DNA from: Virgibacillus doumboii
GTDB taxonomy: Bacteria; Bacillota; Bacilli; Bacillales; Amphibacillaceae
Reading direction: 5' to 3'
Assembly: GCF_902806455.1 (NCBI RefSeq)
Contig: NZ_CADCWQ010000001.1
Coordinates: 1 to 64,000 of the forward strand
DNA length: 64,000 nucleotides
Shown: one piece after another, positions 1-64,000 of the stretch
Layout: every line of letters begins with the position of its first letter
Numbering within the stretch: the stretch's first letter is position 1
Notes under the pieces: model-generated
Told to the model about the DNA's origin: nothing
Seen by the model: the letters and a program-made list of their open reading frames with translations, nothing else
Database searches by the model: none
Translations under genes and position numbers: made by a program

Positions 1-206
1 GATGGACATCTGTGTATGTGAATACTGGGAAATATGATTATTCTCGTAAATTTGGAGCAGCTTCAGGTATTTCTATAGATTTACGATATCCCCCTGGATC
101 TACACTCTCTCCGTCTACAGCAGCGTCAGATGTGTATAAAATACAGGTTGTAAACGCTTACTTTTTAGAATATAATGAACTAAATCGATTTAGTAAACCG
201 AATTAG
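1..206 (+). CDS. C-terminal end of an unidentified protein (cut by window edge)
   Basis: The frame is open from the first bases of the window and ends in TAG at 204-206. A GTG at 12 is available, but nothing shows that translation starts there, so I read this as the tail of a gene that begins before the window. The roughly 67 visible residues are polar and rich in Ser, Tyr and Asn, with no membrane segment or motif I recognise. It ends 17 bp before the KdgR-like gene and has the same orientation. Function unknown. Confidence 0.45.
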   Translation, partial: WTSVYVNTGKYDYSRKFGAASGISIDLRYPPGSTLSPSTAASDVYKIQVVNAYFLEYNELNRFSKPN

Positions 207-223
207 CTGAAAGGATAGACAAA

Positions 224-1228
224 GTGAAAAAAGCAACCATAGCAGATGTAGCAAATAAAGCAAAAGTTTCAAAAAGCACAGTTTCCCAATATCTCAACAA
301 ACGATACGAATATATGGGAGACGGAACAAGAAGGAGAGTTGAGGAGGCGATTTATGAACTAGATTACAAAGCAAATTTTGTTGCAAGAAGCCTAAAGCAA
401 AAACGTACCTTTACAATTGGTGTGATTGTTGCCAATATTTTGCATACCTTTTCGACACAAGTAATTCGGGCCATTGAGGATGTCTGTAATGAACAAAATA
501 TACATGTCATTGTTTGTAACGCTGACGATGAACCTGAAAAAGAAAAAAAATACGTTGAAATGCTAAGGGCTAAGCAGACTGATGGATTGATTGTCTTTCC
601 TACCGGTGGTAACAAGGATTTGTATAGAGAAATGGTAGATGAAAGATATCCACTTATTTTTTTTGACCGCCATGTTGAAGGGCTAGGGATAGACACAATT
701 CTTCTTGATAACGAAGAAGCTGCAAGTCTAGCTGTTACTCATTTAATTGAAAATGGCCATCGACATATCGGAATGATCACAACATCTTTGATACGGAACA
801 TAACCCCAAGGGTTGAAAGAATTAAAGGTTACAAAAAAGCATTGAGATCTTATGGGATTGAACCTGTGAAGCAGTTTGTGAAGGGGCTTGATGTTCATGA
901 AATTGAGGCCGGTATTGTAGAAATGTTATCTTTAAAAAAACCACCTACTGCACTATTTGCCGGAAACGATTTAACATTAATGGAAATTCTTAATTTTGTT
1001 AAAAAACATAAAGTTAAGATTCCAGAAAGTTTTGCGTTAATAAGTGTTGATGATGTTTCATTCGCTAATATATATAATCCCCCTATAACAACAATTTCAC
1101 AACCGGCAGAAGAAATGGGTAAAAAGGCTGCTGAGATACTGCTCGAAAAAATTAAGAATAAAGAGCATGTAACAAATGGTCAAATATATCGATTTAGCCC
1201 AACTTTGATAAGACGACACTCTTGTTAA
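224..1228 (+). CDS. kdgR: LacI-family transcriptional regulator, KdgR-like
   Basis: A 334-residue LacI/GalR repressor that starts with GTG behind an AAAGGA site. The N-terminal helix-turn-helix (TIADVANKAKVSKSTVSQYL, about residues 5-24) and the hinge (NFVARSLKQKRTFTIGVIV) closely match what I remember of B. subtilis KdgR. A periplasmic-binding-like effector domain fills about residues 60-330. KdgR represses genes for 2-keto-3-deoxygluconate use. In B. subtilis it heads an operon with kdgK and kdgA; here those genes lie about 11.6 kb downstream, with a D-amino-acid module and a sugar-acid module in between. Effector and operators were not identified. Confidence 0.85.
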   Translation: MKKATIADVANKAKVSKSTVSQYLNKRYEYMGDGTRRRVEEAIYELDYKANFVARSLKQKRTFTIGVIVANILHTFSTQVIRAIEDVCNEQNIHVIVCNADDEPEKEKKYVEMLRAKQTDGLIVFPTGGNKDLYREMVDERYPLIFFDRHVEGLGIDTILLDNEEAASLAVTHLIENGHRHIGMITTSLIRNITPRVERIKGYKKALRSYGIEPVKQFVKGLDVHEIEAGIVEMLSLKKPPTALFAGNDLTLMEILNFVKKHKVKIPESFALISVDDVSFANIYNPPITTISQPAEEMGKKAAEILLEKIKNKEHVTNGQIYRFSPTLIRRHSC

Positions 1229-1675
1229 GTATATAAGATGAAAAATTTATTTAATTAGTATTATGAGGATTACAAAAACTGTACTGTTTTGAGGAACTTG
1301 AATACCGTGTCTATTATTCTAAAGAATATTCTTAAATAATATCTGTACTTTTAGCTTTTTGGCAGCACGTTTACGCCAAAATTGACAAAAACTGTTTTCA
1401 TCTAAAGTGTCATAAAGATGTTTGGGTATAAAAATCCGTTAATGTATTCAGGAAGGAATGAGCAATTGTCAAATGTACTTACCCGTGACTCCAACTGCAA
1501 GACTTCTTTATAGCCAAGCCTAAAGGAGCTTGTATCTTTCTGAAAAATGAAACAAGATAAAAAACCTGACACCAAAACCCGTACTACATTATTTTTATAA
1601 AATTTTTCTTTAAATAAAAGTGTATGTTTTTTTCGAGAGGATTTGGCTAGTTATATTAGATTGGGGATATTATAC
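1229..1675. other. Intergenic region, no gene seen
   Basis: About 450 bp of AT-rich DNA between the KdgR-like gene and the next coding region. I found no convincing reading frame, RNA gene or strong terminator. It presumably carries the promoter for the following gene, but no clear -35/-10 pair or operator could be picked out. Confidence 0.5.
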
Positions 1676-2773
1676 ATGAAAATAAATGATATAGATTTGT
1701 TGACAGATACTCCATTTGTCTCTTTGGATTTAGAGATTATGGATAGAAATATTAATTGGTTGCAAGATTTGGCAAATGAGTCAAATGTTAAAATCCGTCC
1801 ACATACTAAAACTCATAAAAGCCCCTATATAGCTCATCAACAGCTCAAGGCTGGTGCGAATGGTATTACTACCGCTAAATTAGGTGAAGCTGAGATAATG
1901 TCAAATGCGGGGATAGATGAAATTTTAATCGCATTTCCCTTAATAGGGCGAAAAAAACTAGAAAGATTCAGTGATTTATTAAAAAGAGCAAATTTGACTG
2001 TTGCTTTGGATGATATAAAAGTAGCTCAGGGATTAAATGAAGTGGGTGAGATCCATAAGAAAAAAATACCTGTATATATTGATGTGGATACTGGGTTGAA
2101 TCGTATGGGTAAATCTTCGGAAGAAAGTGTTAAATCAATACTCGAAATATCGACATTACCTTATATAGAAATAAAGGGTTTAATGAGCCACACAGGTCAT
2201 GCTTATGCGGAAAAAGATGAAGAGGGAATAAGAAAGGTTGCTATAAATGATGCAACTATATTACAAAATACAAAACTATCATTGGAAAAGGAAGGATTGT
2301 ATATACAAGAAATTAGTGTTGGAGCAACAGCAACAGCACGATTTATAAAGGAAATTCCATTTATAACTGAGGTGCGAGCAGGGATGTACGTTTTTAATGA
2401 TCGAATGGTTATGGGGACGGGAGGAGCAAATGAAGAAAGCTGTGCTATTACTGTTTTTGCGACTATCGTTTCTCATCCCGACAGTGGGCGTTTTATTATA
2501 GATGCGGGTAGTAAAACACTTGCACAAGATTCATATAAAGGTGGAGGTCATGGGTATATAAAAAATCATGAAAATTTAGTTATTAAAAGTCTTTCGGAAG
2601 AACATGGAATTATTGAAATACAAGGTAAGACAAATTTAGGGATAGGGGATGTTATAGAAATTATTCCTAATCATGTTTGTCCTGTGGTTAATTTAGCGGA
2701 TCAAATTTTAGGTTTCAGAAATGGCGAATTAGAACGTATTATTCCTATTAAAGGGCGAGGAAAAAATAAATGA
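1676..2773 (+). CDS. D-threonine aldolase / D-serine dehydratase-like PLP enzyme
   Basis: A fold-type III PLP enzyme (alanine racemase-like barrel) of about 365 residues. The PLP-lysine motif KIRPHTKTHKSP follows the N terminus, as in D-threonine aldolase and eukaryotic-type D-serine dehydratase. The C-terminal metal-binding pattern of that family is visible as GGGHGYI and PNHVCPVVN (a His and a Cys). These enzymes cleave D-threonine or D-allo-threonine to glycine and acetaldehyde, or dehydrate D-serine. I chose the ATG at 1676 because the protein then begins where the family does; an in-frame TTG at 1643 would add 11 residues but sits only 2-3 bases from its purine tract. It lies upstream of a TRAP transporter and a D-amino acid aminotransferase. 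The exact substrate is inference. Confidence 0.8.
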   Translation: MKINDIDLLTDTPFVSLDLEIMDRNINWLQDLANESNVKIRPHTKTHKSPYIAHQQLKAGANGITTAKLGEAEIMSNAGIDEILIAFPLIGRKKLERFSDLLKRANLTVALDDIKVAQGLNEVGEIHKKKIPVYIDVDTGLNRMGKSSEESVKSILEISTLPYIEIKGLMSHTGHAYAEKDEEGIRKVAINDATILQNTKLSLEKEGLYIQEISVGATATARFIKEIPFITEVRAGMYVFNDRMVMGTGGANEESCAITVFATIVSHPDSGRFIIDAGSKTLAQDSYKGGGHGYIKNHENLVIKSLSEEHGIIEIQGKTNLGIGDVIEIIPNHVCPVVNLADQILGFRNGELERIIPIKGRGKNK

Positions 2774-3019
2774 ACACTTTTTAAAACGAACCTTGGATAT
2801 TGGACGTAAATTAAATAGATTAAAAAGAAAGATCAATATTTTGAATAAAACAGCCCAGCTGTTTTAGAAATTAAGCGAGGAGACTACTAGTGGGAGGTGA
2901 AAATAAATATAGTAATAGTAGCAGTTTATTTTTTTTAATAAGGGGGTCCGTCGCTGTTTTACAATATTTTGGTTTATCTTGGAATTTAAATTAATTTAAC
3001 CTAATTTGGAGGGTTATTA

Positions 3020-4054
3020 ATGAAAAAAGCTATTAGTGGTTTAGTGTTAACAATTATTGCGATTTTACTAGTCGCGTGTGGGAGTAGTGATGCAGAAGGC
3101 GACAATGCAGGAAGTAATGATGGAGACAAAACAATTAGAGCAGGCATTGGGCTAAATGAAAACCACCCACAGTATAAGGGGTTAGAACGATTTAAAGAAA
3201 TAGTTGAAGAAAAAACTGATGGAGCAATCCAAGTTAAACTATATCCAAGTGAGCAACTTGGTAGTGATCGTGAAATGATTCAAGCAGTTCAGAATGGAAA
3301 CCAGGAAGTTACTATACCTTCAACTGCAACCGTAGCAAACTTTGTTCCTGAGTTTAATGTATTGAATTTCCCATTTTTATTTCCTGACAAAGAAACTGCT
3401 GATGCAGTATTAGATGGGGAAACAGGAGAAAAGTTATTGAAAATGCTTGAAGCTAAAGGTATGGTCGGTCTGGGGTTTTGGGAGGAAGGATTTTATAATG
3501 TCACAAATAATGTTCGTCCGATAGAAACTGTTGAAGATTTTGAAGGTATAAAGTTACGTACCATGGAGAATGAATTGTTGTTAGATGTATATAGTGAACT
3601 AGGTACAAATCCAACACCTATGGCATTCGGTGAGGTATATACTGCATTACAACAGGGTACTGTTGATGGCCAAACCAATCCTTTATCACAAGCATACACC
3701 TCTAAGTTTTATGAGGTACAAGAGTATTTATCCGCTACTCATGAGTACTATGGGGTTTGGCCATTTATAATTAATAAAGACTTCTTTGATAGTTTGACGA
3801 ATGAACAACAAAACATTATAAGGGAAGCAGAAAAAGAAGCAAGAAAGCATCAAAGAGAGTTGAACAGGACACAGAACGAAGATTTTCTAAAAAATTTAAA
3901 AGAAGAAGGTATAAAGTATAATGAAGTCACGCCAGAAGCAAGAGAAGAAATGAGAAAGAAAATTCAACCACTATTAGACGATGCCGCAAAAGATATTCCA
4001 GGAGATATTGCAGAGGAATTTTTTGATTCAGTGGAAAAGGCTAAACAAAATTGA
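3020..4054 (+). CDS. dctP: TRAP transporter substrate-binding lipoprotein (DctP family)
   Basis: A 344-residue extracytoplasmic solute receptor. The signal peptide ends in a lipobox (LLVAC, lipid Cys at 20), followed by a Ser/Asp/Gly-rich linker and a DctP domain with the typical stretches ENHPQYKGLERFKE, KLYPSEQLG, GIKLRTMEN and VDGQTNPL. The Arg in KLRTMEN is the usual carboxylate-binding residue, so the ligand is expected to be an acid. The start is an ATG behind TTGGAGGGTT. It is followed by the DctQ and DctM genes and separated from them by a long palindrome. Its position between two D-amino-acid enzymes suggests an amino or keto acid ligand, which is inference. Confidence 0.88.
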   Translation: MKKAISGLVLTIIAILLVACGSSDAEGDNAGSNDGDKTIRAGIGLNENHPQYKGLERFKEIVEEKTDGAIQVKLYPSEQLGSDREMIQAVQNGNQEVTIPSTATVANFVPEFNVLNFPFLFPDKETADAVLDGETGEKLLKMLEAKGMVGLGFWEEGFYNVTNNVRPIETVEDFEGIKLRTMENELLLDVYSELGTNPTPMAFGEVYTALQQGTVDGQTNPLSQAYTSKFYEVQEYLSATHEYYGVWPFIINKDFFDSLTNEQQNIIREAEKEARKHQRELNRTQNEDFLKNLKEEGIKYNEVTPEAREEMRKKIQPLLDDAAKDIPGDIAEEFFDSVEKAKQN

Positions 4055-4058
4055 TTTG

Positions 4059-4100
4059 TTTTATTGATGACTAGAGTTATAACTCTAGTCATCAATAAAA
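4059..4100. terminator. Perfect 42-bp palindrome between dctP and dctQ
   Basis: The sequence starting four bases after the dctP stop is a gapless inverted repeat. The arm TTATTGATGACTAGAGTTA is followed directly by its exact complement, and two further T-A pairs extend it. In RNA it would form a very stable stem followed by A-rich, not T-rich, sequence. It is therefore more likely a processing or stabilising element, or a partial terminator that keeps binding-protein mRNA above permease mRNA, than a classical terminator. It could also serve as a DNA operator. Confidence 0.75.
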
Positions 4101-4122
4101 AATAATTAGGAAGGAACTCAAA

Positions 4123-4611
4123 ATGAAGCTTTTAAAATTTTTGAACGAGCATATTGAAGAGGTAATTTTAGTCATATTGTTATCAATTATGGTTGTTTCA
4201 ACTTTTTCACAGATAATTATGCGCCAGATATTTAATAATTCACTATCATGGTCATCGGAATTGTCTAGGTATGCATTTATATGGTTAGTATTTATTGGTG
4301 TAAGTTATGCAACGAAAAAACAAAAACATCTTAATATAGATGTAATGGTAGGAAACCTAAGTGGTCGAAAAAAAGATTTAATTTCAATCATTAGTAACAC
4401 TATTTTTATTGTTTTTTGCATTATTGTAATATTTTACGGAGGTAATAGTACGATAGAGATTTTTAATTCATCACAAGTCAGTCCTGCTATGCAAATACCA
4501 CAAGGAATAGTCTATTTAGCACTTCCGGTGGGGTTTGGTTTAACATTAATTCGATTAGTTCAAAACATAATAAGTGACTTCAATTCACTTCAAGAATCAA
4601 AGTTGAATTGA
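4123..4611 (+). CDS. dctQ: TRAP transporter small permease (DctQ family)
   Basis: A 162-residue membrane protein with four predicted hydrophobic segments and the DctQ-family signature region NNSLSWSSELSRYAFIWLVFIG followed by GVSYATKKQKHLNID. DctQ joins the large permease DctM to form the sodium-coupled carrier fed by the DctP receptor. Length and topology are usual for the family. The ATG follows AAGGAACTC at good spacing. It is the second gene of the dctPQM set, 42 bp before dctM. Confidence 0.88.
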   Translation: MKLLKFLNEHIEEVILVILLSIMVVSTFSQIIMRQIFNNSLSWSSELSRYAFIWLVFIGVSYATKKQKHLNIDVMVGNLSGRKKDLISIISNTIFIVFCIIVIFYGGNSTIEIFNSSQVSPAMQIPQGIVYLALPVGFGLTLIRLVQNIISDFNSLQESKLN

Positions 4612-4653
4612 AAATCAAGGTAGCCTTTTAAATTGTGAGGGGTGTAATCATTT

Positions 4654-5934
4654 ATGTTCTATTTAAGCCTGTTTGGTTCTTTTGGTCTTTTATTATTAAT
4701 AGGAGTTCCAATTGCTATTTCATTAGGTTTAGCCAGTATTTTTTCTATTCTTATTACCGGAGACACTACGATAAGTTTTTTAACGGTAAACTTTGTTAAC
4801 TCTATAGATTCTTTCCCAATTTTAGCGGTTCCATTTTTCATATTTGCTGGTGAAATTATGGCGCAAGGGGGTTTATCGAAAAGATTGTTTGGTTTAGCCG
4901 ACTCAATTGTTGGTAATAAAACTGGCGGGTTAGCTATTGCTGCGGTTATTAGTTGTATGTTTTTTGGATCAATTTCGGGATCAAGTCCTGCAACTGTTGC
5001 GGCGATGGGAACAATTATGATTCCGGCAATGGTACAAAGAGGTTATAACAAAACATTTGCGACTGCGACTATTGCAGCAGCAGGCTCACTAGGAGTTATT
5101 ATTCCCCCTAGTATTGATATGATTATGTTTGGTGTTACGAGCAACACTTCTATAGGAAATATGTTCTTGGGAGGTATTTTACCTGGTATTTTACTTGGGA
5201 CGTGCCTGATGATATGGGCTTACATATACAGCAAAAAAAATGGGTATACAGGAACAGATGAAAAGACTTCGATAAAGAGAATTTTAACAGAATTAAATAA
5301 TTGCAAATGGGCGTTACTGATTCCAGTTGTCATACTGGGAGGAATTTATAGTGGTATATTTACTCCAACAGAATCAGCTGTGGTTGCCGTAGTTATTGCG
5401 CTGGTGTCAAGTTTCTTTATTTATCGTGAAATGGGACTCCGTGATATTCCAAAGCTAATGGCAAGTTCATCAGCAACTATCGCAACAATACTCATAATCT
5501 TAAGTGCAGCTACAGGTTTTGCAAAACTATTAACCATAAAACAGGCCCCTCAACAAATGGCTGACTTTCTTTTGTCAGTTACTGAAAGTCCTATAGTTAT
5601 TATTATATTGATAAATTTAATGCTACTAGCTGTCGGGACATTCATGGACTCTGTTCCATCAATAATTATACTAACTCCAATTTTATTTCCAATAGCAACT
5701 AACTTAGGATTCGAGCCTGTTCACTTTGGGGTTATGATGATTGTGAACTTATCTGTTGGATTTATTACGCCTCCAGTTGGAGTTAATTTGTTTGTGGCCT
5801 CTGGGATTTCTCAACTGTCCGTTACACAAATCGCTAAATCTATAGTACCGTATTTTTTAGCTATGGTTTTTTCATTATTTATTGTTATGATTTGGCCAGA
5901 ACTATCACTGTTTTTAGTAAATCTAACACAATAG
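4654..5934 (+). CDS. dctM: TRAP transporter large permease (DctM family)
   Basis: A 426-residue integral membrane protein with about twelve hydrophobic segments and the conserved DctM stretches FFGSISGSSPATVAAMG, IPPSIDMIMFG and GFITPPVGVNLF. It is the transport subunit of a TRAP carrier that imports an organic or amino acid with sodium. The start is an ATG behind GTGAGGGGTG. The gene ends 25 bp before the aminotransferase gene, so both are probably on one mRNA. Full length and intact. Confidence 0.9.
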   Translation: MFYLSLFGSFGLLLLIGVPIAISLGLASIFSILITGDTTISFLTVNFVNSIDSFPILAVPFFIFAGEIMAQGGLSKRLFGLADSIVGNKTGGLAIAAVISCMFFGSISGSSPATVAAMGTIMIPAMVQRGYNKTFATATIAAAGSLGVIIPPSIDMIMFGVTSNTSIGNMFLGGILPGILLGTCLMIWAYIYSKKNGYTGTDEKTSIKRILTELNNCKWALLIPVVILGGIYSGIFTPTESAVVAVVIALVSSFFIYREMGLRDIPKLMASSSATIATILIILSAATGFAKLLTIKQAPQQMADFLLSVTESPIVIIILINLMLLAVGTFMDSVPSIIILTPILFPIATNLGFEPVHFGVMMIVNLSVGFITPPVGVNLFVASGISQLSVTQIAKSIVPYFLAMVFSLFIVMIWPELSLFLVNLTQ

Positions 5935-5959
5935 AAATTATTCACGGGAGTGTTCTATC

Positions 5960-6796
5960 ATGAATTATATTTTGTATGATAAAAATTTTATTACAATTGA
6001 GGATTTAAAAATCGATATGGAAGACAGAGGTTATCAATTTGGTGATGGAATTTATGAGGTCATTGGTGTATATAATGGAAAGACTTTTAAAATGATTGAA
6101 CACCTAAATCGTCTTGAAAGAAGTGCAAAAGAGTTGCAGATAGATTTCCCGCACGACTTTAGATTTTTAAAAGAAAGTCTGGAAAAACTCCAGTCTCTAA
6201 ATGGTTTGCAAAACGGGATGATATATCTTCAGATTACCCGAGGTGCAGCCTCGCGAGTTCATCATTTTCCAGGGAGTGATGTCCCCCCTGTTTTAATCGC
6301 TTATACAAGGGAGATGAACGATAATAGCTTTATTCAAAAAAAAGGTGTCGAATGTATAACAACAGAGGATTTAAGATGGCTTAGATGCGATATTAAGAGC
6401 CTAAACCTTTTAGGAAATGTACTAGCAAAACAAAAAGCAGTTGAGAACAATTCCTTTGAGGCCATATTATGTAGAAATGAAATTGTTACTGAAGGGTCTG
6501 CTACAAACGTATTCATAGTTAAGAATGGTGTACTGTATACCCATCCCGCAAATAATTATATTTTAAACGGAATTACAAGAAGTACGGTTATTGAACAATG
6601 TAGAAAGATGAATTATAAAGTAGAAGAGAAACCTTTTAAGACACAAGATTTACTCGACGCAGACGAAGCATTTTTAACAGGGACGCTGATTGATGTTGTA
6701 CCGGTTAGGAAGATAAACGATTATAATATAGGTTCAGGAGTACCGGGGTCGATAACAATTGGCATACAACAAATATTTAATACTTTGATAAATTGA
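5960..6796 (+). CDS. dat: D-amino acid aminotransferase (class IV PLP enzyme)
   Basis: A 278-residue fold-type IV aminotransferase. The catalytic lysine lies in CDIKSLNLLGNVLAKQ and the phosphate-binding region in EGSATNVFIVKNG with NGITRSTVIE; the N terminus reads MEDRGYQFGDGIYEV. These match D-alanine/D-amino acid aminotransferases more closely than branched-chain enzymes. It interconverts D-amino acids and 2-keto acids, using D-Glu or D-Ala with 2-oxoglutarate or pyruvate. The ATG follows a GGGAG site. It is the last gene of the TRAP/D-amino-acid set and supports a D-amino acid as the transported compound, which is inference. Confidence 0.87.
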   Translation: MNYILYDKNFITIEDLKIDMEDRGYQFGDGIYEVIGVYNGKTFKMIEHLNRLERSAKELQIDFPHDFRFLKESLEKLQSLNGLQNGMIYLQITRGAASRVHHFPGSDVPPVLIAYTREMNDNSFIQKKGVECITTEDLRWLRCDIKSLNLLGNVLAKQKAVENNSFEAILCRNEIVTEGSATNVFIVKNGVLYTHPANNYILNGITRSTVIEQCRKMNYKVEEKPFKTQDLLDADEAFLTGTLIDVVPVRKINDYNIGSGVPGSITIGIQQIFNTLIN

Positions 6797-6846
6797 TATT
6801 CTAATTTTAAGGGGGAATTTATCTGTAGAAAGTGGTTACGTCAAAT

Positions 6847-6864
6847 ATAATAAATATTTATTAT
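6847..6864. promoter_or_regulatory. AT-only 18-bp palindrome upstream of the FAH-family gene
   Basis: ATAATAAAT is followed directly by its exact reverse complement, about 100 bp before the FAH-family gene. It could be an operator for that operon, but AT-only palindromes arise easily by chance in DNA of this composition. Confidence 0.25.
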
Positions 6865-6961
6865 CATTTAAATAGATTAAACTTTGTCAAACACGCTTGT
6901 TAGTATGCAGAATGTTTAACATTAAGATGTAATTCATATTTTGATTATAAGGAGTGATTAC

Positions 6962-7858
6962 TTGAAAATTATTCGTTTTTTGGATGAAAATCATACCTTG
7001 CAATTGGCAGCTGTGAATAATGAAGATCAAGTTTATGTGTTACCGTTTAAACATTTTACAGATGTCATTCATACGGCAAATCTAAAGAATTCTACACCTG
7101 TGCACTTGATTCAAGAAGTGATTTATCAATCATTGCCTTTGGAGTCAGCTTTAAAGGATCTTACATTACTAACTCCAATTGATGCCCCCGAAGTATGGGC
7201 GGCGGGGGTTACTTATGAAAAAAGCAGAGATGAAAGGAATTATGAGGCTACTGGAGGGAAATTAAACGCATCAACCTTTTATGACAAAGTATACAATGCT
7301 GAAAGGCCGGAACTTTTCATGAAGTCTACTCGGGATCGAACCGTTGGTCCTGACCAAGATGTTTATTTAAGGGGTGATTCAAACTGGCAAATTCCTGAAC
7401 CTGAGTTAGGCTTAGTTCTAGATTATCAGGGTGATATTTTGGGCTATACTATTGGCAACGATATGAGCTGTCGTGATATTGAAGGGGACAATCCCCTGTA
7501 TTTGCCACAGGCAAAAATTTGGAAAAGTTCATGTTCAATTGGTCCATCTATCCGTTTGGTGGAAACGGTTGAAGATCCCTATAAACTCCAAATTACCTGT
7601 CGTATTTTTCGCAATGAAGAGAAAGTATTTGAATCTTCTGCAAGTACCAGCCAATTAAAAAGAAAACTCACAGAACTTACCTCCTACCTTGTAAGGGACA
7701 ATATTGTGTTTGACGGCACTGTTCTTTTGACGGGAAGTTGCATAGTCCCACCACACAATTTCACTTTAACAGATGGTGATCGTATTGAAATTGAAATCCC
7801 CGAAATCGGTATTTTAAACAACCTAGCGAAAGCCCAAATAAAAGAATCAAACTATTAA
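6962..7858 (+). CDS. Fumarylacetoacetate hydrolase-family protein
   Basis: About 298 residues of the FAH superfamily. The C-terminal catalytic domain shows the acidic metal site (EPELGLVLD), the stretch [21 protein letters not shown] and the late [16 protein letters not shown] region. Relatives cleave 2,4-diketo-3-deoxy acids, or dehydrate 2-keto-3-deoxy sugar acids in non-phosphorylative sugar oxidation. I place the start at the TTG at 6962 because AAGGAG lies 7 bases upstream; an in-frame TTG at 6941 has no such site. The following gene is an aldehyde dehydrogenase and a broken paralogue lies after it. Which sugar acid is used cannot be read from the sequence. Confidence 0.78.
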
Positions 7859-7881
7859 ATCCGAGATTACTAAGAAAGGAA

Positions 7882-9360
7882 ATGGTGAGTAAGATGACTA
7901 TCCAGAAATCTGTAAAAACGTATAAAAATTACATTAAAGGCGAGTGGATAGACACACTTGCTGATAAAGTACAGGTGAGTCTCAACCCGGCAAATACCAA
8001 AGAAATAATTGGATATGTTCAGGATTCTTCCAAAAAGGATATTGATCAGGCAGTAGAAGCTGCGAAAAAGGCATGTAAACCCTGGAGTAAGTTTACAGGA
8101 GCAGAAAGAGGTAGCTTTCTTTATAAAACCGCGGACATCATGGAAAGTCGTTTGGATGAAATTGCGGAAACAATGACACGGGAAATGGGAAAAACTTTCC
8201 TTGAGTCGAAAGGGGAAACTGCTAGAGGAGTAGCCATTTTACGATATTTCGCTGGTGAAGGAATGAGAAAGGTAGGTGATGTTATACCTGCTACTAACAA
8301 CAAAGCCCTCATGTATACAAAAAGGGTTCCACTAGGAGTAGTAGGTGTTATTACACCCTGGAACTTTCCAGTTGCCATTCCACTGTGGAAAATAGCACCC
8401 GCGCTGGTATATGGAAATACAGTTGTCATGAAACCTGCCGGCGATGCTGCTGTTACAGCAGCGAAAATTATTGAATGTATGGAATTAGCAGAATTACCTA
8501 CAGGTGTTATAAATTTTATTACCGGACAGGGGTCAGTTGTAGGAAATCGATTGATTCACCATCCAGATGTAAACGGCGTTACTTTTACAGGGTCCAATCT
8601 GGTTGGAAAGCAGGTTGCTGAAGGAGCAGTTGCCAGAGGAGCTAAATATCAATTGGAAATGGGGGGGAAGAATCCAATCATCATTGCTGATGATGCAGAT
8701 CTTGATGATGCAGTTGAAGCAACAATAAGCGGGGGGCTTCGTTCTACAGGGCAGAAATGCACAGCGACTAGTCGAGTGATTATTCAAAAAGGAATATATG
8801 ACCAATTTAAAGAAAGATTGCTAAGAAGGACAAAAGAACTGGTCATTGGTGATGGGATGAAAGAAAATACGTGGATGGGCCCAAGTGTTAATGAGGGACA
8901 ATTAAATACGGTTCTTTCCTATATTGACAAAGGAAAAGCCGAAGGAGCCAATCTCCTTTTAGGAGGAAATCGTCCCAAGGATCCTGACTTGCAAAATGGG
9001 CTTTTTATTGAGCCGACAATATTTGATCATGTTGAATCACAAATGACTATTGCACAAGAAGAAATCTTTGGTCCAGTTTTATCTCTGATTAAAGTGGATT
9101 CAATTGAGAAAGCATTGGAACTTGCAAACGATATTTCATTTGGACTGAGTGCATCCATCTTCACAAAAAATATTGATAATGCATTTCAGTTTATTGATGA
9201 AATCGATGCCGGATTAGTTCGTGTCAATTTTGAAACCGCCGGCGTAGAGTTGCAAGCACCATTTGGTGGTATGAAGGATTCTAGCTTTGGATCCAGAGAA
9301 CAAGGTGAAGCAGCTAAAGAATTTTTCACTGAGATTAAGACAATTTTTGTAAAACCGTAG
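7882..9360 (+). CDS. Aldehyde dehydrogenase, 2,5-dioxovalerate dehydrogenase-like
   Basis: A roughly 490-residue NAD(P)-dependent aldehyde dehydrogenase with the catalytic Glu in LEMGGKNP and the nucleophilic Cys in [11 protein letters not shown]. The N terminus [10 protein letters not shown] and overall sequence resemble alpha-ketoglutarate-semialdehyde dehydrogenases such as B. subtilis GucD. It would oxidise the semialdehyde produced from a sugar acid, consistent with the FAH-family gene 23 bp upstream. The start is uncertain between ATG 7882, GTG 7885 and ATG 7894, because purine-rich sequence overlaps them. The protein is full length and intact. Confidence 0.82.
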
Positions 9361-9442
9361 ATTTACAAGGTGTGTTGAAGGATGAAACGCCCATTACATT
9401 TGGTGGTTTAATTTGATTTGATCAACAAAGGGGGGGATACAG

Positions 9443-10140
9443 TTGAAGTTAGTCACTTTCACTTATGAAAATCAAACTGCTGTTGGCGTCGTAAAAGGGT
9501 AAAACATAATCAAACTGAACCAGGTATTGAATCAATCAGATTTGACGATGCCCCAACTAGTTGAAAAAGCCTTAACTAATATTAAAAAAGTCGCAATGAA
9601 AATTAATGACATTGAACTGATTCCGAGTGGCTATCGAATATTAAATTACAATGAAGTCACCCTGGATGCCGCTTGGAAATCCAGGGAAGGTTATCTGTAT
9701 AGGGGACAACTACATGGACCATTACCGTGAACATAATATTAGGCCACCGAAAAGCCCGTTGATTTTTTCAGCATGGGCCAGTTGTTGTCAGACTAAACCA
9801 CCAGATTATTTTACCTCAGGAATCAAAACAAGTGGATTATGGAGCTGAACATGGCGTGGTGCTTCAAAAACTGGGGAAAAATTTCAAAAAGAGGAGGCAC
9901 TGAATCATGTTTTCGGTTATCTCATCATTAATGATGTTAGTGCAAGAGGTTTTCAATTCGCAGACGGCCAATGTGTCCGCGGATGAGATTGGCGAGCCGT
10001 AACAACTTTCCATTAAAACAAAGTGAGTGATGAAATATTACAAGATTCTAATACAAAAAAATGATTTTTGATGCATGTTATATTATTTCTTATCTTTCCA
10101 AAGGCTTTACTTTTAAGTCTGGGGATTTGATAGCGAAAGA
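9443..10140 (+). pseudogene. Broken FAH-family gene (paralogue of the gene at 6962)
   Basis: A TTG behind GGGGGG opens a frame reading MKLVTFTYENQTAVGVVKG, then a stop. The frame continues as QVLNQSDLTMPQLVEKALT and ILNYNEVTLDA. Shifted frames then carry recognisable FAH pieces: KVICIGDNYMDHYREHN, GYLIINDVSARGFQFADGQ and, near 10070-10130, MIFDACYIISYLSKGFTF followed by KSGDLIA. Premature stops, at least two frameshifts and an internal deletion make a working product impossible. It follows the family order from start to end, so it is a decayed gene and not chance similarity. Confidence 0.85.
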
Positions 10141-10228
10141 ACGTTAAAGAATCCTTGTGTTCGTGATCGTCAGCTATAGTAGGGAAAAGCGGAAAGTCAA
10201 AACGAGTTAGAAAGGGTTGAAGTAGCCA

Positions 10229-10999
10229 ATGCGATTGAGTGGAAAAGTTGCTTTAATTACTGGAGCGGGCTCAGGGATTGGAAGAGAGACTGCACTCTTG
10301 TTCGCACAGGAAGGTGCTTTTGTTGTTGTCAACGAATTAGATGAAGTAGCAGGTCTGGAAACTTTGAAAGAGATTGAATCAAACAAGGGTAAGGGTGTTT
10401 TCATCCAAGCGGACGTAACTCAGCCCGATGACGTAGAACAAATGGGAAGAAAAATCATTAATAGTTATAAGAGGATTGATGTGCTGTTCAATAATGCGGG
10501 GATTAGCGGAGTGGGACAATTACATGAAATAGACCAACAAACCTGGAATAAGGTTTTCGACGTTAATGTTAACGGTGTTTTTCATGTATCCAAAGCAGTG
10601 CTTCCTTATATGATGGAGCAGCAAGAAGGTTCAATTATCAACATGTCCTCTTGTATTGCGGAAATCGGCCTTAATAACAGGGCCCCTTATGCCGCTTCTA
10701 AAGGGGCTATTTTGTCATTAACCAAATCGATGCAGGTTGATTATGCAAAATATAATATTCGTGTGAATGCGTTAATGCCGGGAACTATTTACACTTCGTT
10801 CGTAAAAGATTACCTATCCAAAGATTCAAATCCCCAAGAAGCAGTAGAGGCAATTAAAAGCCGTCAGCTTGGCGGAGATTTAGGCAAGCCTATAGATGTG
10901 GCGTATGCTGCATTATACTTGGCATCAGATGAGTCAAAATTTATGATGGGTTCCCCGTTTGTGATTGATGGTGGAGTAGTTAATGGTAAATCAAATTAA
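10229..10999 (+). CDS. SDR-family oxidoreductase
   Basis: A 256-residue classical short-chain dehydrogenase. It has the cofactor motif TGAGSGIG at about residues 12-19, the NNAG motif, the active-site Ser region NMSSC, the catalytic YAASK and the C-terminal IDGGVV. An acidic residue after beta-2 (VNELDE) favours NAD. In this setting (FAH-family hydrolase, semialdehyde dehydrogenase, KDG kinase and aldolase) it may oxidise a 2-keto-3-deoxy sugar acid, as KduD or 2-keto-3-deoxy-L-fuconate dehydrogenase do; that is inference. The ATG lies some distance from GAAAGGG, so the start is not certain. Confidence 0.82.
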   Translation: MRLSGKVALITGAGSGIGRETALLFAQEGAFVVVNELDEVAGLETLKEIESNKGKGVFIQADVTQPDDVEQMGRKIINSYKRIDVLFNNAGISGVGQLHEIDQQTWNKVFDVNVNGVFHVSKAVLPYMMEQQEGSIINMSSCIAEIGLNNRAPYAASKGAILSLTKSMQVDYAKYNIRVNALMPGTIYTSFVKDYLSKDSNPQEAVEAIKSRQLGGDLGKPIDVAYAALYLASDESKFMMGSPFVIDGGVVNGKSN

Positions 11000-11345
11000 C
11001 TGGTTTTTATAATAGAAAGATTATATAAAAAATTACTTTACCTATAGTGTCCTCTATTAAGTATTAGTCTTCTAAAATCACAAAGAAGTTGATCAAACTA
11101 TTGGAATACTTGATGCTTGATAAAAATTATGTTTTGCCTGCTTACGTTATCAGTGACACATAGTCATAAACAATTAACCTAAAGTTTTAGAATCGATTTA
11201 TCGGCATGTCTTAGGCGAACAGTAAACACTGTATTTGTTTATATAGTAATCGTAGCAACAGCAGTTATTTTATTCTTATTACCTATGTTACCTTGTTAAA
11301 TGACCTAGTCTATTTTATTATCATAAGAATTGGAGAGATGAAATC
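11000..11345. other. Intergenic region with a possible membrane-protein remnant
   Basis: About 346 bp with no intact gene. Around 11217-11300 one frame reads RTVNTVFVYIVIVATAVILF and ends with LLPMLPC and a stop. That is a single hydrophobic helix with no start codon, and could be the end of a decayed transporter gene. No other structure was recognised. Confidence 0.3.
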
Positions 11346-11813
11346 ATGTCTAATATTGAAAGCAAGTTGTCAGAATTGGGTATTGACCTTCCAGAAGCAC
11401 CAAAACCTGCAGCGGTGTATGTACCTGCCAAAACTGTAGGGAACCTGGTTTATACTTCTGGTCAAGATTGTAAGGAAAACGGAGTATTAAAATATGAAGG
11501 TAAATTAGGGTCAGATCTTACAGTTGAAGAAGGATACGATGCTGCAAGACAGACAATGATCAATTGCTTATCAGTTTTAAAAGGTCATATTGGAAGTCTC
11601 GATAAAGTGAAACAAGTTGTAAAACTATTGGGCTTTGTCAATTCTGCTGATGGATTTGTAAAACAACCTTATGTTATGAATGGTGCATCTGAATTGCTTG
11701 AGGAAGTGTTTGGAGAAAGAGGGAAACACGCACGGTCGGCGATTTCCGCAAATGAACTTCCTTTTAACACCCCTATAGAAATTGAAATGATTGTAGAAGT
11801 TGAAAGTGTATAA
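11346..11813 (+). CDS. RidA/YjgF-family protein
   Basis: A 155-residue member of the RidA superfamily, with the stretches GNLVYTSGQDC and GERGKHARSAISANELPFNTPIEIEM. In RidA proper an Arg in the C-terminal part binds the carboxylate; here HARSAIS aligns with that region. RidA proteins hydrolyse reactive imine/enamine intermediates made by PLP enzymes, and some relatives act in catabolic pathways. The ATG follows GGAGAG. It stands alone with over 300 bp on each side, between the SDR and kdgK, and is slightly longer than canonical RidA (about 125 residues), like the YjgH/Rid6-type members. Confidence 0.8.
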   Translation: MSNIESKLSELGIDLPEAPKPAAVYVPAKTVGNLVYTSGQDCKENGVLKYEGKLGSDLTVEEGYDAARQTMINCLSVLKGHIGSLDKVKQVVKLLGFVNSADGFVKQPYVMNGASELLEEVFGERGKHARSAISANELPFNTPIEIEMIVEVESV

Positions 11814-12800
11814 GTGTTGAATTCCAAGGTTTCAGTGGTTTAGTGATTATTGGAATTAAGTAGACCTACATTTCAAAAAAGCATGATTAAGTTAAAAAAG
11901 TGAATTTATTTATTTCATTAAGAAAAACAAATGCGGCTAGGATTAAATCATTGTCGTACAAGTCAATGTTTGGTTATACGGAGTTCATTTTTGAGGCTTT
12001 TGACATGTTGGTTTACTTTCTTAAAGTTTTGATAACGGCTGGCATGGAGAACTTGTTCTTGCATAATAACCAACCTCAGTTCATACAATGTACAGTTTTC
12101 ACTTCGGTAAATATTCACACTGAGGTTGTTCAATTTTTTGCTTTGGTAATCTTGGTAGTTTAAGTTTACTTCACCTGTTTTTCAGCCTTTTTCTAGCACT
12201 TCCATAGCCATTTCGGAATCCGGACGCATCCAGACGGTAAGGATGCAGAGGTGTTATCTCAAATAAATGCGGATACACTAGATTGGGACGTTGTGCTGTA
12301 GTGAGTTTAATTTGAGAAGGTCCTACCATGAAAATCTTTAAGGCTAGTGTTTTCTTGAAGTTGATTTTAGCTTTATTTCAATTCGGCTTTATTAGTTTTG
12401 AATCTAGTTTATCAACATGACAAACAGTGATTTCAAAATTACTGACGGATGTCCTGTTTTTAGAAACTTAATTATGCATTTGAGAGAAGTCAATGAAATC
12501 CTTTTAATTGCAGTTAGATGTGGTGACCTAGCATCAAATCTTTCAGGTTTTTGATTTAAACATTTGAAGTTTGATATACTTATGTTTTGGCAATTTTGAA
12601 TGATAAACCCATCCTTACCGAAAATATACTACTTATATTATTCAATATATATCTGGCAATAGTCATGTTGTCATTTAATTTTTACCATAGGTTTTGTAAG
12701 GGACCTATAAATATACAAAAGAGAGAGGGTGATTTACAAAATGTGGACTTAATTTGAATAAGAGCCGGGTAAACAGAAAAGGAACAAGGAGGATTGTCTC
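11814..12800. other. Long intergenic region with decayed sequence
   Basis: Nearly 1 kb without a convincing gene. A frame at 11900-12163 (87 codons) has no good ribosome-binding site and an unlikely composition. A loose hairpin (CAACCTCAGT at 12071-12080 and its complement at 12119-12128, then TTTTTTG) could be a terminator. Around 12226-12300 one frame reads HPDGKDAEVLSQINADTLDW then DVVL and a stop, which looks like the tail of a lost gene that I cannot name. The promoter of kdgK-kdgA should lie in the last 200 bp. Confidence 0.4.
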
Positions 12801-13754
12801 ATGGATGTGATGACACTGGGAGAAAGTATGGCACTATTTACACCTAAAATAAAAGGATACATGCGTTATGCGTCGGATTTCACGGTTAAAGTAGCAGGTG
12901 CGGAATCAAATGTGGCAATCGGATTAGCTCGGTTGGAATATAGGTCAGCGTGGTTAAGTAGACTTGGCAACGATGAATTTGGGAAAAAGATTTTGATGTA
13001 CATTCGTGGTGAAGGGGTGGATGTAAGCCAGGTGCACATTGATGAATCAGCTTCAACCGGCCTTTACTTCAAAGAAATGCTGACTTATGATGAAATGAGG
13101 GTACAGTATTATCGGAAGAATTCCGCGGCAAGTCGCATGAAACCTTCCGATTTGAATGAGGAATATATTGCAAGTGCGAAGTTTTTACATATTACTGGGA
13201 TTACGCCTGCTCTTAGTGAAAGCTGTTATGAGACGGTAATGAAAGCAGTGGAAATTGCAAAAAGGAATGGAGTAACCATTGTATTTGATCCAAATTTACG
13301 TCGGAAGCTTTGGTCAGAAGAAAAAGCCAGACAAGCTCTACTTGAAGTTTCCGCCAAAGCCGATATTGTGTTGCCTGGGATTGATGAAGCAGAGTTTCTT
13401 TTTGGTCAAAGTGATACGGAAACCTTGGCAAGACAACTTTATAAACACGGGGCATCCATTGTTGTATTAAAAATGGGCTCAAATGGGGCTTTTTATCTTT
13501 CTGAGAAAGAACAGGGTCATGTCCCTGGATTTCCTGTTAAGCATGTAGTTGACCCAGTTGGTGCCGGTGATGGATTTGCGACAGGTTTTTTATCGGGATT
13601 GTTAGATGGTCTAGAGCTTGAAAAGTCTGTAAAGCGTGGAGCTGCAGTTGGAGCACTCGTGACAATGGTTAAAGGGGATGTAGAAGGTTTGCCTGACAGG
13701 TCCAGATTAAACTCTTTTATAAAAGGGGAAACCAAGGTGGATGTGATTAGATAA
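12801..13754 (+). CDS. kdgK: 2-dehydro-3-deoxygluconokinase (KDG kinase)
   Basis: A 317-residue PfkB-family sugar kinase. The N-terminal stretch VAGAESNVAIGLARL and the C-terminal signature DPVGAGDGFATGF, with the catalytic Asp, are both intact; YYRKNSAASRM is shared with KDG kinases. It phosphorylates 2-keto-3-deoxygluconate to KDPG with ATP in the cytoplasm. The ATG follows AAGGAGGATTGTCTC. It is 33 bp upstream of kdgA and almost certainly cotranscribed with it. KdgR at the window start is the expected repressor, although no shared operator was identified. Confidence 0.9.
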   Translation: MDVMTLGESMALFTPKIKGYMRYASDFTVKVAGAESNVAIGLARLEYRSAWLSRLGNDEFGKKILMYIRGEGVDVSQVHIDESASTGLYFKEMLTYDEMRVQYYRKNSAASRMKPSDLNEEYIASAKFLHITGITPALSESCYETVMKAVEIAKRNGVTIVFDPNLRRKLWSEEKARQALLEVSAKADIVLPGIDEAEFLFGQSDTETLARQLYKHGASIVVLKMGSNGAFYLSEKEQGHVPGFPVKHVVDPVGAGDGFATGFLSGLLDGLELEKSVKRGAAVGALVTMVKGDVEGLPDRSRLNSFIKGETKVDVIR

Positions 13755-13787
13755 CAAACTGACTATAGGAAGGAACGGTAAATTACA

Positions 13788-14420
13788 ATGAACACTTTAC
13801 AGTCTATTTATGAAAATAAACTTGTGGCCGTTATTCGTGGAGCAAGGGAAGAAGAGATTGTTTCAATTGCCAAGGCACTCCGTGAAGGTGGTATAAATAT
13901 TCTTGAAATTACTGCGGAAACGCCTAATGTTTTACCCTTGATTGAACGTTTATCATCTGAATTTGGTAGTGAGGTAACGGTCGGAGCTGGTACAGTGCTT
14001 GATTCGGAAACTGCACGGGCGGCAATCATGGCGGGGGCGGAATTTTTATTTTCTCCGACGGGCAACGCGGCAACGATTCAATTGTCGAAGCGCTACGGGG
14101 GAGTCAGTATTCCGGGGGCAATGACACCGACGGGGGGTTTGATGGCGTACGAGCAAGGGGCTGATTTGGTAAAATTGTTTTCAGCGAATATTATGGGTCC
14201 GCGGTATTTGAAAGATGTACACGGTCCATTGCCACATATACCACTTATGCCGACAGGCGGTGTCAATCTTGACAATATCGAAGAATACTTTCAAAATGGA
14301 GCGGTGGCAGTGGGGCTTGGTAGTGCACTCATTAATATGAATCAGCCAATCAATGAAACAACATTAAGGGAAATCACGAAAAAAGCTTCACAGTTTATGA
14401 AGAAAATCAAATCATACTAG
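13788..14420 (+). CDS. kdgA: KDPG aldolase (2-dehydro-3-deoxy-6-phosphogluconate aldolase)
   Basis: A 210-residue class I aldolase of the KDPG/KHG family. Visible signatures are the GGINILEITAETP active-site Glu region, VGAGTVL, and the Schiff-base lysine in GADLVKLFSANIMG. It splits KDPG into pyruvate and glyceraldehyde 3-phosphate, completing the pathway begun by kdgK. The start is an ATG behind GGAAGGAACGG. It is the last gene of the kdgKA pair. Confidence 0.9.
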   Translation: MNTLQSIYENKLVAVIRGAREEEIVSIAKALREGGINILEITAETPNVLPLIERLSSEFGSEVTVGAGTVLDSETARAAIMAGAEFLFSPTGNAATIQLSKRYGGVSIPGAMTPTGGLMAYEQGADLVKLFSANIMGPRYLKDVHGPLPHIPLMPTGGVNLDNIEEYFQNGAVAVGLGSALINMNQPINETTLREITKKASQFMKKIKSY

Positions 14421-14970
14421 GTTATAGTATTGCCATAATTTGAAATAGTTAAGTATCAACAAAAAGGTTCCTCTTACGAAATTAGTCGTAATCCGGATAG
14501 TATATACCACTTTTCCTGAAAAAATTAAAAACATTAATGTTTAAATTAGCTGAAAGGTATTTAATTTCTTTGTTCCGCACTCGCTCAATGAAATAAGTAG
14601 CTTGTCTTGTCAAAGAGTTTTTTCACCTATTCAGTGTATACGACATTCTCAATCCGAAAGGAACGAGCTGTGCTACAATAGTCATACTTATATTTCTCTA
14701 CAATTTTCATATGAATAGTTTTCTAAAAACTTCACATTTGTCTTTGTAAAATGGTTATGCTTATTATTAGTTACAATTACAATTGAAGCATCCCAGAAAT
14801 CTTTTCTTTTGTTGTGTTGTTTTAACCTGTCATAGAAGTTTTCTCATGTATTGAAATGAATAGCTGGGAATGTAAACTAAACTGTGTAGGTAGGAATCCG
14901 TACGCATTTCTACTTACACATTTTAAATTACACTCACTTCACTTCCATAATTAGTTGGCTGTAACCATAT
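14421..14970. other. Intergenic region between kdgA and the TetR gene
   Basis: About 550 bp before the repeat-A copy, with no gene seen. A hairpin with imperfect arms lies near 14883-14920 (TGTGTAGGTAG pairing with CTACTTACACA) and may act as a terminator. No other feature was recognised. Confidence 0.4.
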
Positions 14971-14971
14971 G

Positions 14972-15029
14972 AAAGGGTCAGTCCCTCACTGTGCTAAAGC
15001 GTTAGTGTGGCGGGGGTCTAACCCTTTTA
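14972..15029. repeat. Dispersed repeat family A, copy 1
   Basis: An imperfect palindrome: AAAGGGTCAGTCCCTCACTG, then TGCTAAAGCGTTAG, then a complementary arm ending ACCCTTTT. It has the same core as copies near 16656, 41742, 43152 and 48877. It lies just past the end of the minus-strand TetR gene and could act as its terminator. Confidence 0.85.
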
Positions 15030-15067
15030 TCTCTATTTGTCCCCTTTAACCTTCCTCACTTGTCATT

Positions 15068-15673
15068 CTACTCTTCAAATGGATTTTCAACATATGGTCC
15101 CTTAATAGCCAAGTTCATAAGTTGTGTTGCCATAAATTTTGGAGAATAAGGTCTATCATTTTCTAGCCACCAAGTAACAGTCCCCAGGAAAGCGGATTCC
15201 ACATACACCACTACAAACTCTCTGGAAGCAGTCAATTTCCTGTCGTCTGGTACAAATTGTTGCAGTCCTTTCGAGATAAACTCATGAAAGATTGATTGTA
15301 GATTAGATTTAAAGGATGACATATTGCTTTTTGTAAGCATGACTCTGCAGAAGTTAGCGTGTTCTGCAACCTTTTCAAATAGATTGATAAAAATAGGATA
15401 CGGGTGGCCACTGTCAAAGCGATAATTATTATCAGGTGCATTAAAGCTATTATGCAATTCATTGATAACCTCTTCCATGCTTTGATCCAGCAAATCATAC
15501 TTATCATGGAAATGAAGGTAAAAAGTAGCCCGATTTACAGTTGCACGGTTGGATATATCTTGAACTGTAATCTTGTCAAAACCAACTTCATCAATTAATT
15601 CTACCAATGCATTTTTCAACAGTTTCTGTGTACGGATTACTCTGCGGTCATTATAATTTAATTTTTTAGACAA
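15068..15673 (-). CDS. TetR/AcrR-family transcriptional regulator
   Basis: A 201-residue regulator with an N-terminal TetR helix-turn-helix (about residues 12-58, containing ITVQDISNRATVNRATFYLH) and a C-terminal domain of the type found in DhaS-like regulators. It starts with TTG 5-6 bases after AGGGTGA. It is divergent from the SDR gene at 15894, with a 220-bp shared promoter region, so it probably represses that gene and itself. The ligand is unknown. Confidence 0.85.
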   Translation of the reverse strand: MSKKLNYNDRRVIRTQKLLKNALVELIDEVGFDKITVQDISNRATVNRATFYLHFHDKYDLLDQSMEEVINELHNSFNAPDNNYRFDSGHPYPIFINLFEKVAEHANFCRVMLTKSNMSSFKSNLQSIFHEFISKGLQQFVPDDRKLTASREFVVVYVESAFLGTVTWWLENDRPYSPKFMATQLMNLAIKGPYVENPFEE

Positions 15674-15750
15674 TTTTTATCACCCTGTCTATTATTTTTG
15701 AAATTTTAGAACGACTTTCCCAAATCCGTTGTTTAGTAGGCATTTACCTT

Positions 15751-15764
15751 CAAACTGTTGTTTG
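15751..15764. promoter_or_regulatory. Candidate operator between the TetR and SDR genes
   Basis: CAAACTGTTGTTTG is a perfect 5-bp inverted repeat with a 4-base centre, in the divergent promoter region of the TetR gene and the SDR gene. The position suits an autoregulatory TetR operator, but the short arms make this tentative. Confidence 0.3.
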
Positions 15765-15893
15765 TACCTTATTATATCGTATGCTATATTAATAATAGAC
15801 ATGGTGTCAATTAAGTTGATTTAACTATAGAATGACAGCTTTATCAAAAGTACCAGAATACTAGGTTATAAAAAATAAGAGGGGTGAATGTAT

Positions 15894-16646
15894 ATGGGAA
15901 GATTAACAGGAAAAGTCGCAATTATAACAGGTGCTGCAAGTGGAATGGGATATGAAGAGGCAATGCTTTTCGCAAAAGAAGGTGCAAAAGTAGTTGCGAC
16001 GGATTTAAACGAAAGTGCCGTCCAAGCAGCGGTCAAAAAGATAACATCAAACGGTGGTGATGCGATTGCCATTCAGCATAATGTAGCAAATAAAGAGGAT
16101 TGGGAAGCGGTTTACCAACAAACGATAGAAAAGTATAGTAAATTGGATATATTGGTTAATAATGCAGGAATTTCACAGGCAGCATCGATGGATGAGTTGA
16201 CAGAAGAACAATGGGACAAGATTGTTGATATCAATTTAAAGGGAACATTTTTCGGAATACAATTGGCTGTACCGCATTTCCGAAATAACAAAGGAGGTTC
16301 CATTGTCAATATTTCGTCCATTGCAGGATTAACTGGAAGTTCCGGAGCTGGAGCTTATACCGCTTCTAAAGGCGGTGTCAGGATGCTGACAAAATCCGTT
16401 GCTGCAGATTATGGAAAAGATAATATCCGTGCTAACTCTGTTCATCCAGGGTACATTGTTACACCGATGTCCAAAGATTTTATGGAGGATGAAAAATATA
16501 AAGGATGGTTTTTATCACAAACCCCACTCGCCAAATTAGGTAAGCCGGAAGAGGTTGCCGAAGCTGTGTTGTTCTTAGCCTCAGATGCTGCCTCTCACAT
16601 AACCGGGGTGGAATTGCCAGTAGACGGCGGTGTAACAGCTATATAG
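15894..16646 (+). CDS. SDR-family oxidoreductase (glucose 1-dehydrogenase-like)
   Basis: A 250-residue short-chain dehydrogenase with TGAASGMG, the NNAG motif, the catalytic Ser in NISSIAG, YTASKGG and the C-terminal LPVDGGVTAI. Such proteins are often annotated as glucose 1-dehydrogenase or 3-oxoacyl reductase; the substrate is not visible. I prefer the ATG at 15894 because AGAGGGGTGA ends 7 bases upstream; the ATG at 15888 is too close. It is divergent from a TetR gene and followed by a repeat-A hairpin. Confidence 0.83.
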   Translation: MGRLTGKVAIITGAASGMGYEEAMLFAKEGAKVVATDLNESAVQAAVKKITSNGGDAIAIQHNVANKEDWEAVYQQTIEKYSKLDILVNNAGISQAASMDELTEEQWDKIVDINLKGTFFGIQLAVPHFRNNKGGSIVNISSIAGLTGSSGAGAYTASKGGVRMLTKSVAADYGKDNIRANSVHPGYIVTPMSKDFMEDEKYKGWFLSQTPLAKLGKPEEVAEAVLFLASDAASHITGVELPVDGGVTAI

Positions 16647-16655
16647 ATTGAAATG

Positions 16656-16702
16656 GAAAGGGTCAGTCTCCAACTGTGCTAAAGTGGGGACTGATCCCTT
16701 TA
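16656..16702. repeat. Dispersed repeat family A, copy 2 (shortened)
   Basis: GAAAGGGTCAGTCTCCAACT, then GTGCTAAAG and the complementary arm TGGGGACTGATCCCTTT. It is shorter than the other copies because the central TTAG part is missing. It begins about 10 bp after the SDR stop and would serve as that gene's terminator hairpin. Confidence 0.8.
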
Positions 16703-16720
16703 TTCAACGGCTTCATATTT

Positions 16721-16870
16721 GACCATGGGGACAGGCACCCCGGTCCACTCCACTTTTCAGAAATTTTGTCCGGCAGCCGATGGACACGTTATTTAATGTT
16801 TTACATGATTTTTTATGTTCATTAATACCTGAAAATGGCCCAAGTATCCTGTCCCTTTGGCCCTTTCCCC
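16721..16870. repeat. Dispersed repeat family C, copy 1
   Basis: It contains GACCATGGGGACAGGCACCC, CGGTCCACTCC, CACGTTATTTAATGTTTTAC and TTCATTAATACCTGAAAATG, then CCTGTCCCTTTGG. The same order of motifs occurs at 17697-17870, and parts occur at 17540 and 27480. The ends are complementary, so the element could fold on itself. No coding potential was seen. Confidence 0.7.
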
Positions 16871-16937
16871 TTGTCCCTTTCCCAAATATAAAAATACAAG
16901 TATTTACTTAATAATTATAGAATAAATGTTCGCATAA

Positions 16938-16946
16938 TGTTATAAT
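16938..16946 (+). promoter_or_regulatory. Extended -10 promoter of the toxin gene
   Basis: TGTTATAAT is a perfect extended -10 element (TGNTATAAT) about 95 bp before the toxin ATG. No good -35 is needed for this promoter class. It predicts a transcript with a long, GC-richer, structured leader, as is typical for type I toxins. Confidence 0.55.
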
Positions 16947-17041
16947 AAGATTAATAGATTGGCTTCGCATGAGGGGTTTGGTAGCACTGTTACTCGTCGG
17001 TAGTCTTCAGTGGGAGACTTCCCGGGGAGGGAGACCAGCCT

Positions 17042-17128
17042 ATGGACATTGTTGATGCGCTAACGCTTATGATATCCTTCGGGATGTTAGTGGCGATTAT
17101 CGTATCTGATATTAACCATAAAAAATAA
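17042..17128 (+). CDS. Holin-like type I toxin (28 residues)
   Basis: A small gene reading MDIVDALTLMISFGMLVAII then VSDINHKK. The pattern (short polar start, ALTLMISFGMLV helix, charged tail) is that of the putative holin-like toxins of type I toxin-antitoxin loci in Bacillus; many are slightly longer. GGGAGG lies about 10 bases upstream. The stop codon lies within a terminator stem, and a convergent antisense RNA overlaps the 3' end. The product is expected to insert in the membrane and depolarise it when unrepressed; that is family knowledge and was not shown here. Confidence 0.7.
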   Translation: MDIVDALTLMISFGMLVAIIVSDINHKK

Positions 17129-17271
17129 TCCCTCCTATGCGTTTGACAGGCGCTGAGGGATTATTTTTCCAAAAAGCTGCCTAGCCCCTCTTGATGGGGT
17201 TCTGTCTATTGCGACCGCTCCATGTACCAGCATGGGCGGTCTTTATTAGTTTATGCAATTCCAATGTTTCT
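17118..17271 (-). ncRNA. Predicted antisense RNA antitoxin
   Basis: Read on the minus strand, TGGTATAAT (17278-17286) is an extended -10 element. Transcription from about 17271 would pass a strong hairpin (17210-17245, GACCGC...GCGGTC) and stop at the AATAATCCCTC/GAGGGATTATT stem followed by TTTTTT. That stem lies in the 3' end of the toxin mRNA, so toxin and RNA would pair there. The arrangement is that of TxpA/RatA-like loci. The RNA ends are estimates. Confidence 0.6.
17124..17165. terminator. Bidirectional terminator in the toxin 3' end
   Basis: AATAATCCCTC (17124-17134) pairs with GAGGGATTATT (17155-17165). It is followed by TTTTCC on the plus strand and by TTTTTTATGG on the minus strand, so it can end both the toxin mRNA and the antisense RNA. 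Confidence 0.7.
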
Positions 17272-17324
17272 ATATTCATTATACCACGAAATCAAAGACT
17301 GTATACATTATTCATTCGAATTTA

Positions 17325-17420
17325 CTATTGTGCTGTGTACCCGCCATCAACTACCAGGGAATTTCCAGTCATGAAGGCGGAGTCATCGCTAGCCATAAAC
17401 AATACGGCTTTCCCCCTTAT
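17325..17420 (-). pseudogene. Remnant of an SDR gene (C-terminal end only)
   Basis: On the minus strand the sequence reads KAVLFMASDDSAFMTGNSLV, then VDGGYTAQ and a TAG stop. This is the standard C terminus of a short-chain dehydrogenase (LASDDSxFMTGxxLxVDGG). Nothing upstream continues the gene, so only the last 30 or so codons survive. It marks an old deletion or rearrangement between the toxin locus and the polyol operon. Confidence 0.8.
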
Positions 17421-17539
17421 TTGTAAAATAAGAGTATTTTTCCCCTCTGACTAAGTCTATTATACTCTGAATTCAGAATAAATGGGTGAAAAATGCTTGA
17501 ATAGCGTGTTGATAGCTGTTGTAAGGTCAGACCCCAAAT

Positions 17540-17597
17540 TTTTTCACGTTCATTAATACTGAAAAAGGTCCAGGGAGCCTGTGCCCTTGGACCTTTT
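17540..17597. repeat. Dispersed repeat family C, copy 2 (short)
   Basis: TTTTTTCACGTTCATTAATA, then CTGAAAAAGGTCCAGGGAGC and CTGTGCCCTTGGACC. It corresponds to the second half of the 16721 and 17697 copies. AAGGTCC and GGACCTT are complementary ends that would form a hairpin. Confidence 0.7.
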
Positions 17598-17598
17598 C

Positions 17599-17684
17599 GT
17601 TACTGATAACCATAAAAAATAATCCCTCATGCACTTAGTTTAGCCGGTAAGTGGGTGATTATTTTCCCTATATTTATTATACCA
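17599..17684 (-). ncRNA. Second, toxin-less copy of the antitoxin RNA
   Basis: The minus strand again carries TTTCGTGGTATAAT (extended -10, 17676-17684), and about 60 bases later a terminator stem ending GAGGGATTATTTTTTATGG, as at the intact locus. On the plus strand only the toxin tail AACCATAAAAAATAA remains; the toxin start and helix are gone. This is a partial duplicate that keeps promoter and terminator and could still make a short RNA complementary to the toxin 3' end. The central part differs from copy 1. Confidence 0.5.
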
Positions 17685-17696
17685 CGAAATCAATAT

Positions 17697-17870
17697 ATGG
17701 ACCATGGAGCGGCACCCTGGTCCACACGATATTTAATGATTTACATATTTTTTACGTTCTTAATATCTGAAAACTGGTCCAAGGCCCCTGTCCCCTTGGA
17801 CCAAGGCCACCCTTGGACAGGACCACAGACCAGGACCACAGACCAGGACCACACCCTTGGACCAGAAAAT
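17697..17870. repeat. Dispersed repeat family C, copy 3, with 13-bp tandem repeat
   Basis: It starts GGACCATGGAGCGGCACCCT, then GGTCCACACGATATTTAATG and TTTACATATTTTTTACGTTC, then CTGGTCCAAGGCCCCTGTCC and CCTTGGACC. From about 17819 to 17853 the unit AGGACCACAGACC is repeated nearly three times. No coding potential was seen. It lies 30-200 bp upstream of the polyol operon promoter. Confidence 0.75.
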
Positions 17871-17883
17871 TAATCTCCTATTT

Positions 17884-17906
17884 TTGTCACACCCTCATTG
17901 TGACAA
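17884..17906. promoter_or_regulatory. MtlR-type operator half-sites
   Basis: TTGTCACA at 17884-17891 and TGTGACAA at 17899-17906 form a perfect inverted repeat with a 7-base centre. The half-sites match the MtlR operator consensus as I recall it (TTGNCACA...TGTGNCAA); the usual spacer is shorter. The centre lies about 64 bp before the predicted transcription start, suitable for an activator. An MtlR-like regulator is encoded in the same operon. Confidence 0.6.
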
Positions 17907-17946
17907 TCTTATGACAACTTACCCATTTACTTTTAAAATTCTCTGA

Positions 17947-17974
17947 TATAATTAAAATTGTGAAAGCGATAACA
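17947..17974 (+). promoter_or_regulatory. Polyol operon promoter -10 with overlapping downstream cre site
   Basis: TATAAT at 17947-17952 has no strong -35, as expected for an activated promoter. TGAAAGCGATAACA at 17961-17974 fits the cre consensus TGWAANCGNTNWCA at every position and covers the transcription start, where CcpA binding would block initiation. This predicts carbon catabolite repression of the operon. Confidence 0.75.
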
Positions 17975-17991
17975 TACAAGGGGGAGTTTTA

Positions 17992-19374
17992 ATGAGAAAT
18001 AAATTCAGCTTTTTAGTTGTTATGCTATTAGCAATCATCATTGTCATTGCTGGTTGCAGTTCTTCTTCCGGAAATGACGGAGATGGTGACAGCGGCAGTG
18101 ATAACGAAGGAACTACTCTAACAGTGGCAACAGTTAACAACCCGGATATGAAGATCATGCAAGAGTTAACAAAAAAACACTTTGAAAAGGAAACTGGAAT
18201 TGAAGTGGAATTTGTCGTCTTGCCGGAGACGGACCTCCGTAAAAAGGTAACAGAAGACGTTGCATTGGGAGCAGGTGCTTTTGATATTGTAACGATAAGC
18301 ACATATGATACACCAATTTGGGCAGAGAATGGCTGGATTGAGCCAATAAGTCCATATTTGAATGAATTAACCGATGAAGAAAAAAAGGCTTACGACTTGG
18401 AAGATATTTTCCCATCTATGAGATCTGCGCTTACGTATGATGACAGCTTATACGCGTTACCTTTCTATGGAGAAAGTACCATGCTTTATTACAATAAAGA
18501 AATTTTTAAGGAAGTAGGATTGGAAATGCCGAAACGTCCAACGTGGGAAGAGGTTGGACAAATGGCCAGAACAATAAAAGAGGAAACCGGCAATCCGGGA
18601 ATTGTACTGCGTGGACTGCCGGGGTGGGGAGAAATGATGGCACCACTCACAACGGTTATTAATGCATTTGGCGGCCGCTATTATGACGAAAATTGGAATG
18701 CGCAGCTTAATAGTGAAGGGACTGTAAATGCTGTTGAATTCTATGTTGATTTATTAAAAGATGCCGGACAGCCAGGAGCAACAAGTACAGGATATACGGA
18801 GGCGCTAACGATAATGTCTACCGGAAAAGCAGCAATGTGGTATGACGCGACAGTTGCTGCAGGAACACTGAACAATCCTGAAGATTCATCGGTAGTAGGT
18901 AAAATTGGTTATGCGTTTGCTCCAACACAAGTGAAAGAGCAAAATACCGGTGGACTATATGCCTGGTCACTTGCGATTGAGAAAGCTAGTAAAAATAAGG
19001 ATGCTGCATTTGAATTTATTAAATGGTCTACCAGCAAAGAATATGTTGAACTTGTCGGAGAGGAAAAAGGTTGGGTGGTTGCCCCTTCTGGAACCAGAAT
19101 TTCCACGTACGAAAATCCAAAATATCAAGAAGCAGCGCCTTTTTCTGATATGGTTTTAGAAAGTATTCAGAGCGTGGATTATGATAATCCGACAGTAGAT
19201 CCAGTACCATATGTTGGAGCTCAGTATGTGGCAATCCCTGAGTTTCAGTCACTCGGAACCGAAGTCAGTCAGCAAATAGCCGCGGCAATTGCGGGAGATA
19301 AGACAGTTGAAGAGGCTATGGAGGAAGCTCAGAAACTTGCGGAACAGGCTGCCAAAGAGGGTGGATACAAATAA
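17992..19374 (+). CDS. Sugar/polyol ABC transporter substrate-binding lipoprotein
   Basis: A 460-residue binding protein with a lipoprotein signal (lipid Cys at 22 in IAGC), a Ser/Asp/Gly-rich linker, and a family 1 extracellular solute-binding domain (ITGIEVEF, GAFDIVTISTYD, LPFYGESTMLYYNK, TGKAAMWYD). The sequence resembles the sorbitol/mannitol-binding SmoE type. AGGGGGAG precedes the ATG. It is the first gene of the polyol operon; two permease genes follow, but no ATPase is encoded, so a shared MsmX-like ATPase elsewhere would energise it (inference). Confidence 0.85.
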   Translation: MRNKFSFLVVMLLAIIIVIAGCSSSSGNDGDGDSGSDNEGTTLTVATVNNPDMKIMQELTKKHFEKETGIEVEFVVLPETDLRKKVTEDVALGAGAFDIVTISTYDTPIWAENGWIEPISPYLNELTDEEKKAYDLEDIFPSMRSALTYDDSLYALPFYGESTMLYYNKEIFKEVGLEMPKRPTWEEVGQMARTIKEETGNPGIVLRGLPGWGEMMAPLTTVINAFGGRYYDENWNAQLNSEGTVNAVEFYVDLLKDAGQPGATSTGYTEALTIMSTGKAAMWYDATVAAGTLNNPEDSSVVGKIGYAFAPTQVKEQNTGGLYAWSLAIEKASKNKDAAFEFIKWSTSKEYVELVGEEKGWVVAPSGTRISTYENPKYQEAAPFSDMVLESIQSVDYDNPTVDPVPYVGAQYVAIPEFQSLGTEVSQQIAAAIAGDKTVEEAMEEAQKLAEQAAKEGGYK

Positions 19375-19435
19375 AATTTGTCTCCTTGAATAGTCATATG
19401 ATGTTGATTGTTTAATAGGATCCGGTTTTTTAGAT

Positions 19436-19480
19436 GAATAGAAGAAGGATGGGAAGTTTTGACCTTCTTCTATTCTTTCA
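19436..19480 (+). terminator. Intercistronic hairpin after the binding-protein gene
   Basis: GAATAGAAGAAGG (19436-19448) pairs perfectly with CCTTCTTCTATTC (19463-19475), followed by TTTC. Its position between the binding-protein and permease genes suggests partial termination or mRNA stabilisation giving more binding protein than permease, as in maltose-type operons. Confidence 0.7.
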
Positions 19481-19507
19481 TCATTGTTTTTAAAAGGGAG
19501 TAAGCGT

Positions 19508-20410
19508 ATGAAAGCAATTGAACAAAAGAGAAAGTCTGTGAACAAGCCACCAACAAAAAGATTAATTTTACCGAGTGCTATTTTCCTGATCATTATGACG
19601 CAAGTTCCGTTTCTTATTACAATCTATTATAGTTTTCAGGATTGGAACTTATTGCGCCCTGATCAGGGGATTTCATTTTCGGGGTTGTCAAATTTCAAGA
19701 ACCTCCTGACATCTGCTTCCTTTTATAAAGTATTAGGAAATACTTTTGTATTAACATTTGCTGCCTTGATTATTTGTTTTATATTAGGGTTTGCCCTTGC
19801 ATTATTAATGAATCGTAACTTTTTCGGGAAGGGCATTGTTCGGACGATGTTTATAACGCCATTTTTTGTCATGCCGACCGTATCAGCAATTGTATGGAAA
19901 ACGTTGGTTTATAATCCCAGCTACGGGTTAAGTGCTTATTTTGCAAATGTTTTTGGAACAGCTCCAATTGAGTGGTTATCAGAACATCCGCTGTTATCAA
20001 TTATCCTGGTTGTATCCTGGATGTGGACTCCGTTTTTCATGCTTATACTATTGGCGGGACTGCAATCTCGTCCAGGCGATTTAATTGAAGCAGCTCAACT
20101 GGATGGAGCTAATAAAATCCGTCAGTTTATCCATGTGACAATACCACATTTGGTTAACTATATTGAAGTGGTCATTATATTGGGACTGATGTTTATATTA
20201 CAAGTGTTCGGTGAGATATATGTAACTACTTCGGGTGGGCCAGGGTTTGCTTCTACAAATCTGTCATTCTATGTCTACCGTACCGCATTTCAAAGCTGGG
20301 AAATAGGTGAAGCATCAGCGATTGGTGTATTGACGGTTATATTAACCATTATTATGATGTTGATTATGTTTAAAGTCTTACGTCGCATGTTCAGGGAGGA
20401 ACAGTCATGA
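19508..20410 (+). CDS. Sugar/polyol ABC transporter permease 1
   Basis: A 300-residue MalF-type permease with about six membrane segments and the EAA loop EAAQLDGANKIRQFIHVTIP, which contacts the ATPase. The start is the ATG at 19508 behind AAAGGGAG; an in-frame TTG at 19484 would place the ribosome site inside the gene. It overlaps the next permease gene by 4 bp (ATGA), implying translational coupling. It pairs with the SmoE-like receptor upstream. Confidence 0.9.
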   Translation: MKAIEQKRKSVNKPPTKRLILPSAIFLIIMTQVPFLITIYYSFQDWNLLRPDQGISFSGLSNFKNLLTSASFYKVLGNTFVLTFAALIICFILGFALALLMNRNFFGKGIVRTMFITPFFVMPTVSAIVWKTLVYNPSYGLSAYFANVFGTAPIEWLSEHPLLSIILVVSWMWTPFFMLILLAGLQSRPGDLIEAAQLDGANKIRQFIHVTIPHLVNYIEVVIILGLMFILQVFGEIYVTTSGGPGFASTNLSFYVYRTAFQSWEIGEASAIGVLTVILTIIMMLIMFKVLRRMFREEQS

Positions 20411-21222
20411 AAAAAATAGTATCTGGTGGACTGACACTGTTTACCTATTTACTGGCATTCGTGTTTTTCTTCCCAATTCTATGGATTTTCATAACAGGAT
20501 TTAAAACAGAAAGTGAGGCAATTAACATCCCGCCTTCCATATTTTTTGAACCAACGCTTGAGAACTTTCAAATGGTATGGGGAATGGGAATAGGCGAGTT
20601 TTTTATAAATTCAGCAATTGTTACTGTTTCGTCCACATTATTGGCGCTGCTGCTTGGCGTACCGGCAGCTTATGCCCTTGCGTTATTTAAAATTAAGCGA
20701 AAGGACGATATTTTATTCTGGATTATTTCAACCCGCTTTTTGCCAATAGCGGGGATCATTATCCCATTGTATTTGATATTTAAAAACATTAATTTATTGG
20801 ATTCATTACTTGCCTTAACCTTACTTTATGCTGCAATGAATGTACCATTAATTATCTGGATGATGCGGTCCTTCTTCAACGATGTCTCCATTGAGATTAT
20901 TGAAGCCACACGAGTTGATGGTGCAACAGGCTTACAGGCATTCTTTAAAGTTGTTTTGCCGCTTGTCAGACCCGGACTTGTTTCAACTGCACTGTTATCC
21001 ATGGTATTTGCATGGAACGAATTTTTCTTTGCTGTAAGTTTAAGTTACACAAATGCCGCAACATTACCGGTTAATATGGCATCTTATATGACACAGGAAG
21101 GATTGTTCTGGGCGCAAATGTCCGCCGCTGCATCGATTTCAATTTTACCGGTCATTATTTTGGGATGGTTTACACAGCGGCAATTAGTAAGGGGATTAAC
21201 GATGGGGGCTGTAAAAGGATAA
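20407..21222 (+). CDS. Sugar/polyol ABC transporter permease 2
   Basis: A 271-residue MalG-type permease with six membrane segments. The EAA loop reads IEATRVDGATGLQAFFKVVL and the C terminus ends QLVRGLTMGAVKG, the standard end of this family. It overlaps permease 1 by 4 bp. Together with the lipoprotein it forms the membrane part of a polyol importer of the sorbitol/mannitol class. Confidence 0.9.
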   Translation: MKKIVSGGLTLFTYLLAFVFFFPILWIFITGFKTESEAINIPPSIFFEPTLENFQMVWGMGIGEFFINSAIVTVSSTLLALLLGVPAAYALALFKIKRKDDILFWIISTRFLPIAGIIIPLYLIFKNINLLDSLLALTLLYAAMNVPLIIWMMRSFFNDVSIEIIEATRVDGATGLQAFFKVVLPLVRPGLVSTALLSMVFAWNEFFFAVSLSYTNAATLPVNMASYMTQEGLFWAQMSAAASISILPVIILGWFTQRQLVRGLTMGAVKG

Positions 21223-21267
21223 TACCCGATTATATAGATAGATATAAAGGAAAGGAATGATTAAAAA

Positions 21268-22275
21268 ATGAAGGCTTTAGTCATTGAAAAGCCATATGAT
21301 GCCACTGTAAAAGATGTACCTTATCCAAAGCCGGCATCAGATGAAATCACCATTAAGGTTGAAAATATTGGTATTTGCGGGACAGATATTCATATATTTC
21401 AAGGTGAGTTTCTTTCACCTTATCCAATTATTCCTGGTCATGAATTTTCAGGTACTGTTTATGAAATTGGTGAAAACGTACAAGGTTTTGAGGCGGGAGA
21501 TCGGGGTACTGCCGACCCGTCCCTGTTTTGTGGACATTGTGAATTTTGTTTAACGAATCGTGGCAACCAATGCGAAAATTGGGGAGCCATTGGAAACACG
21601 GTTGATGGGAGCATGGCAGAGTATGTAAAAGTGCCCAGTAAAAATGTCGTTAAAATACCTGATTCGATGTCGTTCGCTGAAGCTGCTTTTATTGAGCCAA
21701 TGGCATGTGTTGTGCACGGAATGAATCGACTGCAGCTCCAGGTAGGCGATCGGGTAATACTATTTGGAGCTGGAGCGATGGGCCAACAACTCGTTCAATC
21801 CGTGAAAATGGCTGGGGCTTCAGAAATTGTTGTTGTAGATATCTCCCAAAACAAGCTTGATATGGCATTTGAGTGGGGAGCAACGAAAGGCGTATTAAGT
21901 AAAAATATCGGAACTGAATTAAGTGAGGAAAAGTATCCGAATGGTTTTGATGTCGTTATTGACGCAACTGGTATACCTGATGTTATTGAACAGGCTTTTG
22001 ACTATATGGGAAAAACGGCAACCTATTTACAATTTGGCGTTACACCTAAAAATGCGAAGGTAGAAATTGATCCATTCAAACTATATAACCAGGATTGGAC
22101 AATTCTTGGTACCATGGCAATTAATCATACGTTTCTGCCGGCCTTCCAGTGGGTGAAAAATGAACGTATTGATTTAAAGCCTATTATTTCAAAAGAAATT
22201 TCACTTGAACAAACTATTGATTTTTTGAAAGGGCCAAAAGATTCCAACGATTTAAAGGTTCAAATAAAAATATAA
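21268..22275 (+). CDS. Zinc-dependent polyol dehydrogenase (MDR family)
   Basis: A 335-residue medium-chain dehydrogenase. Catalytic zinc ligands are in ICGTDIHIF and PGHEFSG; the structural zinc site is CGHCEFCLTNRGNQC; the Rossmann motif is FGAGAMG. It resembles D-arabitol, sorbitol and related polyol dehydrogenases that oxidise the polyol to a ketose with NAD(P). With xylulokinase as the next gene, D-arabitol or xylitol oxidation to D-xylulose is the simplest reading; this is inference. The ATG follows AAAGGAAAGG. Confidence 0.82.
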   Translation: MKALVIEKPYDATVKDVPYPKPASDEITIKVENIGICGTDIHIFQGEFLSPYPIIPGHEFSGTVYEIGENVQGFEAGDRGTADPSLFCGHCEFCLTNRGNQCENWGAIGNTVDGSMAEYVKVPSKNVVKIPDSMSFAEAAFIEPMACVVHGMNRLQLQVGDRVILFGAGAMGQQLVQSVKMAGASEIVVVDISQNKLDMAFEWGATKGVLSKNIGTELSEEKYPNGFDVVIDATGIPDVIEQAFDYMGKTATYLQFGVTPKNAKVEIDPFKLYNQDWTILGTMAINHTFLPAFQWVKNERIDLKPIISKEISLEQTIDFLKGPKDSNDLKVQIKI

Positions 22276-22296
22276 GACGAATGTGTATCAAAGGAC

Positions 22297-22333
22297 CCGG
22301 GAAAGTCACATGTCGAATGTGGCTTTTCCTTTT
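22297..22333 (+). terminator. Hairpin between the polyol dehydrogenase and xylulokinase genes
   Basis: GGAAAGTCACAT pairs with ATGTGGCTTTTCC around a GTCGA loop, with TTTTATT after it. It looks like a weak terminator or processing site inside the operon. Confidence 0.5.
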
Positions 22334-22353
22334 ATTGCTAAGGAGGCTGTATA

Positions 22354-23856
22354 ATGGATAATGAATTATTGATGGGAATTGATATCGGAACTCAGGGTGT
22401 GAAAATTCTTGTGATCATTCAAAATGGAGACATTATTGCAAAAGGAAACCATACTTATGATTTCGAAGTTCCAAAGGCAGGTTGGGCAGAACAGGATCCA
22501 CTGCAATGGTGGGATGGTGTAACAAAATCATTGCAACAGATTTGGGACCAAGGCATTAAAGCGGAACAAATACAGGGGATAGGTATATCAGGGCAAATGC
22601 ACAGCCTTGTTTTGCTGGATAAAAATATGGAAGTATTGGGTAACTCTATTTTGTGGAACGATGTACGAACCAACGAAGAATGTGAAGAGATTGAACAAAT
22701 TGTCGGCAAAAAGAAAGCCTCAGTAATTACTCGAAATGCAATACTTCCGGGGTTTACTGCACCTAAGCTGTTATGGGTCAGGAAGCATGAACCAGAAAGG
22801 TATTCCAAAATCAGACATGTGATGCTGCCGAAAGATTATATTGTATTCAAGCTAAGTGGAATTTTTTCATGTGATGTTTCAGATGCAAGTGGCACAGCTT
22901 TATTTGATACAGAAAAACGCAGCTGGTCGAGGGAAATAATTGAACGGCTTGAAATACCATTTGAATGGCTGCCGGTAGTCCATGAAAGTCAGACTGTTGT
23001 AGGGGGAGTATCGCAACAAGCTGCACAGTCAACAGGTTTAACAAAAGGTACCAGGATTGTAGCCGGGGCTGGCGACAACGCAGCAGCGGCACTCGGAAAT
23101 GGAATAGTTGAAGAAGGTTCCGGAATGATTAGTGTCGGGACGTCAGGAACCGTTTTTGCACCATTGAAAGAACTTTCTCCGATTCACGATGGGGGACAAT
23201 TGTCTACCTTACATTTATTTTGTCACTGTGTACCTGGAACCTGGCATGCTATGGGTGTAACATTATCAGCAGGCATGTCATTAAATTGGTTCAAGCATAC
23301 ATTTTCGGAAAAAGACACGTATGATCAGTTTCTTACGGGAATTGAAGCTATTCCAGCCGGTTCTGAAGGATTATATTATCTTCCATACCTTAATGGGGAG
23401 CGGACACCGCATAATGATCCACATGCAAGGGGCGTTTTTTTTGGAATTCACTATAATCATTCCCGCAAGCATTTTACAAGGGCCGTTCTCGAAGGTGTCT
23501 CATATAGCCTGAGGGATTGCTATGAGTTGATAAAAATGAATAATGTGTCCATTAATAAGCTGTACGTTACGGGAGGTGCGAGCAAAAGTTCCGCATGGAG
23601 ACAAATTTTAGCTGATATTTTAGGGCGTAAGCTAACATTTTTTGATGATAGGGAAGGACCTGCTTTTGGTGCTTCATTATTAGCCGGACTTGGTATAGGT
23701 GTTTGGGAAAGCCCAACAATGTTACCGGCGCTTTTCGAAAATAGTGAGGAAACGAAGGCACTGGGGCAAAATGTGAAAACGTATGAAGATAATTATCAAA
23801 TATATAAAAGCTTATATACGCAATTAAAGCCTTTATTTAATATGAAACAGAAATAG
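22354..23856 (+). CDS. xylB: Xylulokinase
   Basis: A 500-residue FGGY-family kinase with the N-terminal DIGTQGVKILV motif, GISGQMHSLVLLD, the central DASGTALFD and the C-terminal GGASKSSAWRQILADILG. These are the standard xylulokinase features. It phosphorylates D-xylulose to xylulose 5-phosphate, linking the polyol dehydrogenase product to the pentose phosphate pathway. AAGGAGGCTG precedes the ATG. Full length. Confidence 0.88.
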   Translation: MDNELLMGIDIGTQGVKILVIIQNGDIIAKGNHTYDFEVPKAGWAEQDPLQWWDGVTKSLQQIWDQGIKAEQIQGIGISGQMHSLVLLDKNMEVLGNSILWNDVRTNEECEEIEQIVGKKKASVITRNAILPGFTAPKLLWVRKHEPERYSKIRHVMLPKDYIVFKLSGIFSCDVSDASGTALFDTEKRSWSREIIERLEIPFEWLPVVHESQTVVGGVSQQAAQSTGLTKGTRIVAGAGDNAAAALGNGIVEEGSGMISVGTSGTVFAPLKELSPIHDGGQLSTLHLFCHCVPGTWHAMGVTLSAGMSLNWFKHTFSEKDTYDQFLTGIEAIPAGSEGLYYLPYLNGERTPHNDPHARGVFFGIHYNHSRKHFTRAVLEGVSYSLRDCYELIKMNNVSINKLYVTGGASKSSAWRQILADILGRKLTFFDDREGPAFGASLLAGLGIGVWESPTMLPALFENSEETKALGQNVKTYEDNYQIYKSLYTQLKPLFNMKQK

Positions 23857-23926
23857 GATAGTATAGAATTATAAAGCCAATTCAGTGGATAAACATTCAA
23901 TTTTTTTACTGGAAGGATTGAAAGGC

Positions 23927-26071
23927 ATGAAACAGTCTATCACTATAAACTCACGTCAAGAAGAATTGCTGCGGTCATTTATTAATGAAAATAAACCAAT
24001 TTCCTATAAATATCTTTCCGATTACTTTAAATTAAGCGTACGAACGATTCAAAGGGAAATAAGATCGCTCGCTCCCATATTAAAAGAATATGACATTAAA
24101 ATCACACGAAAAATTGGTTCCGGATTGGAATTACAGGGTGCAAAAGAAAACATAGAAAAGTTAAATGCACAAATGAAGCAAGCAGAAGTTATGACTGCAT
24201 ATTCCCCGGAGGAGCGCCAGGAAGGAATTACGTATGAACTTTTATTATCAAATGAGCCTTTGAAACAAGGGTATTTCAGCACAAAATTCGATGTGTCCGT
24301 CGCAACCATTGCTTATGATTTAGATAAGGTCAGTTCATGGTTTCAAGAAAGTGGGGTAAAAGTCGAGCGTTCCCCGGGTGTCGGCATTTATATTATTGGC
24401 ACAGAACAACAACGAAGGACTTTATTGTCGCAATTACTTCATAAGGATATTACATTTGAAGACTGGCTGGAGCTTTTTCATGAACCAGCAGCGGAAGAAT
24501 CGCTGTTCGGGAAATTGGGTTCCGTTATTCGGAACAGATTGCTTAAATTTGTTCAGAAAGATAAAATTATGGATGTTGACCATGTTTTACAAGAGGTATT
24601 GAGAGAACATCCAGATGTGGTGTTAACCGACAGAAATTATGTGAATTTAATGATTCACATTTTGCTGGCCATGGAAAGAATTCAGAGTGGCAAGGTAATC
24701 GAATATAATAACCTGAATTATTGGGTTCCTTTTGAAGCGGATACACTTTCTCTTGCAAAAAAAATAGTAGCCCGGCTGGAGAAGGTTTCATCACTGACTT
24801 TTCCGGAAATCGAGGTGGAATATATATCACTTCACCTTGCCGGGGCCGAGATATCCAAAAGAATAGATTTAGAGAGTGATAGTAAAGAGTTTGTGTGGGT
24901 TGAACTGACACAGAGCTTTATTCGTTCCATTGAATATTATCTTGATCGGTCTTTTGAAGGAGATCAGTTACTTTATGAGGGGTTATTTTCCCACTTTGTA
25001 CCCGTTTTTAAAAGATTGAAATATGGCTTACAAATACATAATCCGATGCTGGATCAAATAAAGGAAAAATATCCCGATGTCTTTACTGCTTGTGAGAAGG
25101 CCTGTGTCAATTTAACAGAAAAGACAGGTTATCCGATTCCTGAAGACGAGGTTGGATACTTAGCCATGCATATTGGTGCATCATTATTACGAGTCAAAGA
25201 GGATGTAAAGGAAACATATAAAGCAATAGTAGTTTGTGCAAGCGGCCTTGGAACATCGATGTATTTGGCCACAAAAATTCGTACAGATATTCCTAATCTG
25301 CAGGTGGAAGCAGTTGTTTCGTTAAATGAACTGTCCAATCGGATAACAGAAGAATCCGACATTGATATTATTATTTCAACAGTAAACCCGCCCGTTATAA
25401 GTGGCACAAAGGTAGTTATAGTCAGCCCCTTTCTAAATAAAGAAGATTTAGAGACAATCAGTAATACATTGGCTGGAGTGGGCCATGCGAAGAAAAATAT
25501 TTCTGCTTCAGAGGAAAAGGACAGCAATGCACTTGATTCCTCATCGCTTTTCTCGCTGGGGGTTTACGGTGAAGGAATGGTGCAAATTATAAGGAATCTT
25601 AATATATATAACGGTGTGAAGATTGGTTCTGACCGCATTGTGAGTCTGTTGAATTACATGGAAAATGTTGCAGAAATCACAAACCAAAAGATACTAATCA
25701 ATGATTTAACAGAACGTGAAAAATCAGGTGGCTTTGTATTAGATAATCTTGCCATGCTACATACCAAATCAAAAGGGGTGAACGCACCTGTTGTCGCACT
25801 CTTTCGTACAGAATCACCTGTGCCTTGGCATGGTGATGATGGACAAGAGCAAAAGGTTAAGGTAATTATTTTGCTGGTGGTGCCTATCGATGCTCCGGCA
25901 GAACATATGGAAATGATAAGTGAAATTCCTGCATCATTCATCGATGAATCGTTTCTTGAGGGATTAATTACTGGAACGGAAAATGAAGTGCATGGCTTAT
26001 TTGAAAGCGTTTTAACGGAATCCTTTAAGCGGCGAATAACTTTTATAGCGAAAGGGTTACAAGACGAATGA
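23927..26071 (+). CDS. MtlR-like PRD-containing transcriptional activator
   Basis: About 714 residues with the domain order of MtlR. There is an N-terminal HTH (YLSDYFKLSVRTIQREI), two PRD modules with conserved His near 243, 302, 355 and 414, and a GatB-like IIB domain with Cys near 437 (VVCASGLGTS). A C-terminal IIA-like domain carries the candidate phospho-His near 612 (AMLHTKSKG). PTS phosphorylation of these sites sets activity. I chose the ATG at 23927 (GGAAGG 10 bases upstream) over an in-frame GTG at 23885. It overlaps the MtlA-like gene by 4 bp and probably activates the operon through the half-sites at 17884. Confidence 0.85.
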   Translation: MKQSITINSRQEELLRSFINENKPISYKYLSDYFKLSVRTIQREIRSLAPILKEYDIKITRKIGSGLELQGAKENIEKLNAQMKQAEVMTAYSPEERQEGITYELLLSNEPLKQGYFSTKFDVSVATIAYDLDKVSSWFQESGVKVERSPGVGIYIIGTEQQRRTLLSQLLHKDITFEDWLELFHEPAAEESLFGKLGSVIRNRLLKFVQKDKIMDVDHVLQEVLREHPDVVLTDRNYVNLMIHILLAMERIQSGKVIEYNNLNYWVPFEADTLSLAKKIVARLEKVSSLTFPEIEVEYISLHLAGAEISKRIDLESDSKEFVWVELTQSFIRSIEYYLDRSFEGDQLLYEGLFSHFVPVFKRLKYGLQIHNPMLDQIKEKYPDVFTACEKACVNLTEKTGYPIPEDEVGYLAMHIGASLLRVKEDVKETYKAIVVCASGLGTSMYLATKIRTDIPNLQVEAVVSLNELSNRITEESDIDIIISTVNPPVISGTKVVIVSPFLNKEDLETISNTLAGVGHAKKNISASEEKDSNALDSSSLFSLGVYGEGMVQIIRNLNIYNGVKIGSDRIVSLLNYMENVAEITNQKILINDLTEREKSGGFVLDNLAMLHTKSKGVNAPVVALFRTESPVPWHGDDGQEQKVKVIILLVVPIDAPAEHMEMISEIPASFIDESFLEGLITGTENEVHGLFESVLTESFKRRITFIAKGLQDE

Positions 26072-27480
26072 AAAAGTTTGCCCGGCTTTTAAGTGCGATG
26101 GTATACCAAAATATTATAATCATCATTGCTGTTGGTGTTATTCGTGTTATTTTTGGTGATTACGGCTGGTGGTACAATGAAACAATTACTGAAATTGTTA
26201 ATCCGGTATATCACACCTTGTTGCCGGTTTTAATCGCGTACACCGGCGGTAAACTGGTTGGCGGACAACGAGGTGCAACCGTTGCTGCTATTGCTGTGTT
26301 TGGACTAACACTTTCAAGTACAGTGCCGGCCATACTGGGAGCAATGATTATTGGGCCCTTATTGGGATGGGTGATGAAAAAAGTTGATCAGCTGATGATT
26401 AAACGATTACCTGGTGTTGGGTATGAACTGCTGATTGGAAATGTATTGGCTTCATTTATCGCAATTATATCCACACTGTTCTGTTTTTTATATGTAGGTG
26501 AATTGTTTTCTGCAGGCGTCGAATTTTCTTTAAACTTCTTGGAATCGATTGTTAATTCGAGCCTGCTCCCACTTGCAGCAATTATTGTTGAACCAGCGAA
26601 AGTCCTCTTCTTTAATAACATTATTAATTTTGGAATGCTGGCACCTTTGGGTATCCATCAGGTAAATGAATTGGGCAAATCCATATTTTTCTTAATCGAA
26701 TCAAATCCTGGTCCGGGACTGGGAATTCTCATTGCTTATTGGTTAAAAACGAAAGGCGAACAGAGGAAAGGGGCCAAAATTGCAACCTCCATTCATTTTT
26801 TTGGCGGTATTCACGAAGTATATTTCCCATATGTGTTAATGAAACCCCGGTTAATCATCCCGCTTATTCTGGGGGGAATGGCAGGGATATTCAGTTTTCA
26901 ATCATTTAATGTTGGTCTTGTAGCTATTTCTTCACCAGGAAGTATTTTCCCCGTAGTTGGACTTGCACCAAAAGAGGATATGATATTTGTTCTTTTAGGA
27001 GTACTTTTATCCGCGCTTGTATCGTTTATTGGAAGTTACTTTTTATTAGAGAATGTCTCTGATTCTCCATCTGTTAAGGATACAAAAGACACTATAAATG
27101 ATTTTTATCAAGTGACAGAAAGTGGAAGCCTTCCAACGCGTGGTGAATCGAGGTTTGAAAAAGCGGAGCAAATGAATGAACAGGCAACCATGGAATTAAA
27201 AGGAACAACAATTGATTCGATTTATTTTGTTTGTGAAGCGGGCATTGGTTCAAGTGCAATGGGCGCAGCAATGCTTCGGAAGAGATTACAGGAGGCAAAT
27301 TTAGATATTTCAGTTGTGAATTCATCAATTGATGATATCTCACCAAGTGCAGACTTAATTATTTGTCATGAACGCCTATTGCCAACCGTTAAACGTATTG
27401 CCCCGGATACAAACTATTATCCTCTTCAAACGTTTACGGATATGAAAGATTACAAGGAGTTGGTTGAGAGGCTTGTATAG
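26068..27480 (+). CDS. MtlA-like PTS IICB protein
   Basis: A 470-residue protein with an N-terminal IIC membrane domain (about residues 1-340, containing FFGGIHEVYFPYVLMKP and SNPGPGLGILIAYW). A linker and a IIB domain follow, with the phospho-Cys near 388 (FVCEAGIGSSAMGAAMLRKR). This is the MtlA layout, but the first membrane segment is diverged, and the family motif NNAINHG reads NNIINFG, replacing a His. No IIA gene or mannitol-1-phosphate dehydrogenase gene is near. Coupled to the MtlR-like gene by a 4-bp overlap, it may be a transporter or mainly a membrane sensor for the regulator. Confidence 0.82.
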   Translation: MKKFARLLSAMVYQNIIIIIAVGVIRVIFGDYGWWYNETITEIVNPVYHTLLPVLIAYTGGKLVGGQRGATVAAIAVFGLTLSSTVPAILGAMIIGPLLGWVMKKVDQLMIKRLPGVGYELLIGNVLASFIAIISTLFCFLYVGELFSAGVEFSLNFLESIVNSSLLPLAAIIVEPAKVLFFNNIINFGMLAPLGIHQVNELGKSIFFLIESNPGPGLGILIAYWLKTKGEQRKGAKIATSIHFFGGIHEVYFPYVLMKPRLIIPLILGGMAGIFSFQSFNVGLVAISSPGSIFPVVGLAPKEDMIFVLLGVLLSALVSFIGSYFLLENVSDSPSVKDTKDTINDFYQVTESGSLPTRGESRFEKAEQMNEQATMELKGTTIDSIYFVCEAGIGSSAMGAAMLRKRLQEANLDISVVNSSIDDISPSADLIICHERLLPTVKRIAPDTNYYPLQTFTDMKDYKELVERLV

Positions 27481-27513
27481 TGGACCGCGGGGACAGGGGT
27501 CCTGGTCCACTTG
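27480..27513. repeat. Dispersed repeat family C, copy 4 (hairpin)
   Basis: GTGGACCGCGGGGACAGGGG then TCCTGGTCCAC, with complementary GTGGACC/GGTCCAC ends. It begins at the last base of the MtlA-like stop codon. It shares GGACAGG and GGTCCAC with the copies at 16721 and 17697. Confidence 0.65.
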
Positions 27514-27539
27514 GCTTTTCGGTAGTTCACAGAAGAAAA

Positions 27540-27595
27540 GGGACGATTCTTGTGCTACGCTAAATTAGAAGCAAAAGAATCGTCCCCATGTTTTT
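27540..27595. terminator. Bidirectional terminator between convergent genes
   Basis: GGGACGATTCTT (27540-27551) pairs with AAGAATCGTCCC (27575-27586), followed by CATGTTTTT on the plus side and CTTTTCTTC on the minus side. It separates the polyol operon from the convergent M24 gene. Confidence 0.75.
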
Positions 27596-27598
27596 AAG

Positions 27599-28780
27599 CT
27601 AGTTAATTTTGAGCATTTTTCGTATAAAACTGCCTTTAATTTTTGCAGCAAAATTCGAGCTCTTAATTGTCACATCTTCCAGGTCTAATGGTGCCTTCGT
27701 TAATAATTCATATCCATCTCTGGTAATCAGGATTGTATCTGAATGTCTGTATCCTCCGATTCCTTCTATATAAATACCTGGTTCAATGGTTACTACCATA
27801 CCTTCCTTTAGTATCTCATCACTGCCCTCAGCTAAAAATGGTGCTTCATGATTTCCCAAACCTACCCCATGACCTGTTCGATGGAGAAGATTAGATAGAA
27901 GTCCATTTTTAGAAAGGTAATCCCGTGCTTCTGAATCAACATCTGCTGCCCTGATTCCATCCTTTAACACGCTCAATGCCTTTTTTCTGGCTTCCATCAT
28001 ATGATGGAATAGTTCCACATCATCTTTGCCTGGTTGTTCTAAAAATAATGTTCGTTCACATTCTGCTGCATATCCATTAATTCTATAATAAGACATGCCA
28101 ACATTTGGACCTTTTCCAAGCTTGTCACCCAAGTTCGGAACACTGTGGGGCATTGCGCTTCCTGGAGCTGGCCAGACAACAGTCAGCAGGGTAGTTGTTA
28201 ACGGATCAAATTGTTTGTTCTTTATCAAGTCAGTCTGTATATTTTTTGATAGTGTAAAGGGTTCTAAAACACTTGCCCCTTTATATATAGATTTAAATAT
28301 CTCCATCATAGCTCTATCGGTTATCTTTGAACTCAATCTAATTTTGTCAATTTCATAATCACTTTTTATTTTTCGTTGTTCGGCAACTAAATTAGATGGT
28401 GTGAGTTCCTGGGACTCTATATTTAAAAACACTTCAGTTTTGACATTATTTTCTATACCAATTCTCCCGAGCTTAGGGACAATTTCATTTAAGACATTCT
28501 GCCATTCGGTTCCCTGAGGAGAAGGATATTCCCAATAAGTAATGATATCAACGTCCAATATACCTTTTTTTACATGTTTTTCCTCAAGCTTTGGAACAAC
28601 GAAAATTGGATTTTTATCTAATGTTAGTATAAGAATGAAAGGTCTTTCTTGCTGCATATAGGTAATATTAGTAAAATACCAGATATCCTCATCAGAAGTT
28701 ATTATGTAAGAATCCAAAGAGTGGTCTTGCATTTTTGCACGCAGTTTATTCACTCGATTAAGTAATTCTTGTTTCATCAT
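27599..28780 (-). CDS. Creatinase-like M24-family protein
   Basis: A 393-residue two-domain pita-bread protein. The N-terminal creatinase-type domain covers about residues 1-130 and the M24 domain the rest, with HRTGHGVGLGNHEAP, TIEPGIYIEG and YRHSDTILIT. Of the five usual metal ligands, the two Asp are not kept: the DxG Asp position reads Met and SDxTRT reads AECERT. The last Glu is also replaced in HSDT. Like creatinase and ectoine hydrolase, it may therefore cleave a C-N bond without metals. It is the last gene of a minus-strand operon with two membrane proteins that may import its substrate (inference). Confidence 0.8.
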   Translation of the reverse strand: MMKQELLNRVNKLRAKMQDHSLDSYIITSDEDIWYFTNITYMQQERPFILILTLDKNPIFVVPKLEEKHVKKGILDVDIITYWEYPSPQGTEWQNVLNEIVPKLGRIGIENNVKTEVFLNIESQELTPSNLVAEQRKIKSDYEIDKIRLSSKITDRAMMEIFKSIYKGASVLEPFTLSKNIQTDLIKNKQFDPLTTTLLTVVWPAPGSAMPHSVPNLGDKLGKGPNVGMSYYRINGYAAECERTLFLEQPGKDDVELFHHMMEARKKALSVLKDGIRAADVDSEARDYLSKNGLLSNLLHRTGHGVGLGNHEAPFLAEGSDEILKEGMVVTIEPGIYIEGIGGYRHSDTILITRDGYELLTKAPLDLEDVTIKSSNFAAKIKGSFIRKMLKIN

Positions 28781-28826
28781 AATTCCCCCTTGTAAATTGT
28801 TAATGGGATTCAGTAATCATTTAAGC

Positions 28827-29510
28827 CTATTTATCGCTGCCTACCAGATTTTTCTTGTAAAGAACCCTGCTGGCTAAGATAGATAATATAAAACTAAAAG
28901 GCAGTAAAACAGGAGTAGTCAGTCCCAGTAAAAACACACCTATAACACCAACAATTAATGGTGTGATTGATTCCTTCCAATAGAATATCATCCAACTTCC
29001 AGCTAACCCCCCGAACAGTGCAGGCATGATGTTATTAAATGCAGGTGCTAATGCTTCAGAAGTTAAAATAGGGGTTAGTGGGACAATGAGGATTACTCCA
29101 AGTATAATGACTACCATTGATACTATGGTAGACACACCTACTGCAATCATTGATACAGCATCCCCCTCTGGAGTTCCCTGATCGATGTTTGCTGCTTTCA
29201 GAGAGGATATTGCACAAGGCATCTTTAAGTTTGAAACATTTCCTGTAACATAAGACATGTACAAGCTTCCAGTCCCAATAACTGGATGATAAGCAATCAG
29301 CTCTGTAAAAGTAAAAGCTGCCATGACTAAACTGATTAAAATAATTGGCTGCCAAACTAATGAAAAATCAAGAGGTATTTCAAACATAATAAATACAGTT
29401 AATGGGAATAAAAGCATTAAAATAAACGCAATTAACCCTGTTACCCTAGCAAACCGGTGGATGCTTTGATCAAAAGTTGAAATTTGGATTTTTTCTTGTT
29501 TCAATCCCAT
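28827..29510 (-). CDS. Membrane protein, probable partner of DUF5058 protein
   Basis: A 227-residue protein with six or seven hydrophobic segments and the notable polar stretch YHPVIGTGSLYMSYVTGNVS. I do not know a named family for it. GGAGGGTGAACAAAC precedes the ATG. It lies 72 bp after a DUF5058 gene and 46 bp before the M24 gene on the same strand. The pair looks like a two-subunit membrane transporter of unknown substrate; this is inference from topology and context. Confidence 0.7.
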   Translation of the reverse strand: MGLKQEKIQISTFDQSIHRFARVTGLIAFILMLLFPLTVFIMFEIPLDFSLVWQPIILISLVMAAFTFTELIAYHPVIGTGSLYMSYVTGNVSNLKMPCAISSLKAANIDQGTPEGDAVSMIAVGVSTIVSMVVIILGVILIVPLTPILTSEALAPAFNNIMPALFGGLAGSWMIFYWKESITPLIVGVIGVFLLGLTTPVLLPFSFILSILASRVLYKKNLVGSDK

Positions 29511-29582
29511 GTTTGTTCACCCTCCTTTTTTAATAAACTTTGGGAATTTGATTTAAATTGATGCGTAAGAATAGCAGATTAC

Positions 29583-30293
29583 CTATAAAAGTGATGTATA
29601 TAAAACGGCTGAGGCCATTCCAAAAATAATACTTAGAGCTAAAGAAAAGTTTTTTAACCAGGCAAATCGTTCTTTTTGGCTTAATACGGATATAAATAGT
29701 GCTAAAATACAACTGGTTAAAACCGTTAAGGATGCAATAATTCCATGTCCAAGGTACTCTATCATTAAAGTAGCAATTAACGCCATTAAGGCTGCTCCGC
29801 TTAAAACTTGCATCCAGCTGGCGTCACGGGCTTTGAATTTTTCATATGTCAAACTAATTTTCTTATTAAATAAAACACATAGTAACAAAGGTAATGAGCC
29901 GCCTATAGTCATCAGTAAAAAAGCAGCAGCAAAGGCAGTCCCATCAAATTCAGTACTTCCAAGACCGGAAACACCAACAGCTTGTGCCCCCATATCTGCT
30001 GCCAGCATCTCAAAAGGCGCTGATCCGATAACTGTAAGTCGTAACCATGGAATTGGTAAACCTAAAAGTGGGACTAATACAAATAACGCTATAACAATTG
30101 GTATAGAAGGGAGAATTGATATACTAATGCTTGTTTTTACGGTATTGATTAAAGTTTTTTTAGGTACCCCAAGATGTATTGCTTGTTTCCATGCCTTTTG
30201 TATATAAATAAATGTTTGAATGAAAACAAACAAAATAATGATACCTGTGATGATAAACAATATGTAATGATTAGCAATTTCTAAATATTTCAA
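29583..30293 (-). CDS. DUF5058-family membrane protein
   Basis: About 236 residues with six or so membrane segments. The stretches SISILPSIPIVIALFVLVPL, LGLPIPWLRLTVIGSAPFE and LAADMGAQAVG are characteristic of DUF5058 as I remember it. The best start is the TTG at 30293: GAGAGG lies 8 bases upstream, and the protein then begins MKYLEIAN like other members; a GTG at 30302 is the alternative. It is the first of two adjacent membrane-protein genes upstream of the M24 gene. Function uncharacterised. Confidence 0.75.
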   Translation of the reverse strand: MKYLEIANHYILFIITGIIILFVFIQTFIYIQKAWKQAIHLGVPKKTLINTVKTSISISILPSIPIVIALFVLVPLLGLPIPWLRLTVIGSAPFEMLAADMGAQAVGVSGLGSTEFDGTAFAAAFLLMTIGGSLPLLLCVLFNKKISLTYEKFKARDASWMQVLSGAALMALIATLMIEYLGHGIIASLTVLTSCILALFISVLSQKERFAWLKNFSLALSIIFGMASAVLYTSLL

Positions 30294-30353
30294 TACCCAC
30301 ACCTCTCAATCCATTGTTTAAATTTGACGATAAGGAAACAGGCTAAAAAGAAT

Positions 30354-30956
30354 TTATTTCCTTATCCCCTGTAACACAATAATGATCATTTCTTTGCCAT
30401 TCTTACTCAGGGAATATTCACCTCTGCTCAAGCACCATTCGTAAACAACTCCTCTTATAGTGGTAGTAATTAATTTGATGACTTGGGGTGTGGTAATGTT
30501 AGCGTTAATCTCATTTTTGGATTTTCCTTTATTAATCATCGTTTCAAGTAATTGATAGTAATTTCTTTCCGGGTTAATGTGAAATTTAGGGAAATTGGTA
30601 TCTTTAATCTGTGAAGAATATATTACGGAAAGAAAATCAAGGCCAATTTTTTCTTCCATCGTATTAAAGATAAAGATAATGAAAAAGAGTAATTCATCGA
30701 TTGTGTTATCTGCTTCAATAATTCTTTTTGTATATTCCTCGTATTCCTTGTCAATTAAAGCGGTCATATTAAAAAGCAGTTCTTCCTTACTGCTAAAGTG
30801 ATTGTAAAATCCCCCTTTTGATGAGTTAGCATGTTCAGTAATTTCATCAACTGTAACATTATAAAATCCTTTTTCCTGGAATAACTTTATTGCGCATTCC
30901 ATTAATCTGTTTTTTGTTTTTATTGCTTGCCTTTTTCTTTTGCTCATTTTATCCAT
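30354..30956 (-). CDS. TetR/AcrR-family transcriptional regulator
   Basis: A 200-residue regulator with an N-terminal TetR HTH (about residues 8-55, containing VTVDEITEHANSSKGGFYNH) and an effector domain of the TetR_C type. Its ATG overlaps the stop of the upstream membrane gene (TAATG), and it sits at the head of the DUF5058/M24 operon, which it probably controls. The effector is unknown. Confidence 0.85.
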   Translation of the reverse strand: MDKMSKRKRQAIKTKNRLMECAIKLFQEKGFYNVTVDEITEHANSSKGGFYNHFSSKEELLFNMTALIDKEYEEYTKRIIEADNTIDELLFFIIFIFNTMEEKIGLDFLSVIYSSQIKDTNFPKFHINPERNYYQLLETMINKGKSKNEINANITTPQVIKLITTTIRGVVYEWCLSRGEYSLSKNGKEMIIIVLQGIRK

Positions 30957-31372
30957 TAATGTGAAATTTTCCTCCTTATATTCTTCGTTTGACTACGAGT
31001 AGTTGAAAATTTTCCTGTAAAAGCAAAACAATTTAAGCACAACCCAAAAAAGTTAATTAAGATAGCAATTAGCCAGGCTGTGAAAGAATAATAAAGATGA
31101 AGATCAGAAATGTTCAGTAAATGAGCAATGACACCACCGTATCCTAAACCAGCGAATGCAATGAACATTAATATTCTATAGACGGTGTAATAATTCATGT
31201 ACCCGGTAATTAGAAACAGTCCATACAGTGCCATCACAACTATTCCTGAGATAGAAGAGGTAGCTGATAATGAACCGGCTCCATAGTATACCATGCCCAA
31301 ACTTATTAGGTTGTAAGATAGCCCAAGCAACAAATACGTCAATTGTAATTTCAAAAGAATTGATATTCTCAT
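30956..31372 (-). CDS. Small four-helix membrane protein
   Basis: A 138-residue protein with four predicted membrane segments and a basic C-terminal tail (KFSTTRSQTKNIRRKIS). No family was recognised. It is the first gene of the minus-strand operon and overlaps the TetR gene by one base, so its product is made with the regulator. It could sense, export or assist the DUF5058 pair, but nothing in the sequence decides this. Confidence 0.6.
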   Translation of the reverse strand: MRISILLKLQLTYLLLGLSYNLISLGMVYYGAGSLSATSSISGIVVMALYGLFLITGYMNYYTVYRILMFIAFAGLGYGGVIAHLLNISDLHLYYSFTAWLIAILINFFGLCLNCFAFTGKFSTTRSQTKNIRRKISH

Positions 31373-31945
31373 ATTTCACCCACACATTGTAGACTTATTA
31401 ACTTCAGGAATTCATCCCGCTGTATTTGGTAGTTCACTTCGTAACAGGTAATACACCAACTTTTAGTACTGGATACTGTGTTTTGCATATAGGAATTGTG
31501 TGAACAAGCTGCGATGTTTTGTTTGGATTTGACTATTATGTAGGACTATAGCTTTCACAGACTACGTTCACCGACTGTGGTCTTATTATATGTTATTTCA
31601 GTATTTTTTGTCAATTGCAAAAAATAAAAAAATAATACTTACCGGAGGAACTGGTAAAGAATCAGGTTTTAGATTGAATTTATATTTCAGTCTGTAACTA
31701 TGCAGCTTTCGGTGTTATTGCTGAACTTTTTGGCCGAAATGTATTAAAAGCCGTTCATCACCCCTCTCAAGTAATATTTTCCTTGTAAAGGGTGAAAGGT
31801 ACACAACATATATATGTTATTTATTTTTTTCTACTTTTCACTTTTTTTGAAGGCAGGGATTTCATTACTCCCTATCGTATAGATAGTGTAGAATAAGTAA
31901 AATATTATAGACTCAGGATTCAACTTTACAAATGAGGTGATTACC
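31373..31945. other. Divergent promoter region, no gene seen
   Basis: About 570 bp between the minus-strand operon and the PucR-type regulator. A small inverted repeat, CTATCGTATAGATAG (31872-31886), lies about 60 bp before the regulator and next to TAGAAT, a possible -10. It could be an operator. No further gene or RNA was recognised. Confidence 0.4.
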
Positions 31946-33583
31946 TTGGAAAACCATCAATTCTTAGACATTCAAAAAGCAGAGAAACTATTAGAAATTA
32001 ATAAAATGTTGACGAAATCATTGAAATTGGAGGAAGTTCTCCAAAATGTTATCGAAGCGGCAAAAGAACTGATTGAAATATCCGATACAATTATTATTAT
32101 TTATCTATACGACGAAGCCACTGAAAAATTGCACTTTGCAGAAGGGGAAGGTATTGATAAAGAATCTTTGGGCAGGATAGCATTTTCACCGGGAGAATCT
32201 ATTGCTGGGAAGGTTTTTGTTGAGCGGAATTCCAAGCTTTTCACATCGGAGAAAGAAATAGATTCATATATGCAGAACATGCGTGAGGAAAATTATAAAC
32301 ATTACTATAAAGGCGTTTATAATCGAAAAATCAAAAGCGCATTTTGTGTGCCAATCATGAACAAGGACAACTGTTTGGGAGTATTGGTAGTTGATAATTT
32401 TGAAAAGGATAATGTATTTACAGAAACGGATATGAAAATAATTGAAGTGGTCGCTGATCAAAGTGCCATAGCAATAGATAATTCAAATGTTTATCGACGT
32501 TTAAAGGAAAAAAATGATTTGTTGTCACAATCAACTCAAATACATAATCAATTCTATAATTTAATCATACGGGGAGAAGGAATTGATACCGTATTGAATT
32601 TGCTTGAATCAATTATTGATTCAAAAGTAACGTATCAGTCCACCGTTTTTTATGATGAAAAAGATTCGGTATATCCTATTGTGAGAGGGGATGAAGTCTT
32701 AGGAGTTTTAGAATTGGAGAAAGCTTTTAACTCCTTTTCTCGAATGCAGCAAATAGCAATTGAACATGCAAGCTTAACGATAGCACTGGAATTAGTAAAG
32801 GATAATGCATTATTTGAAAAAGAGCTTCGCTTCAGGGAAGAAGTATTTAATCAATTGTTGGAAGGTCTGTCTTATGATGATTTAAAACGGGCATTGCATT
32901 ATATTGATTGGGATGAAAATTGGAAATTGCAATGTATCATAATGGAAGATGTACAGGAGCCTTTGTGGAATCAGAAAAAATTAACCGATAAAGAAAGGCT
33001 TGTACGATCTATGGAACAGAGTGCAACTTCCATTGCGGGAAACAGTTTTATTGTCACTCGAGCTTACCAGTTAATTCTAATTGTCCCCAAAATAAAAGAA
33101 GGAACAATTGATAAGTTAATAAAAACGATTGAGCTGCAATGGGGAAAAAATAAACAATTTGTTTATGGCATTGGCCGGGAAACGGAAATTAATGAACTGG
33201 CAATATCATATAAGGAAGCAATTCGGTCTATTGGGTATGCAAAGTCGAATCCTAAAACAAAAATAGTTGAATATGCAAAAATGGGAATTGAAAGACTGTT
33301 GCATGAGGTGGATCCCTCCACAATTGAAATATATATGTATGATAAACTTAGAAATTTATTCACGTTGGGTTCGGATTTTGTTGCTACACTGCAATGTTAT
33401 ATCAGGCAAAATAAAAATCACAAGGAAACAGCAGATGCACTGCACATTCATCCAAACACGTTATATTATCGATTAAAAAAGATAGAGGAAGCACTTGATA
33501 TAGATTTAAATAAGGAAAAGGAATGGATAGACTTAGTTATAGCAATGGATTTATATATGGCAAGCAACAAAAATGAGTTATAA
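31946..33583 (+). CDS. GAF-domain PucR/CdaR-type transcriptional regulator
   Basis: About 545 residues. The N-terminal GAF sensor covers residues 15-185 (IAFSPGESIAGKVFVERNSK). A central GGDEF-like/CdaR region follows, and the C-terminal PucR-type HTH reads YIRQNKNHKETADALHIHPN then TLYYRLKKIEEAL. Such regulators activate catabolic operons (purine, sugar-acid, GABA) in response to a small molecule bound by GAF. The TTG at 31946 is preferred (GAGGTGAT five bases upstream) over the GTG at 31937. Its own terminator stem begins inside its last codons. It probably controls the genes that follow. Confidence 0.8.
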   Translation: MENHQFLDIQKAEKLLEINKMLTKSLKLEEVLQNVIEAAKELIEISDTIIIIYLYDEATEKLHFAEGEGIDKESLGRIAFSPGESIAGKVFVERNSKLFTSEKEIDSYMQNMREENYKHYYKGVYNRKIKSAFCVPIMNKDNCLGVLVVDNFEKDNVFTETDMKIIEVVADQSAIAIDNSNVYRRLKEKNDLLSQSTQIHNQFYNLIIRGEGIDTVLNLLESIIDSKVTYQSTVFYDEKDSVYPIVRGDEVLGVLELEKAFNSFSRMQQIAIEHASLTIALELVKDNALFEKELRFREEVFNQLLEGLSYDDLKRALHYIDWDENWKLQCIIMEDVQEPLWNQKKLTDKERLVRSMEQSATSIAGNSFIVTRAYQLILIVPKIKEGTIDKLIKTIELQWGKNKQFVYGIGRETEINELAISYKEAIRSIGYAKSNPKTKIVEYAKMGIERLLHEVDPSTIEIYMYDKLRNLFTLGSDFVATLQCYIRQNKNHKETADALHIHPNTLYYRLKKIEEALDIDLNKEKEWIDLVIAMDLYMASNKNEL

Positions 33584-33611
33584 ATTTTGTTGCTTGCCAT
33601 ATATATTTTTA
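33552..33611 (+). terminator. Strong terminator overlapping the end of the PucR-type gene
   Basis: A perfect 21-bp stem (33552-33572 with 33585-33605) has a 12-base loop and TTTTTACAATTTT after it. The left arm is coding sequence and the TAA stop lies in the loop. The downstream ALDH gene therefore needs its own promoter; TATTATAAT near 33621-33629 is a candidate. Confidence 0.85.
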
Positions 33612-33662
33612 CAATTTTGAGTATTATAATTATTAACAAACATGAAGAGGAGGCATAATAAT

Positions 33663-35114
33663 ATGACTCAAACATATTACAACTATATAAATGGAAAATG
33701 GACAGCATCAAAGTCCAATGAAGTCTACTCAAGTATTAATCCAGCAAATACGGATGAAGTGCTTGGTTATTTTCAAAAATCGAATGAAGCGGATGTTGAA
33801 TCAGCTATTGCCGCATCCGAAAACGCTTTCCGCGAATGGTCAAAAACTGCCGTTCCAAAGCGTGGGGATGTCCTGTTTAACTTAATTCAATTGTTGGAAC
33901 AAAATAAAGAAGAATTAGCTTCATTGATTACGAAGGAAGTGGGGAAATCCTTGCGGGAAGCGAAAGGGGAAGTCCGGAAAACAATTGATGCGATGAAGCA
34001 ATTCAGCGGCGAGGCAACACGGCTGAATGGCGAAACCGCACCTTCTCAGAATGATAATATTCTAGGCTATACAGTAAGGGAGCCTTTAGGGGTCGTTGGT
34101 GTAATTGCTCCATTTAACTTTCCGTTGGGAATTGGAATCTGGAAAATTGCACCTGCCATCATAGCTGGTAATACGGTAGTTTTCAAGCCAGCCAGTAACA
34201 CATCTTTAGTTGGCGTAAAAATTATGGAACTTTTCGAGGAAGCGGGCGTTCCAGCCGGTGTTATTAACATGGTAACCGGATCCGGTAAAACGATTGGGGG
34301 AGCAATAGGAAGCAACCCTGAAATAAAAGCGGTTTCTTTTACTGGTTCTACAGATGTTGGCGTCCGATTAGGAAATGAAGTAACAAGCCGAGGTGGACGA
34401 ATGCAAGCAGAAATGGGAGGTAAAAACCCGGCAATTATATTAGAAGATGCGGATATTGACCAGGCAATCGAAAGTATTGTGGTCAGTGGATTTTTAGATA
34501 ATGGGCAGCGATGTACTGGTACAAGCAGACTAATTGTTCCGAAAACAATTGCCAAAGAAGTAACGGAAAAACTGGTTGACCGTGCAAAGCGTCTCGTCAT
34601 TGGAGATGGCTTTGGTGAAAATGTGGACAGTGGGCCGGTTATTGATGATCAGCAGTTAAACACGTATTTACACTACGTAAACGTGTCACTTGAAGAAGGA
34701 GCAAAATTGGAATTTGGCGGTAAAAGATTAGTAGATAACGGAAAAGATAAGGGTTATTTTGTTGCTCCTACTGTGTTCAGCAATGTCACACAGGAGATGA
34801 CAATTTTTCACGAAGAAATCTTCGGCCCGGTAATCGGGATTATCGAGGTTGACTCGTATGATGAAGCTTTGGAACTGGCCAATGATAGTGACTTTGGGCT
34901 CTCATCCACAATTTATACGAATGACTTAGAAAAAGCATTTCATTTTGTACGTCATGTCGAGTCAGGAGTAACCCATGTCAATATGCCGTCCACCTATTTT
35001 GAAAACCAATTTCCGTTTGGTGGCAAGAAGGCATCAAGTATTGGTCCTCGTGAACAGGGATCAACTGCATTGGATTTTTGGACCGACTATAAGTCAGTTT
35101 ACGTTAATCCGTAA
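33663..35114 (+). CDS. Aldehyde dehydrogenase
   Basis: A 483-residue NAD(P)-dependent aldehyde dehydrogenase with the Glu in AEMGGKNP and the catalytic Cys in DNGQRCTGTSR. It resembles succinate- or 2,5-dioxovalerate-semialdehyde dehydrogenases and is a diverged paralogue of the enzyme at 7882. GAAGAGGAGG precedes the ATG at 33663; the in-frame ATG at 33642 lies inside that site. It is the first gene of a set with a beta-hydroxyacid dehydrogenase, two membrane proteins and a carbamoylase. The substrate is unknown. Confidence 0.82.
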   Translation: MTQTYYNYINGKWTASKSNEVYSSINPANTDEVLGYFQKSNEADVESAIAASENAFREWSKTAVPKRGDVLFNLIQLLEQNKEELASLITKEVGKSLREAKGEVRKTIDAMKQFSGEATRLNGETAPSQNDNILGYTVREPLGVVGVIAPFNFPLGIGIWKIAPAIIAGNTVVFKPASNTSLVGVKIMELFEEAGVPAGVINMVTGSGKTIGGAIGSNPEIKAVSFTGSTDVGVRLGNEVTSRGGRMQAEMGGKNPAIILEDADIDQAIESIVVSGFLDNGQRCTGTSRLIVPKTIAKEVTEKLVDRAKRLVIGDGFGENVDSGPVIDDQQLNTYLHYVNVSLEEGAKLEFGGKRLVDNGKDKGYFVAPTVFSNVTQEMTIFHEEIFGPVIGIIEVDSYDEALELANDSDFGLSSTIYTNDLEKAFHFVRHVESGVTHVNMPSTYFENQFPFGGKKASSIGPREQGSTALDFWTDYKSVYVNP

Positions 35115-35142
35115 GCGAGCAGCTTAGAAGGGTGATGATTAG

Positions 35143-36030
35143 TTGGAAAAAGTGGGAGTAGTTGGCTGTGGCTTAATGGGGCACGGCATTGCTAAGAATT
35201 TATTGAAAAATAATTATACGGTTATGGTTTATGACATTGACCAAACAGCAGTTAAGCGGCTGGAAAGTATAGGAGCTATAGGTGCATCAAGTGTAAAAAT
35301 GATGGCAAAAGAAATAGACTGCCTTATTTTGTCATTGCCTACTCCTGAATTAGTGAGGAAAACGTTATTGGGCGATGGAACTATAAACGGGATGCGGGCA
35401 GGAACAAACATACTGGACATGAGCACCAACGATGTGGAAGTAACCCGTGAATTACACAATTATGCGAAAGAATACGAAATTGATTTTTTTGATTGTCCGT
35501 TAAGCGGTGGTCCAGCAGGTGCTGAAGCAGGTTCTCTAACAATTATGGTTGGAGGTAATGAAGCAGCATATTCAGCAATCCTGCCTGTATTAAATGCGAT
35601 TGGTGATCATATCGATTTTGTAGGTCCAAGTGGTGCCGGTCAGACAGTGAAGCTTTGTCACAATATGGTCGTTGGCGGTGTCATTACACTTTTAAGTGAA
35701 GCATTTTTAACTGGTGAAAAAGCAGGTGTTACAAAAGAAAAGGTTGCTTCCATTCTGCAGAAAGGGTCTGCGCAAACCAAAGTAATGGAAGTGTTTGGTC
35801 AAAACATTTTAAACGGGAGCTTTGAAGACGTTAAATTTTCACTTGCTAATATGACCAAGGATATTCACCTATATAGGAATTTAGCAGAAACACAACAAAT
35901 ACCAACTTATGTCAGCCAACCTGTGGATCAGCTTTATCAGATGGCTAAAGAGAAAGGGAGAGGAGGAGAGGATTCTTCAACTATTTATAATGTTTTAGCG
36001 GAAATGGGAGGTAAGTCTTTTATTAATTAG
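35143..36030 (+). CDS. Beta-hydroxyacid dehydrogenase (3-hydroxyisobutyrate dehydrogenase-like)
   Basis: A 295-residue NAD(P)-dependent enzyme. The Rossmann motif GVVGCGLMGHGIAKNL lies near the N terminus, the substrate motif is DCPLSGGPAGAEAGSLTIMV, and the catalytic Lys is in GAGQTVKLCHNMV. The family includes 3-hydroxyisobutyrate, 2-hydroxy-3-oxopropionate (GarR) and 3-hydroxypropionate dehydrogenases, so it interconverts a hydroxy acid and a semialdehyde. The adjacent ALDH could act on that semialdehyde. It starts with TTG behind GAAGGGTGATG. Confidence 0.85.
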   Translation: MEKVGVVGCGLMGHGIAKNLLKNNYTVMVYDIDQTAVKRLESIGAIGASSVKMMAKEIDCLILSLPTPELVRKTLLGDGTINGMRAGTNILDMSTNDVEVTRELHNYAKEYEIDFFDCPLSGGPAGAEAGSLTIMVGGNEAAYSAILPVLNAIGDHIDFVGPSGAGQTVKLCHNMVVGGVITLLSEAFLTGEKAGVTKEKVASILQKGSAQTKVMEVFGQNILNGSFEDVKFSLANMTKDIHLYRNLAETQQIPTYVSQPVDQLYQMAKEKGRGGEDSSTIYNVLAEMGGKSFIN

Positions 36031-36047
36031 TAAAAGGGGGCGTTTTC

Positions 36048-36887
36048 ATGAGTAGTGAAGTGGCTCAAGGGTTATGGAAGGACTGGCGGTTACATGCGCT
36101 TGTATTAATAATTGTTGTTATTACAGAGGCAATTGGAACGTTCAGTTTTACAATTGGTCCAGGTGTTATCATGCTTTTGCCAATGCTGTACGCTTTAATT
36201 ATTGGACTTATTTTATTTTTTACTCCAGTAGTTAAGGAAAAGCAGTCCAAAAATGCGGAGCCAATTATCGTATTGGGAGTAGCATTATTATTGGCTAAAA
36301 TTGGTGTGATTATCGGACCGTCATTGCCACAATTAATTGAAGCAGGACCTGCACTATTGCTGCAGGAATTTGGAAACCTTGGAACTATATTTTTAGCATT
36401 GCCAGTAGCTGTTTGGCTGGGATTAAAACGTGAAACGATTGGTATGACACACTCTGTAGCACGTGAACCAAACGTAGGTTTAATTATGGACAAATACGGA
36501 ATCAGTTCTCCAGAAGGAAGAGGTGTCATGGCAGTTTATATTTTTGGAACTGTTTTTGGCGCTGTGTTCATGGGGTTGATTTCCGGGTTCCTTGCAACAT
36601 TAACACCTTTACATCCCTTATCATTTGCGATGGCATCTGGTATCGGCAGCGGAAGTATGATGGCTGCAGCAAGTGGTTCACTGATCGCAGCATTTCCGGA
36701 TATGGAGACACAAATTGTTGCTTTTGCTGGGGCAAGTAACTTGTTGTCATTATCCACAGGTCTTTATGTAAGTATATTCATAGCTTTACCGTTAACAGAA
36801 AAACTTTATGCCTTGATGACAAGGCGTCGCAATAACCAAGGTAATGGGATTACAGAGGAAGATGACGAAAAGGTTATAACAAAATAA
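36048..36887 (+). CDS. DUF3100-family membrane protein
   Basis: A 279-residue protein with eight or so membrane segments. The cytoplasmic loop stretch REPNVGLIMDKYGISSPEGR and the later ASGIGSGSMMAAASGSL are typical of DUF3100. The family is uncharacterised but has the look of a transporter. AAAGGGGG precedes the ATG. It is followed 13 bp later by a small membrane protein and then by a carbamoylase gene, suggesting uptake of an N-carbamoyl compound or ureide (inference). Confidence 0.8.
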   Translation: MSSEVAQGLWKDWRLHALVLIIVVITEAIGTFSFTIGPGVIMLLPMLYALIIGLILFFTPVVKEKQSKNAEPIIVLGVALLLAKIGVIIGPSLPQLIEAGPALLLQEFGNLGTIFLALPVAVWLGLKRETIGMTHSVAREPNVGLIMDKYGISSPEGRGVMAVYIFGTVFGAVFMGLISGFLATLTPLHPLSFAMASGIGSGSMMAAASGSLIAAFPDMETQIVAFAGASNLLSLSTGLYVSIFIALPLTEKLYALMTRRRNNQGNGITEEDDEKVITK

Positions 36888-36900
36888 GGGGGGAGTTACC

Positions 36901-37353
36901 ATGTTAAAAAATATTCAGGAATGGACATTGTTGTTAGTGATATTCGGCTTCACTGCCTTATTAGGTAATTGGGCAGGCTATAATATTATGCCATTGGCAG
37001 CAGTACCTGGTATGATCATTCTAATTTTAGTCTGTCTTGCAGGATTTATTTTAAATAAACTGATACCGGTTAACTTCCCTAGTGTCGCTTACATTGCCAT
37101 TATCGGTGTGGTTATATCAATGCCTTGGATGCCGGGATCAGAAAAAGTAGTAGCGTGGACGTCCGAAGTACAACTTCTTGCACTTGCTACACCAATACTT
37201 GCCTATGCTGGTATTGCAATAGGCCGTTCATGGACAGATTTTATGCAGCTGGGATGGAAAACAATTGTAGTTGCCAGTTTGGTATTAGTAGGTACTTTTG
37301 TTGGATCTGCGGTTATTGCAGAACTGGTGCTGAAAATGCAGGGTATAATTTAA
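36901..37353 (+). CDS. Small membrane protein, probable partner of DUF3100 protein
   Basis: A 150-residue protein with four or five hydrophobic segments (PLAAVPGMIILILVCLAGFI and LLALATPILAYAGIAIGRSW). It is preceded by AAGGGGGGAG and follows the DUF3100 gene by 13 bp, so the two are almost certainly made together and may form one carrier. No named family was recognised. A DUF3100/small-subunit pair parallels the DUF5058 pair 7 kb upstream. Confidence 0.75.
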   Translation: MLKNIQEWTLLLVIFGFTALLGNWAGYNIMPLAAVPGMIILILVCLAGFILNKLIPVNFPSVAYIAIIGVVISMPWMPGSEKVVAWTSEVQLLALATPILAYAGIAIGRSWTDFMQLGWKTIVVASLVLVGTFVGSAVIAELVLKMQGII

Positions 37354-37425
37354 TAGGAGAAATAATGCCTCTTATCTAAGGGGCATTTTTAAATGATGGA
37401 TATTTAACAATAGGAGGAGGATTCT

Positions 37426-38730
37426 ATGTCACCGATTCATGAAATAAATATTTTCAAAGAATTAATGCAAGACTATGATCGTAATCTGGACCATTCCGGT
37501 ATCAACGGAGATCGGATTGCAAAGCGGCTCTATGAGCTATCACAAATTGGAATGACAGCAGATGGAGGGGTGATGCGACCTGGCTTTTCGGGAGAGGAAA
37601 AAGATGCAAAGCAGCTGGTTAAAGGATGGATGAGAGAAGCAGGATTGGAAGTGTCAGAGGATGGCGCTGGTAATGTTATAGGAAGAATGAATGGCATAAA
37701 CAATGATGTCCCTGCAATTGCATCCGGTTCCCATGTAGACAGCGTGCCAAACGGAGGCCACTTCGATGGGCCTGTTGGGGTCCTGGCTGCGCTTGAGGTT
37801 GTAGCAGCCTGGAAGGAAACCAATTATTCAGTAAAGAAACCATATGAAGTAATTGTTTTCTCAGATGAGGAAGGCTCACGGTTTAATAGCGGATTAACCG
37901 GTAGTATGGCAATGACAGGTGAAGCTGATTTTAATGAAAATAAAGACCTTATTGATTATGATGGCAAATCATTTGAAAATGTGCTTCGGGCGTATGGAAG
38001 CGACCCGCAAAAATTCCAGGAATCAAAAAGAGATTTAAAAGAAATAGAGACGTTTGCAGAAGTTCATATTGAGCAAGGAAAGAAACTGGAAAAGGAAAAT
38101 CTTCCGGTGGGGATTGTCAGTGGTATTGCCGGACCGGCGTGGTTGCAGGTGACTTTTATTGGACAAGCGGGACATGCCGGTAACACACCAATGATTGGCC
38201 GAAAAGACCCGATGGTGGCAGCTGCCGCGTTTGTTCAACGTATTGAAAGTTTTCCGGGAAAAGTAAGTGATTCATCTGTAGCAACAGTCGGGAAGGTTAA
38301 TGTTTATCCAAATGGTATTAATGTAATCCCGGAGAAAGTAGAACTCAGTGTTGATGCCCGTGATATACATGAGCACACAAGGGATGAACTACTGGAAATG
38401 ATTGTTCAGGAAGCAGAATCGATCGCAGAAAACAGAGGAATTACTTGCGATATTAACCCAACAACAAAAATAAAGCCCATCCCAATAAAAAAAGAACTGC
38501 AGGATAAATTAGCCGCTGCTGTTTTAAAAAATGATATAAAACCTTCTTATGTTCCAAGTGGAGCAGGCCATGATGCGATGATTTTGGGAAGGCATATTCC
38601 GGTGGCAATGCTGTTTGTCAGGAGTAAAGATGGAATTAGCCATAATCCGAAAGAATGGTCGTCGCTTAATGATATCGTAAGTGCAATTCACGTCTTGAAA
38701 GACTATGTTGAAACCTTGATGGCTGATTAA
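37426..38730 (+). CDS. Zn-dependent N-carbamoyl amino acid hydrolase (M20 family)
   Basis: A 434-residue M20-family amidohydrolase. Zinc ligands are visible in SGSHVDSVPNGGHFDGPVG, SDEEGSRF and EVHIEQG, and the dimerisation domain follows. This group includes allantoate amidohydrolase, N-carbamoyl-L-amino acid hydrolase and beta-ureidopropionase, which release CO2 and ammonia from ureido acids. TAGGAGGAGG precedes the ATG. As the last gene of the set with DUF3100, ALDH and the hydroxyacid dehydrogenase, it may start degradation of an imported ureide; the substrate is not determined. Confidence 0.85.
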   Translation: MSPIHEINIFKELMQDYDRNLDHSGINGDRIAKRLYELSQIGMTADGGVMRPGFSGEEKDAKQLVKGWMREAGLEVSEDGAGNVIGRMNGINNDVPAIASGSHVDSVPNGGHFDGPVGVLAALEVVAAWKETNYSVKKPYEVIVFSDEEGSRFNSGLTGSMAMTGEADFNENKDLIDYDGKSFENVLRAYGSDPQKFQESKRDLKEIETFAEVHIEQGKKLEKENLPVGIVSGIAGPAWLQVTFIGQAGHAGNTPMIGRKDPMVAAAAFVQRIESFPGKVSDSSVATVGKVNVYPNGINVIPEKVELSVDARDIHEHTRDELLEMIVQEAESIAENRGITCDINPTTKIKPIPIKKELQDKLAAAVLKNDIKPSYVPSGAGHDAMILGRHIPVAMLFVRSKDGISHNPKEWSSLNDIVSAIHVLKDYVETLMAD

Positions 38731-38852
38731 TGTTGGAAGGTATTTTGAAGCGTAAAGGCATTTGAAATAGCAAAATAAGTCCAAACACAGCCGCATTCTG
38801 TGTTTGGACTTATTAATCGTAATGAAGTACAACAATAAGAGAGTAGATACCT

Positions 38853-39332
38853 TTATGACAGTTCTTTTATAAGCCAAGTGTCCATCGTATTATGCGCTGA
38901 ACCATCCAGTGCGCTTTCAAGTTGTTGGAAACCAAATTGAATGTAGAGGCTGTTGGCCGCCTGGAGTTTCTCCATTGTTTCCAGATAACAGTGGGTATAA
39001 TATTTTTTGGAGAAGTTGAGTGCTACTTTCATCAATTCCTTCGATAGCCCTATTCCTTGAGCAGCGGGTGTGATGTATAGCTTTTGCAGCTCACAAACCC
39101 CCGTTTTTTCCCAGAATGGTGCAATACCAACACCACCAACCACTTCATCTTGTTCATTCACCGCAACCCAATACGTTGCGTTTGATTGCTGCTTATAAAA
39201 TTGTGCTAAATTACGCAGCTGGGGATCAAAATAGGCCGTTCCTGGAATGTCTAAGTCAAATGATTCTAGGGAGCGTTTAATAATTTGCTCCATCGATTTA
39301 TTGTCCTTTTCTTCAATTTCGCGAATATGCAT
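38853..39332 (-). CDS. GNAT-family N-acetyltransferase
   Basis: About 159 residues of the GNAT fold. The acetyl-CoA binding motif A reads LQKLYITPAAQGIGLSKELM (Q-x-x-G-x-G form), and the later NSLYIQFGFQQLE is motif B. GGAGGTAGTCTGG places the start at the ATG at 39332; an upstream TTG at 39347 is also possible. Substrate unknown. It is convergent with the carbamoylase gene and upstream of nothing obvious; the methyltransferase gene behind it has the same orientation. Confidence 0.8.
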   Translation of the reverse strand: MHIREIEEKDNKSMEQIIKRSLESFDLDIPGTAYFDPQLRNLAQFYKQQSNATYWVAVNEQDEVVGGVGIAPFWEKTGVCELQKLYITPAAQGIGLSKELMKVALNFSKKYYTHCYLETMEKLQAANSLYIQFGFQQLESALDGSAHNTMDTWLIKELS

Positions 39333-39427
39333 CCAGACTACCTCCAAAGTGATCTCCTCTTTTTAAAGCACTGACGGTGGTTTTTCTTTTCCCTATGAAG
39401 TGCAGGGACGGTTTTCATGCTTCAGGA

Positions 39428-40024
39428 TCACTTAATACTGCTGCATATAAACATAGAGGCGTCCTGATTCATAAAAATCCGATGACCATGATGGAATGTT
39501 TTCACTTCATTTGATTTAAACCCAACTTCAGTCAAATCCTTTTTCAATTCTTCATGCGAAAAACCGTTATGAACCTTTGGGTGATTTATTTTATCGTTTT
39601 TGTCAAAATCAACAATAATCAGCTTGCCGCCATTATTTAAAACGTTAAACAATGCTTGTAAAATTTTTTCGGTATCCGGAATATGAAGAAGGACCAGTGA
39701 CATTAAAATGATGTCTGCCTTCCGTTCAGGTGTTTCTTGGGTGAAATCTGAATTAAGTATGTTTGCGCTGGTAATTTCTTTGCGGGAAATCTTAGCTTTT
39801 GCAACATCCAGCATTTGCTGTGATGAATCAACCAGCAAAACAGAATCGACTAAATCTGTTAATTCCAAACTAACTAGACCAGTACCACTACCATAGTCGA
39901 TTAAAGATTTTGATTTACTATGTTGTAATTTTGGTCTTACTTCCTCAACGATAACGTTAGCCAATTCAATTCTGTCTTCTGTATCATATCTTTTTGCAAT
40001 CTGTTCAAAAACGTTATTGTCCAT
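39428..40024 (-). CDS. Class I SAM-dependent methyltransferase
   Basis: A 198-residue methyltransferase with motif I LIDYGSGTGLVSLEL, an acidic residue after beta-2 (VLLVDSSQQML), motif II ILMSLVLLHI and a final HHGHRIFMNQ region. Length and motifs fit the Methyltransf_11/25 group, whose substrates vary. GGAGAATGAAAT precedes the ATG. It stands about 95 bp upstream of the GNAT gene. Confidence 0.8.
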   Translation of the reverse strand: MDNNVFEQIAKRYDTEDRIELANVIVEEVRPKLQHSKSKSLIDYGSGTGLVSLELTDLVDSVLLVDSSQQMLDVAKAKISRKEITSANILNSDFTQETPERKADIILMSLVLLHIPDTEKILQALFNVLNNGGKLIIVDFDKNDKINHPKVHNGFSHEELKKDLTEVGFKSNEVKTFHHGHRIFMNQDASMFICSSIK

Positions 40025-40342
40025 ATTTCATTCTCCTATTTATAGTAACTATACCTGCATAGTGGTCATTATAGCAAAAATCAATACCTTAAGGCACGAT
40101 TCTCCCTCTTAAATCCTTTGGCTCAGACCCTGGTGGTGCGGTAAGGAATATACCATATGAATAAATATATAGACTCTTTCACTATTATAATCGAAGCAAA
40201 GTTGAAAAAAGTGGCATTGTCTATTGAAAAAAATTATTATTTTTTATGCCACCAAATCGATGCGGGATACGATTATAGATATGAAGAGAGTATTTATAAG
40301 GGGGGGTGCGCGCGGAGCCTTTTCGGGGCGGGAAGAGGATTG
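40025..40342. other. Intergenic region, no gene supported
   Basis: About 320 bp. A plus-strand frame from 40157 to 40423 has no ribosome-binding site and runs antisense into the next gene, so I do not accept it. A G-rich spot near 40299-40330 (GGGGGGG...GGGGCGGG) is the only compositional oddity. Confidence 0.4.
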
Positions 40343-40660
40343 TCACTCCCCACTTCGATGATAAATCACCCAAGTATGGTTATTTTCATCAATCATAATG
40401 GAGTCCTTATCGGGATGAATTGATGGCGCTATACTGCTTTCGAGATAGTTGATGCAGTGACGCAGCAGCTGGTTTTGTTTGCTGCTCAGTTCCTCCCGTT
40501 GTTTTGTTAGACTGTCGATCTGTTCGGTCATAAAGGTTAACTGGACTGTCAGATGTTTCACCTGATCGGCGTCGTCTGGTTTCATCATGCCCAGGTAAAT
40601 GCCATGTTTATTAACTTGGTTATCGTTTGCGGCTGTATCTTGTTTCGTGATTCTTTCCAT
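40343..40660 (-). CDS. Hypothetical protein with coiled coil
   Basis: About 105 residues from the ATG at 40660; a GTG at 40684 would add eight. The middle (VKHLTVQLTFMTEQIDSLTK then QREELSSKQNQLLRH) has heptad spacing and should form a coiled coil. The end (SIMIDENNHTWVIYHRSGE) is a short beta-like tail. I do not recognise the family. Neither start has a strong ribosome-binding site. It stands alone between the methyltransferase and an SDR gene. Confidence 0.45.
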   Translation of the reverse strand: MERITKQDTAANDNQVNKHGIYLGMMKPDDADQVKHLTVQLTFMTEQIDSLTKQREELSSKQNQLLRHCINYLESSIAPSIHPDKDSIMIDENNHTWVIYHRSGE

Positions 40661-40924
40661 TGATCTACCGGTAAAATAGTCCACAATTATTATTCAATCA
40701 TATCCCTCCTTCACCATCAGCATACAAACGCTATTTATTGTTTGCTACGGTGTGTAAATGGGATAAATTAGGTGAGGTAATCTGAAGAAAGTGCTCCCAA
40801 AAGGTAGGCCGCAACTCTATTCAAGCATATTCCACCAATTTATTCTGAATTAAGGATATAATTAATATAGACAGAGATTAAAGTTCTTTGTTTTTATCAA
40901 ACTAACATCAGGAGGCGATTATTC

Positions 40925-41695
40925 ATGGCTAGATTAGATGGTAAGGTAGCAGTAGTTACAGGAGTAGGTTCCGGTATGGGACGAGCTACTGCAAAGTTAT
41001 ATGCAAAAGAAGGCGCAAAGGTTGTTTTGGCGGAATTCAATGAAAAAACAATGAATGAAACCCTGGAAGATATTAAATCAGCGGGTGGAGAAGCAGTAGA
41101 AATCCGCACTGATGTTTCCAAAGAAGAAGATGTCAACGCAATGATTCAAAAAGCATTGGATGACTACGGAAAACTGGATGTTGTGGCTAACATTGCCGGT
41201 ATTTTTGATGGCATGGCGTCTGTCGAAAATACATCTAATGAATTGTTTGAACGTGTGATGGGTGTAAACTTAGCTGGTCAATTCTATGCTTCCCGTAAAG
41301 CGGTTGAGGTATTTAATAAGCAAGAAACTGGGGGAACACTTGTTAATGTTGCATCTGTAGCCGGCTGGTTAGGTTCACGGGGCGGTGCTGCATATACGAT
41401 GTCTAAACACGCATCAATCGGTCTGGTAAGAAACATTGCTGCGTTCTATGGTTCACATGGTGAAGGAAAAATCCGTGCCAACATTATCGCACCAGGTTCT
41501 ATTTCAACCGGCATGACACCTGATGACCCTTCTTCCTTGGATAAACTCGGAATGGAAACTTATGCACAACTTGGTGAATATCAAACTGGAGTTCCTGAAG
41601 ATATTGCAAATGCTGCTTTATTTTTAGCATCTGATGAATCTAATTTTATTAATGGTGACGTAATAACAGTTGATGCTGGTTGGACTGTCCGATAA
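40925..41695 (+). CDS. SDR-family oxidoreductase
   Basis: A 256-residue short-chain dehydrogenase with TGVGSGMG, the AEF acidic switch after beta-2, NIAG in place of the usual NNAG, the catalytic NVASVAG, YTMSKHA and a C-terminal ITVDAGWTVR. CAGGAGGCGATTATTC precedes the ATG and TATAAT at about 40855 may be the -10. It appears monocistronic, with a repeat-A hairpin after it. Substrate unknown. Confidence 0.83.
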   Translation: MARLDGKVAVVTGVGSGMGRATAKLYAKEGAKVVLAEFNEKTMNETLEDIKSAGGEAVEIRTDVSKEEDVNAMIQKALDDYGKLDVVANIAGIFDGMASVENTSNELFERVMGVNLAGQFYASRKAVEVFNKQETGGTLVNVASVAGWLGSRGGAAYTMSKHASIGLVRNIAAFYGSHGEGKIRANIIAPGSISTGMTPDDPSSLDKLGMETYAQLGEYQTGVPEDIANAALFLASDESNFINGDVITVDAGWTVR

Positions 41696-41741
41696 TAATT
41701 CATCTTTACTCTATTTTAATACAAGATATGAAGTAAAAACT

Positions 41742-41798
41742 GAAAGGGTCAGCTCCTCCACAGTGCTAAAGAGTTAGCGTTGTGGGGGACTGACCTTG
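41742..41798. repeat. Dispersed repeat family A, copy 3
   Basis: GAAAGGGTCAGCTCCTCCAC, then AGTGCTAAAGAGTTAGCGTT and GTGGGGGACTGACCTT. The two outer arms are complementary, and the inner GCTAA/TTAGC adds a second short stem. It lies about 46 bp after the SDR stop and probably ends its mRNA. Confidence 0.85.
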
Positions 41799-42497
41799 AA
41801 AACTCCCTGCAATGTATTTTTACCATATTAGAGACATCGAAATTTCATATCTATACCTTTTCTATGTTCGTAAACTGAGTTTGTACATTTTATGTATGTA
41901 CAAACTTGGATTTTAGTAAGATTATGCATGAATCAGTGGTCTTGACTTTTGTACCAAACTGGATTATTTTATATCTAAACCCATACTTAGTTAGAAAAAG
42001 TGCAATAAGATGGCAACGATTAATTGAAAATAATAGACTCCTTTACTAAACCCCTCTTGAGAAACTATAAAGACTTACTATTACTCCAACGTACGATATA
42101 AAATTCAATGTATTAATCAAAAAAAAGAGTGTTAGAGAAATAATGCTGTCCCTCTTAGCAATAACTACAGATATATTCCTATGAATCAGGTATATGTAAT
42201 GATGGATGATACCCTGGAACATATCGCTCGTGTAGTCGCGTGATTTTTCAGACATTAACCAAGTGGTCTGGTCGCCGAAAAAATCTGATCCTGTTTCCCC
42301 GGACTTGTGGTTGCAGGGGCGAATGGATGCAGTTAAAGGAATACTATCAACACCCTGGTAAAAAACAATTCAAATATAATCTGGTATCACAAAATAATTT
42401 AGACTTAAAAATTGTTGAAGAAACAGCAGAAATTATAAGAAAATTATTCTTGATTGCTGGGTATAAATAGATTTGATAAGAAATGAGGTCTATCATA
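41799..42497. other. Intergenic region with hairpin and a possible gene remnant
   Basis: About 700 bp with no intact gene accepted. TTTGTACAT (41881-41889) and ATGTACAAA (41898-41906) form an inverted repeat with an 8-base centre. At about 42246-42363 a plus-strand frame without a start reads FSDINQVVWSPKKSDPVSPD, then LWLQGRMDAVKGILSTPW and a stop. It looks like genuine protein sequence, perhaps a remnant, but I cannot assign it. Confidence 0.35.
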
Positions 42498-43145
42498 ATG
42501 GACGAACTTATAAAAGAATTGATTATTGAACTTCAGGGGTTTAGAAAAGAAACCAACCAACGATTTGACCGAATGGAGGAATGGCAAGGGAAAGCGGACG
42601 AGCGATTTGACCAAATGGAGGAATGGCAAGGGAAAGCGGACGAGCGATTTGACCGAATGGAGGAATGGCAAGGGAAAGCGGACGAGCGATTTGACCGAAT
42701 GAAGGAATGGCAAGGGAAAGCGGACGAACGATTTGACCGGATGGAAGAGTGGCAGGGAGAAGCGAACGAACGATTTGACCGGATGGAAGAGTGGCAGGGA
42801 GAAGCGAACGAACGATTTGACCGGATGGAAGAGTGGCAGGGAGAAGCGAACGAACGGTTTGATCGAGTGGATGAGTGGCAGGAAGGAGCCAGCGCCCGAT
42901 TTGATCGAGTGGATGAGTGGCAAGATGGAGCCACCAAACGATTTGACCGATTAGATGAAGGGCAACAAGAACTTAAGGAAATTATTAAACATAACGCAAC
43001 TTTAATGTCGGAAAATTTTACGGATATCCGTAAGGATTTACGTATCAAAACGCAAGATACCCATGCAGATGTTAATCTTCTTTTTAAAGAAATGGAAGGG
43101 ATAAAACGAAAAACTAATAAAATCGAGCAGAAGATTAATAAATAA
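42498..43145 (+). CDS. 14-residue-repeat coiled-coil protein
   Basis: A 215-residue protein. After a short helical start (MDELIKELIIELQGFRKETN) come nine consecutive 14-residue units of the form RFDRMEEWQGKADE, then a tenth diverged unit. A C-terminal helical region follows (ITLM-free, rich in Lys and Asn; IKRKTNKIEQKINK at the end). Fourteen residues are two heptads, so a long rod-like coiled coil is expected. It resembles phage-tail or toxin-linked coiled-coil proteins with RFDRxE repeats, but no function can be given. ATG 42498 follows TGAGG by 9 bases. A repeat-A hairpin lies just after it. Confidence 0.7.
   Translation: MDELIKELIIELQGFRKETNQRFDRMEEWQGKADERFDQMEEWQGKADERFDRMEEWQGKADERFDRMKEWQGKADERFDRMEEWQGEANERFDRMEEWQGEANERFDRMEEWQGEANERFDRVDEWQEGASARFDRVDEWQDGATKRFDRLDEGQQELKEIIKHNATLMSENFTDIRKDLRIKTQDTHADVNLLFKEMEGIKRKTNKIEQKINK
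42561..42980 (+). repeat. 42-bp tandem repeat inside the coiled-coil gene
   Basis: Nine full 42-bp units and a diverged tenth begin with CGATTTGACCGAATGGAGGA or close variants. Units 1-4 are nearly identical, units 5-7 form a second near-identical group, and units 8-9 a third. The grouping suggests recent local duplication and a copy number that varies between strains. Confidence 0.9.
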
Positions 43146-43151
43146 TTGTAT

Positions 43152-43207
43152 GAAAGGGTCAGTCCCCCACTGTGCTAACGTGTTAGCGTTGCGGAGGACT
43201 GACCCTA
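43152..43207. repeat. Dispersed repeat family A, copy 4
   Basis: GAAAGGGTCAGTCCCCCACT, then GTGCTAACGTGTTAGCGTTG and CGGAGGACTGACCC. It is the most symmetrical copy of the family, placed 7 bp after the coiled-coil gene and likely its terminator. Confidence 0.85.
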
Positions 43208-43239
43208 TTATTTATGTGGGCTATTTGCTGCTGATCAAT

Positions 43240-43273
43240 ATTCGACAAAATTCGGGAAGTGACAGGCACCCTC
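43240..43273 (-). repeat. Dispersed repeat family B, copy 1
   Basis: On the minus strand, GGTGCCTGTCACTTCCCGAA then TTTTGTCGAATATT. It abuts the betA stop: the TGA is followed by GGGTGCC. The other copies are at 48757, 50740, 56468, 57877 and 62518. Confidence 0.85.
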
Positions 43274-44951
43274 AAACCGTACCTGCATCTGTCGGATGAA
43301 CACCATGACGGTAATAATCCTTATACTCAGGCTTCATTGGTCTTTGACCGCGGATGATGTCTGCTGCTTTTTCTGCGAGCATCAACACTGGTGCATGGAT
43401 ATTTCCATTTGTTGTATGCGGCATAGCAGATGCATCGACTACCCGTACGTTGTCTAGGCCATGAACTTTCATCGTCTCCGGATCGACGACTGCCATCGGA
43501 TCAGTTGCAGGACCCATTTTTGCGGTGCAGGATGGGTGGAGTGCTGTTTCCGCGTCATTTGCTACCCACTCCAGAATTTCTTCATCCGTTTGAACGGAAG
43601 GACCTGGTGAAATTTCGCCTGTACTGTAAGGTGCTAATGCCGACTGAGAAAGGATATTCCGTGAAACGCGTATTGCTTCAATCCACTCCTGACGATCCCT
43701 TTCAGTAGATAGATAGTTAAATACGATACTTGGATGCTCAAAAGGATTACGGGACTTAATTTTCAGGCTGCCTCTGGAGTTGGAGTACATTGGTCCAACG
43801 TGTACTTGGAATCCATGCTCCGTATCTGCTTTTTGCCCATCATATCGAACTGCAAGGGGCAGGAAATGGAACATCAGATTCGGGTAATCTACTTCTTCAT
43901 TCGATCGGACAAATCCGCCGCCTTCAAAATGGTTTGATGCTGCCGGACCAGTGCGTCCAAGTAGCCATTGCAAGCCGATCCAGGGCATTTTTGCTTTATT
44001 TAAGCTGGGCTGTTCTGAAACTGGCTGCGGGCAAGCGTGCTGAATATATACTTCAAGATGGTCTTCCAGATTTTCACCTACACCCGGCAAGTCTACAACC
44101 GGATCAATGCCAAGTGAGCGCAGGTGGTCAGCGTCTCCTACACCGGACAATTGCAGTAACTGAGGCGTGTTGAATGCACCACCGGCAAGAATCACTTCGC
44201 CCGCATTAACATGATAGGTTTTTCCATTCTTTTGGTATGTTACACCCTGAGCTTGCGTACCATCAAAATTGATAGTTGTAACAGTAGCGCGTGTCTCTAC
44301 TGTAAGATTTTTGCGTCGCATGGCAGGTCGTAAATATGCTCGTGAAGCGGAAACACGTCTTCCGTTGTGCACATGGCTGTCAAATGGGCCGAACCCTTCT
44401 TGACGAAAGCCATTTACATCAGGTGTTCTCGAGTAACCAGCCTCAACAGCTGCATCGAAGAAGGCCTGAAATAACGGATTTTTTGCAGGTCCGCGCTTTA
44501 ATTTTACTGGACCATGGTGACCGCGGTGTTCATCAGATGGGTCTGCTCCAAAGGTTGTTTCCAGTCGTTTAAAGTACGGAAGACAATGGGCATAATCCCA
44601 CGTTTCCATACCTGGGTCAGCTCCCCACCGTTCATAGTCCATCGGGTTCCCGCGCTGATAAATCATGCCATTTATGGAACTTGATCCTCCAAGGACTTTC
44701 CCACGGGCATGCGCGACACGCCGTCCGTTCATATAAGGCTCCTCATCCGTGGAATAGATCCAGTCATAGAAGCGATTGCCAGACGGGAACATCAAAGCTG
44801 CCGGCATTTGAATAAACAGATCCCAAAAGTAATCACTGCGCCCCGCTTCCAGAACAAGAACACTTTTATTCTTATCCATACTCAGGCGGTTGCCCATTAC
44901 AGAACCTGCACTGCCGCCGCCAACTACTACATAGTCGTATGTTTGTTTCAT
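43272..44951 (-). CDS. betA: Choline dehydrogenase
   Basis: A 559-residue GMC-family flavoprotein. FAD-binding [17 protein letters not shown] is at the N terminus, the GMC signatures are [18 protein letters not shown] and [15 protein letters not shown], and the catalytic-end motif HPSCTAKMG is present. It oxidises choline to betaine aldehyde at the membrane. GGGAGGTATTTCAG supports the ATG at 44951; an upstream frame extension lacks a site. It lies downstream of betB on the same strand with a hairpin and about 300 bp between, so it may have its own promoter. The repeat-B element begins at its stop codon. Confidence 0.9.
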
Positions 44952-45107
44952 CTGAAATACCTCCCTGAAGATTATTAAATGGAATACAGCAGACAAAGAG
45001 ATTTGAAAGTTTCTTTCGTTGACGCCGGATTTTTATTGCGGAATCCAGCAATTTTAAAAGCTATTTCATCTTCTTCGACTGTTCGACTGTATATTAATAT
45101 TAAGTTT

Positions 45108-45130
45108 GTTAAATATATTTTTAACGTATC
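45108..45130. promoter_or_regulatory. Candidate regulator site upstream of betA
   Basis: GTTAAATATATTTTTAAC is an inverted repeat (GTTAAA/TTTAAC), followed by GTATC. The part TATTTTTAACGTAT is nearly repeated as AATATTTAACGTAT at 46956-46969 in the promoter region shared by betB and the binding-protein gene. A GbsR/CudC-type repressor is encoded nearby and may bind both. Confidence 0.4.
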
Positions 45131-45202
45131 AAACAATATAAATATACCACGATTTATTAAACTTGTAAATCTCGAGGTAATATTTTTGGTAAAAGCATAA
45201 TA

Positions 45203-45247
45203 TAGCTCTAAACCCTAATTTAAAAAGGCTTAGAGCTATTGTTTTTT
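45203..45247. terminator. Hairpin after betB
   Basis: TAGCTCTA (45203-45210) pairs with TAGAGCTA (45231-45238), extended by a further A-T pair. The T run (TTTTTTT) lies on the plus-strand side, so as a minus-strand terminator for betB it is imperfect; it may serve as an mRNA 3' stabiliser. Confidence 0.5.
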
Positions 45248-45253
45248 TAAAAA

Positions 45254-46726
45254 TTATTTAAACCAATGAATAGGTTCAGGCTGTTTATTACGATAAATGT
45301 GTTTAACTTCCGTATATTCCTCCAAGCCTTCACGACCAAGCTCACGGCCAATTCCTGATTGCTTATAACCGCCCCACGGTGCTTGTGCGAAATAAGGATG
45401 GAAGTCATTGATCCAAACGGTACCCATTCGCAAGCGTGCTGCAACAAATTCAGCCTTATCCAAGTCTTGCGTCCAGACGGCACCGGCCAAACCATAAATC
45501 GAATCGTTCGCTAATTTGACAGCTTCCTCTTTGGATTGAAAGGTTTCTACTGTCAATACCGGTCCGAATACTTCTTCCTGGACAATGCGCATATCATTTG
45601 TACAGTTTGTAAAAATGGTTGGTAAATAGAAAAAGCCGTTTTGCAATTCAGGATCATCAGGACGTTGCCCGCCGACAGCTAGTGTGGCTCCTTCGTTTTT
45701 GCCAATTTCTACATAACTTTCCACTTTCGCACGGTGCTCTTCGGAAATCATCGGGCCGCTTTGTGTGTTTTCGTCAAAACCATTGCCTAATTTGATTCGT
45801 TTCGTCCGTTCAATGAGCGCTTCAACAAATTCATCATGAATGCTTTCCTCAACTAAAAGTCTTGCCCCAGCAGAACAAACCTGTCCGGCGTGGAAAAATA
45901 CAGCATTTAACGCCTGATCAACCGCTGTTTCAAAATCAGCGTCGGCAAAAACGATATTCGGATTCTTTCCGCCGAGCTCCAATGCGATTTTTTTCACATT
46001 ATGGCTGGCTGCTTGCATAATTGTTTTTCCAGTCTCAATGCCACCGGTAAATGAAATTAAATCAACTTCACGATTAACCGATAGTTCTGCACCTGTGGAT
46101 GCGCCAGGGCCAAGCACAAAGTTGGCCACACCCTTTGGTACGCCGGCCTCTTCCATTAGTTCAAAGACTTTAACTGTTGATAATGGTGTGATCTCACTCG
46201 GTTTCATAACAATGGTGTTACCCGCTGCCAAAGCCGGTGCGATCTTCCATGCGGCTTGTAATAAAGGATAATTCCATGGTGTGATTTGACCACAAACACC
46301 GACAGGCTCGCGAACAACTTTACTTTCACTGTTTGGTATCGGTGATTCAATGACCTCACCGCCATGTTTATCCGCTAAACCTCCGAAATAAAGGAAAACA
46401 TTTGCGATGTCTGCCATATCATCACGGCTTTCCTGGACGGTTTTACCTGTATCCAAGGTTTCCAATTCAGCCAGTTCTTCCAAGTCTCGACGGATTAAAG
46501 TACCTATTCTGTACACAAGCTCACCGCGAACACTAGCCGGCAATGTGCTCCAGCTGCCTTCATCAAATGCAAGTCTGGCTGCTTGAATGGCTGCTCGCGT
46601 ATCTTCCTCATTTCCTTCCGCAGCAGTCGCAATGACTTCTTGATTATATGGGTTAATGATATTTCGCGTTTCTCCGGATTTGGCGTTAACCCACTCGCCA
46701 TTTATAAACATTTTTTGTAAGCTCAA
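45254..46726 (-). CDS. betB: Betaine aldehyde dehydrogenase
   Basis: A 490-residue aldehyde dehydrogenase with the Glu in ALELGGKNPNIVF and the nucleophilic Cys in HAGQVCSAGARLLVEE. The pattern WTQDLDKAEFVAARLRMGTV with WINDFHPYFAQAPWGGYKQSG is typical of betaine aldehyde dehydrogenases such as GbsA. It oxidises betaine aldehyde to glycine betaine with NAD(P). It starts with TTG behind AGGAGTGATGAT. It is divergent from the betaine-type binding-protein gene, and both probably answer to the GbsR-type repressor. Confidence 0.9.
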   Translation of the reverse strand: MSLQKMFINGEWVNAKSGETRNIINPYNQEVIATAAEGNEEDTRAAIQAARLAFDEGSWSTLPASVRGELVYRIGTLIRRDLEELAELETLDTGKTVQESRDDMADIANVFLYFGGLADKHGGEVIESPIPNSESKVVREPVGVCGQITPWNYPLLQAAWKIAPALAAGNTIVMKPSEITPLSTVKVFELMEEAGVPKGVANFVLGPGASTGAELSVNREVDLISFTGGIETGKTIMQAASHNVKKIALELGGKNPNIVFADADFETAVDQALNAVFFHAGQVCSAGARLLVEESIHDEFVEALIERTKRIKLGNGFDENTQSGPMISEEHRAKVESYVEIGKNEGATLAVGGQRPDDPELQNGFFYLPTIFTNCTNDMRIVQEEVFGPVLTVETFQSKEEAVKLANDSIYGLAGAVWTQDLDKAEFVAARLRMGTVWINDFHPYFAQAPWGGYKQSGIGRELGREGLEEYTEVKHIYRNKQPEPIHWFK

Positions 46727-46762
46727 ATCATCACTCCTTTGCTATAAGCAAATCGTTAAGTT

Positions 46763-46782
46763 TATTAAATAAAAATTTAATA
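46763..46782. promoter_or_regulatory. Inverted repeat upstream of betB
   Basis: TATTAAAT, AAAA, ATTTAATA: a perfect 8-bp inverted repeat with a 4-base centre, 37-56 bp upstream of the betB start codon. It may be a GbsR/CudC operator or part of the promoter. AT-richness lowers confidence. Confidence 0.35.
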
Positions 46783-46900
46783 TTGTTAATACAATTATCC
46801 TATCAGTACCTTTATTTGCTTGTCAAACGTTGAAAAAATATGAAATCGTTATATCACTGATAAGACAATAATGAAACAAGGTGAAGTAAAATATCAGGTT

Positions 46901-46970
46901 TGACAAAAGATGATCTTTCGTTATCCTATTAAGTAGACGTCAAACATTTAAAAAATATTTAACGTATTTA
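46901..46970 (+). promoter_or_regulatory. Promoter and candidate operator of the betaine-binding-protein gene
   Basis: TTGACA near 46901 is followed about 16 bases later by TATCCT. At 46946-46970 lies ATTTAAAAAATATTTAACGT then ATTTA, related to the motif upstream of betA. A second TTGACA lies near 47066. These are candidate elements of the divergent betB / binding-protein region. Confidence 0.4.
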
Positions 46971-47102
46971 TTTTATTTAATAAAAGGGGGCCGAATTAGT
47001 AATACAATTAAGTAAAAGTTAACTAATAGCACTCTCGGGAAAGGTGTGTGTTTCTCAATAGATGTTTGACAAAATATAAATTGGAAAGGTGTATCTCAAC
47101 TA

Positions 47103-48002
47103 ATGAATTTTCGCAAAATAAGTCAATTATTATTATTTACCGTTTTGGTTATTGCACTAGCAGCTTGCGGTTCAACTAGTGGAAGTGATGAATCGGGAAG
47201 TGCAACTGACGAATCGAATGAAAGTAAAGGGAAAATCACGATTGGACAGATTAATTGGCCTGAAAACATTGCCGTTACAAATTTGTGGAAGGCTATTTTG
47301 GAAGATAAGGGTTATGACGTGGAATTACAACTTATTGAGATGGGTCCCCAAATGGCTGCTATAGCTCAAGGAGATTTGGATGTGGCACCGGAAGTTTGGT
47401 TGCCGGTACAAGATAAGAGTTACTATGAAAAGTATAAAGACGAAGCTGATTTTTTCGAAGAGCCTTGGTATGAAAATGGGAAGGTTGGACTGGCCGTTCC
47501 GACGTATATGGAAGACATAAATAGCATTGAAGATTTAAAGAAAAACAAAGATAAATTCGGCGGCGAAATAGTAGGTTTTGAGCCTGGAGCCGGAACAATG
47601 CTGGTAACGGAAGATGTGATCAAAGAATACGGACTTGATTATGAATTGGTAGAGAGCAGTACACCAGCAATGATTTCATCCATTAAGAGTGCGGTGGAGC
47701 AAGAAAAACCTATCGTTGCACCGTTATGGAAACCGCATTATGTATTTTCTGAAGTGGATCTGAAGTTTTTGGAGGACCCTAAGAAAACCTATGGCGGGGT
47801 AGAAAAAATTTATATGGCAACCCGTGATGATTTCTCCTCAGACTTTGAAAAAGTTAGCAAATGGCTGAAAAACTTTAAATTGAATGACAAGCAGCTTGGT
47901 GAATTAATGCTTAATGTCAAAAACAATGAAGACAAACCTCTTAAAGGCGCACAAAAATGGGTGAAAGATAATCAGGATGTCATTGAAAAATGGATGAAAT
48001 AA
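47103..48002 (+). CDS. Glycine betaine/choline ABC transporter substrate-binding lipoprotein
   Basis: A 299-residue binding protein with a lipobox (LAAC, Cys at 22) and one OpuAC-type domain. Lobe order is the canonical one: first INWPENIAVTNLWKAILEDK and EVWLPVQDKSYYEKYKDE, then GFEPGAGTMLVTEDVIKEYG. Trp residues suited to a quaternary-ammonium cage are visible (INWPEN, EVWLP, PLWKPH). No permease or ATPase gene is adjacent. It is divergent from betB and followed by a GbsR-type gene, suggesting choline or glycine betaine as ligand. GGAAAGGTGT precedes the ATG. Confidence 0.82.
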   Translation: MNFRKISQLLLFTVLVIALAACGSTSGSDESGSATDESNESKGKITIGQINWPENIAVTNLWKAILEDKGYDVELQLIEMGPQMAAIAQGDLDVAPEVWLPVQDKSYYEKYKDEADFFEEPWYENGKVGLAVPTYMEDINSIEDLKKNKDKFGGEIVGFEPGAGTMLVTEDVIKEYGLDYELVESSTPAMISSIKSAVEQEKPIVAPLWKPHYVFSEVDLKFLEDPKKTYGGVEKIYMATRDDFSSDFEKVSKWLKNFKLNDKQLGELMLNVKNNEDKPLKGAQKWVKDNQDVIEKWMK

Positions 48003-48011
48003 TTTTATGGA

Positions 48012-48046
48012 AAGAGACGATTCTCGGAAAGAGGATCGTCTCTTTT
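48012..48046 (+). terminator. Rho-independent terminator
   Basis: AAGAGACGAT (48012-48021) pairs with ATCGTCTCTT (48035-48044) followed by TTC; TTTT lies at its end. It comes 10 bp after the binding-protein stop. Confidence 0.8.
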
Positions 48047-48197
48047 CTATGAATAAGGATACTTTTTTGTTAGTGAATTTAAGTTGCATAACAGTACTAT
48101 TCATTATAGAATGGAAGAAATGTTTAATTAATTATAAATGAATTTAACAGTAAAAGGTATCTAATGCCCTTATTTTTCACAAAAAAGAGGTGCCACA

Positions 48198-48758
48198 ATG
48201 GAAGGAAACGGGAATAATTCTAATTATGGAAAAACCGAAGAAAAAATCGACCAGGCTGAACGTATAATGGTTAATACAATTTCAGAAACGATGGATCTTT
48301 ATGGTGTTACCCCTTCAGTGGGACGTCTGTACGGAATGATGTATTTTAAACATCAGCCAATTACCCTGGATGAAATGAAAGAAGCGCTTGGTATGAGTAA
48401 ACCAAGTATGAGTACATCTGTCAGAAAGCTTCAGGATATCAATATCGTTCAAAAGGTATGGCAGAAAGGCTCGAGAAAAGATTCATTCATGGCTGAAAAA
48501 AATTTCTTCAATTATTTCTCTCAATTTTTCGGTATGAAATGGGAACGTGAAGTGGAAATGTTTTTGGTTGGTATTAAGAAGTCCCAAGAACAACTCAAAG
48601 AGGTGATTGAAGATAGTGAAACAGATGAAACATTACGGGAAAAAGCCAAGTTGGATTATCAACAACTCGATGATGCCCTGATATATTATCATTGGCTGGA
48701 GAAGCTAACCAAACTCACGAAATCTGGGGAGATATATAAGTATATACCCGTGGATTGA
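48198..48758 (+). CDS. GbsR/CudC-type MarR-family regulator
   Basis: A 186-residue winged-helix protein. The HTH lies at about residues 50-95 (ITLDEMKEALGMSKPSMSTS then VRKLQDINIVQKVW), with the GSRKD wing and the long helical C terminus typical of GbsR. In B. subtilis and Staphylococcus, GbsR/CudC represses choline uptake and betaine-synthesis genes and is relieved by choline. AGAGGTG precedes the ATG. Its position beside the betaine-binding-protein gene and 1.5 kb from betB fits that role. A repeat-B copy begins inside its TGA stop. Confidence 0.87.
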   Translation: MEGNGNNSNYGKTEEKIDQAERIMVNTISETMDLYGVTPSVGRLYGMMYFKHQPITLDEMKEALGMSKPSMSTSVRKLQDINIVQKVWQKGSRKDSFMAEKNFFNYFSQFFGMKWEREVEMFLVGIKKSQEQLKEVIEDSETDETLREKAKLDYQQLDDALIYYHWLEKLTKLTKSGEIYKYIPVD

Positions 48759-48810
48759 GGTGCCTGTCACTTCCCGGTTTTTGTCAAATTTTGTCGAAAA
48801 TATCATTGCC
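48757..48810 (+). repeat. Dispersed repeat family B, copy 2
   Basis: GAGGTGCCTGTCACTTCCCG, then GTTTTTGTCAAATTTTGTCG and AAAATATCATTGCC. It shares its first two bases with the TGA stop of the GbsR-type gene. Confidence 0.85.
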
Positions 48811-48876
48811 AATGGAAATTCTCTAATCGGAATCACAGGAATGATAAGTGAACACACATAGGATACAAACGCAATT

Positions 48877-48928
48877 TGGCCAGTCCCCAACTATGCTAAT
48901 TATTTAGGCACTGTGGGGGACTGACTCT
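48877..48928. repeat. Dispersed repeat family A, copy 5
   Basis: TTGGCCAGTCCCCAACTATG, then CTAATTATTTAGGCACTGTG and GGGGACTGACTC. It is more diverged than copies 1-4 but has the same arms and the TGCTAA centre. Confidence 0.75.
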
Positions 48929-49023
48929 TGTATCAGAGCGAGGACGTTTTAGGTAAAATTGCATAAAATCCGCAGCTTCCTTAAATTCGTTGCCATTACA
49001 ATTAAGCATCCGTTTGAAGAAAA

Positions 49024-49230
49024 TCATCTCTCAGGTTTTCTTTTGAAAAAGTTTGCCGTAATTAGCATTACTATTCCTATAACAATTAATGGGATTGATA
49101 ATGCTGCCAATGAATCCGGAGTGCCTGAAATCCCCGCTATCGTTTTATTAAATGCAATTCCAAAGGCAAAGACCCACATTCCTATGAACGCAATGACTTT
49201 TCCTGTTCGGTTAAACCTCTTTAAAATCAT
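49024..49230 (-). CDS. Small two-helix membrane protein
   Basis: A 68-residue protein with two hydrophobic segments (VIAFIGMWVFAFGIAFN and LSIPLIVIGIVMLITANFF) and basic ends. GGAAGGGTATAG precedes the ATG, which makes it a believable gene despite its size. No family was recognised. It is the last of three small membrane-protein genes on this strand. Confidence 0.55.
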   Translation of the reverse strand: MILKRFNRTGKVIAFIGMWVFAFGIAFNKTIAGISGTPDSLAALSIPLIVIGIVMLITANFFKRKPER

Positions 49231-49364
49231 CTATACCCTTCCTTTTCATCCATAAAAATTCCACTTAAATTTAGTATGGCACCTTTCACATTTTTGCATA
49301 GTTCCCACTTATCCTCCCTTATTGTATAAAAAATAGGAGTCTCGCTGACCCCCGAAAATAAATA

Positions 49365-49646
49365 CTATTCATCTCTATTATCTTTTTCCATATATTCCTG
49401 TATCTTCTTCTCCTCCCAATCTGGTCCGAATAGTCCAAATGAAGATACGGAAAGTCCGTGGGATACTAGACCAATCCCCCATCCCAATAGCGGATAGAAG
49501 AACCACCAATGCCCACTTTGCTCGTAGGTCAATATGTTGATGGCAATAAGCATAATATTCACGAGAGTAAAAACGGTTAGATGAATATAGAATGCCTTTA
49601 GATTTTCCATTCTTTTTTTTGCTCTTAAATATTTTTTATCTTCTAT
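49365..49646 (-). CDS. 2TM-domain membrane protein
   Basis: A short protein of the 2TM type (PF13239-like): RAKKRMENLKAFYIHLTVFT leads into two membrane helices, with the conserved SHGLSVSSFGLFGPDWEEKK loop and tail. The family normally starts just before EDKKYLRAKKR. There the best ribosome site (AGGAGG) is 8 bases before an ATA codon at 49646, and no ATG, GTG or TTG fits as well: a GTG at 49655 directly abuts the site. Translation from ATA is therefore suggested. It follows the zinc-ribbon gene on the same strand. Function unknown. Confidence 0.6.
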   Translation of the reverse strand: MEDKKYLRAKKRMENLKAFYIHLTVFTLVNIMLIAINILTYEQSGHWWFFYPLLGWGIGLVSHGLSVSSFGLFGPDWEEKKIQEYMEKDNRDE

Positions 49647-49686
49647 TTTTTTCACCTCCTGAACGTTTGCGCCCGATAATGGCAAT

Positions 49687-49980
49687 CTAGTCGCAAGCAA
49701 TTTTGAATCTAACAAAAAGTGGTATGAACAAAGAGCCAAACATCAATATAGAGAGTCCCGCGCTTAACGTTGCAAAAATATTATTAAAAGGTGAAAGGAA
49801 ATTAAAGAATAACATTGCTGGCAAAATAGTCAGTGACACAAAAGTCCATCTGCCAGAATTAGTTATTTGATGTTTCGTACCACAGTTATCACACACAATT
49901 GGTTTATACTCTATATGCAAAAATGACTTATAGATTTCAATCCAGTTAAAAGGCATATTGCAGTTTTGTCATCTTTGCAA
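49687..49980 (-). CDS. CXXC-20-CXXC zinc-ribbon membrane protein with in-frame UGA
   Basis: A TTG at 49980 lies 8 bases after AGGAGG and reads MQR, then TGA, then QNCNMPFNWIEIYKSFLH. In this family (TIGR04104-like, cxxc_20_cxxc) the position of the TGA is the first Cys of the first CXXC; the second pair is visible as CDNC, with 22 residues between. Two membrane helices follow. Either a Cys codon mutated to a stop, with restart possible at the ATG at 49956 (89 residues), or UGA is read through. The zinc site would be lost in the short form. Confidence 0.6.
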
Positions 49981-50089
49981 AATGAACACCTCCTTTTGCT
50001 ATAAAATCTGTCCGTATTTTGATATATACACTCTAATTCAGTTACTGCGCTCGTTTCCGGAATCCAAATAACCAGGGAACATAAGCTTT

Positions 50090-50545
50090 CTACTTGCTCA
50101 AATACGATTTAAAATCATCCAGGATCTTTCTGTTAGAAGAAGTCACCTGAGGTAAATTATCTAAATCCCAGAATTTAACTTCCTTACTCTCATTATCATT
50201 TGCAATTGGAACACCAATAAAATCTCTGCATACATAAATAACATTTACAAAGTAAACTTCATCACCATTAGGATAAATACAATGCTGCGATTCTCCAGAA
50301 TAGATATTGAATAGTTCCATATGTTGTAGCTTTATATTAGTTTCTTCATAAACCTCTCTTTCAACGGCTTCTTCTACTGATTCACCTAGTTCCACAGCAC
50401 CTCCAGGATGCGACCACAAATTGTTGTCTGTCCGGTGCTGTAATAAAATCCGATTTTGTTCGTCAATTATTAAGCATCCAGCCACACTTACAACTAAAGG
50501 CATAGTACCTACTTTGTTCCGTAATTCCATCATGTAATCTGAGAT
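50090..50545 (-). CDS. Nudix hydrolase
   Basis: About 147-151 residues with a complete Nudix box (GGAVELGESVEEAVEREVYE then ETN), which binds Mg and hydrolyses X-linked nucleoside diphosphates. The first obvious start is the ATG at 50533, but it has no ribosome site nearby. GGAGG lies 7 bases before an ATC codon at 50545 that begins I-SDYMMELRNKVG, the way relatives begin (MSDYI..LR). The true start may therefore be ATC, or a mutated ATG. Substrate unknown. Confidence 0.75.
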   Translation of the reverse strand: MSDYMMELRNKVGTMPLVVSVAGCLIIDEQNRILLQHRTDNNLWSHPGGAVELGESVEEAVEREVYEETNIKLQHMELFNIYSGESQHCIYPNGDEVYFVNVIYVCRDFIGVPIANDNESKEVKFWDLDNLPQVTSSNRKILDDFKSYLSK

Positions 50546-51175
50546 AATACATCCTCCCGCACTTTTAAATGTCTTTTAATACTGCCCAGTTCAGACATTA
50601 ACCTCCTTTTTTCCTTCAACTTGGACTTCATAATCAACATGACTTAATTGCGATACAAATCCTCCTGACTATTTTAATTAAATTTTAACATACTTTTCTA
50701 AATAAACTGACCCTTTAATTCTGTTAGTCCCTGGAGATTGAGGTGCCTGGCACGACCCGGGTTTTGTCAAATTTTGTCGAGTAAGTCATTGCTCGCTGTT
50801 TATTATTCCTGAATGGAACAATATTTTAATACAAATGATTACTTTAATTTCACCACCCGAGGGGAACTGTTTTAATTAAATAGTTATTAATTTTTTACAA
50901 ATGGATTATTTTATTCCCTTTTACCAAAAACGGTTTACAACAATTCATATATTTGGTACATTGATACCACATAAGGTTGAAAATTTTGTCTTTTCAATCA
51001 ATGATGAAACATGTGAGGTGATACAAATGAAAAATGGGTTATTACTCCATGAAAAGAAAGCTAATGGTAAATGACCAGAAATGAAAGCGTTTTAACAATC
51101 ATGTTTCAGCTATAAGTTCGTAGGTCACCCACAAGAAAAACAGATAAGAAATCTTAATTACAAGGGAGGATTAGT
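50546..51175. other. Intergenic region upstream of the DapA-like gene
   Basis: About 630 bp. It holds the repeat-B copy at 50740 and, at 51028-51075, a 15-codon frame with a good ribosome site (GTGAGGTGATACAA) reading MKNGLLLHEKKANGK. This frame could be a leader peptide or a gene remnant. TGAAAGCGTTTTAACA near 51083 resembles but does not match a cre site. No other gene was seen. Confidence 0.4.
50740..50793 (+). repeat. Dispersed repeat family B, copy 3
   Basis: GAGGTGCCTGGCACGACCCG, then GGTTTTGTCAAATTTTGTCG and AGTAAGTCATTGCTC. It is preceded by ATT-GAGG as at copy 2, but here no intact gene ends beside it; it may mark the end of a lost gene. Confidence 0.8.
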
Positions 51176-52081
51176 ATGTTTAAACCGTTTGGTGTGATTC
51201 CGGCTTTGCCTACACCTATGAATGAAGATAACAGCATTGACTTCAATGGTATTGAACAAATAATGGACTATGTAATAGAAGGAGGAGTGAATGGTCTTCT
51301 GGCAGGTGGGAGTGCAAGTGAATATTCACTTATGAGCTTTGAGGAAAGAAAAGAAGTCTTACAATTTGTCTGCAATTATTCAAATGGCAGCGTCCCGATC
51401 ATGGCAGGTACAGGATGCCATCGAACAGAGGATACCATAGAACTTACGCAGTATGCAGCTGAAGTTGGTGCGGATTGTGCATTGGTCATTACTCCTTACT
51501 ACATGCAAACGAGCAGGCAAGGAATCATTGATCATTACAAAACAGTAGCGGAAAAATCCAGCATTGGGATTGTGTTATATAATTATCCGGAAGTTACGAA
51601 CGTTCAACTTGATCCGGAATTGATTTATGAATTAAGCCAAATAGATGGAATTGTCGGCATAAAAAATACCGATGAGATGCAGCACAACAGCAAAGTTATT
51701 TCTTTAACAAAAGATAATCCGAATTTTTCGGTACTGACTGGTTTCGAACATCTAATCCTTCCTGCACTGGCTGTTGGAGGGCATGGAACAATTGGGGTTG
51801 TACACAATTTGGTACCGGAAAAAATTGTCCGTATCTATGATTTAATCGTCCATGAGAATAATTTGCGGGAAGCCACCTGGCTCAACCAGGAACTTTTATC
51901 ATTATATAACTTAATCGAGGAAGAGCCTATTCCAGGAACGATTAAGGCGGGATTGGAGGTATTGGGACTTCCTGGAGGGAAAAGCAGATTACCATTGGTC
52001 CCTGCATCGAAGGAGTTTAAGTCCACTATTGAAAAGAAATTAACTGATTTGAAAGAATTAAAGCTGGAGGGTCAAAAATGA
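51176..52081 (+). CDS. DapA-superfamily aldolase/lyase
   Basis: A 301-residue TIM-barrel enzyme of the dihydrodipicolinate synthase/N-acetylneuraminate lyase group. The catalytic Tyr lies in IVLYNYPEVTN and the Schiff-base Lys in DGIVGIKNTDEM; the pyruvate-binding GGSASEYSLMSFEER replaces the usual GTTGE form. It should form or cleave a pyruvate- or keto-acid-linked carbon bond. CAAGGGAGGATTAGT precedes the ATG. It overlaps the FAD oxidase gene by 4 bp. In a catabolic set such as this it is more likely a degradative lyase than DapA itself. Confidence 0.82.
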   Translation: MFKPFGVIPALPTPMNEDNSIDFNGIEQIMDYVIEGGVNGLLAGGSASEYSLMSFEERKEVLQFVCNYSNGSVPIMAGTGCHRTEDTIELTQYAAEVGADCALVITPYYMQTSRQGIIDHYKTVAEKSSIGIVLYNYPEVTNVQLDPELIYELSQIDGIVGIKNTDEMQHNSKVISLTKDNPNFSVLTGFEHLILPALAVGGHGTIGVVHNLVPEKIVRIYDLIVHENNLREATWLNQELLSLYNLIEEEPIPGTIKAGLEVLGLPGGKSRLPLVPASKEFKSTIEKKLTDLKELKLEGQK

Positions 52082-53463
52082 AAGACGCCATTGTAATCGG
52101 CGGTGGGATTGCTGGATTATCTGCTGCATGGCGTCTTAAACACCATGATATTTTACTTTTGGAATCGAATGATCGTGTTGGTGGACGGATAAAGTCTGAA
52201 AGGCGTGGTCAGTACTGGTTGAATTGGGGAGGCCATGTATATGGCGGTCCCAATTCCGCCACAGGTGAGTTGTTGCGGTCGGTAGGGATAGACGCGCTGC
52301 CTGTACCTGGTATTTTATCTGCGATGTTTATGAACGGCAAACTGCTTGTAGATGGTCGGGTTGAAACCTATCCATTTAGGGTTCCGATGTCTTGGAAATC
52401 CAGATTTGCCTTAATGCGGGCTGGTGCGAAAGTACGTACCGCTGTAATGAAATACGAAAAGAAAGCAAAATTACGTCCTGGAGAGGGTTATAAGATTCAG
52501 CAGCAACGCGTACTTGATTTTATGAATGATAAGACCTTTACAGATTTTGTTGGAGAATTGCCAATGGATGCCGATGCAATTTTCAGGCCTACAGTAAGCC
52601 GTTCGACTGGAGATCCTGAACAAATAGCTGCAGGGGCAGGTATAGGATATTTCCATTTAATCTGGAATAAAAGTGAAGGGTTATCGAGAAATATTGTTGG
52701 AGGCCCTTCAACCCTTACTGAAACGATTGCAGTAGCATTAGGCAATCGATTACAACTGAATGCTAAAGTAAATGAAGTGTTTCATAAAGAGAACTCTGTT
52801 GTCGTCCGATATATCCAAGACGGAATAGAACATGAAGAGGAAGCACGTTATGTAATCTTAGCGACGCCGGCACCAATCACACGTCGTATTGCAGTCGATA
52901 TAGAATCGAAAGTTGGGGAAGCGCTTGATAAAATTGTCTATGGTCCACATGTTAGCGCTGCCTTTTTAACCAATGAAACGAGTCCTCAAGTGTGGGATAA
53001 CTTATATTCGATAGCTACGCCTAAAAGGTCTTTTGATATTCTGATTCATAATTCTAACCTTAATCGTTCAATTGAAACCGAAAGACAACCGGGAAGCAGC
53101 TTCATGACCTTTTCTCCAGCCCAACGCGGTCGCGAGCTTATTGATAAATCTGACGATGAGATTATTAAAACATATTTAAAAGATTTAAATGAGATATTTC
53201 CCGGATTTAGCGATTATGTAGTGGAAGCTCAAGTGACGAGATGGCCATTAGGGTCGGCTTATATTTTCCCGGACCGTGCAAAACTGCAATCAACCTTATT
53301 GCAGCCTGCTGGCAGGTTGCTCCTCGCAGGTGATTATTTAGGTACGCTTTATACGGAAACAGCTGTTCAATCTGGATTCAATGCCGCACAAGAGATTAAT
53401 AGCTTACTGGGAACCATGCCTCTTGAATCCCAAAAAGGGAAGAAGTTTAACGCTGCAAATTGA
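52078..53463 (+). CDS. FAD-dependent amine oxidase-like protein
   Basis: A 461-residue flavoprotein. It has the N-terminal dinucleotide-binding motif VIGGGIAGLSAAWRL, followed by LLLESNDRVGGRIKSE and a C-terminal GRLLLAGDYLGTLYTETAVQ. This is the amine oxidase / protoporphyrinogen oxidase fold. It would oxidise an amine or desaturate a ring; the substrate is not visible. Its ATG overlaps the DapA-like stop (ATGA), so the two are translationally coupled and probably act in sequence on one compound. Confidence 0.8.
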   Translation: MKDAIVIGGGIAGLSAAWRLKHHDILLLESNDRVGGRIKSERRGQYWLNWGGHVYGGPNSATGELLRSVGIDALPVPGILSAMFMNGKLLVDGRVETYPFRVPMSWKSRFALMRAGAKVRTAVMKYEKKAKLRPGEGYKIQQQRVLDFMNDKTFTDFVGELPMDADAIFRPTVSRSTGDPEQIAAGAGIGYFHLIWNKSEGLSRNIVGGPSTLTETIAVALGNRLQLNAKVNEVFHKENSVVVRYIQDGIEHEEEARYVILATPAPITRRIAVDIESKVGEALDKIVYGPHVSAAFLTNETSPQVWDNLYSIATPKRSFDILIHNSNLNRSIETERQPGSSFMTFSPAQRGRELIDKSDDEIIKTYLKDLNEIFPGFSDYVVEAQVTRWPLGSAYIFPDRAKLQSTLLQPAGRLLLAGDYLGTLYTETAVQSGFNAAQEINSLLGTMPLESQKGKKFNAAN

Positions 53464-53510
53464 AAACCAGAGCATTTTGAAGATATTTAAATAATATAGC
53501 GGGAGGAAAT

Positions 53511-54413
53511 ATGATGACAAAAATATATTTAGGTATATTATCAGCTATCATGTTATTGATAGTATTAACAGCATGTGGAGGAAGTGAAACCGAGGGAGCC
53601 GATAATAATGCTTTTATTGGTGAAAAACTGGACTATGAAATTACAGGAATTGACCCGGGTGCAGGTCTAATGGGGCTAACAGAAGAAGTGATGGCTGAGT
53701 ATGGACTGGATGAGAACTGGGAGCTTAAAGAGAGCTCTGCTGCTGCTATGACGGGAGCCCTAGACGCTGCAATTAAAGAGGAAGAGCCAATCATCGTGAC
53801 CGGCTGGATTCCACATTGGAAATTTATTGAGTATGATCTCAAAATGCTGGAGGACCCTAAAGGGGTTTTTGGCGGGAAAGAGGATATAAATACGCTTGTA
53901 CGAAAAGGTTTAAAGGAAGATATGCCTGGTGCCTATAAGTTCTTTGATCAATTTGAATGGAAGCCGGAGCACCTGCAAAGCGTCATGCTGAAAATTGCAG
54001 AAGGTATGGAAGAGCAAGAAGCTGCTAAAGAATGGGTTGGAAATAATGAAGATGTCGTTAATAAATGGATTGAAGGAATTGACTCAGGTGAAGGTAAAAC
54101 ACTTAAAGTGCCATATGTTGCCTGGGCCGATGTGATTGCCAGTTCCAACACCATCAAATATGTATTGGAAAATAAGTTGGATTATAAAGTGGAATTAATG
54201 CAGGTGGAACCAGGCCCAATGTTTGCAAGTGTTGCGGATGGAAGTACTGATGCAATGATCGGTGCATGGTTGCCTTCAACACATAAGCATTACCTGGAAA
54301 AATATAAGGATGATTTGGTGGACTTAGGCGTCAACCTGACTGGTACACGCAATGGTCTTGTTGTACCAACTTACATGGAGATTGATTCCATAGAAGACTT
54401 AAAGAAAAAATAA
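53511..54413 (+). CDS. OpuAC-type compatible-solute binding lipoprotein
   Basis: A 300-residue binding protein with a lipobox (LTAC, Cys at 22). Its lobe order is that of B. subtilis OpuAC: GIDPGAGLMGLTEEVMAEYG and GWIPHWKF come first, then YVAWADVIASSN, GAWLPSTHKHYLEKYK and VVPTYMEIDSIEDLKKK. Trp residues for binding a quaternary amine are present. This is the opposite lobe order to the protein at 47103. No permease or ATPase gene is adjacent. GGGAGGAAAT precedes the ATG. Confidence 0.85.
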   Translation: MMTKIYLGILSAIMLLIVLTACGGSETEGADNNAFIGEKLDYEITGIDPGAGLMGLTEEVMAEYGLDENWELKESSAAAMTGALDAAIKEEEPIIVTGWIPHWKFIEYDLKMLEDPKGVFGGKEDINTLVRKGLKEDMPGAYKFFDQFEWKPEHLQSVMLKIAEGMEEQEAAKEWVGNNEDVVNKWIEGIDSGEGKTLKVPYVAWADVIASSNTIKYVLENKLDYKVELMQVEPGPMFASVADGSTDAMIGAWLPSTHKHYLEKYKDDLVDLGVNLTGTRNGLVVPTYMEIDSIEDLKKK

Positions 54414-54493
54414 TACACTAGCTTTTGCTAAAAAACAGATCGCAGAAAATGACAAATTGTTTTTACAAATGTTTTCCGGGACAATATAGTTTA

Positions 54494-54547
54494 AGAGCCT
54501 GTCTGTTTAGTTAATCTTTTCTTCAAAGGCAGGCTCTACTTTTTTAA
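54494..54547 (+). terminator. Rho-independent terminator
   Basis: AGAGCCTGTC (54494-54503) pairs with GGCAGGCTCT (54528-54537) with a G-T pair, followed by ACTTTTTTAATT. It ends the first part of the module, between the binding-protein and isomerase genes. Confidence 0.75.
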
Positions 54548-54572
54548 TTAAATTAAAGGAGAATGTAAAAAG

Positions 54573-55487
54573 ATGAAAAACAACAACAATCAACTGCAAC
54601 TTGGTATGCATACGTATACCTTACATCTCCACGGCCTTGGAGAAAGCTGGGGGTTTGATTCTGATTACGCGTATGAAAAGTCGATCAATTTGATGGAATT
54701 GATGGATCTGGCCGTTGAATGGGGGATTGATGGTCTGCACATAACCAATGTTGATCTTGAAACGTTGGACCCCGCACGCCTGGCTGAGGTAAAGGCGGCT
54801 GCCGAAGCCCATAATCTATACTTGGAATACAATGTTTCATTTAATGCTCCCTCCGATCCACGTGTTAACTCTTCAGTAAGGGATGCCCTTGTTAATGCCA
54901 AAGCTATGGGTGCAGATCTTGTTAAATTCAGTTTGGACATCGAACGTCCCCGGCCTTTATATGGAACTTGCTTCCATCCGGATGTTATGAAGCAGCTGTC
55001 AGATCGCTGTAATGAATTTAAGGCCAATATTCCATTAATGGAGGAATTAGAATTACAGATTGCTATTGAAAATCATTGTGATACATATGCGGATGAAATC
55101 ATCTGGCTGATTAAGCAGCTAAACCACCCGAGTATTGGTGCCTGCCTTGATACCATAAACTCTCTTAGTGTCTTAGAAAGCCCTGAAGCATGTGTTGAAA
55201 AAATGGCTCCCTATGCTATCAACTGTCATTTCTGTGATTATAAACTAGTAATCAATCCAGACGGAACACATTTCATTGGTACTGCCATCGGACAGGGTGA
55301 CTTCGACTGTGAAAAGATTCTTAAGGAATTGAAAGAAAAGTCTCCTCTTAACCGAATTACCTTTGAGGTACCATATGCAATTGGAGAAGATTCCATGGAA
55401 GTTGCACGTGAAAAAGAAATGGAAGCATGTAAACAGAGCATCGATTATCTCCACAACAATTTGAAGGTAGGTGTAAGAGGTCGTTAA
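54573..55487 (+). CDS. Sugar phosphate isomerase/epimerase-like TIM-barrel protein
   Basis: A 304-residue xylose isomerase-like (AP endonuclease 2 family) barrel. Metal-ligand candidates are the Glu in LQIAIENHCD, the Asp in GACLDTINSL, the His in INCHFCDYK and the Glu in RITFEVPYAIGE. Members isomerise or epimerise sugars and keto acids, or cleave C-C bonds. AAAGGAG precedes the ATG. It follows a terminator and precedes the RpiR gene by 110 bp, so it may be transcribed separately from the DapA/FAD pair although context links them. Confidence 0.78.
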   Translation: MKNNNNQLQLGMHTYTLHLHGLGESWGFDSDYAYEKSINLMELMDLAVEWGIDGLHITNVDLETLDPARLAEVKAAAEAHNLYLEYNVSFNAPSDPRVNSSVRDALVNAKAMGADLVKFSLDIERPRPLYGTCFHPDVMKQLSDRCNEFKANIPLMEELELQIAIENHCDTYADEIIWLIKQLNHPSIGACLDTINSLSVLESPEACVEKMAPYAINCHFCDYKLVINPDGTHFIGTAIGQGDFDCEKILKELKEKSPLNRITFEVPYAIGEDSMEVAREKEMEACKQSIDYLHNNLKVGVRGR

Positions 55488-55596
55488 CCTATTTTTTTGC
55501 AACGATTCTTTCATGCCTTTTTTAAAAGAAAGTAATGAGATATACTATGATTAAACTTACAGGTTACCTGTCGGCAGAAGGTGAAAGGAGATTCAA

Positions 55597-56463
55597 ATGG
55601 TCTCACAAAAACAATCACTAATTACCGAAATAATTAATATGAAGGATTCTCTACCAAAAAAGCAAAGACAACTATGTGATTATATTTTGAAGAATTACCA
55701 AACGATCGGATTAATAACTGTTAAAGAGCTTTCACAAAATGCTAAAGTTGGCGTTTCAACCGTTATGCGTGCGATAAATGCATTTGGATATAACAACTTT
55801 CATGATTTTCGAAAAGATATCTTTGATGAATCACTGCCTGATCAATCAAAATGGACATTAAAGAAGTCCTTATCAGAAGTCCCAAATAATGAAGAGAGTA
55901 CTCCAACTATCATGCAAGTTTGGAACGAATCTATGAATACACTGGATAAATCATTAGACTCCGATTTAATAGACAATTTTGAAGCTGCAATTGATGTTAT
56001 CAGCCATTCCAGTCAGCTTAATGTATTAGGTACCAGACCATATAAGGCCATGGCTTTATATCTTGAACAGGTGCTTGGAGAATTTTACCCTAACATAAGG
56101 CAATTAAGTCATGATACCGAAGTGCTCTTTGATAAAATACTGCAATTTGAAAAAGATGAAGTATTACTCATTTTTGCCTTCGAGCCATATACGAATCGAG
56201 TTATACAAGCAGCTTTGCTGGCCCATCAACTGGGTGTTAAGATTATATTGATTACAGACCATATTTCTTGTCCTGTTATTCGATACGCTTCCGTAACATT
56301 ACAAGTTGAAGTAAGCCAGAAACAATATTCAGTGGTACCAATTGTTGCCCTGATCGAGGCATTAGTTGTTGAAATGGGGAAACGTACCTCTGAAAAATCA
56401 ATTCAAAAATTGAAAAAACTGGAAAGAACATTGATTGAGAATGGTGTGACTTATTCGTACTAG
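55597..56463 (+). CDS. MurR/RpiR-family transcriptional regulator
   Basis: A 288-residue regulator with an N-terminal HTH_6 domain (about residues 5-80, containing VKELSQNAKVGVSTVMRAIN) and a C-terminal SIS domain (about 130-280). The SIS domain normally binds a phosphosugar or similar acid. GAAAGGAG precedes the ATG. It lies inside the 51-58 kb module and is its likely regulator. The ligand is unknown. A repeat-B copy begins just after its stop codons. Confidence 0.85.
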   Translation: MVSQKQSLITEIINMKDSLPKKQRQLCDYILKNYQTIGLITVKELSQNAKVGVSTVMRAINAFGYNNFHDFRKDIFDESLPDQSKWTLKKSLSEVPNNEESTPTIMQVWNESMNTLDKSLDSDLIDNFEAAIDVISHSSQLNVLGTRPYKAMALYLEQVLGEFYPNIRQLSHDTEVLFDKILQFEKDEVLLIFAFEPYTNRVIQAALLAHQLGVKIILITDHISCPVIRYASVTLQVEVSQKQYSVVPIVALIEALVVEMGKRTSEKSIQKLKKLERTLIENGVTYSY

Positions 56464-56467
56464 TAGT

Positions 56468-56520
56468 GGTGCCTGTCACTTCCCGGTTTTTGACGAATTT
56501 TGTCAAAGTTTATATTGCCC
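56468..56520 (+). repeat. Dispersed repeat family B, copy 4
   Basis: GGTGCCTGTCACTTCCCGGT, then TTTTGACGAATTTTGTCAAA and GTTTATATTGCCC. It starts 4 bp after the RpiR stop. Confidence 0.85.
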
Positions 56521-56722
56521 GGAACTAATAACTTGTAATTCTATAATTTATGCAAGCTACTATGCTGTCTAATGATGGCAAAGTGGCTTTTTTGTATGGG
56601 GAAGCATAGGGGTGGAACTCTTGCTTCCGGGAAGGAGGAATACCCTTAATTGAAATACTATTGCAAAAATATGCGGTAATGGTACACTAGTCATATCTTT
56701 GTTTCAAAAAAGGGGTGCAGAC

Positions 56723-57874
56723 ATGAAACTCATAGGAAAATTGTTGCTTGGCATTGTGAGCGGTATCATCATTGGGTTAATTGCCCCGGACTTTCTTTCC
56801 CGGGGGATTGTAACGTTTAAAGAAATCTTTGGGCAATTTTTAGGATTTACAATTCCGCTTATTATTATCTTCTTTATTGTCAGCGGGATTGCCAGTTTTG
56901 GTAAAGAATCAGGTAAAATGCTTGGTATTACTTCGGCGGTCGCCTATTCTTCATCTATTCTTGCGGGTACATTAGCATTTATTGTTGCTCTTATTGTTAT
57001 TCCGATGCTCGTTGGGAATGGCGGGGGTTCAGCTGAAGAAACGGGCGGATTTAAGCCATTCTTTGAGTTGACGATTGATCCGGCTATGGGTGTCATGACC
57101 GCCCTGGTTCTTTCATTTGTGTTCGGTGTTGGAATTACACGGATAGAAAGCCCGGTATTACGGAGTTTTTTTGACGAAGGTAAGGAAATTATCGAACGGC
57201 TCATCTGGAAAATTATTATTCCGATTTTACCATTTTACATTGCAAGTATTTTTGCGGAAATTGCAGCGGATGGAGCAGTCTTTGAAACATTAAAGGCATT
57301 TGGACTCGTTCTTGTAATGGCTGTAGTCGTCCATTGGGTTTGGATTAGTATTCTTTATTTAGTTGCAGGCACATTTGCAGGAAAAAGTCCGTTTAAAGCA
57401 TTAAAAAATATGCTCCCTGCATATTTTACAGGTTTGGGAACGATGTCAAGTGCAGCAACGATCCCGGTAACTGTTCGTTCGGCGAAGAATAATAAGGTAA
57501 GTGATGGAGTAGCTGACTCAGCCGTTCCGCTATGTGCAACGATTCATTTATCCGGAAGCACAATCACAATCGTCACGTGTTCGGTGGCCGTTATGGTGCT
57601 GTCAAGTGGGTTATCGCTTCCGACGTTTGGTATGATGATTCCGTTTATTCTCATGTTAGGGATTATCATGATTGCTGCTCCTGGTGTTCCGGGTGGGGCT
57701 GTTATGGCGGCACTGGGTCTCTTGGGTTCAATGCTTGGGTTTGATGATACAGCATTAGGCTTAATGATTGCCTTGTACATGGCGCAGGACAGCTTTGGTA
57801 CAGCGGCTAACGTAACAGGGGACGGAGCGATTGCATTAATCGTTGATAAACTAACAGGCAACCGTTCAGCCTGA
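56723..57874 (+). CDS. Dicarboxylate/amino acid:cation symporter
   Basis: A 383-residue DAACS-family carrier. Hairpin and binding motifs are visible as GLGTMSSAATIPVTVRSAKN, LCATIHLSGSTITIVTCSVA and DSFGTAANVTGDGAIALIVD. The family imports glutamate, aspartate, serine or C4-dicarboxylates with sodium or protons. AAAGGGGTG supports the ATG at 56723; an upstream in-frame TTG has no site. It closes the 51-58 kb module and may import a substrate or export a product; a repeat-B copy begins 2 bp after its stop. Confidence 0.85.
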   Translation: MKLIGKLLLGIVSGIIIGLIAPDFLSRGIVTFKEIFGQFLGFTIPLIIIFFIVSGIASFGKESGKMLGITSAVAYSSSILAGTLAFIVALIVIPMLVGNGGGSAEETGGFKPFFELTIDPAMGVMTALVLSFVFGVGITRIESPVLRSFFDEGKEIIERLIWKIIIPILPFYIASIFAEIAADGAVFETLKAFGLVLVMAVVVHWVWISILYLVAGTFAGKSPFKALKNMLPAYFTGLGTMSSAATIPVTVRSAKNNKVSDGVADSAVPLCATIHLSGSTITIVTCSVAVMVLSSGLSLPTFGMMIPFILMLGIIMIAAPGVPGGAVMAALGLLGSMLGFDDTALGLMIALYMAQDSFGTAANVTGDGAIALIVDKLTGNRSA

Positions 57875-57876
57875 GG

Positions 57877-57915
57877 AGGTGCCTGTCACCACCCGGGTTT
57901 TGTCGAATTATATTA
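57877..57915 (+). repeat. Dispersed repeat family B, copy 5
   Basis: GAGGTGCCTGTCACCACCCG then GGTTTTGTCGAATTATAT. It begins 2 bp after the TGA of the symporter gene. Confidence 0.8.
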
Positions 57916-57969
57916 TGTTGTTTAGGATGTATTTTTTTGCAGGAGTGTCTTTATAAGGAGAAGTTTAAA

Positions 57970-58003
57970 AACAGGAGTCTTGGGATGGACTCCTGTTTTT
58001 TTT
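57970..58003 (+). terminator. Rho-independent terminator
   Basis: AACAGGAGTC (57970-57979) pairs with GACTCCTGTT (57988-57997) around TTGGGATG, with a run of eight T's. It ends symporter transcription and rules out a coding start upstream of it for the next gene. Confidence 0.9.
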
Positions 58004-58107
58004 ATATTGCTGGACTTGCAAGATTTATAGAGCAATTTTCTATACAAAAAGGATTTTTATCGGAAATAGAGAAATATGTTAAAAAGCAGATTAAGGAGTT
58101 TTTTATT

Positions 58108-59166
58108 ATGGAGAATTTAGATAAACAGACTATACTGCATGAACGAATGAAGAAACAGGGATTACTTGACCCCTTAGAGGACCCGGCAGATGTTGACGGA
58201 TATAAAAATTTATTCAAACGGTTGCAGCCTGTGGCTCCGGTTCACAATTCAAGGCCCGGCGATCCGCCCAAATTAGTTCATCGCACTATTTTTGATGATG
58301 CTTTAGTAACTTCAAAACTTCGCCAAAAACATCAAATTGTAAAAGCCAGATTTCAGGGTGGCCGTGTTGGATATGTGTTTGAAGAAGATTTAAAACTGTT
58401 TACTCGTGTCTTTCAAAAGCCGCTTAAAAGATTAGACCCTATTCATGAAGAAATTCTGGGAACCATTCGAAGTTTGGGTGGTATTTCAAAGGATCAGCTA
58501 AAAAAGGAATTACGCTATTCTGCCAAAGAAATTACGAAGGCTTTAACAAAGCTGCAGGAAGCCTATCTAGTCTATGAGGATCAAATTGATACGGATTGGG
58601 ATACAGGGTGGTTTGATTTTTCCGAAGAATGGTTTGAGGTACCGGAACAAACAGATGAGAGTGTGGAGAAAATTCTATTGCAATTTCTTGATTCTATGGT
58701 CTTTGCTAACTTGGATCAAATAAAAAGTTGGTCACAATTGAGAAAGAACTTACTAAAACGTATACTGCACCAGCTGGTTGCAAGAAATTTGATAGTTGAA
58801 GTAAGTGCTGAAGGTTTAGGCACTGGATATATGAAGGCAGATCCTATGGGCTTTGTGCAACGGAAAGTTCCAAAATCGGTATTTATGCTTGATAAGTCAG
58901 ATATTTTAGTAAGGAGCCATTTAGATGAGCTTAAGTCTATTTATAAGGGTCAGGAAGTGCTGCAGTATTTGTTAATTGATGGTGAGTTTCAAGGTGCGGT
59001 TCTTGGCCATTGGCGGATAGGGCCTCATGATATTGACGATGTAACGCTATCCCTTAAACCTGAGCAGGCAACTATCAGAAAAGATGAGATTATAAAGGCC
59101 ATCCGAAAATACTATACACCTGAAAGGACAAAAATTCTTAAATTTAATGGAGATACCATTGTATAG
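58108..59166 (+). CDS. Winged-helix DNA-binding protein (YcaQ/HTH_42-like)
   Basis: A 352-residue protein of the winged-helix DNA-binding family that includes interstrand-crosslink glycosylase YcaQ (AlkX) and AlkZ. The N-terminal part holds winged-helix modules (LKKELRYSAKEITKALTKLQ) and the C terminus ends VLGHWRIGPHDIDDVTLSLK. The catalytic QxQ/QxD motif of AlkZ-type enzymes was not identified with certainty, so enzyme activity is open. The open frame extends upstream past a terminator; AAGGAG nine bases before 58108 marks the true ATG. Confidence 0.7.
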   Translation: MENLDKQTILHERMKKQGLLDPLEDPADVDGYKNLFKRLQPVAPVHNSRPGDPPKLVHRTIFDDALVTSKLRQKHQIVKARFQGGRVGYVFEEDLKLFTRVFQKPLKRLDPIHEEILGTIRSLGGISKDQLKKELRYSAKEITKALTKLQEAYLVYEDQIDTDWDTGWFDFSEEWFEVPEQTDESVEKILLQFLDSMVFANLDQIKSWSQLRKNLLKRILHQLVARNLIVEVSAEGLGTGYMKADPMGFVQRKVPKSVFMLDKSDILVRSHLDELKSIYKGQEVLQYLLIDGEFQGAVLGHWRIGPHDIDDVTLSLKPEQATIRKDEIIKAIRKYYTPERTKILKFNGDTIV

Positions 59167-59275
59167 GTATGGCTGGTCATGAATGATAAGCATTAGTTAT
59201 TTTTGACTTATACGACAACGCAACTCCAGCATAAATAGTGACAAACATTTATCCTTTTCTAAAGGTTTGACTAAA

Positions 59276-60493
59276 TTAATAGTACCACTCCCGAACTTTC
59301 TCATCGGATGGCAATAGAAAAGTAAGAAAGCCCAACAACGGCAGAAGTGAGGCAATAATCATTGTTGTTGTTAAACCAAAGAGATCGATAAACGAACCCA
59401 ATACAACGGCACCAATTGCTCCCATTCCGAAAGCCAGCCCGATAATCAGGCCGGACATGGTACCGATTTTACTTGGTACGAGTTCTTGCGCGTACACGAC
59501 TGTCACTGAAAAACTGCTCATTAAAATTACCCCAATAACAGCCAGGAGAACCATCGCCAAAGTCGGCCCAACGTATGGCAGCAGGATTGTCAGGGGACTT
59601 GCTGCGACAAGTGATAGAAGAATAACATTTCGTCTGCCGAATCGATCAGCTAATGGACCGCCGATAAACGTTCCGACAGCGCCCATTGCCAAAAATATAA
59701 ATAGATAAACCTGTGAATTGGCAATGGAAACCTGATATGTATCAATCGCATAAAAGGCATAAAAGTTGGAAATCGCTTTTGCATACCATGTCCGGGCAAA
59801 CACGATGAAAACCAGTACAAAGATGGCACGTTTAACAGCCTTGGAAACCGCCTTGTTCGGTTGCGCAGCTGCAGTATTTTTTCTTTTTTCTTTAATACGC
59901 TCCATTTGCTCTTTATACCATTTCGCAATATATGTCAGGAAAAGAACTGCTAACCCGGCAATTAAGGTGAACCAAAGTGCACCTTTTTGACCAAGTGGTA
60001 CGAGGATCAGCGCTGTAATAACAGGTGCCAGCGCCTGCCCGGAATTTCCGCCAACCTGAAAAATCGACTGGGCAAGCCCGCGCTTATTTCCGGCAGCAAG
60101 ATAAACAACACGTGACCCTTCCGGATGAAAAATGGCGGATCCCAATCCAATAAATAGAACACTGACTAGAATTAGCCAGAAATTCGGGGCTAGTGCCAAA
60201 CCGAACATTCCGATCATACTGCTTCCAAGCCCAATTGGCAACGCATAGGGGACCGGATTTTTGTCGGTGTACGTCCCGACAACAGGCTGCATGACGGAAG
60301 CAACCATATTTAATGTAAAAGAAATCAGGCCAAGCTGTGTAAAGCTTAACCCCATGGATCTTTCAATAATAGGAAACATGGCCGGGATAACAGCCTGAAG
60401 TGAATCATTCAGCAAGTGGCATGCTGAGATGATAAACAAAATCCGGTATATGGTTTGATTATCGCCAGGGGATGTAACGGTCTTCTTTTCCAT
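59276..60493 (-). CDS. MFS transporter, fosmidomycin-resistance (Fsr)-like
   Basis: A 405-residue, 12-helix major facilitator. Signature loops are visible: GTYTDKNPVPYALPIGLGSS in the 2-3 loop, the family-typical FHPEGSRVVYLAAGNKRGLA, GGPLADRFGRRNVI in the 8-9 loop. The FHPEG and GNSGQALAPV stretches are typical of Fsr-like exporters. Likely a proton-driven drug exporter; the substrate is inference. AAGGACATCAA supports the ATG at 60493; an upstream extension has no site. Confidence 0.85.
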   Translation of the reverse strand: MEKKTVTSPGDNQTIYRILFIISACHLLNDSLQAVIPAMFPIIERSMGLSFTQLGLISFTLNMVASVMQPVVGTYTDKNPVPYALPIGLGSSMIGMFGLALAPNFWLILVSVLFIGLGSAIFHPEGSRVVYLAAGNKRGLAQSIFQVGGNSGQALAPVITALILVPLGQKGALWFTLIAGLAVLFLTYIAKWYKEQMERIKEKRKNTAAAQPNKAVSKAVKRAIFVLVFIVFARTWYAKAISNFYAFYAIDTYQVSIANSQVYLFIFLAMGAVGTFIGGPLADRFGRRNVILLSLVAASPLTILLPYVGPTLAMVLLAVIGVILMSSFSVTVVYAQELVPSKIGTMSGLIIGLAFGMGAIGAVVLGSFIDLFGLTTTMIIASLLPLLGFLTFLLPSDEKVREWYY

Positions 60494-60655
60494 TTGATGT
60501 CCTTCTTTCCAGGGTACTCTATGTGCTATTTTACCGTTTGGGAAATAAAATAGAAAGCTTTTAGAATAAGGGTGTTTGGGCGGGTTGGTGATAGGGGAAA
60601 GGAGCATAATTTTATTCATTTTTTGTTACGTGACAAATGCCAGTATAATTAGAAA

Positions 60656-60689
60656 GACCCCAGCAACTTGATTTAGCTGGAGTCATTTT
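60656..60689. terminator. Hairpin upstream of the Fsr-like gene
   Basis: GACCCCAGC pairs with GCTGGAGTC (one mismatch) around AACTTGATTTA. It lies between the divergent Fsr-like and decayed ArsR genes; ATTTTAG follows. It may be a terminator left from a lost upstream gene. Confidence 0.4.
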
Positions 60690-60711
60690 AGTTACTGTTA
60701 ACTTATAAAAA

Positions 60712-61012
60712 TGGAACCATACTACCACCATCAACAACGAATTGCCTCCGTTTGAATCTGTATTCAGTTGGGGAGATTGCGGATAAACTGCAATTAAACC
60801 AGCCGCAAACGTCGAAGCATCTTCGCGTTTTAACAGAAGCCGGCTTGGTTGAAGTAATGCCTAAAGCCAACCGTCGTATCTATAAACTAAGGCCGGAACC
60901 GTTTCAGGAGCTGGATGAGTGGCTTAATACGTATCGTCGTGTTTGGGAAAAGAGAATGGATCGGTTGGATGATTATCTTAATGTTATGCAGGGGAAGAAA
61001 CAGCTGAATTAA
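60712..61012 (+). pseudogene. Decayed ArsR-family regulator
   Basis: From 60712 one frame reads MEPYYHHQQRIASV and stops. A shifted frame then gives NLYSVGEIADKLQLNQPQTS followed by KHLRVLTEAGLVEVMPKANR and a normal ArsR/SdpR end (LDEWLNTYRRVWEKRMDRLD). The intact part starts in the middle of the HTH. Relatives have some 25 more residues (..DPTRRQI..LL..) at the N terminus, which survive here only as RIASV out of frame. A TTG at 60752 could give an 86-residue product lacking helix 1. The downstream SRPBCC/VOC genes are the usual partners of this ArsR type. Confidence 0.65.
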
Positions 61013-61034
61013 TCAGCAAGAAAGGAAAAATAAA

Positions 61035-61568
61035 ATGGATGGAGGACCTACTATGTCAAACCATGAAATTAAATCAAGGGTGGAGAACGATAACGTGCTG
61101 GTGTTGGAACGTGTTTTCGAAGCACCGCGTGATCTGGTGTTTCAAATGTTTAAGAAAGCTGAGCATCTCAAACATTGGTGGGGGCCAAATGGATGGGAAC
61201 TCCCGGTTTGTCACGTTGATTTCCGGCCTGGTGGTACGTGGCATTATTGTATGAAGTGCATGGATAAGAACCAGGGTGAATTTTATGGGATGGAGTCCTG
61301 GGGGAAAGTCATTTACAAGGAAATTATTGACCCGGAGATGATCATGTACACCGACTACTTCTCAGATGCAAAAGGTACGATTGACGAAACGTTGCCGGCA
61401 TCTGAAGTCAAATTGGAATTCATCGATATGGGCGAGGCGACAAAACTGGTGAACCGTTCTGCATATGTTTCTGCAGACGAACTCCAGAAAGTCATGGATA
61501 TGGGTATGCTGGAAGGTATCACCGAAACATGGGACCGTTTGGAAGAGCATCTCAACAGTCTCAAATAA
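61035..61568 (+). CDS. SRPBCC (AHSA1-like) domain protein
   Basis: A 171-177-residue protein with an AHSA1/START-like fold: VLERVFEAPRDLVFQMFKKA, EHLKHWWGPNGWELP, DFRPGGTWHYCM and a final ITETWDRLEEHL. Such proteins bind hydrophobic ligands and commonly sit behind an ArsR regulator. Two starts fit: ATG 61035 with AAAGGA, and ATG 61053 with GGAGG 7 bases upstream. No function beyond ligand binding can be claimed. Confidence 0.8.
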   Translation: MDGGPTMSNHEIKSRVENDNVLVLERVFEAPRDLVFQMFKKAEHLKHWWGPNGWELPVCHVDFRPGGTWHYCMKCMDKNQGEFYGMESWGKVIYKEIIDPEMIMYTDYFSDAKGTIDETLPASEVKLEFIDMGEATKLVNRSAYVSADELQKVMDMGMLEGITETWDRLEEHLNSLK

Positions 61569-61598
61569 GTTTTTATTTTTGGAATGGAGGAGAAGTCA

Positions 61599-62762
61599 AT
61601 GAGTAATCAAAAAATCATACCGCATTTATGGTTTGATAAAGAAGCGGGAGAAGCTGCAAACTTTTATACATCCATCTTTCCGGATTCGAAAATTATCAAT
61701 TCTGCAACTGTTTACGACACACCATCAGGTGACAGTGATATCGTTACGTTTAATCTGTCAGGTTATTCATTCATGGCGATTAATGGGGGACCGCATTTTA
61801 AGTTCAATCCGTCGATATCATTTTTTGTCAATTTTGACCCTTCCCGGGATGAAAATGCGAAGGAGCATTTGGATCAGCTTTGGGATAAACTGTCTGAGGG
61901 CGGAACCCCGCTGATGCCGCTTCAGGAATATCCATTCAGCAAGCGTTATGGATGGATTCAGGATAAATACGGTTTGACGTGGCAGCTGATGCTCACCAAT
62001 CCGGACGGAGAAGAGCGGCCTTTTATTGTACCTTCCCTGATGTATGTTCAGGAGATGTGCGGCAAAGCAGAGGAAGCAACTGACTTTTATCTTTCCGTTT
62101 TTAATGATTCAAAACGGGGAGCACTGGCACATTATCCAAAAGGCATGGAACCGGACAAGGAAGGGACCGTAATGTTTACGGATTTTAAGCTGGAGAATGA
62201 ATGGTTTGCTGCAATGGACAGTGCGCAGGCTCATCCGTTCCAATTTAATGAAGCCATTTCACTGCTAGTTAAATGTAACAATCAGGAAGAGATCGATTAC
62301 TATTGGGAGAAGCTTTCCGCTGATCCAAAAGCGGAACAATGCGGCTGGTTGAAGGATAAGTACGGTGTATCCTGGCAAATTTGGCCGGCTGTTATAGGAG
62401 AAATGATGGCAAACGGAACGCGCGAGCAAATGGAACGCGTGACCAAAGCATTTTTGCAGATGAAGAAGTTTGATATTTCGGCGTTGGAAGCGGCGTATAG
62501 AGGGGGGGAGGGTTTTTGGTGCCTGTCACTTTCCGAGTTTTGTCGAATTATGTCATATTGTGAGCCGTGGGGAAAATCATCCCCCATGGCTCAACTACTA
62601 ACTCCCACTATTAAAATAACCCATTTTCGTTACGAGATTCCTCTGGTACAGGTATGCCCAAATCCCATAATTCAACAATTTGGTTTTCATGGAAACGGAA
62701 GATATGCACAACAGCTGCTCCAGGGTCTCTTGGACTCTGTTTTACATGGGAGTGAACCGTAA
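61599..62762 (+). CDS. Two-domain VOC (PhnB-like) protein with repeat-derived C-terminal extension
   Basis: The first 300 or so residues hold two PhnB-like VOC domains (IIPHLWFDKEAGEAANFYTS then IFPD, and MYVQEMCGKAEEATDFYLSV then FNDS), each with the YGWIQDKYGLTWQL-type end. The family normally ends near ALEAAYRG. Here, from residue 307, the frame runs into a repeat-B copy (FWCLSLSEFCRIMSY) and then antisense to the SnoaL-like gene for about 65 residues. The extra tail is very likely not functional. GGAGGAG supports the ATG at 61599; an ATG at 61584 lies inside the site. Confidence 0.78.
   Translation: MSNQKIIPHLWFDKEAGEAANFYTSIFPDSKIINSATVYDTPSGDSDIVTFNLSGYSFMAINGGPHFKFNPSISFFVNFDPSRDENAKEHLDQLWDKLSEGGTPLMPLQEYPFSKRYGWIQDKYGLTWQLMLTNPDGEERPFIVPSLMYVQEMCGKAEEATDFYLSVFNDSKRGALAHYPKGMEPDKEGTVMFTDFKLENEWFAAMDSAQAHPFQFNEAISLLVKCNNQEEIDYYWEKLSADPKAEQCGWLKDKYGVSWQIWPAVIGEMMANGTREQMERVTKAFLQMKKFDISALEAAYRGGEGFWCLSLSEFCRIMSYCEPWGKSSPMAQLLTPTIKITHFRYEIPLVQVCPNPIIQQFGFHGNGRYAQQLLQGLLDSVLHGSEP
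62518..62562 (+). repeat. Dispersed repeat family B, copy 6 (inside a reading frame)
   Basis: GGTGCCTGTCACTTTCCGAG then TTTTGTCGAATTATGTCATA. It sits where the VOC gene should end and removes or replaces its stop codon. Confidence 0.85.
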
Positions 62763-63003
62763 CCATTTCTCCGTCTTCCATAGCTCGTTTGACGTCAAAA
62801 ATCTTTTCAGGAGCCTCAGCTGCATTCTCTTTCATTGCCCGCTTGAGTGAATCTGCATCACCCGGGAAATAGGGATTATGATGGCGAAAGTCTTCACCTA
62901 TGTGTTTTTGGTATGCTTCATCCACATTTCCTGTTGATACAAGCTGCAGAAATGATACAGCCTGCTCTTTTAAGGTTTCATTACGCTGCTTTTCCGTATT
63001 CAT
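62611..63003 (-). CDS. SnoaL-like polyketide cyclase/ester cyclase-family protein
   Basis: About 130 residues of the SnoaL/NTF2-like fold: LKEQAVSFLQLVSTGNVDEA, DFRHHNPYFPGDADSLKRAM and VVHIFRFHENQIVELWDLGI then PVPEES. Such proteins act as cyclases, isomerases or unknown-ligand binders. AAAGGATGATGGAT favours the ATG at 63003; ATGs at 63012 and 63009 are alternatives. Its 3' part is overlapped on the other strand by the extension of the VOC gene. Confidence 0.8.
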   Translation of the reverse strand: MNTEKQRNETLKEQAVSFLQLVSTGNVDEAYQKHIGEDFRHHNPYFPGDADSLKRAMKENAAEAPEKIFDVKRAMEDGEMVTVHSHVKQSPRDPGAAVVHIFRFHENQIVELWDLGIPVPEESRNENGLF

Positions 63004-63120
63004 ATCCATCATCCTTTCGATTATGGCGAAATGACTTGTCCAGTTTAGTTTACTACAAACGTTGACTTTTTAATTTTGTCAGCTTCCTTTTAAATTTATC
63101 AATATATCCGGGTTCCTTCA

Positions 63121-63291
63121 AGGTGTGTTGATCGGCTTTATGGGGAAGTGAAAAGTCTGCATGAAAAAGGAATTTCAATCGAAGAAATCGATAAACAACT
63201 TTTTCGGTGAAAGTTCCCAATTACTTTTGTATCTGAAGGAGAGTGGGACTCTATACATATAGTCACTTCTATTGTATCAGATATTAAGTAG
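63121..63291 (+). pseudogene. Remnant of a larger gene (possibly MBL-fold hydrolase tail)
   Basis: The plus strand reads RCVDRLYGEVKSLHEKGISI then EEIDKQLFR and a stop. In a shifted frame it continues with PITFVSEGEWDSIHIVTSIV then SDIK and a stop. It reads as the C-terminal part of a longer protein broken by a frameshift; the tone is that of MBL-fold hydrolase tails, but this is a guess. No upstream part is present. Confidence 0.4.
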
Positions 63292-63504
63292 GTCTCTATG
63301 TTTCCTGATATAAACTACTGTCACTTACCGGTATTTACTTGTCTGGTTTATTTTATTACAAACGTTACATAGGAGTGAACCATACCCATTTGAATACACC
63401 TCTAGCAGAAAACCATACCTGTCGTCCCACTAAAGATATGGTACTTACAATACAATACCAATCATATTCTTATAAAAGAAACCAATAGAAAGGAGGTCGA
63501 AACG

Positions 63505-64000
63505 TTGAAAAAAGTTAAAGTTAGCTTACGGCCCATTGTAAGCAATTTAAATTTACCCACTGTTATAAAGTCAACTATACTTCCAGGTGACTCAATGGAA
63601 AGGTTATTTATTGCAACCCAGGTGGGAGAAATCTTTTCTGTAGGAAACGGGGAAATTAGAACTTTTTTGGATATTCGCTCGCGGATCATAGAATTGGGCT
63701 CTTCCGGTGGTGGATATGATGAACGGGGATTGTTGGGACTGGCGTTTCATCCGGAATTTTATTATAACGGTTTGTTTTATCTTCATTATTCAGCAGCCGG
63801 AACACAAGGCCCGGGTGCTCTTCCTGAATCTTTTACTCCTGACCCGTGTGATCCCCAAACATTAAACCTGAAGTGGACAAATCGAGATACACAATATGAT
63901 CATATTGATACCGTTGAAGAATGGGGGTTACCATCGAATGGCCAACCTCAAATACGACGGACATTGCTTAACTTAAGAAGACCATTTTCGAATCATAACG
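63505..64000 (+). CDS. PQQ-type sugar dehydrogenase (glucose/sorbosone dehydrogenase family), N-terminal part
   Basis: A TTG at 63505, 5 bases after AAGGAGGTCG, opens a frame that runs to the window edge (165 codons). It includes ILPGDSMERLFIATQVGEIF, DERGLLGLAFHPEFYYNGLF and YLHYSA, the start of the six-bladed propeller of soluble aldose dehydrogenases (YliI/GSDH) and HHIP-like proteins. No signal peptide is visible. PQQ dependence is typical of the family, but cofactor residues lie beyond the window. Confidence 0.75.
   Translation, partial: MKKVKVSLRPIVSNLNLPTVIKSTILPGDSMERLFIATQVGEIFSVGNGEIRTFLDIRSRIIELGSSGGGYDERGLLGLAFHPEFYYNGLFYLHYSAAGTQGPGALPESFTPDPCDPQTLNLKWTNRDTQYDHIDTVEEWGLPSNGQPQIRRTLLNLRRPFSNHN

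Follow-up and report, generated by a model that had tools for sequence, protein, structure and literature searches.

What is a mannitol-type phosphotransferase (PTS) permease doing in an operon that takes up its sugar alcohol through an ABC system? The question is raised by the window, the 64,000-nucleotide stretch of Virgibacillus doumboii DNA analyzed here. In the open reading frame list and a Pfam scan, the operon at 17992–27480 comprises genes for a binding protein, two ABC permeases, a dehydrogenase, a xylulokinase, an MtlR-like regulator, and an MtlA-like IICB protein (Table 1). This confirms what the first-pass annotation had observed of the operon. Its interpretation is supported in part, namely in its core: an MtlR/MtlA-type pair governs ABC import and oxidation, and a mannitol-1-phosphate dehydrogenase is absent. 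We propose, by analogy with SacX and SacY and with a probability of about 0.6, that the IICB protein is a membrane sensor dedicated to the activator and probably does not transport. It would be a transporter look-alike, paired with an activator, that was probably turned into a sensor.

Gene content and candidate substrates

ABC import followed by oxidation, as first proposed, agrees with the two permeases, binding protein, dehydrogenase, and xylulokinase present, but no ABC ATPase gene was found within the operon by the open reading frame list or the Pfam scan. The sugar alcohol would enter unmodified via the ABC permeases, with an ATPase that is presumably shared, encoded elsewhere, and supplied in trans. 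The zinc dehydrogenase would then oxidize the polyol to a ketose, which the xylulokinase would phosphorylate.

Like ABC importers for polyols, the operon has two permeases and a solute-binding protein of polyol-binding type, whose ligand would be a polyol. Among solved structures, this protein's best relative is 4rya, which is named for sorbitol and scores 422.1 bits, with the next best at 98.5. (The allitol-binding protein of PMC10318746 was considered as the protein of 4rya and set aside, since its structure is 4WT7.) D-arabitol or xylitol, the earlier choice, may be the substrate, but so may other polyols: 4rya is named for sorbitol, one named relative of the dehydrogenase is a D-altritol 5-dehydrogenase (67%), and xylulokinase was not seen in the operons of relatives G113, G027, G024, G441, G210, G035, G036, and G650. 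On these sequence relationships the substrate may be a hexitol or a pentitol.

Table 1. Features of the operon and its flanks (window coordinates)
Feature	Position	Strand	Basis and remarks
Probable operator TTGTCAC-N9-GTGACAA, TTGTCACACCCTCATTGTGACAA	17884–17906		Exact form at one genome place; extra half-site TGACAA at 17912–17917
Possible -10 box TATAAT, weak -35	17947–17952	+	Predicted, read from sequence
Cre-like site TGAAAGCGATAACA	17961–17974	+	Sole window match of TGWAANCGNTNWCA
Solute-binding lipoprotein, carbohydrate ABC importer, SBP_bac_1	17992–19374	+	Pfam; best solved relative 4rya
ABC permease A, BPD_transp_1	19508–20410	+	Domain models; start is our choice, longest frame from 19484
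ABC permease B, BPD_transp_1	20407–21222	+	Domain models
Zinc-dependent polyol dehydrogenase, ADH_N/ADH_zinc_N	21268–22275	+	Domain models and relatives
Terminator-like hairpin, dehydrogenase/xylulokinase gap	22299–22329	+	Relatives with similar hairpins
Xylulokinase, XylB	22354–23856	+	TIGR01312, 572.4 bits (cut-off 380.25)
MtlR-like activator	23885–26071	+	Mga/HTH_11-PRD-PRD-IIB-EIIA_2 (HTH, PRD1, PRD2, IIB-like, IIA-like); likely start 23927
MtlA-like IICB, proposed sensor	26068–27480	+	PTS_EIIC and PTS_IIB; F188 replaces a conserved His, E390 a conserved Asp; C389 and E250 intact
Inverted repeat then T residues, probable operon end	27540–27586	+	Read by eye; absent from hairpin listing

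Control region

Across the 3.9-Mb genome the pattern TTGTCAY-N9-RTGACAA has a single location, upstream of this operon, and its reversed control has none. Loose matching was rejected as evidence: with up to three mismatches the window holds 6 sites against 3.11 expected, a count matched or exceeded in 10 of 100 shuffles, which leaves the exact site as the one that stands out. Of 10 usable promoters in the regulator-IICB group, 6 carry the operator with at most one mismatch; the comparison covered 11 of 18 pair-bearing promoters, one of them cut to 26 bases. The match to the MtlR operator claimed for this region holds for the half-sites, TTGTCA/TGNCAA, but their spacing here, TTGTCA-N11-TGACAA, is wider than in published MtlR boxes. 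The reported spacer is 9 for B. licheniformis and either 7 or 8 for B. subtilis, and spacer length has been described as not crucial for binding.

A consensus cre had also been noted here. The looser pattern TGWAANCGNTNWCA has a single match in the window, at 17961–17974, but the stricter consensus WTGNAARCGNWWWCA is not matched. Among the promoters compared, the exact looser match is found in that of the window and in no other.

The regulator and its IICB partner

An HTH, two PRDs, and IIB-like and IIA-like domains are all present in the regulator by Pfam scan, which is the architecture of MtlR. Its start is more likely the ATG at 23927 than the GTG at 23885, judging by our reading of the ribosome-binding site. 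It keeps six phosphorylation sites, H258, H317, H370, H429, C451, and H626; those of MtlR are named H230, H289, H342, H399, C419, and H599 (PMC8560693). The sites are kept in 58 of 58 close relatives wherever covered; the listing of regulators comprised 99. The gene overlaps that of the IICB protein by 4 nucleotides (26068–26071). Unlike the targets of an MtlR-type activator, the operon contains neither mtlF nor mtlD.

The best Foldseek match of the IICB protein is a model of E. coli MtlA (41% identity), with IIC and IIB matches as expected, and the protein misses both curated MtlA cut-offs (NF011663, 445.5 of 589; TIGR00851, 343.1 of 468.4). The IIB phosphorylation cysteine C389 and the IIC GIxE glutamate E250 are kept, while Phe188 replaces the conserved histidine of NNxxNHG, His-195 in E. 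coli, and Glu390 replaces the aspartate after the IIB cysteine. These changes, which argue for sensing, were absent from the first-pass annotation. In the best 120 of 7993 IICB relatives the two go together: 48 of 49 Cys-Glu proteins have Phe or Tyr for His, and 61 of 71 Cys-Asp proteins keep His. The exceptions in the same 120 are one Cys-Glu protein that keeps His (P0021) and ten Cys-Asp proteins with Tyr (n = 8) or Asn (n = 2).

Sequence searches for a solved IIC on which to map the replaced histidine reached IIB structures only. An hhalign comparison with a ChbC-like protein encoded in this genome places Phe188 on the GIHG histidine and Glu250 on the NINE glutamate, at 4% probability, and is no more than a hint. 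Positions 250 and 334 of 3qnq, counted by hand, are the GIHG His and NINE Glu in that 4% alignment.

The replacements could also mark a functionless, decaying remnant of a mannitol permease, kept through its overlap with the regulator. Two changed active-site neighbors and two missed cut-offs would fit, but frames of 468–485 residues are intact in 14 genomes, the IIB cysteine and GIHE glutamate survive, and the Cys-Glu proteins form one tight clade with the same replacement pattern, which makes decay very improbable.

A working permease of changed specificity deserves more weight, although we consider it unlikely. Phe or Tyr would select another polyol, the IIA of another system would donate phosphate, and the product would be oxidized by the dehydrogenase or another enzyme; there would be two uptake routes, and regulation would follow transport as in B. 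subtilis. The retained cysteine and glutamate (the latter in 120 of 120 of the best 120 of 7993) are consistent with this, as are the Tyr found also in a separate Cys-Asp group and known cases of cross-phosphorylated IIA-less permeases (PMC6148471). In one relative (G203), moreover, the genes after a Tyr-type IICB encode an IIA that by eye is of mannitol type, as well as a PfkB kinase and an aldolase. Against a working permease, most Cys-Asp relatives keep the replaced histidine, the same operon already encodes an ABC importer, no polyol-phosphate dehydrogenase was identified here, and a pentitol that arrives phosphorylated would not require a xylulokinase.

The rest of the genome bears on the same choice. 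It encodes no second MtlA-like protein and, genome-wide, has no Mannitol_dh_C (MtlD) match over cut-off, both of which support the sensor reading; the latter extends to the whole genome the earlier observation of a PTS permease-like gene in an ABC pathway that lacks mannitol-1-phosphate dehydrogenase. No stand-alone IIA(Mtl) is found among its EIIA_2 matches, and the only two other EIIA_2 genes lie in unrelated sugar operons. In B. subtilis, mannitol retards mtlD mutants, which was ascribed to a probable build-up of mannitol-1-phosphate, and deletion of mtlAF makes the mtl promoter constitutive (PMC3217849).

If the IICB protein is a sensor, it would derive from a mannitol permease, would not be the uptake route, and would have lost transport or kept it very weakly. 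Polyol binding to the IIC part would alter the state of the IIB part, which would then contact the activator and recruit or dephosphorylate it, as the IIB of MtlA does to MtlR in B. subtilis. The MtlR-type activator would switch the operon on, rather than repress it, at TTGTCAC-N9-GTGACAA. HPr would phosphorylate PRD2, which together with the cre-like site would bring in catabolite repression.

Recurrence of the pair and relation to known systems

A neighborhood survey, suggested with the first-pass annotation, found the MtlR-MtlA-like pair again: the regulator-then-IICB(A) order occurs in 18 genomes with gaps of -14 to +6 nucleotides, and in 15 of the 18 the surroundings read include ABC permease genes ahead of the pair. 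The family search scored up to 7 candidates per genome in 159 genomes, the order search up to 4 in 397, and the class searches up to 3 in 398, so that second copies may be missed. Fourteen of the 18 paired IICBs, that of the window included, combine Phe or Tyr for His with Glu for Asp; in the other four, His and Cys-Asp are retained, and three of those four carry a fused IIA. That the pair mainly controls genes elsewhere and adjoins the operon by chance is the least probable explanation. In its favor, the 8-kb contig that holds the pair in G487 has no ABC permease genes, but the one operator-like site of the window's genome precedes the operon and most pairs follow permease genes.

Surroundings were read for the 18 pair genomes and for eight mannitol loci (G070, G073, G009, G117, G198, G667, G836, and G368), picked non-randomly as high-scoring matches. 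In trees that included five of these eight, the 18 paired regulators form one clade apart from the five mannitol-operon regulators, and the main forks agree between regulator and IICB. In mannitol loci mtlA comes first in 5 of 8. A regulator-first order exclusive to the pair is contradicted by the mtlF/mtlD operon of G836, which has it with a 73-nucleotide gap; its regulator fell outside the E-value limit of one pair survey. The idea that pair-bearing genomes have no mannitol metabolism fails in 10 of the 18, where MtlD is present. One pair (G696) belongs to an apparent glucitol PTS operon that has a transporter of its own.

For the sensor reading we count the Phe/Tyr pattern, the kept regulator phosphosites, the agreeing trees, the recurrence of the pair, and G696; against it, the IIA of G203, P0021, the ten deviant Cys-Asp proteins, the four His/Cys-Asp pairs, MtlD in over half of the pair genomes, and the gene order of G836. 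The wider idea, that a mannitol permease lineage gave up transport and phosphotransfer to become a receptor and forms with its activator a portable two-gene cassette, placed in unrelated transport operons of two ABC types and a glucitol-type PTS, is tentative, at slightly less than even odds. An earlier description of such a regulator-IICB pair was not found in open-licence literature, which is not proof of absence in print.

A single protein carries out both signaling and transport in PTS control, which makes the two difficult to tell apart. Here is a natural family whose permease seems to govern a pathway that has another means of uptake, and in which two neighbors in the active site have changed together. 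It would allow a direct test of whether ligand binding can signal via IIB to a PRD regulator while no phosphate passes to the sugar. If the sensor reading is true, a transport machine has been recycled as a receptor, and in operons of this kind a gene labeled mannitol PTS EIICB may encode something other than a mannitol transporter.

The pair resembles MtlR and MtlA of Bacillus mannitol operons in regulator architecture, the six phosphosites, IICB layout and fold, and the operator half-sites. It differs in the missing mtlF and mtlD, the overlapping regulator-first order, the wider operator spacing, the Phe/Tyr and Glu replacements, and uptake by ABC permeases. Import of unmodified polyols followed by oxidation would be shared with importers of the SmoEFGK (S. 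meliloti) and MtlEFGK type, and the binding protein is kin to the sorbitol-named 4rya; unlike those importers, the window operon has no ATPase gene and is under PTS-type regulation. The MtlR of Pseudomonas, described as AraC-type, is unrelated to the window regulator. The B. methanolicus atlABCD arabitol operon is another polyol operon from the Bacillus group and includes a BglG-type regulator gene, but its substrate enters by the PTS and is then handled by an arabitol-phosphate dehydrogenase (PMC6685057). A parallel to the proposed role is SacX of B. subtilis, described as an IIA-less PTS permease paralogue that serves mainly as a sensor for the adjoining PRD regulator SacY (PMC6148471). Here too an IIA-less permease paralogue is encoded beside a PRD regulator, and would act as a sensor. 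Unlike SacX, the window IICB is the only MtlA-like protein of its genome, with no transporting paralogue; and where B. subtilis combines an antiterminator, SacY, with a IIBC of the sucrose family, SacX, the window pairs an MtlR-type DNA-binding activator with a mannitol-family IICB in an ABC uptake operon.

Operon content, promoter and substrate

The operon contains seven genes, which encode a solute-binding protein, two ABC permeases, a zinc dehydrogenase, a xylulokinase, an MtlR-like regulator and an MtlA-like IICB protein. The first-pass annotation had described the regulator as coupled to an MtlA-like IICB within an ABC polyol operon and had seen no mannitol-1-phosphate dehydrogenase gene. 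Both statements hold: the regulator and IICB genes overlap by 4 bases, and Mannitol_dh_C has no match above cut-off in a search of the whole genome (3.9 Mb on 4 contigs; completeness rated at 99.99%). This genome has one MtlA-like protein, one full MtlR-like protein, 3 PTS_EIIC hits in total and two HPr-type hits. EIIA_2 is found in two genes besides the regulator: by our reading, one belongs to a PfkB-kinase/fructose-type IIBC operon and the other to an amino-sugar-type operon. This means that mannitol-1-phosphate arising from uptake would lack a standard onward route.

Features of the operon, its surroundings and related loci
Feature	Location	Positions	Remark
Operon	window	17992-27480	+ strand
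Cre-like site	window	17961-17974	
Terminator-like hairpin	window	19436-19475	inside operon, after binding-protein gene
Terminator-like hairpin	window	22299-22329	inside operon, after dehydrogenase gene
Short repeats	window	17698-17865 and 27481-27511	both sides of operon; rich in TGGTCCA/CCTTGGACC
ORF	window	42483-43145	built of units resembling MEEWQGKADERFDR; probable coiled-coil repeat protein
Second solute-binding-protein gene	L083 (G441)	7672-9252	directly before regulator
Second solute-binding-protein gene	L085 (G210)	11993-13558	directly before regulator
Second solute-binding-protein gene	L108 (G628)	11067-12620	directly before regulator
Second operon type	L084	4178-17764	hexuloisomerase-like and TIM-barrel genes (named by eye), two dehydrogenases
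Second operon type	L047	760-11465	as for L084
Regulator-IICBA pair	L104 (G696)	8537-17790	between glucitol-PTS-like genes and HPr-like gene, near ethanolamine-utilisation-like genes (named by eye)
Lipoprotein gene	L086 (G487)	5221-6261	like betaine-type binding proteins (by eye); precedes pair

TTGTCACACCCTCATTGTGACAA is found at one place only in the genome. Promoters were compared for 11 of the 18 genomes of the group carrying the regulator-IICB pair, of which 10 are usable, that of G647 being cut to 26 bases. Six of these ten (G000, which is the window's own genome, G056, G050, G027, G024 and G441) carry the operator repeat, with at most one mismatch, 106-113 bases upstream of the first gene. 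The repeat has two mismatches in G035 and three in G113, and is absent at this spacing from the G036 and G590 promoters. Of 2000 mononucleotide-shuffled versions of the G056 promoter, none comes within one mismatch and 2 have two. The annotated match to the MtlR operator stands for the half-sites, which are identical to those of published MtlR boxes, but not for the spacer, which is 11 in the window compared to 9 in B. licheniformis and, in B. subtilis, either the printed 7 or the 8 counted from primers (excerpts of PMC3217849 and PMC10992428). Spacer length is reported in these excerpts not to be crucial for MtlR binding. The consensus cre placed over the start is present as a cre-like site, but it does not match a stricter consensus, and none of the other promoters compared matches the looser one exactly.

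The hairpin after the dehydrogenase gene is of the type AAAGYCAC...GTGGCTTT in G000, G056, G113, G027, G024, G203, G441 and G647, with a diverged form in G050. The intra-operon hairpins, which have counterparts in several relatives, could make expression fall off towards the kinase, regulator and proposed sensor, a possible control of relative expression.

The xylulokinase gene points to D-xylulose, and therefore to D-arabitol or xylitol, which had been named as the simplest substrates. Two relatives widen the choice: among solved structures the binding protein is closest to 4rya, named for sorbitol (422.1 bits; next 98.5), and a dehydrogenase relative among those listed (P0318, 67%) carries the source name D-altritol 5-dehydrogenase, an enzyme described from A. 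tumefaciens (PMC12193009, excerpt). A fructokinase-like gene replaces the xylulokinase in G441 and G650, and the operons of some other relatives show no kinase. A hexitol or pentitol, with D-arabitol as a plausible candidate, would fit.

Replaced residues in the IICB protein

The regulator retains the six residues phosphorylated in MtlR (H258, H317, H370, H429, C451 and H626; reference residues from an excerpt of PMC8560693). In 58 relatives of the regulator sharing at least 37% identity, two of them partial proteins, these residues are kept wherever covered; they are more variable in the 29 most distant among the 99 regulators listed.

The IICB protein scores under both curated MtlA cut-offs, and its predicted structure is MtlA-like (mean pLDDT 84.5, confident). 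In a comparison with four MtlA proteins of mannitol operons, its Phe188 stands in place of the His of NNxxNHG and its Glu390 in place of the Asp after the IIB cysteine. Among the best 120 of 7993 relatives, Cys-Glu occurs in 49, with Phe or Tyr replacing that His in 48 and His kept in one (P0021), while Cys-Asp occurs in 71, with His in 61, Tyr in 8 and Asn in 2. All 120 retain the GIHE glutamate and the IIB cysteine, and nine have Gln instead of the GIHE His. In a tree, the Cys-Glu proteins group into a single clade (57 rows, including duplicates of our own loci; support 100/99); the program gave a long-branch warning for other parts of this tree.

The regulator-IICB pair in other genomes

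The group is uncommon: of 159 genomes from the family, 8 have a regulator with at least 39% identity, and of 397 from the order, 6 have an IICB protein with at least 56% identity. The neighbourhood survey proposed in the first-pass annotation bore out the association: the regulator directly precedes IICB or IICBA in 18 genomes (gap -14 to +6 nt; -4 in the window), and ABC permease genes lie upstream in 15. Ten have window-type permeases (G000, G056, G050, G113, G027, G024, G441, G210, G647, G628) and five a second type (G035, G036, G203, G590, G650). In G572 the stretch read begins inside the operon, the 8-kb contig of G487 has neither a permease nor a catabolic gene, and the G696 pair, with gene names assigned by eye, adjoins what look like glucitol PTS genes and a dehydrogenase. 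The gene content of the second operon type suggests a different polyol route. The second solute-binding protein of G441, G210 and G628 might take part in sensing.

Among eight mannitol loci read for comparison, mtlA precedes the regulator in five, and no regulator is in view at those of G667 and G368. In G836 the regulator precedes mtlA with a 73-nt gap, so gene order alone is insufficient as a definition of the cassette. In 23-row trees, the 18 cassette regulators form one clade (100/100), separate from 5 mannitol regulators; canG198 sits on a long branch, and its position is unsure. Phe or Tyr with Cys-Glu is found in 14 of the 18 pairs, and His with Cys-Asp is retained in four (IICB in G628; IICBA in G572, G647 and G696). 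The main forks are common to the regulator and IICB trees, and the Phe/Tyr proteins are nested next to those retaining His, an arrangement suggestive of an altered form derived from an intact permease. Ten of the 18 genomes have MtlD-type genes scoring above cut-off, whereas G000, G113 (a fragmented assembly), G441, G203, G487, G650, G572 and G647 have none; they are missing in 6 of the 14 Phe/Tyr genomes.

A proposed sensor role

We propose that the IICB protein is a dedicated, probably non-transporting membrane sensor for the activator, and that polyol uptake is left to the ABC permeases. IICB would bind the polyol, and the bound form would alter the state of its own IIB part and so free or recruit the activator. 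A cell without MtlD that retains the sensing part of MtlA would benefit from loss of its transport. Tethering of MtlR to the membrane by the permease was reportedly described by Bouraoui et al. in 2013. A review, in excerpt, likewise has MtlR tethered by the mannitol permease and needing this for activity (PMC8560693). In B. subtilis, the mtl promoter becomes constitutive when mtlAF is deleted, and mannitol retards an mtlD mutant, an effect ascribed to probable mannitol-1-phosphate build-up (PMC3217849, excerpt). The strongest point against the sensor proposal comes from G203: downstream of its Tyr-type pair lie genes for a mannitol-type IIA (by eye), a PfkB kinase and an aldolase. A sensor role for a PTS permease relative has a known counterpart in SacX, which is described as mainly a sucrose sensor (PMC6148471, excerpt).
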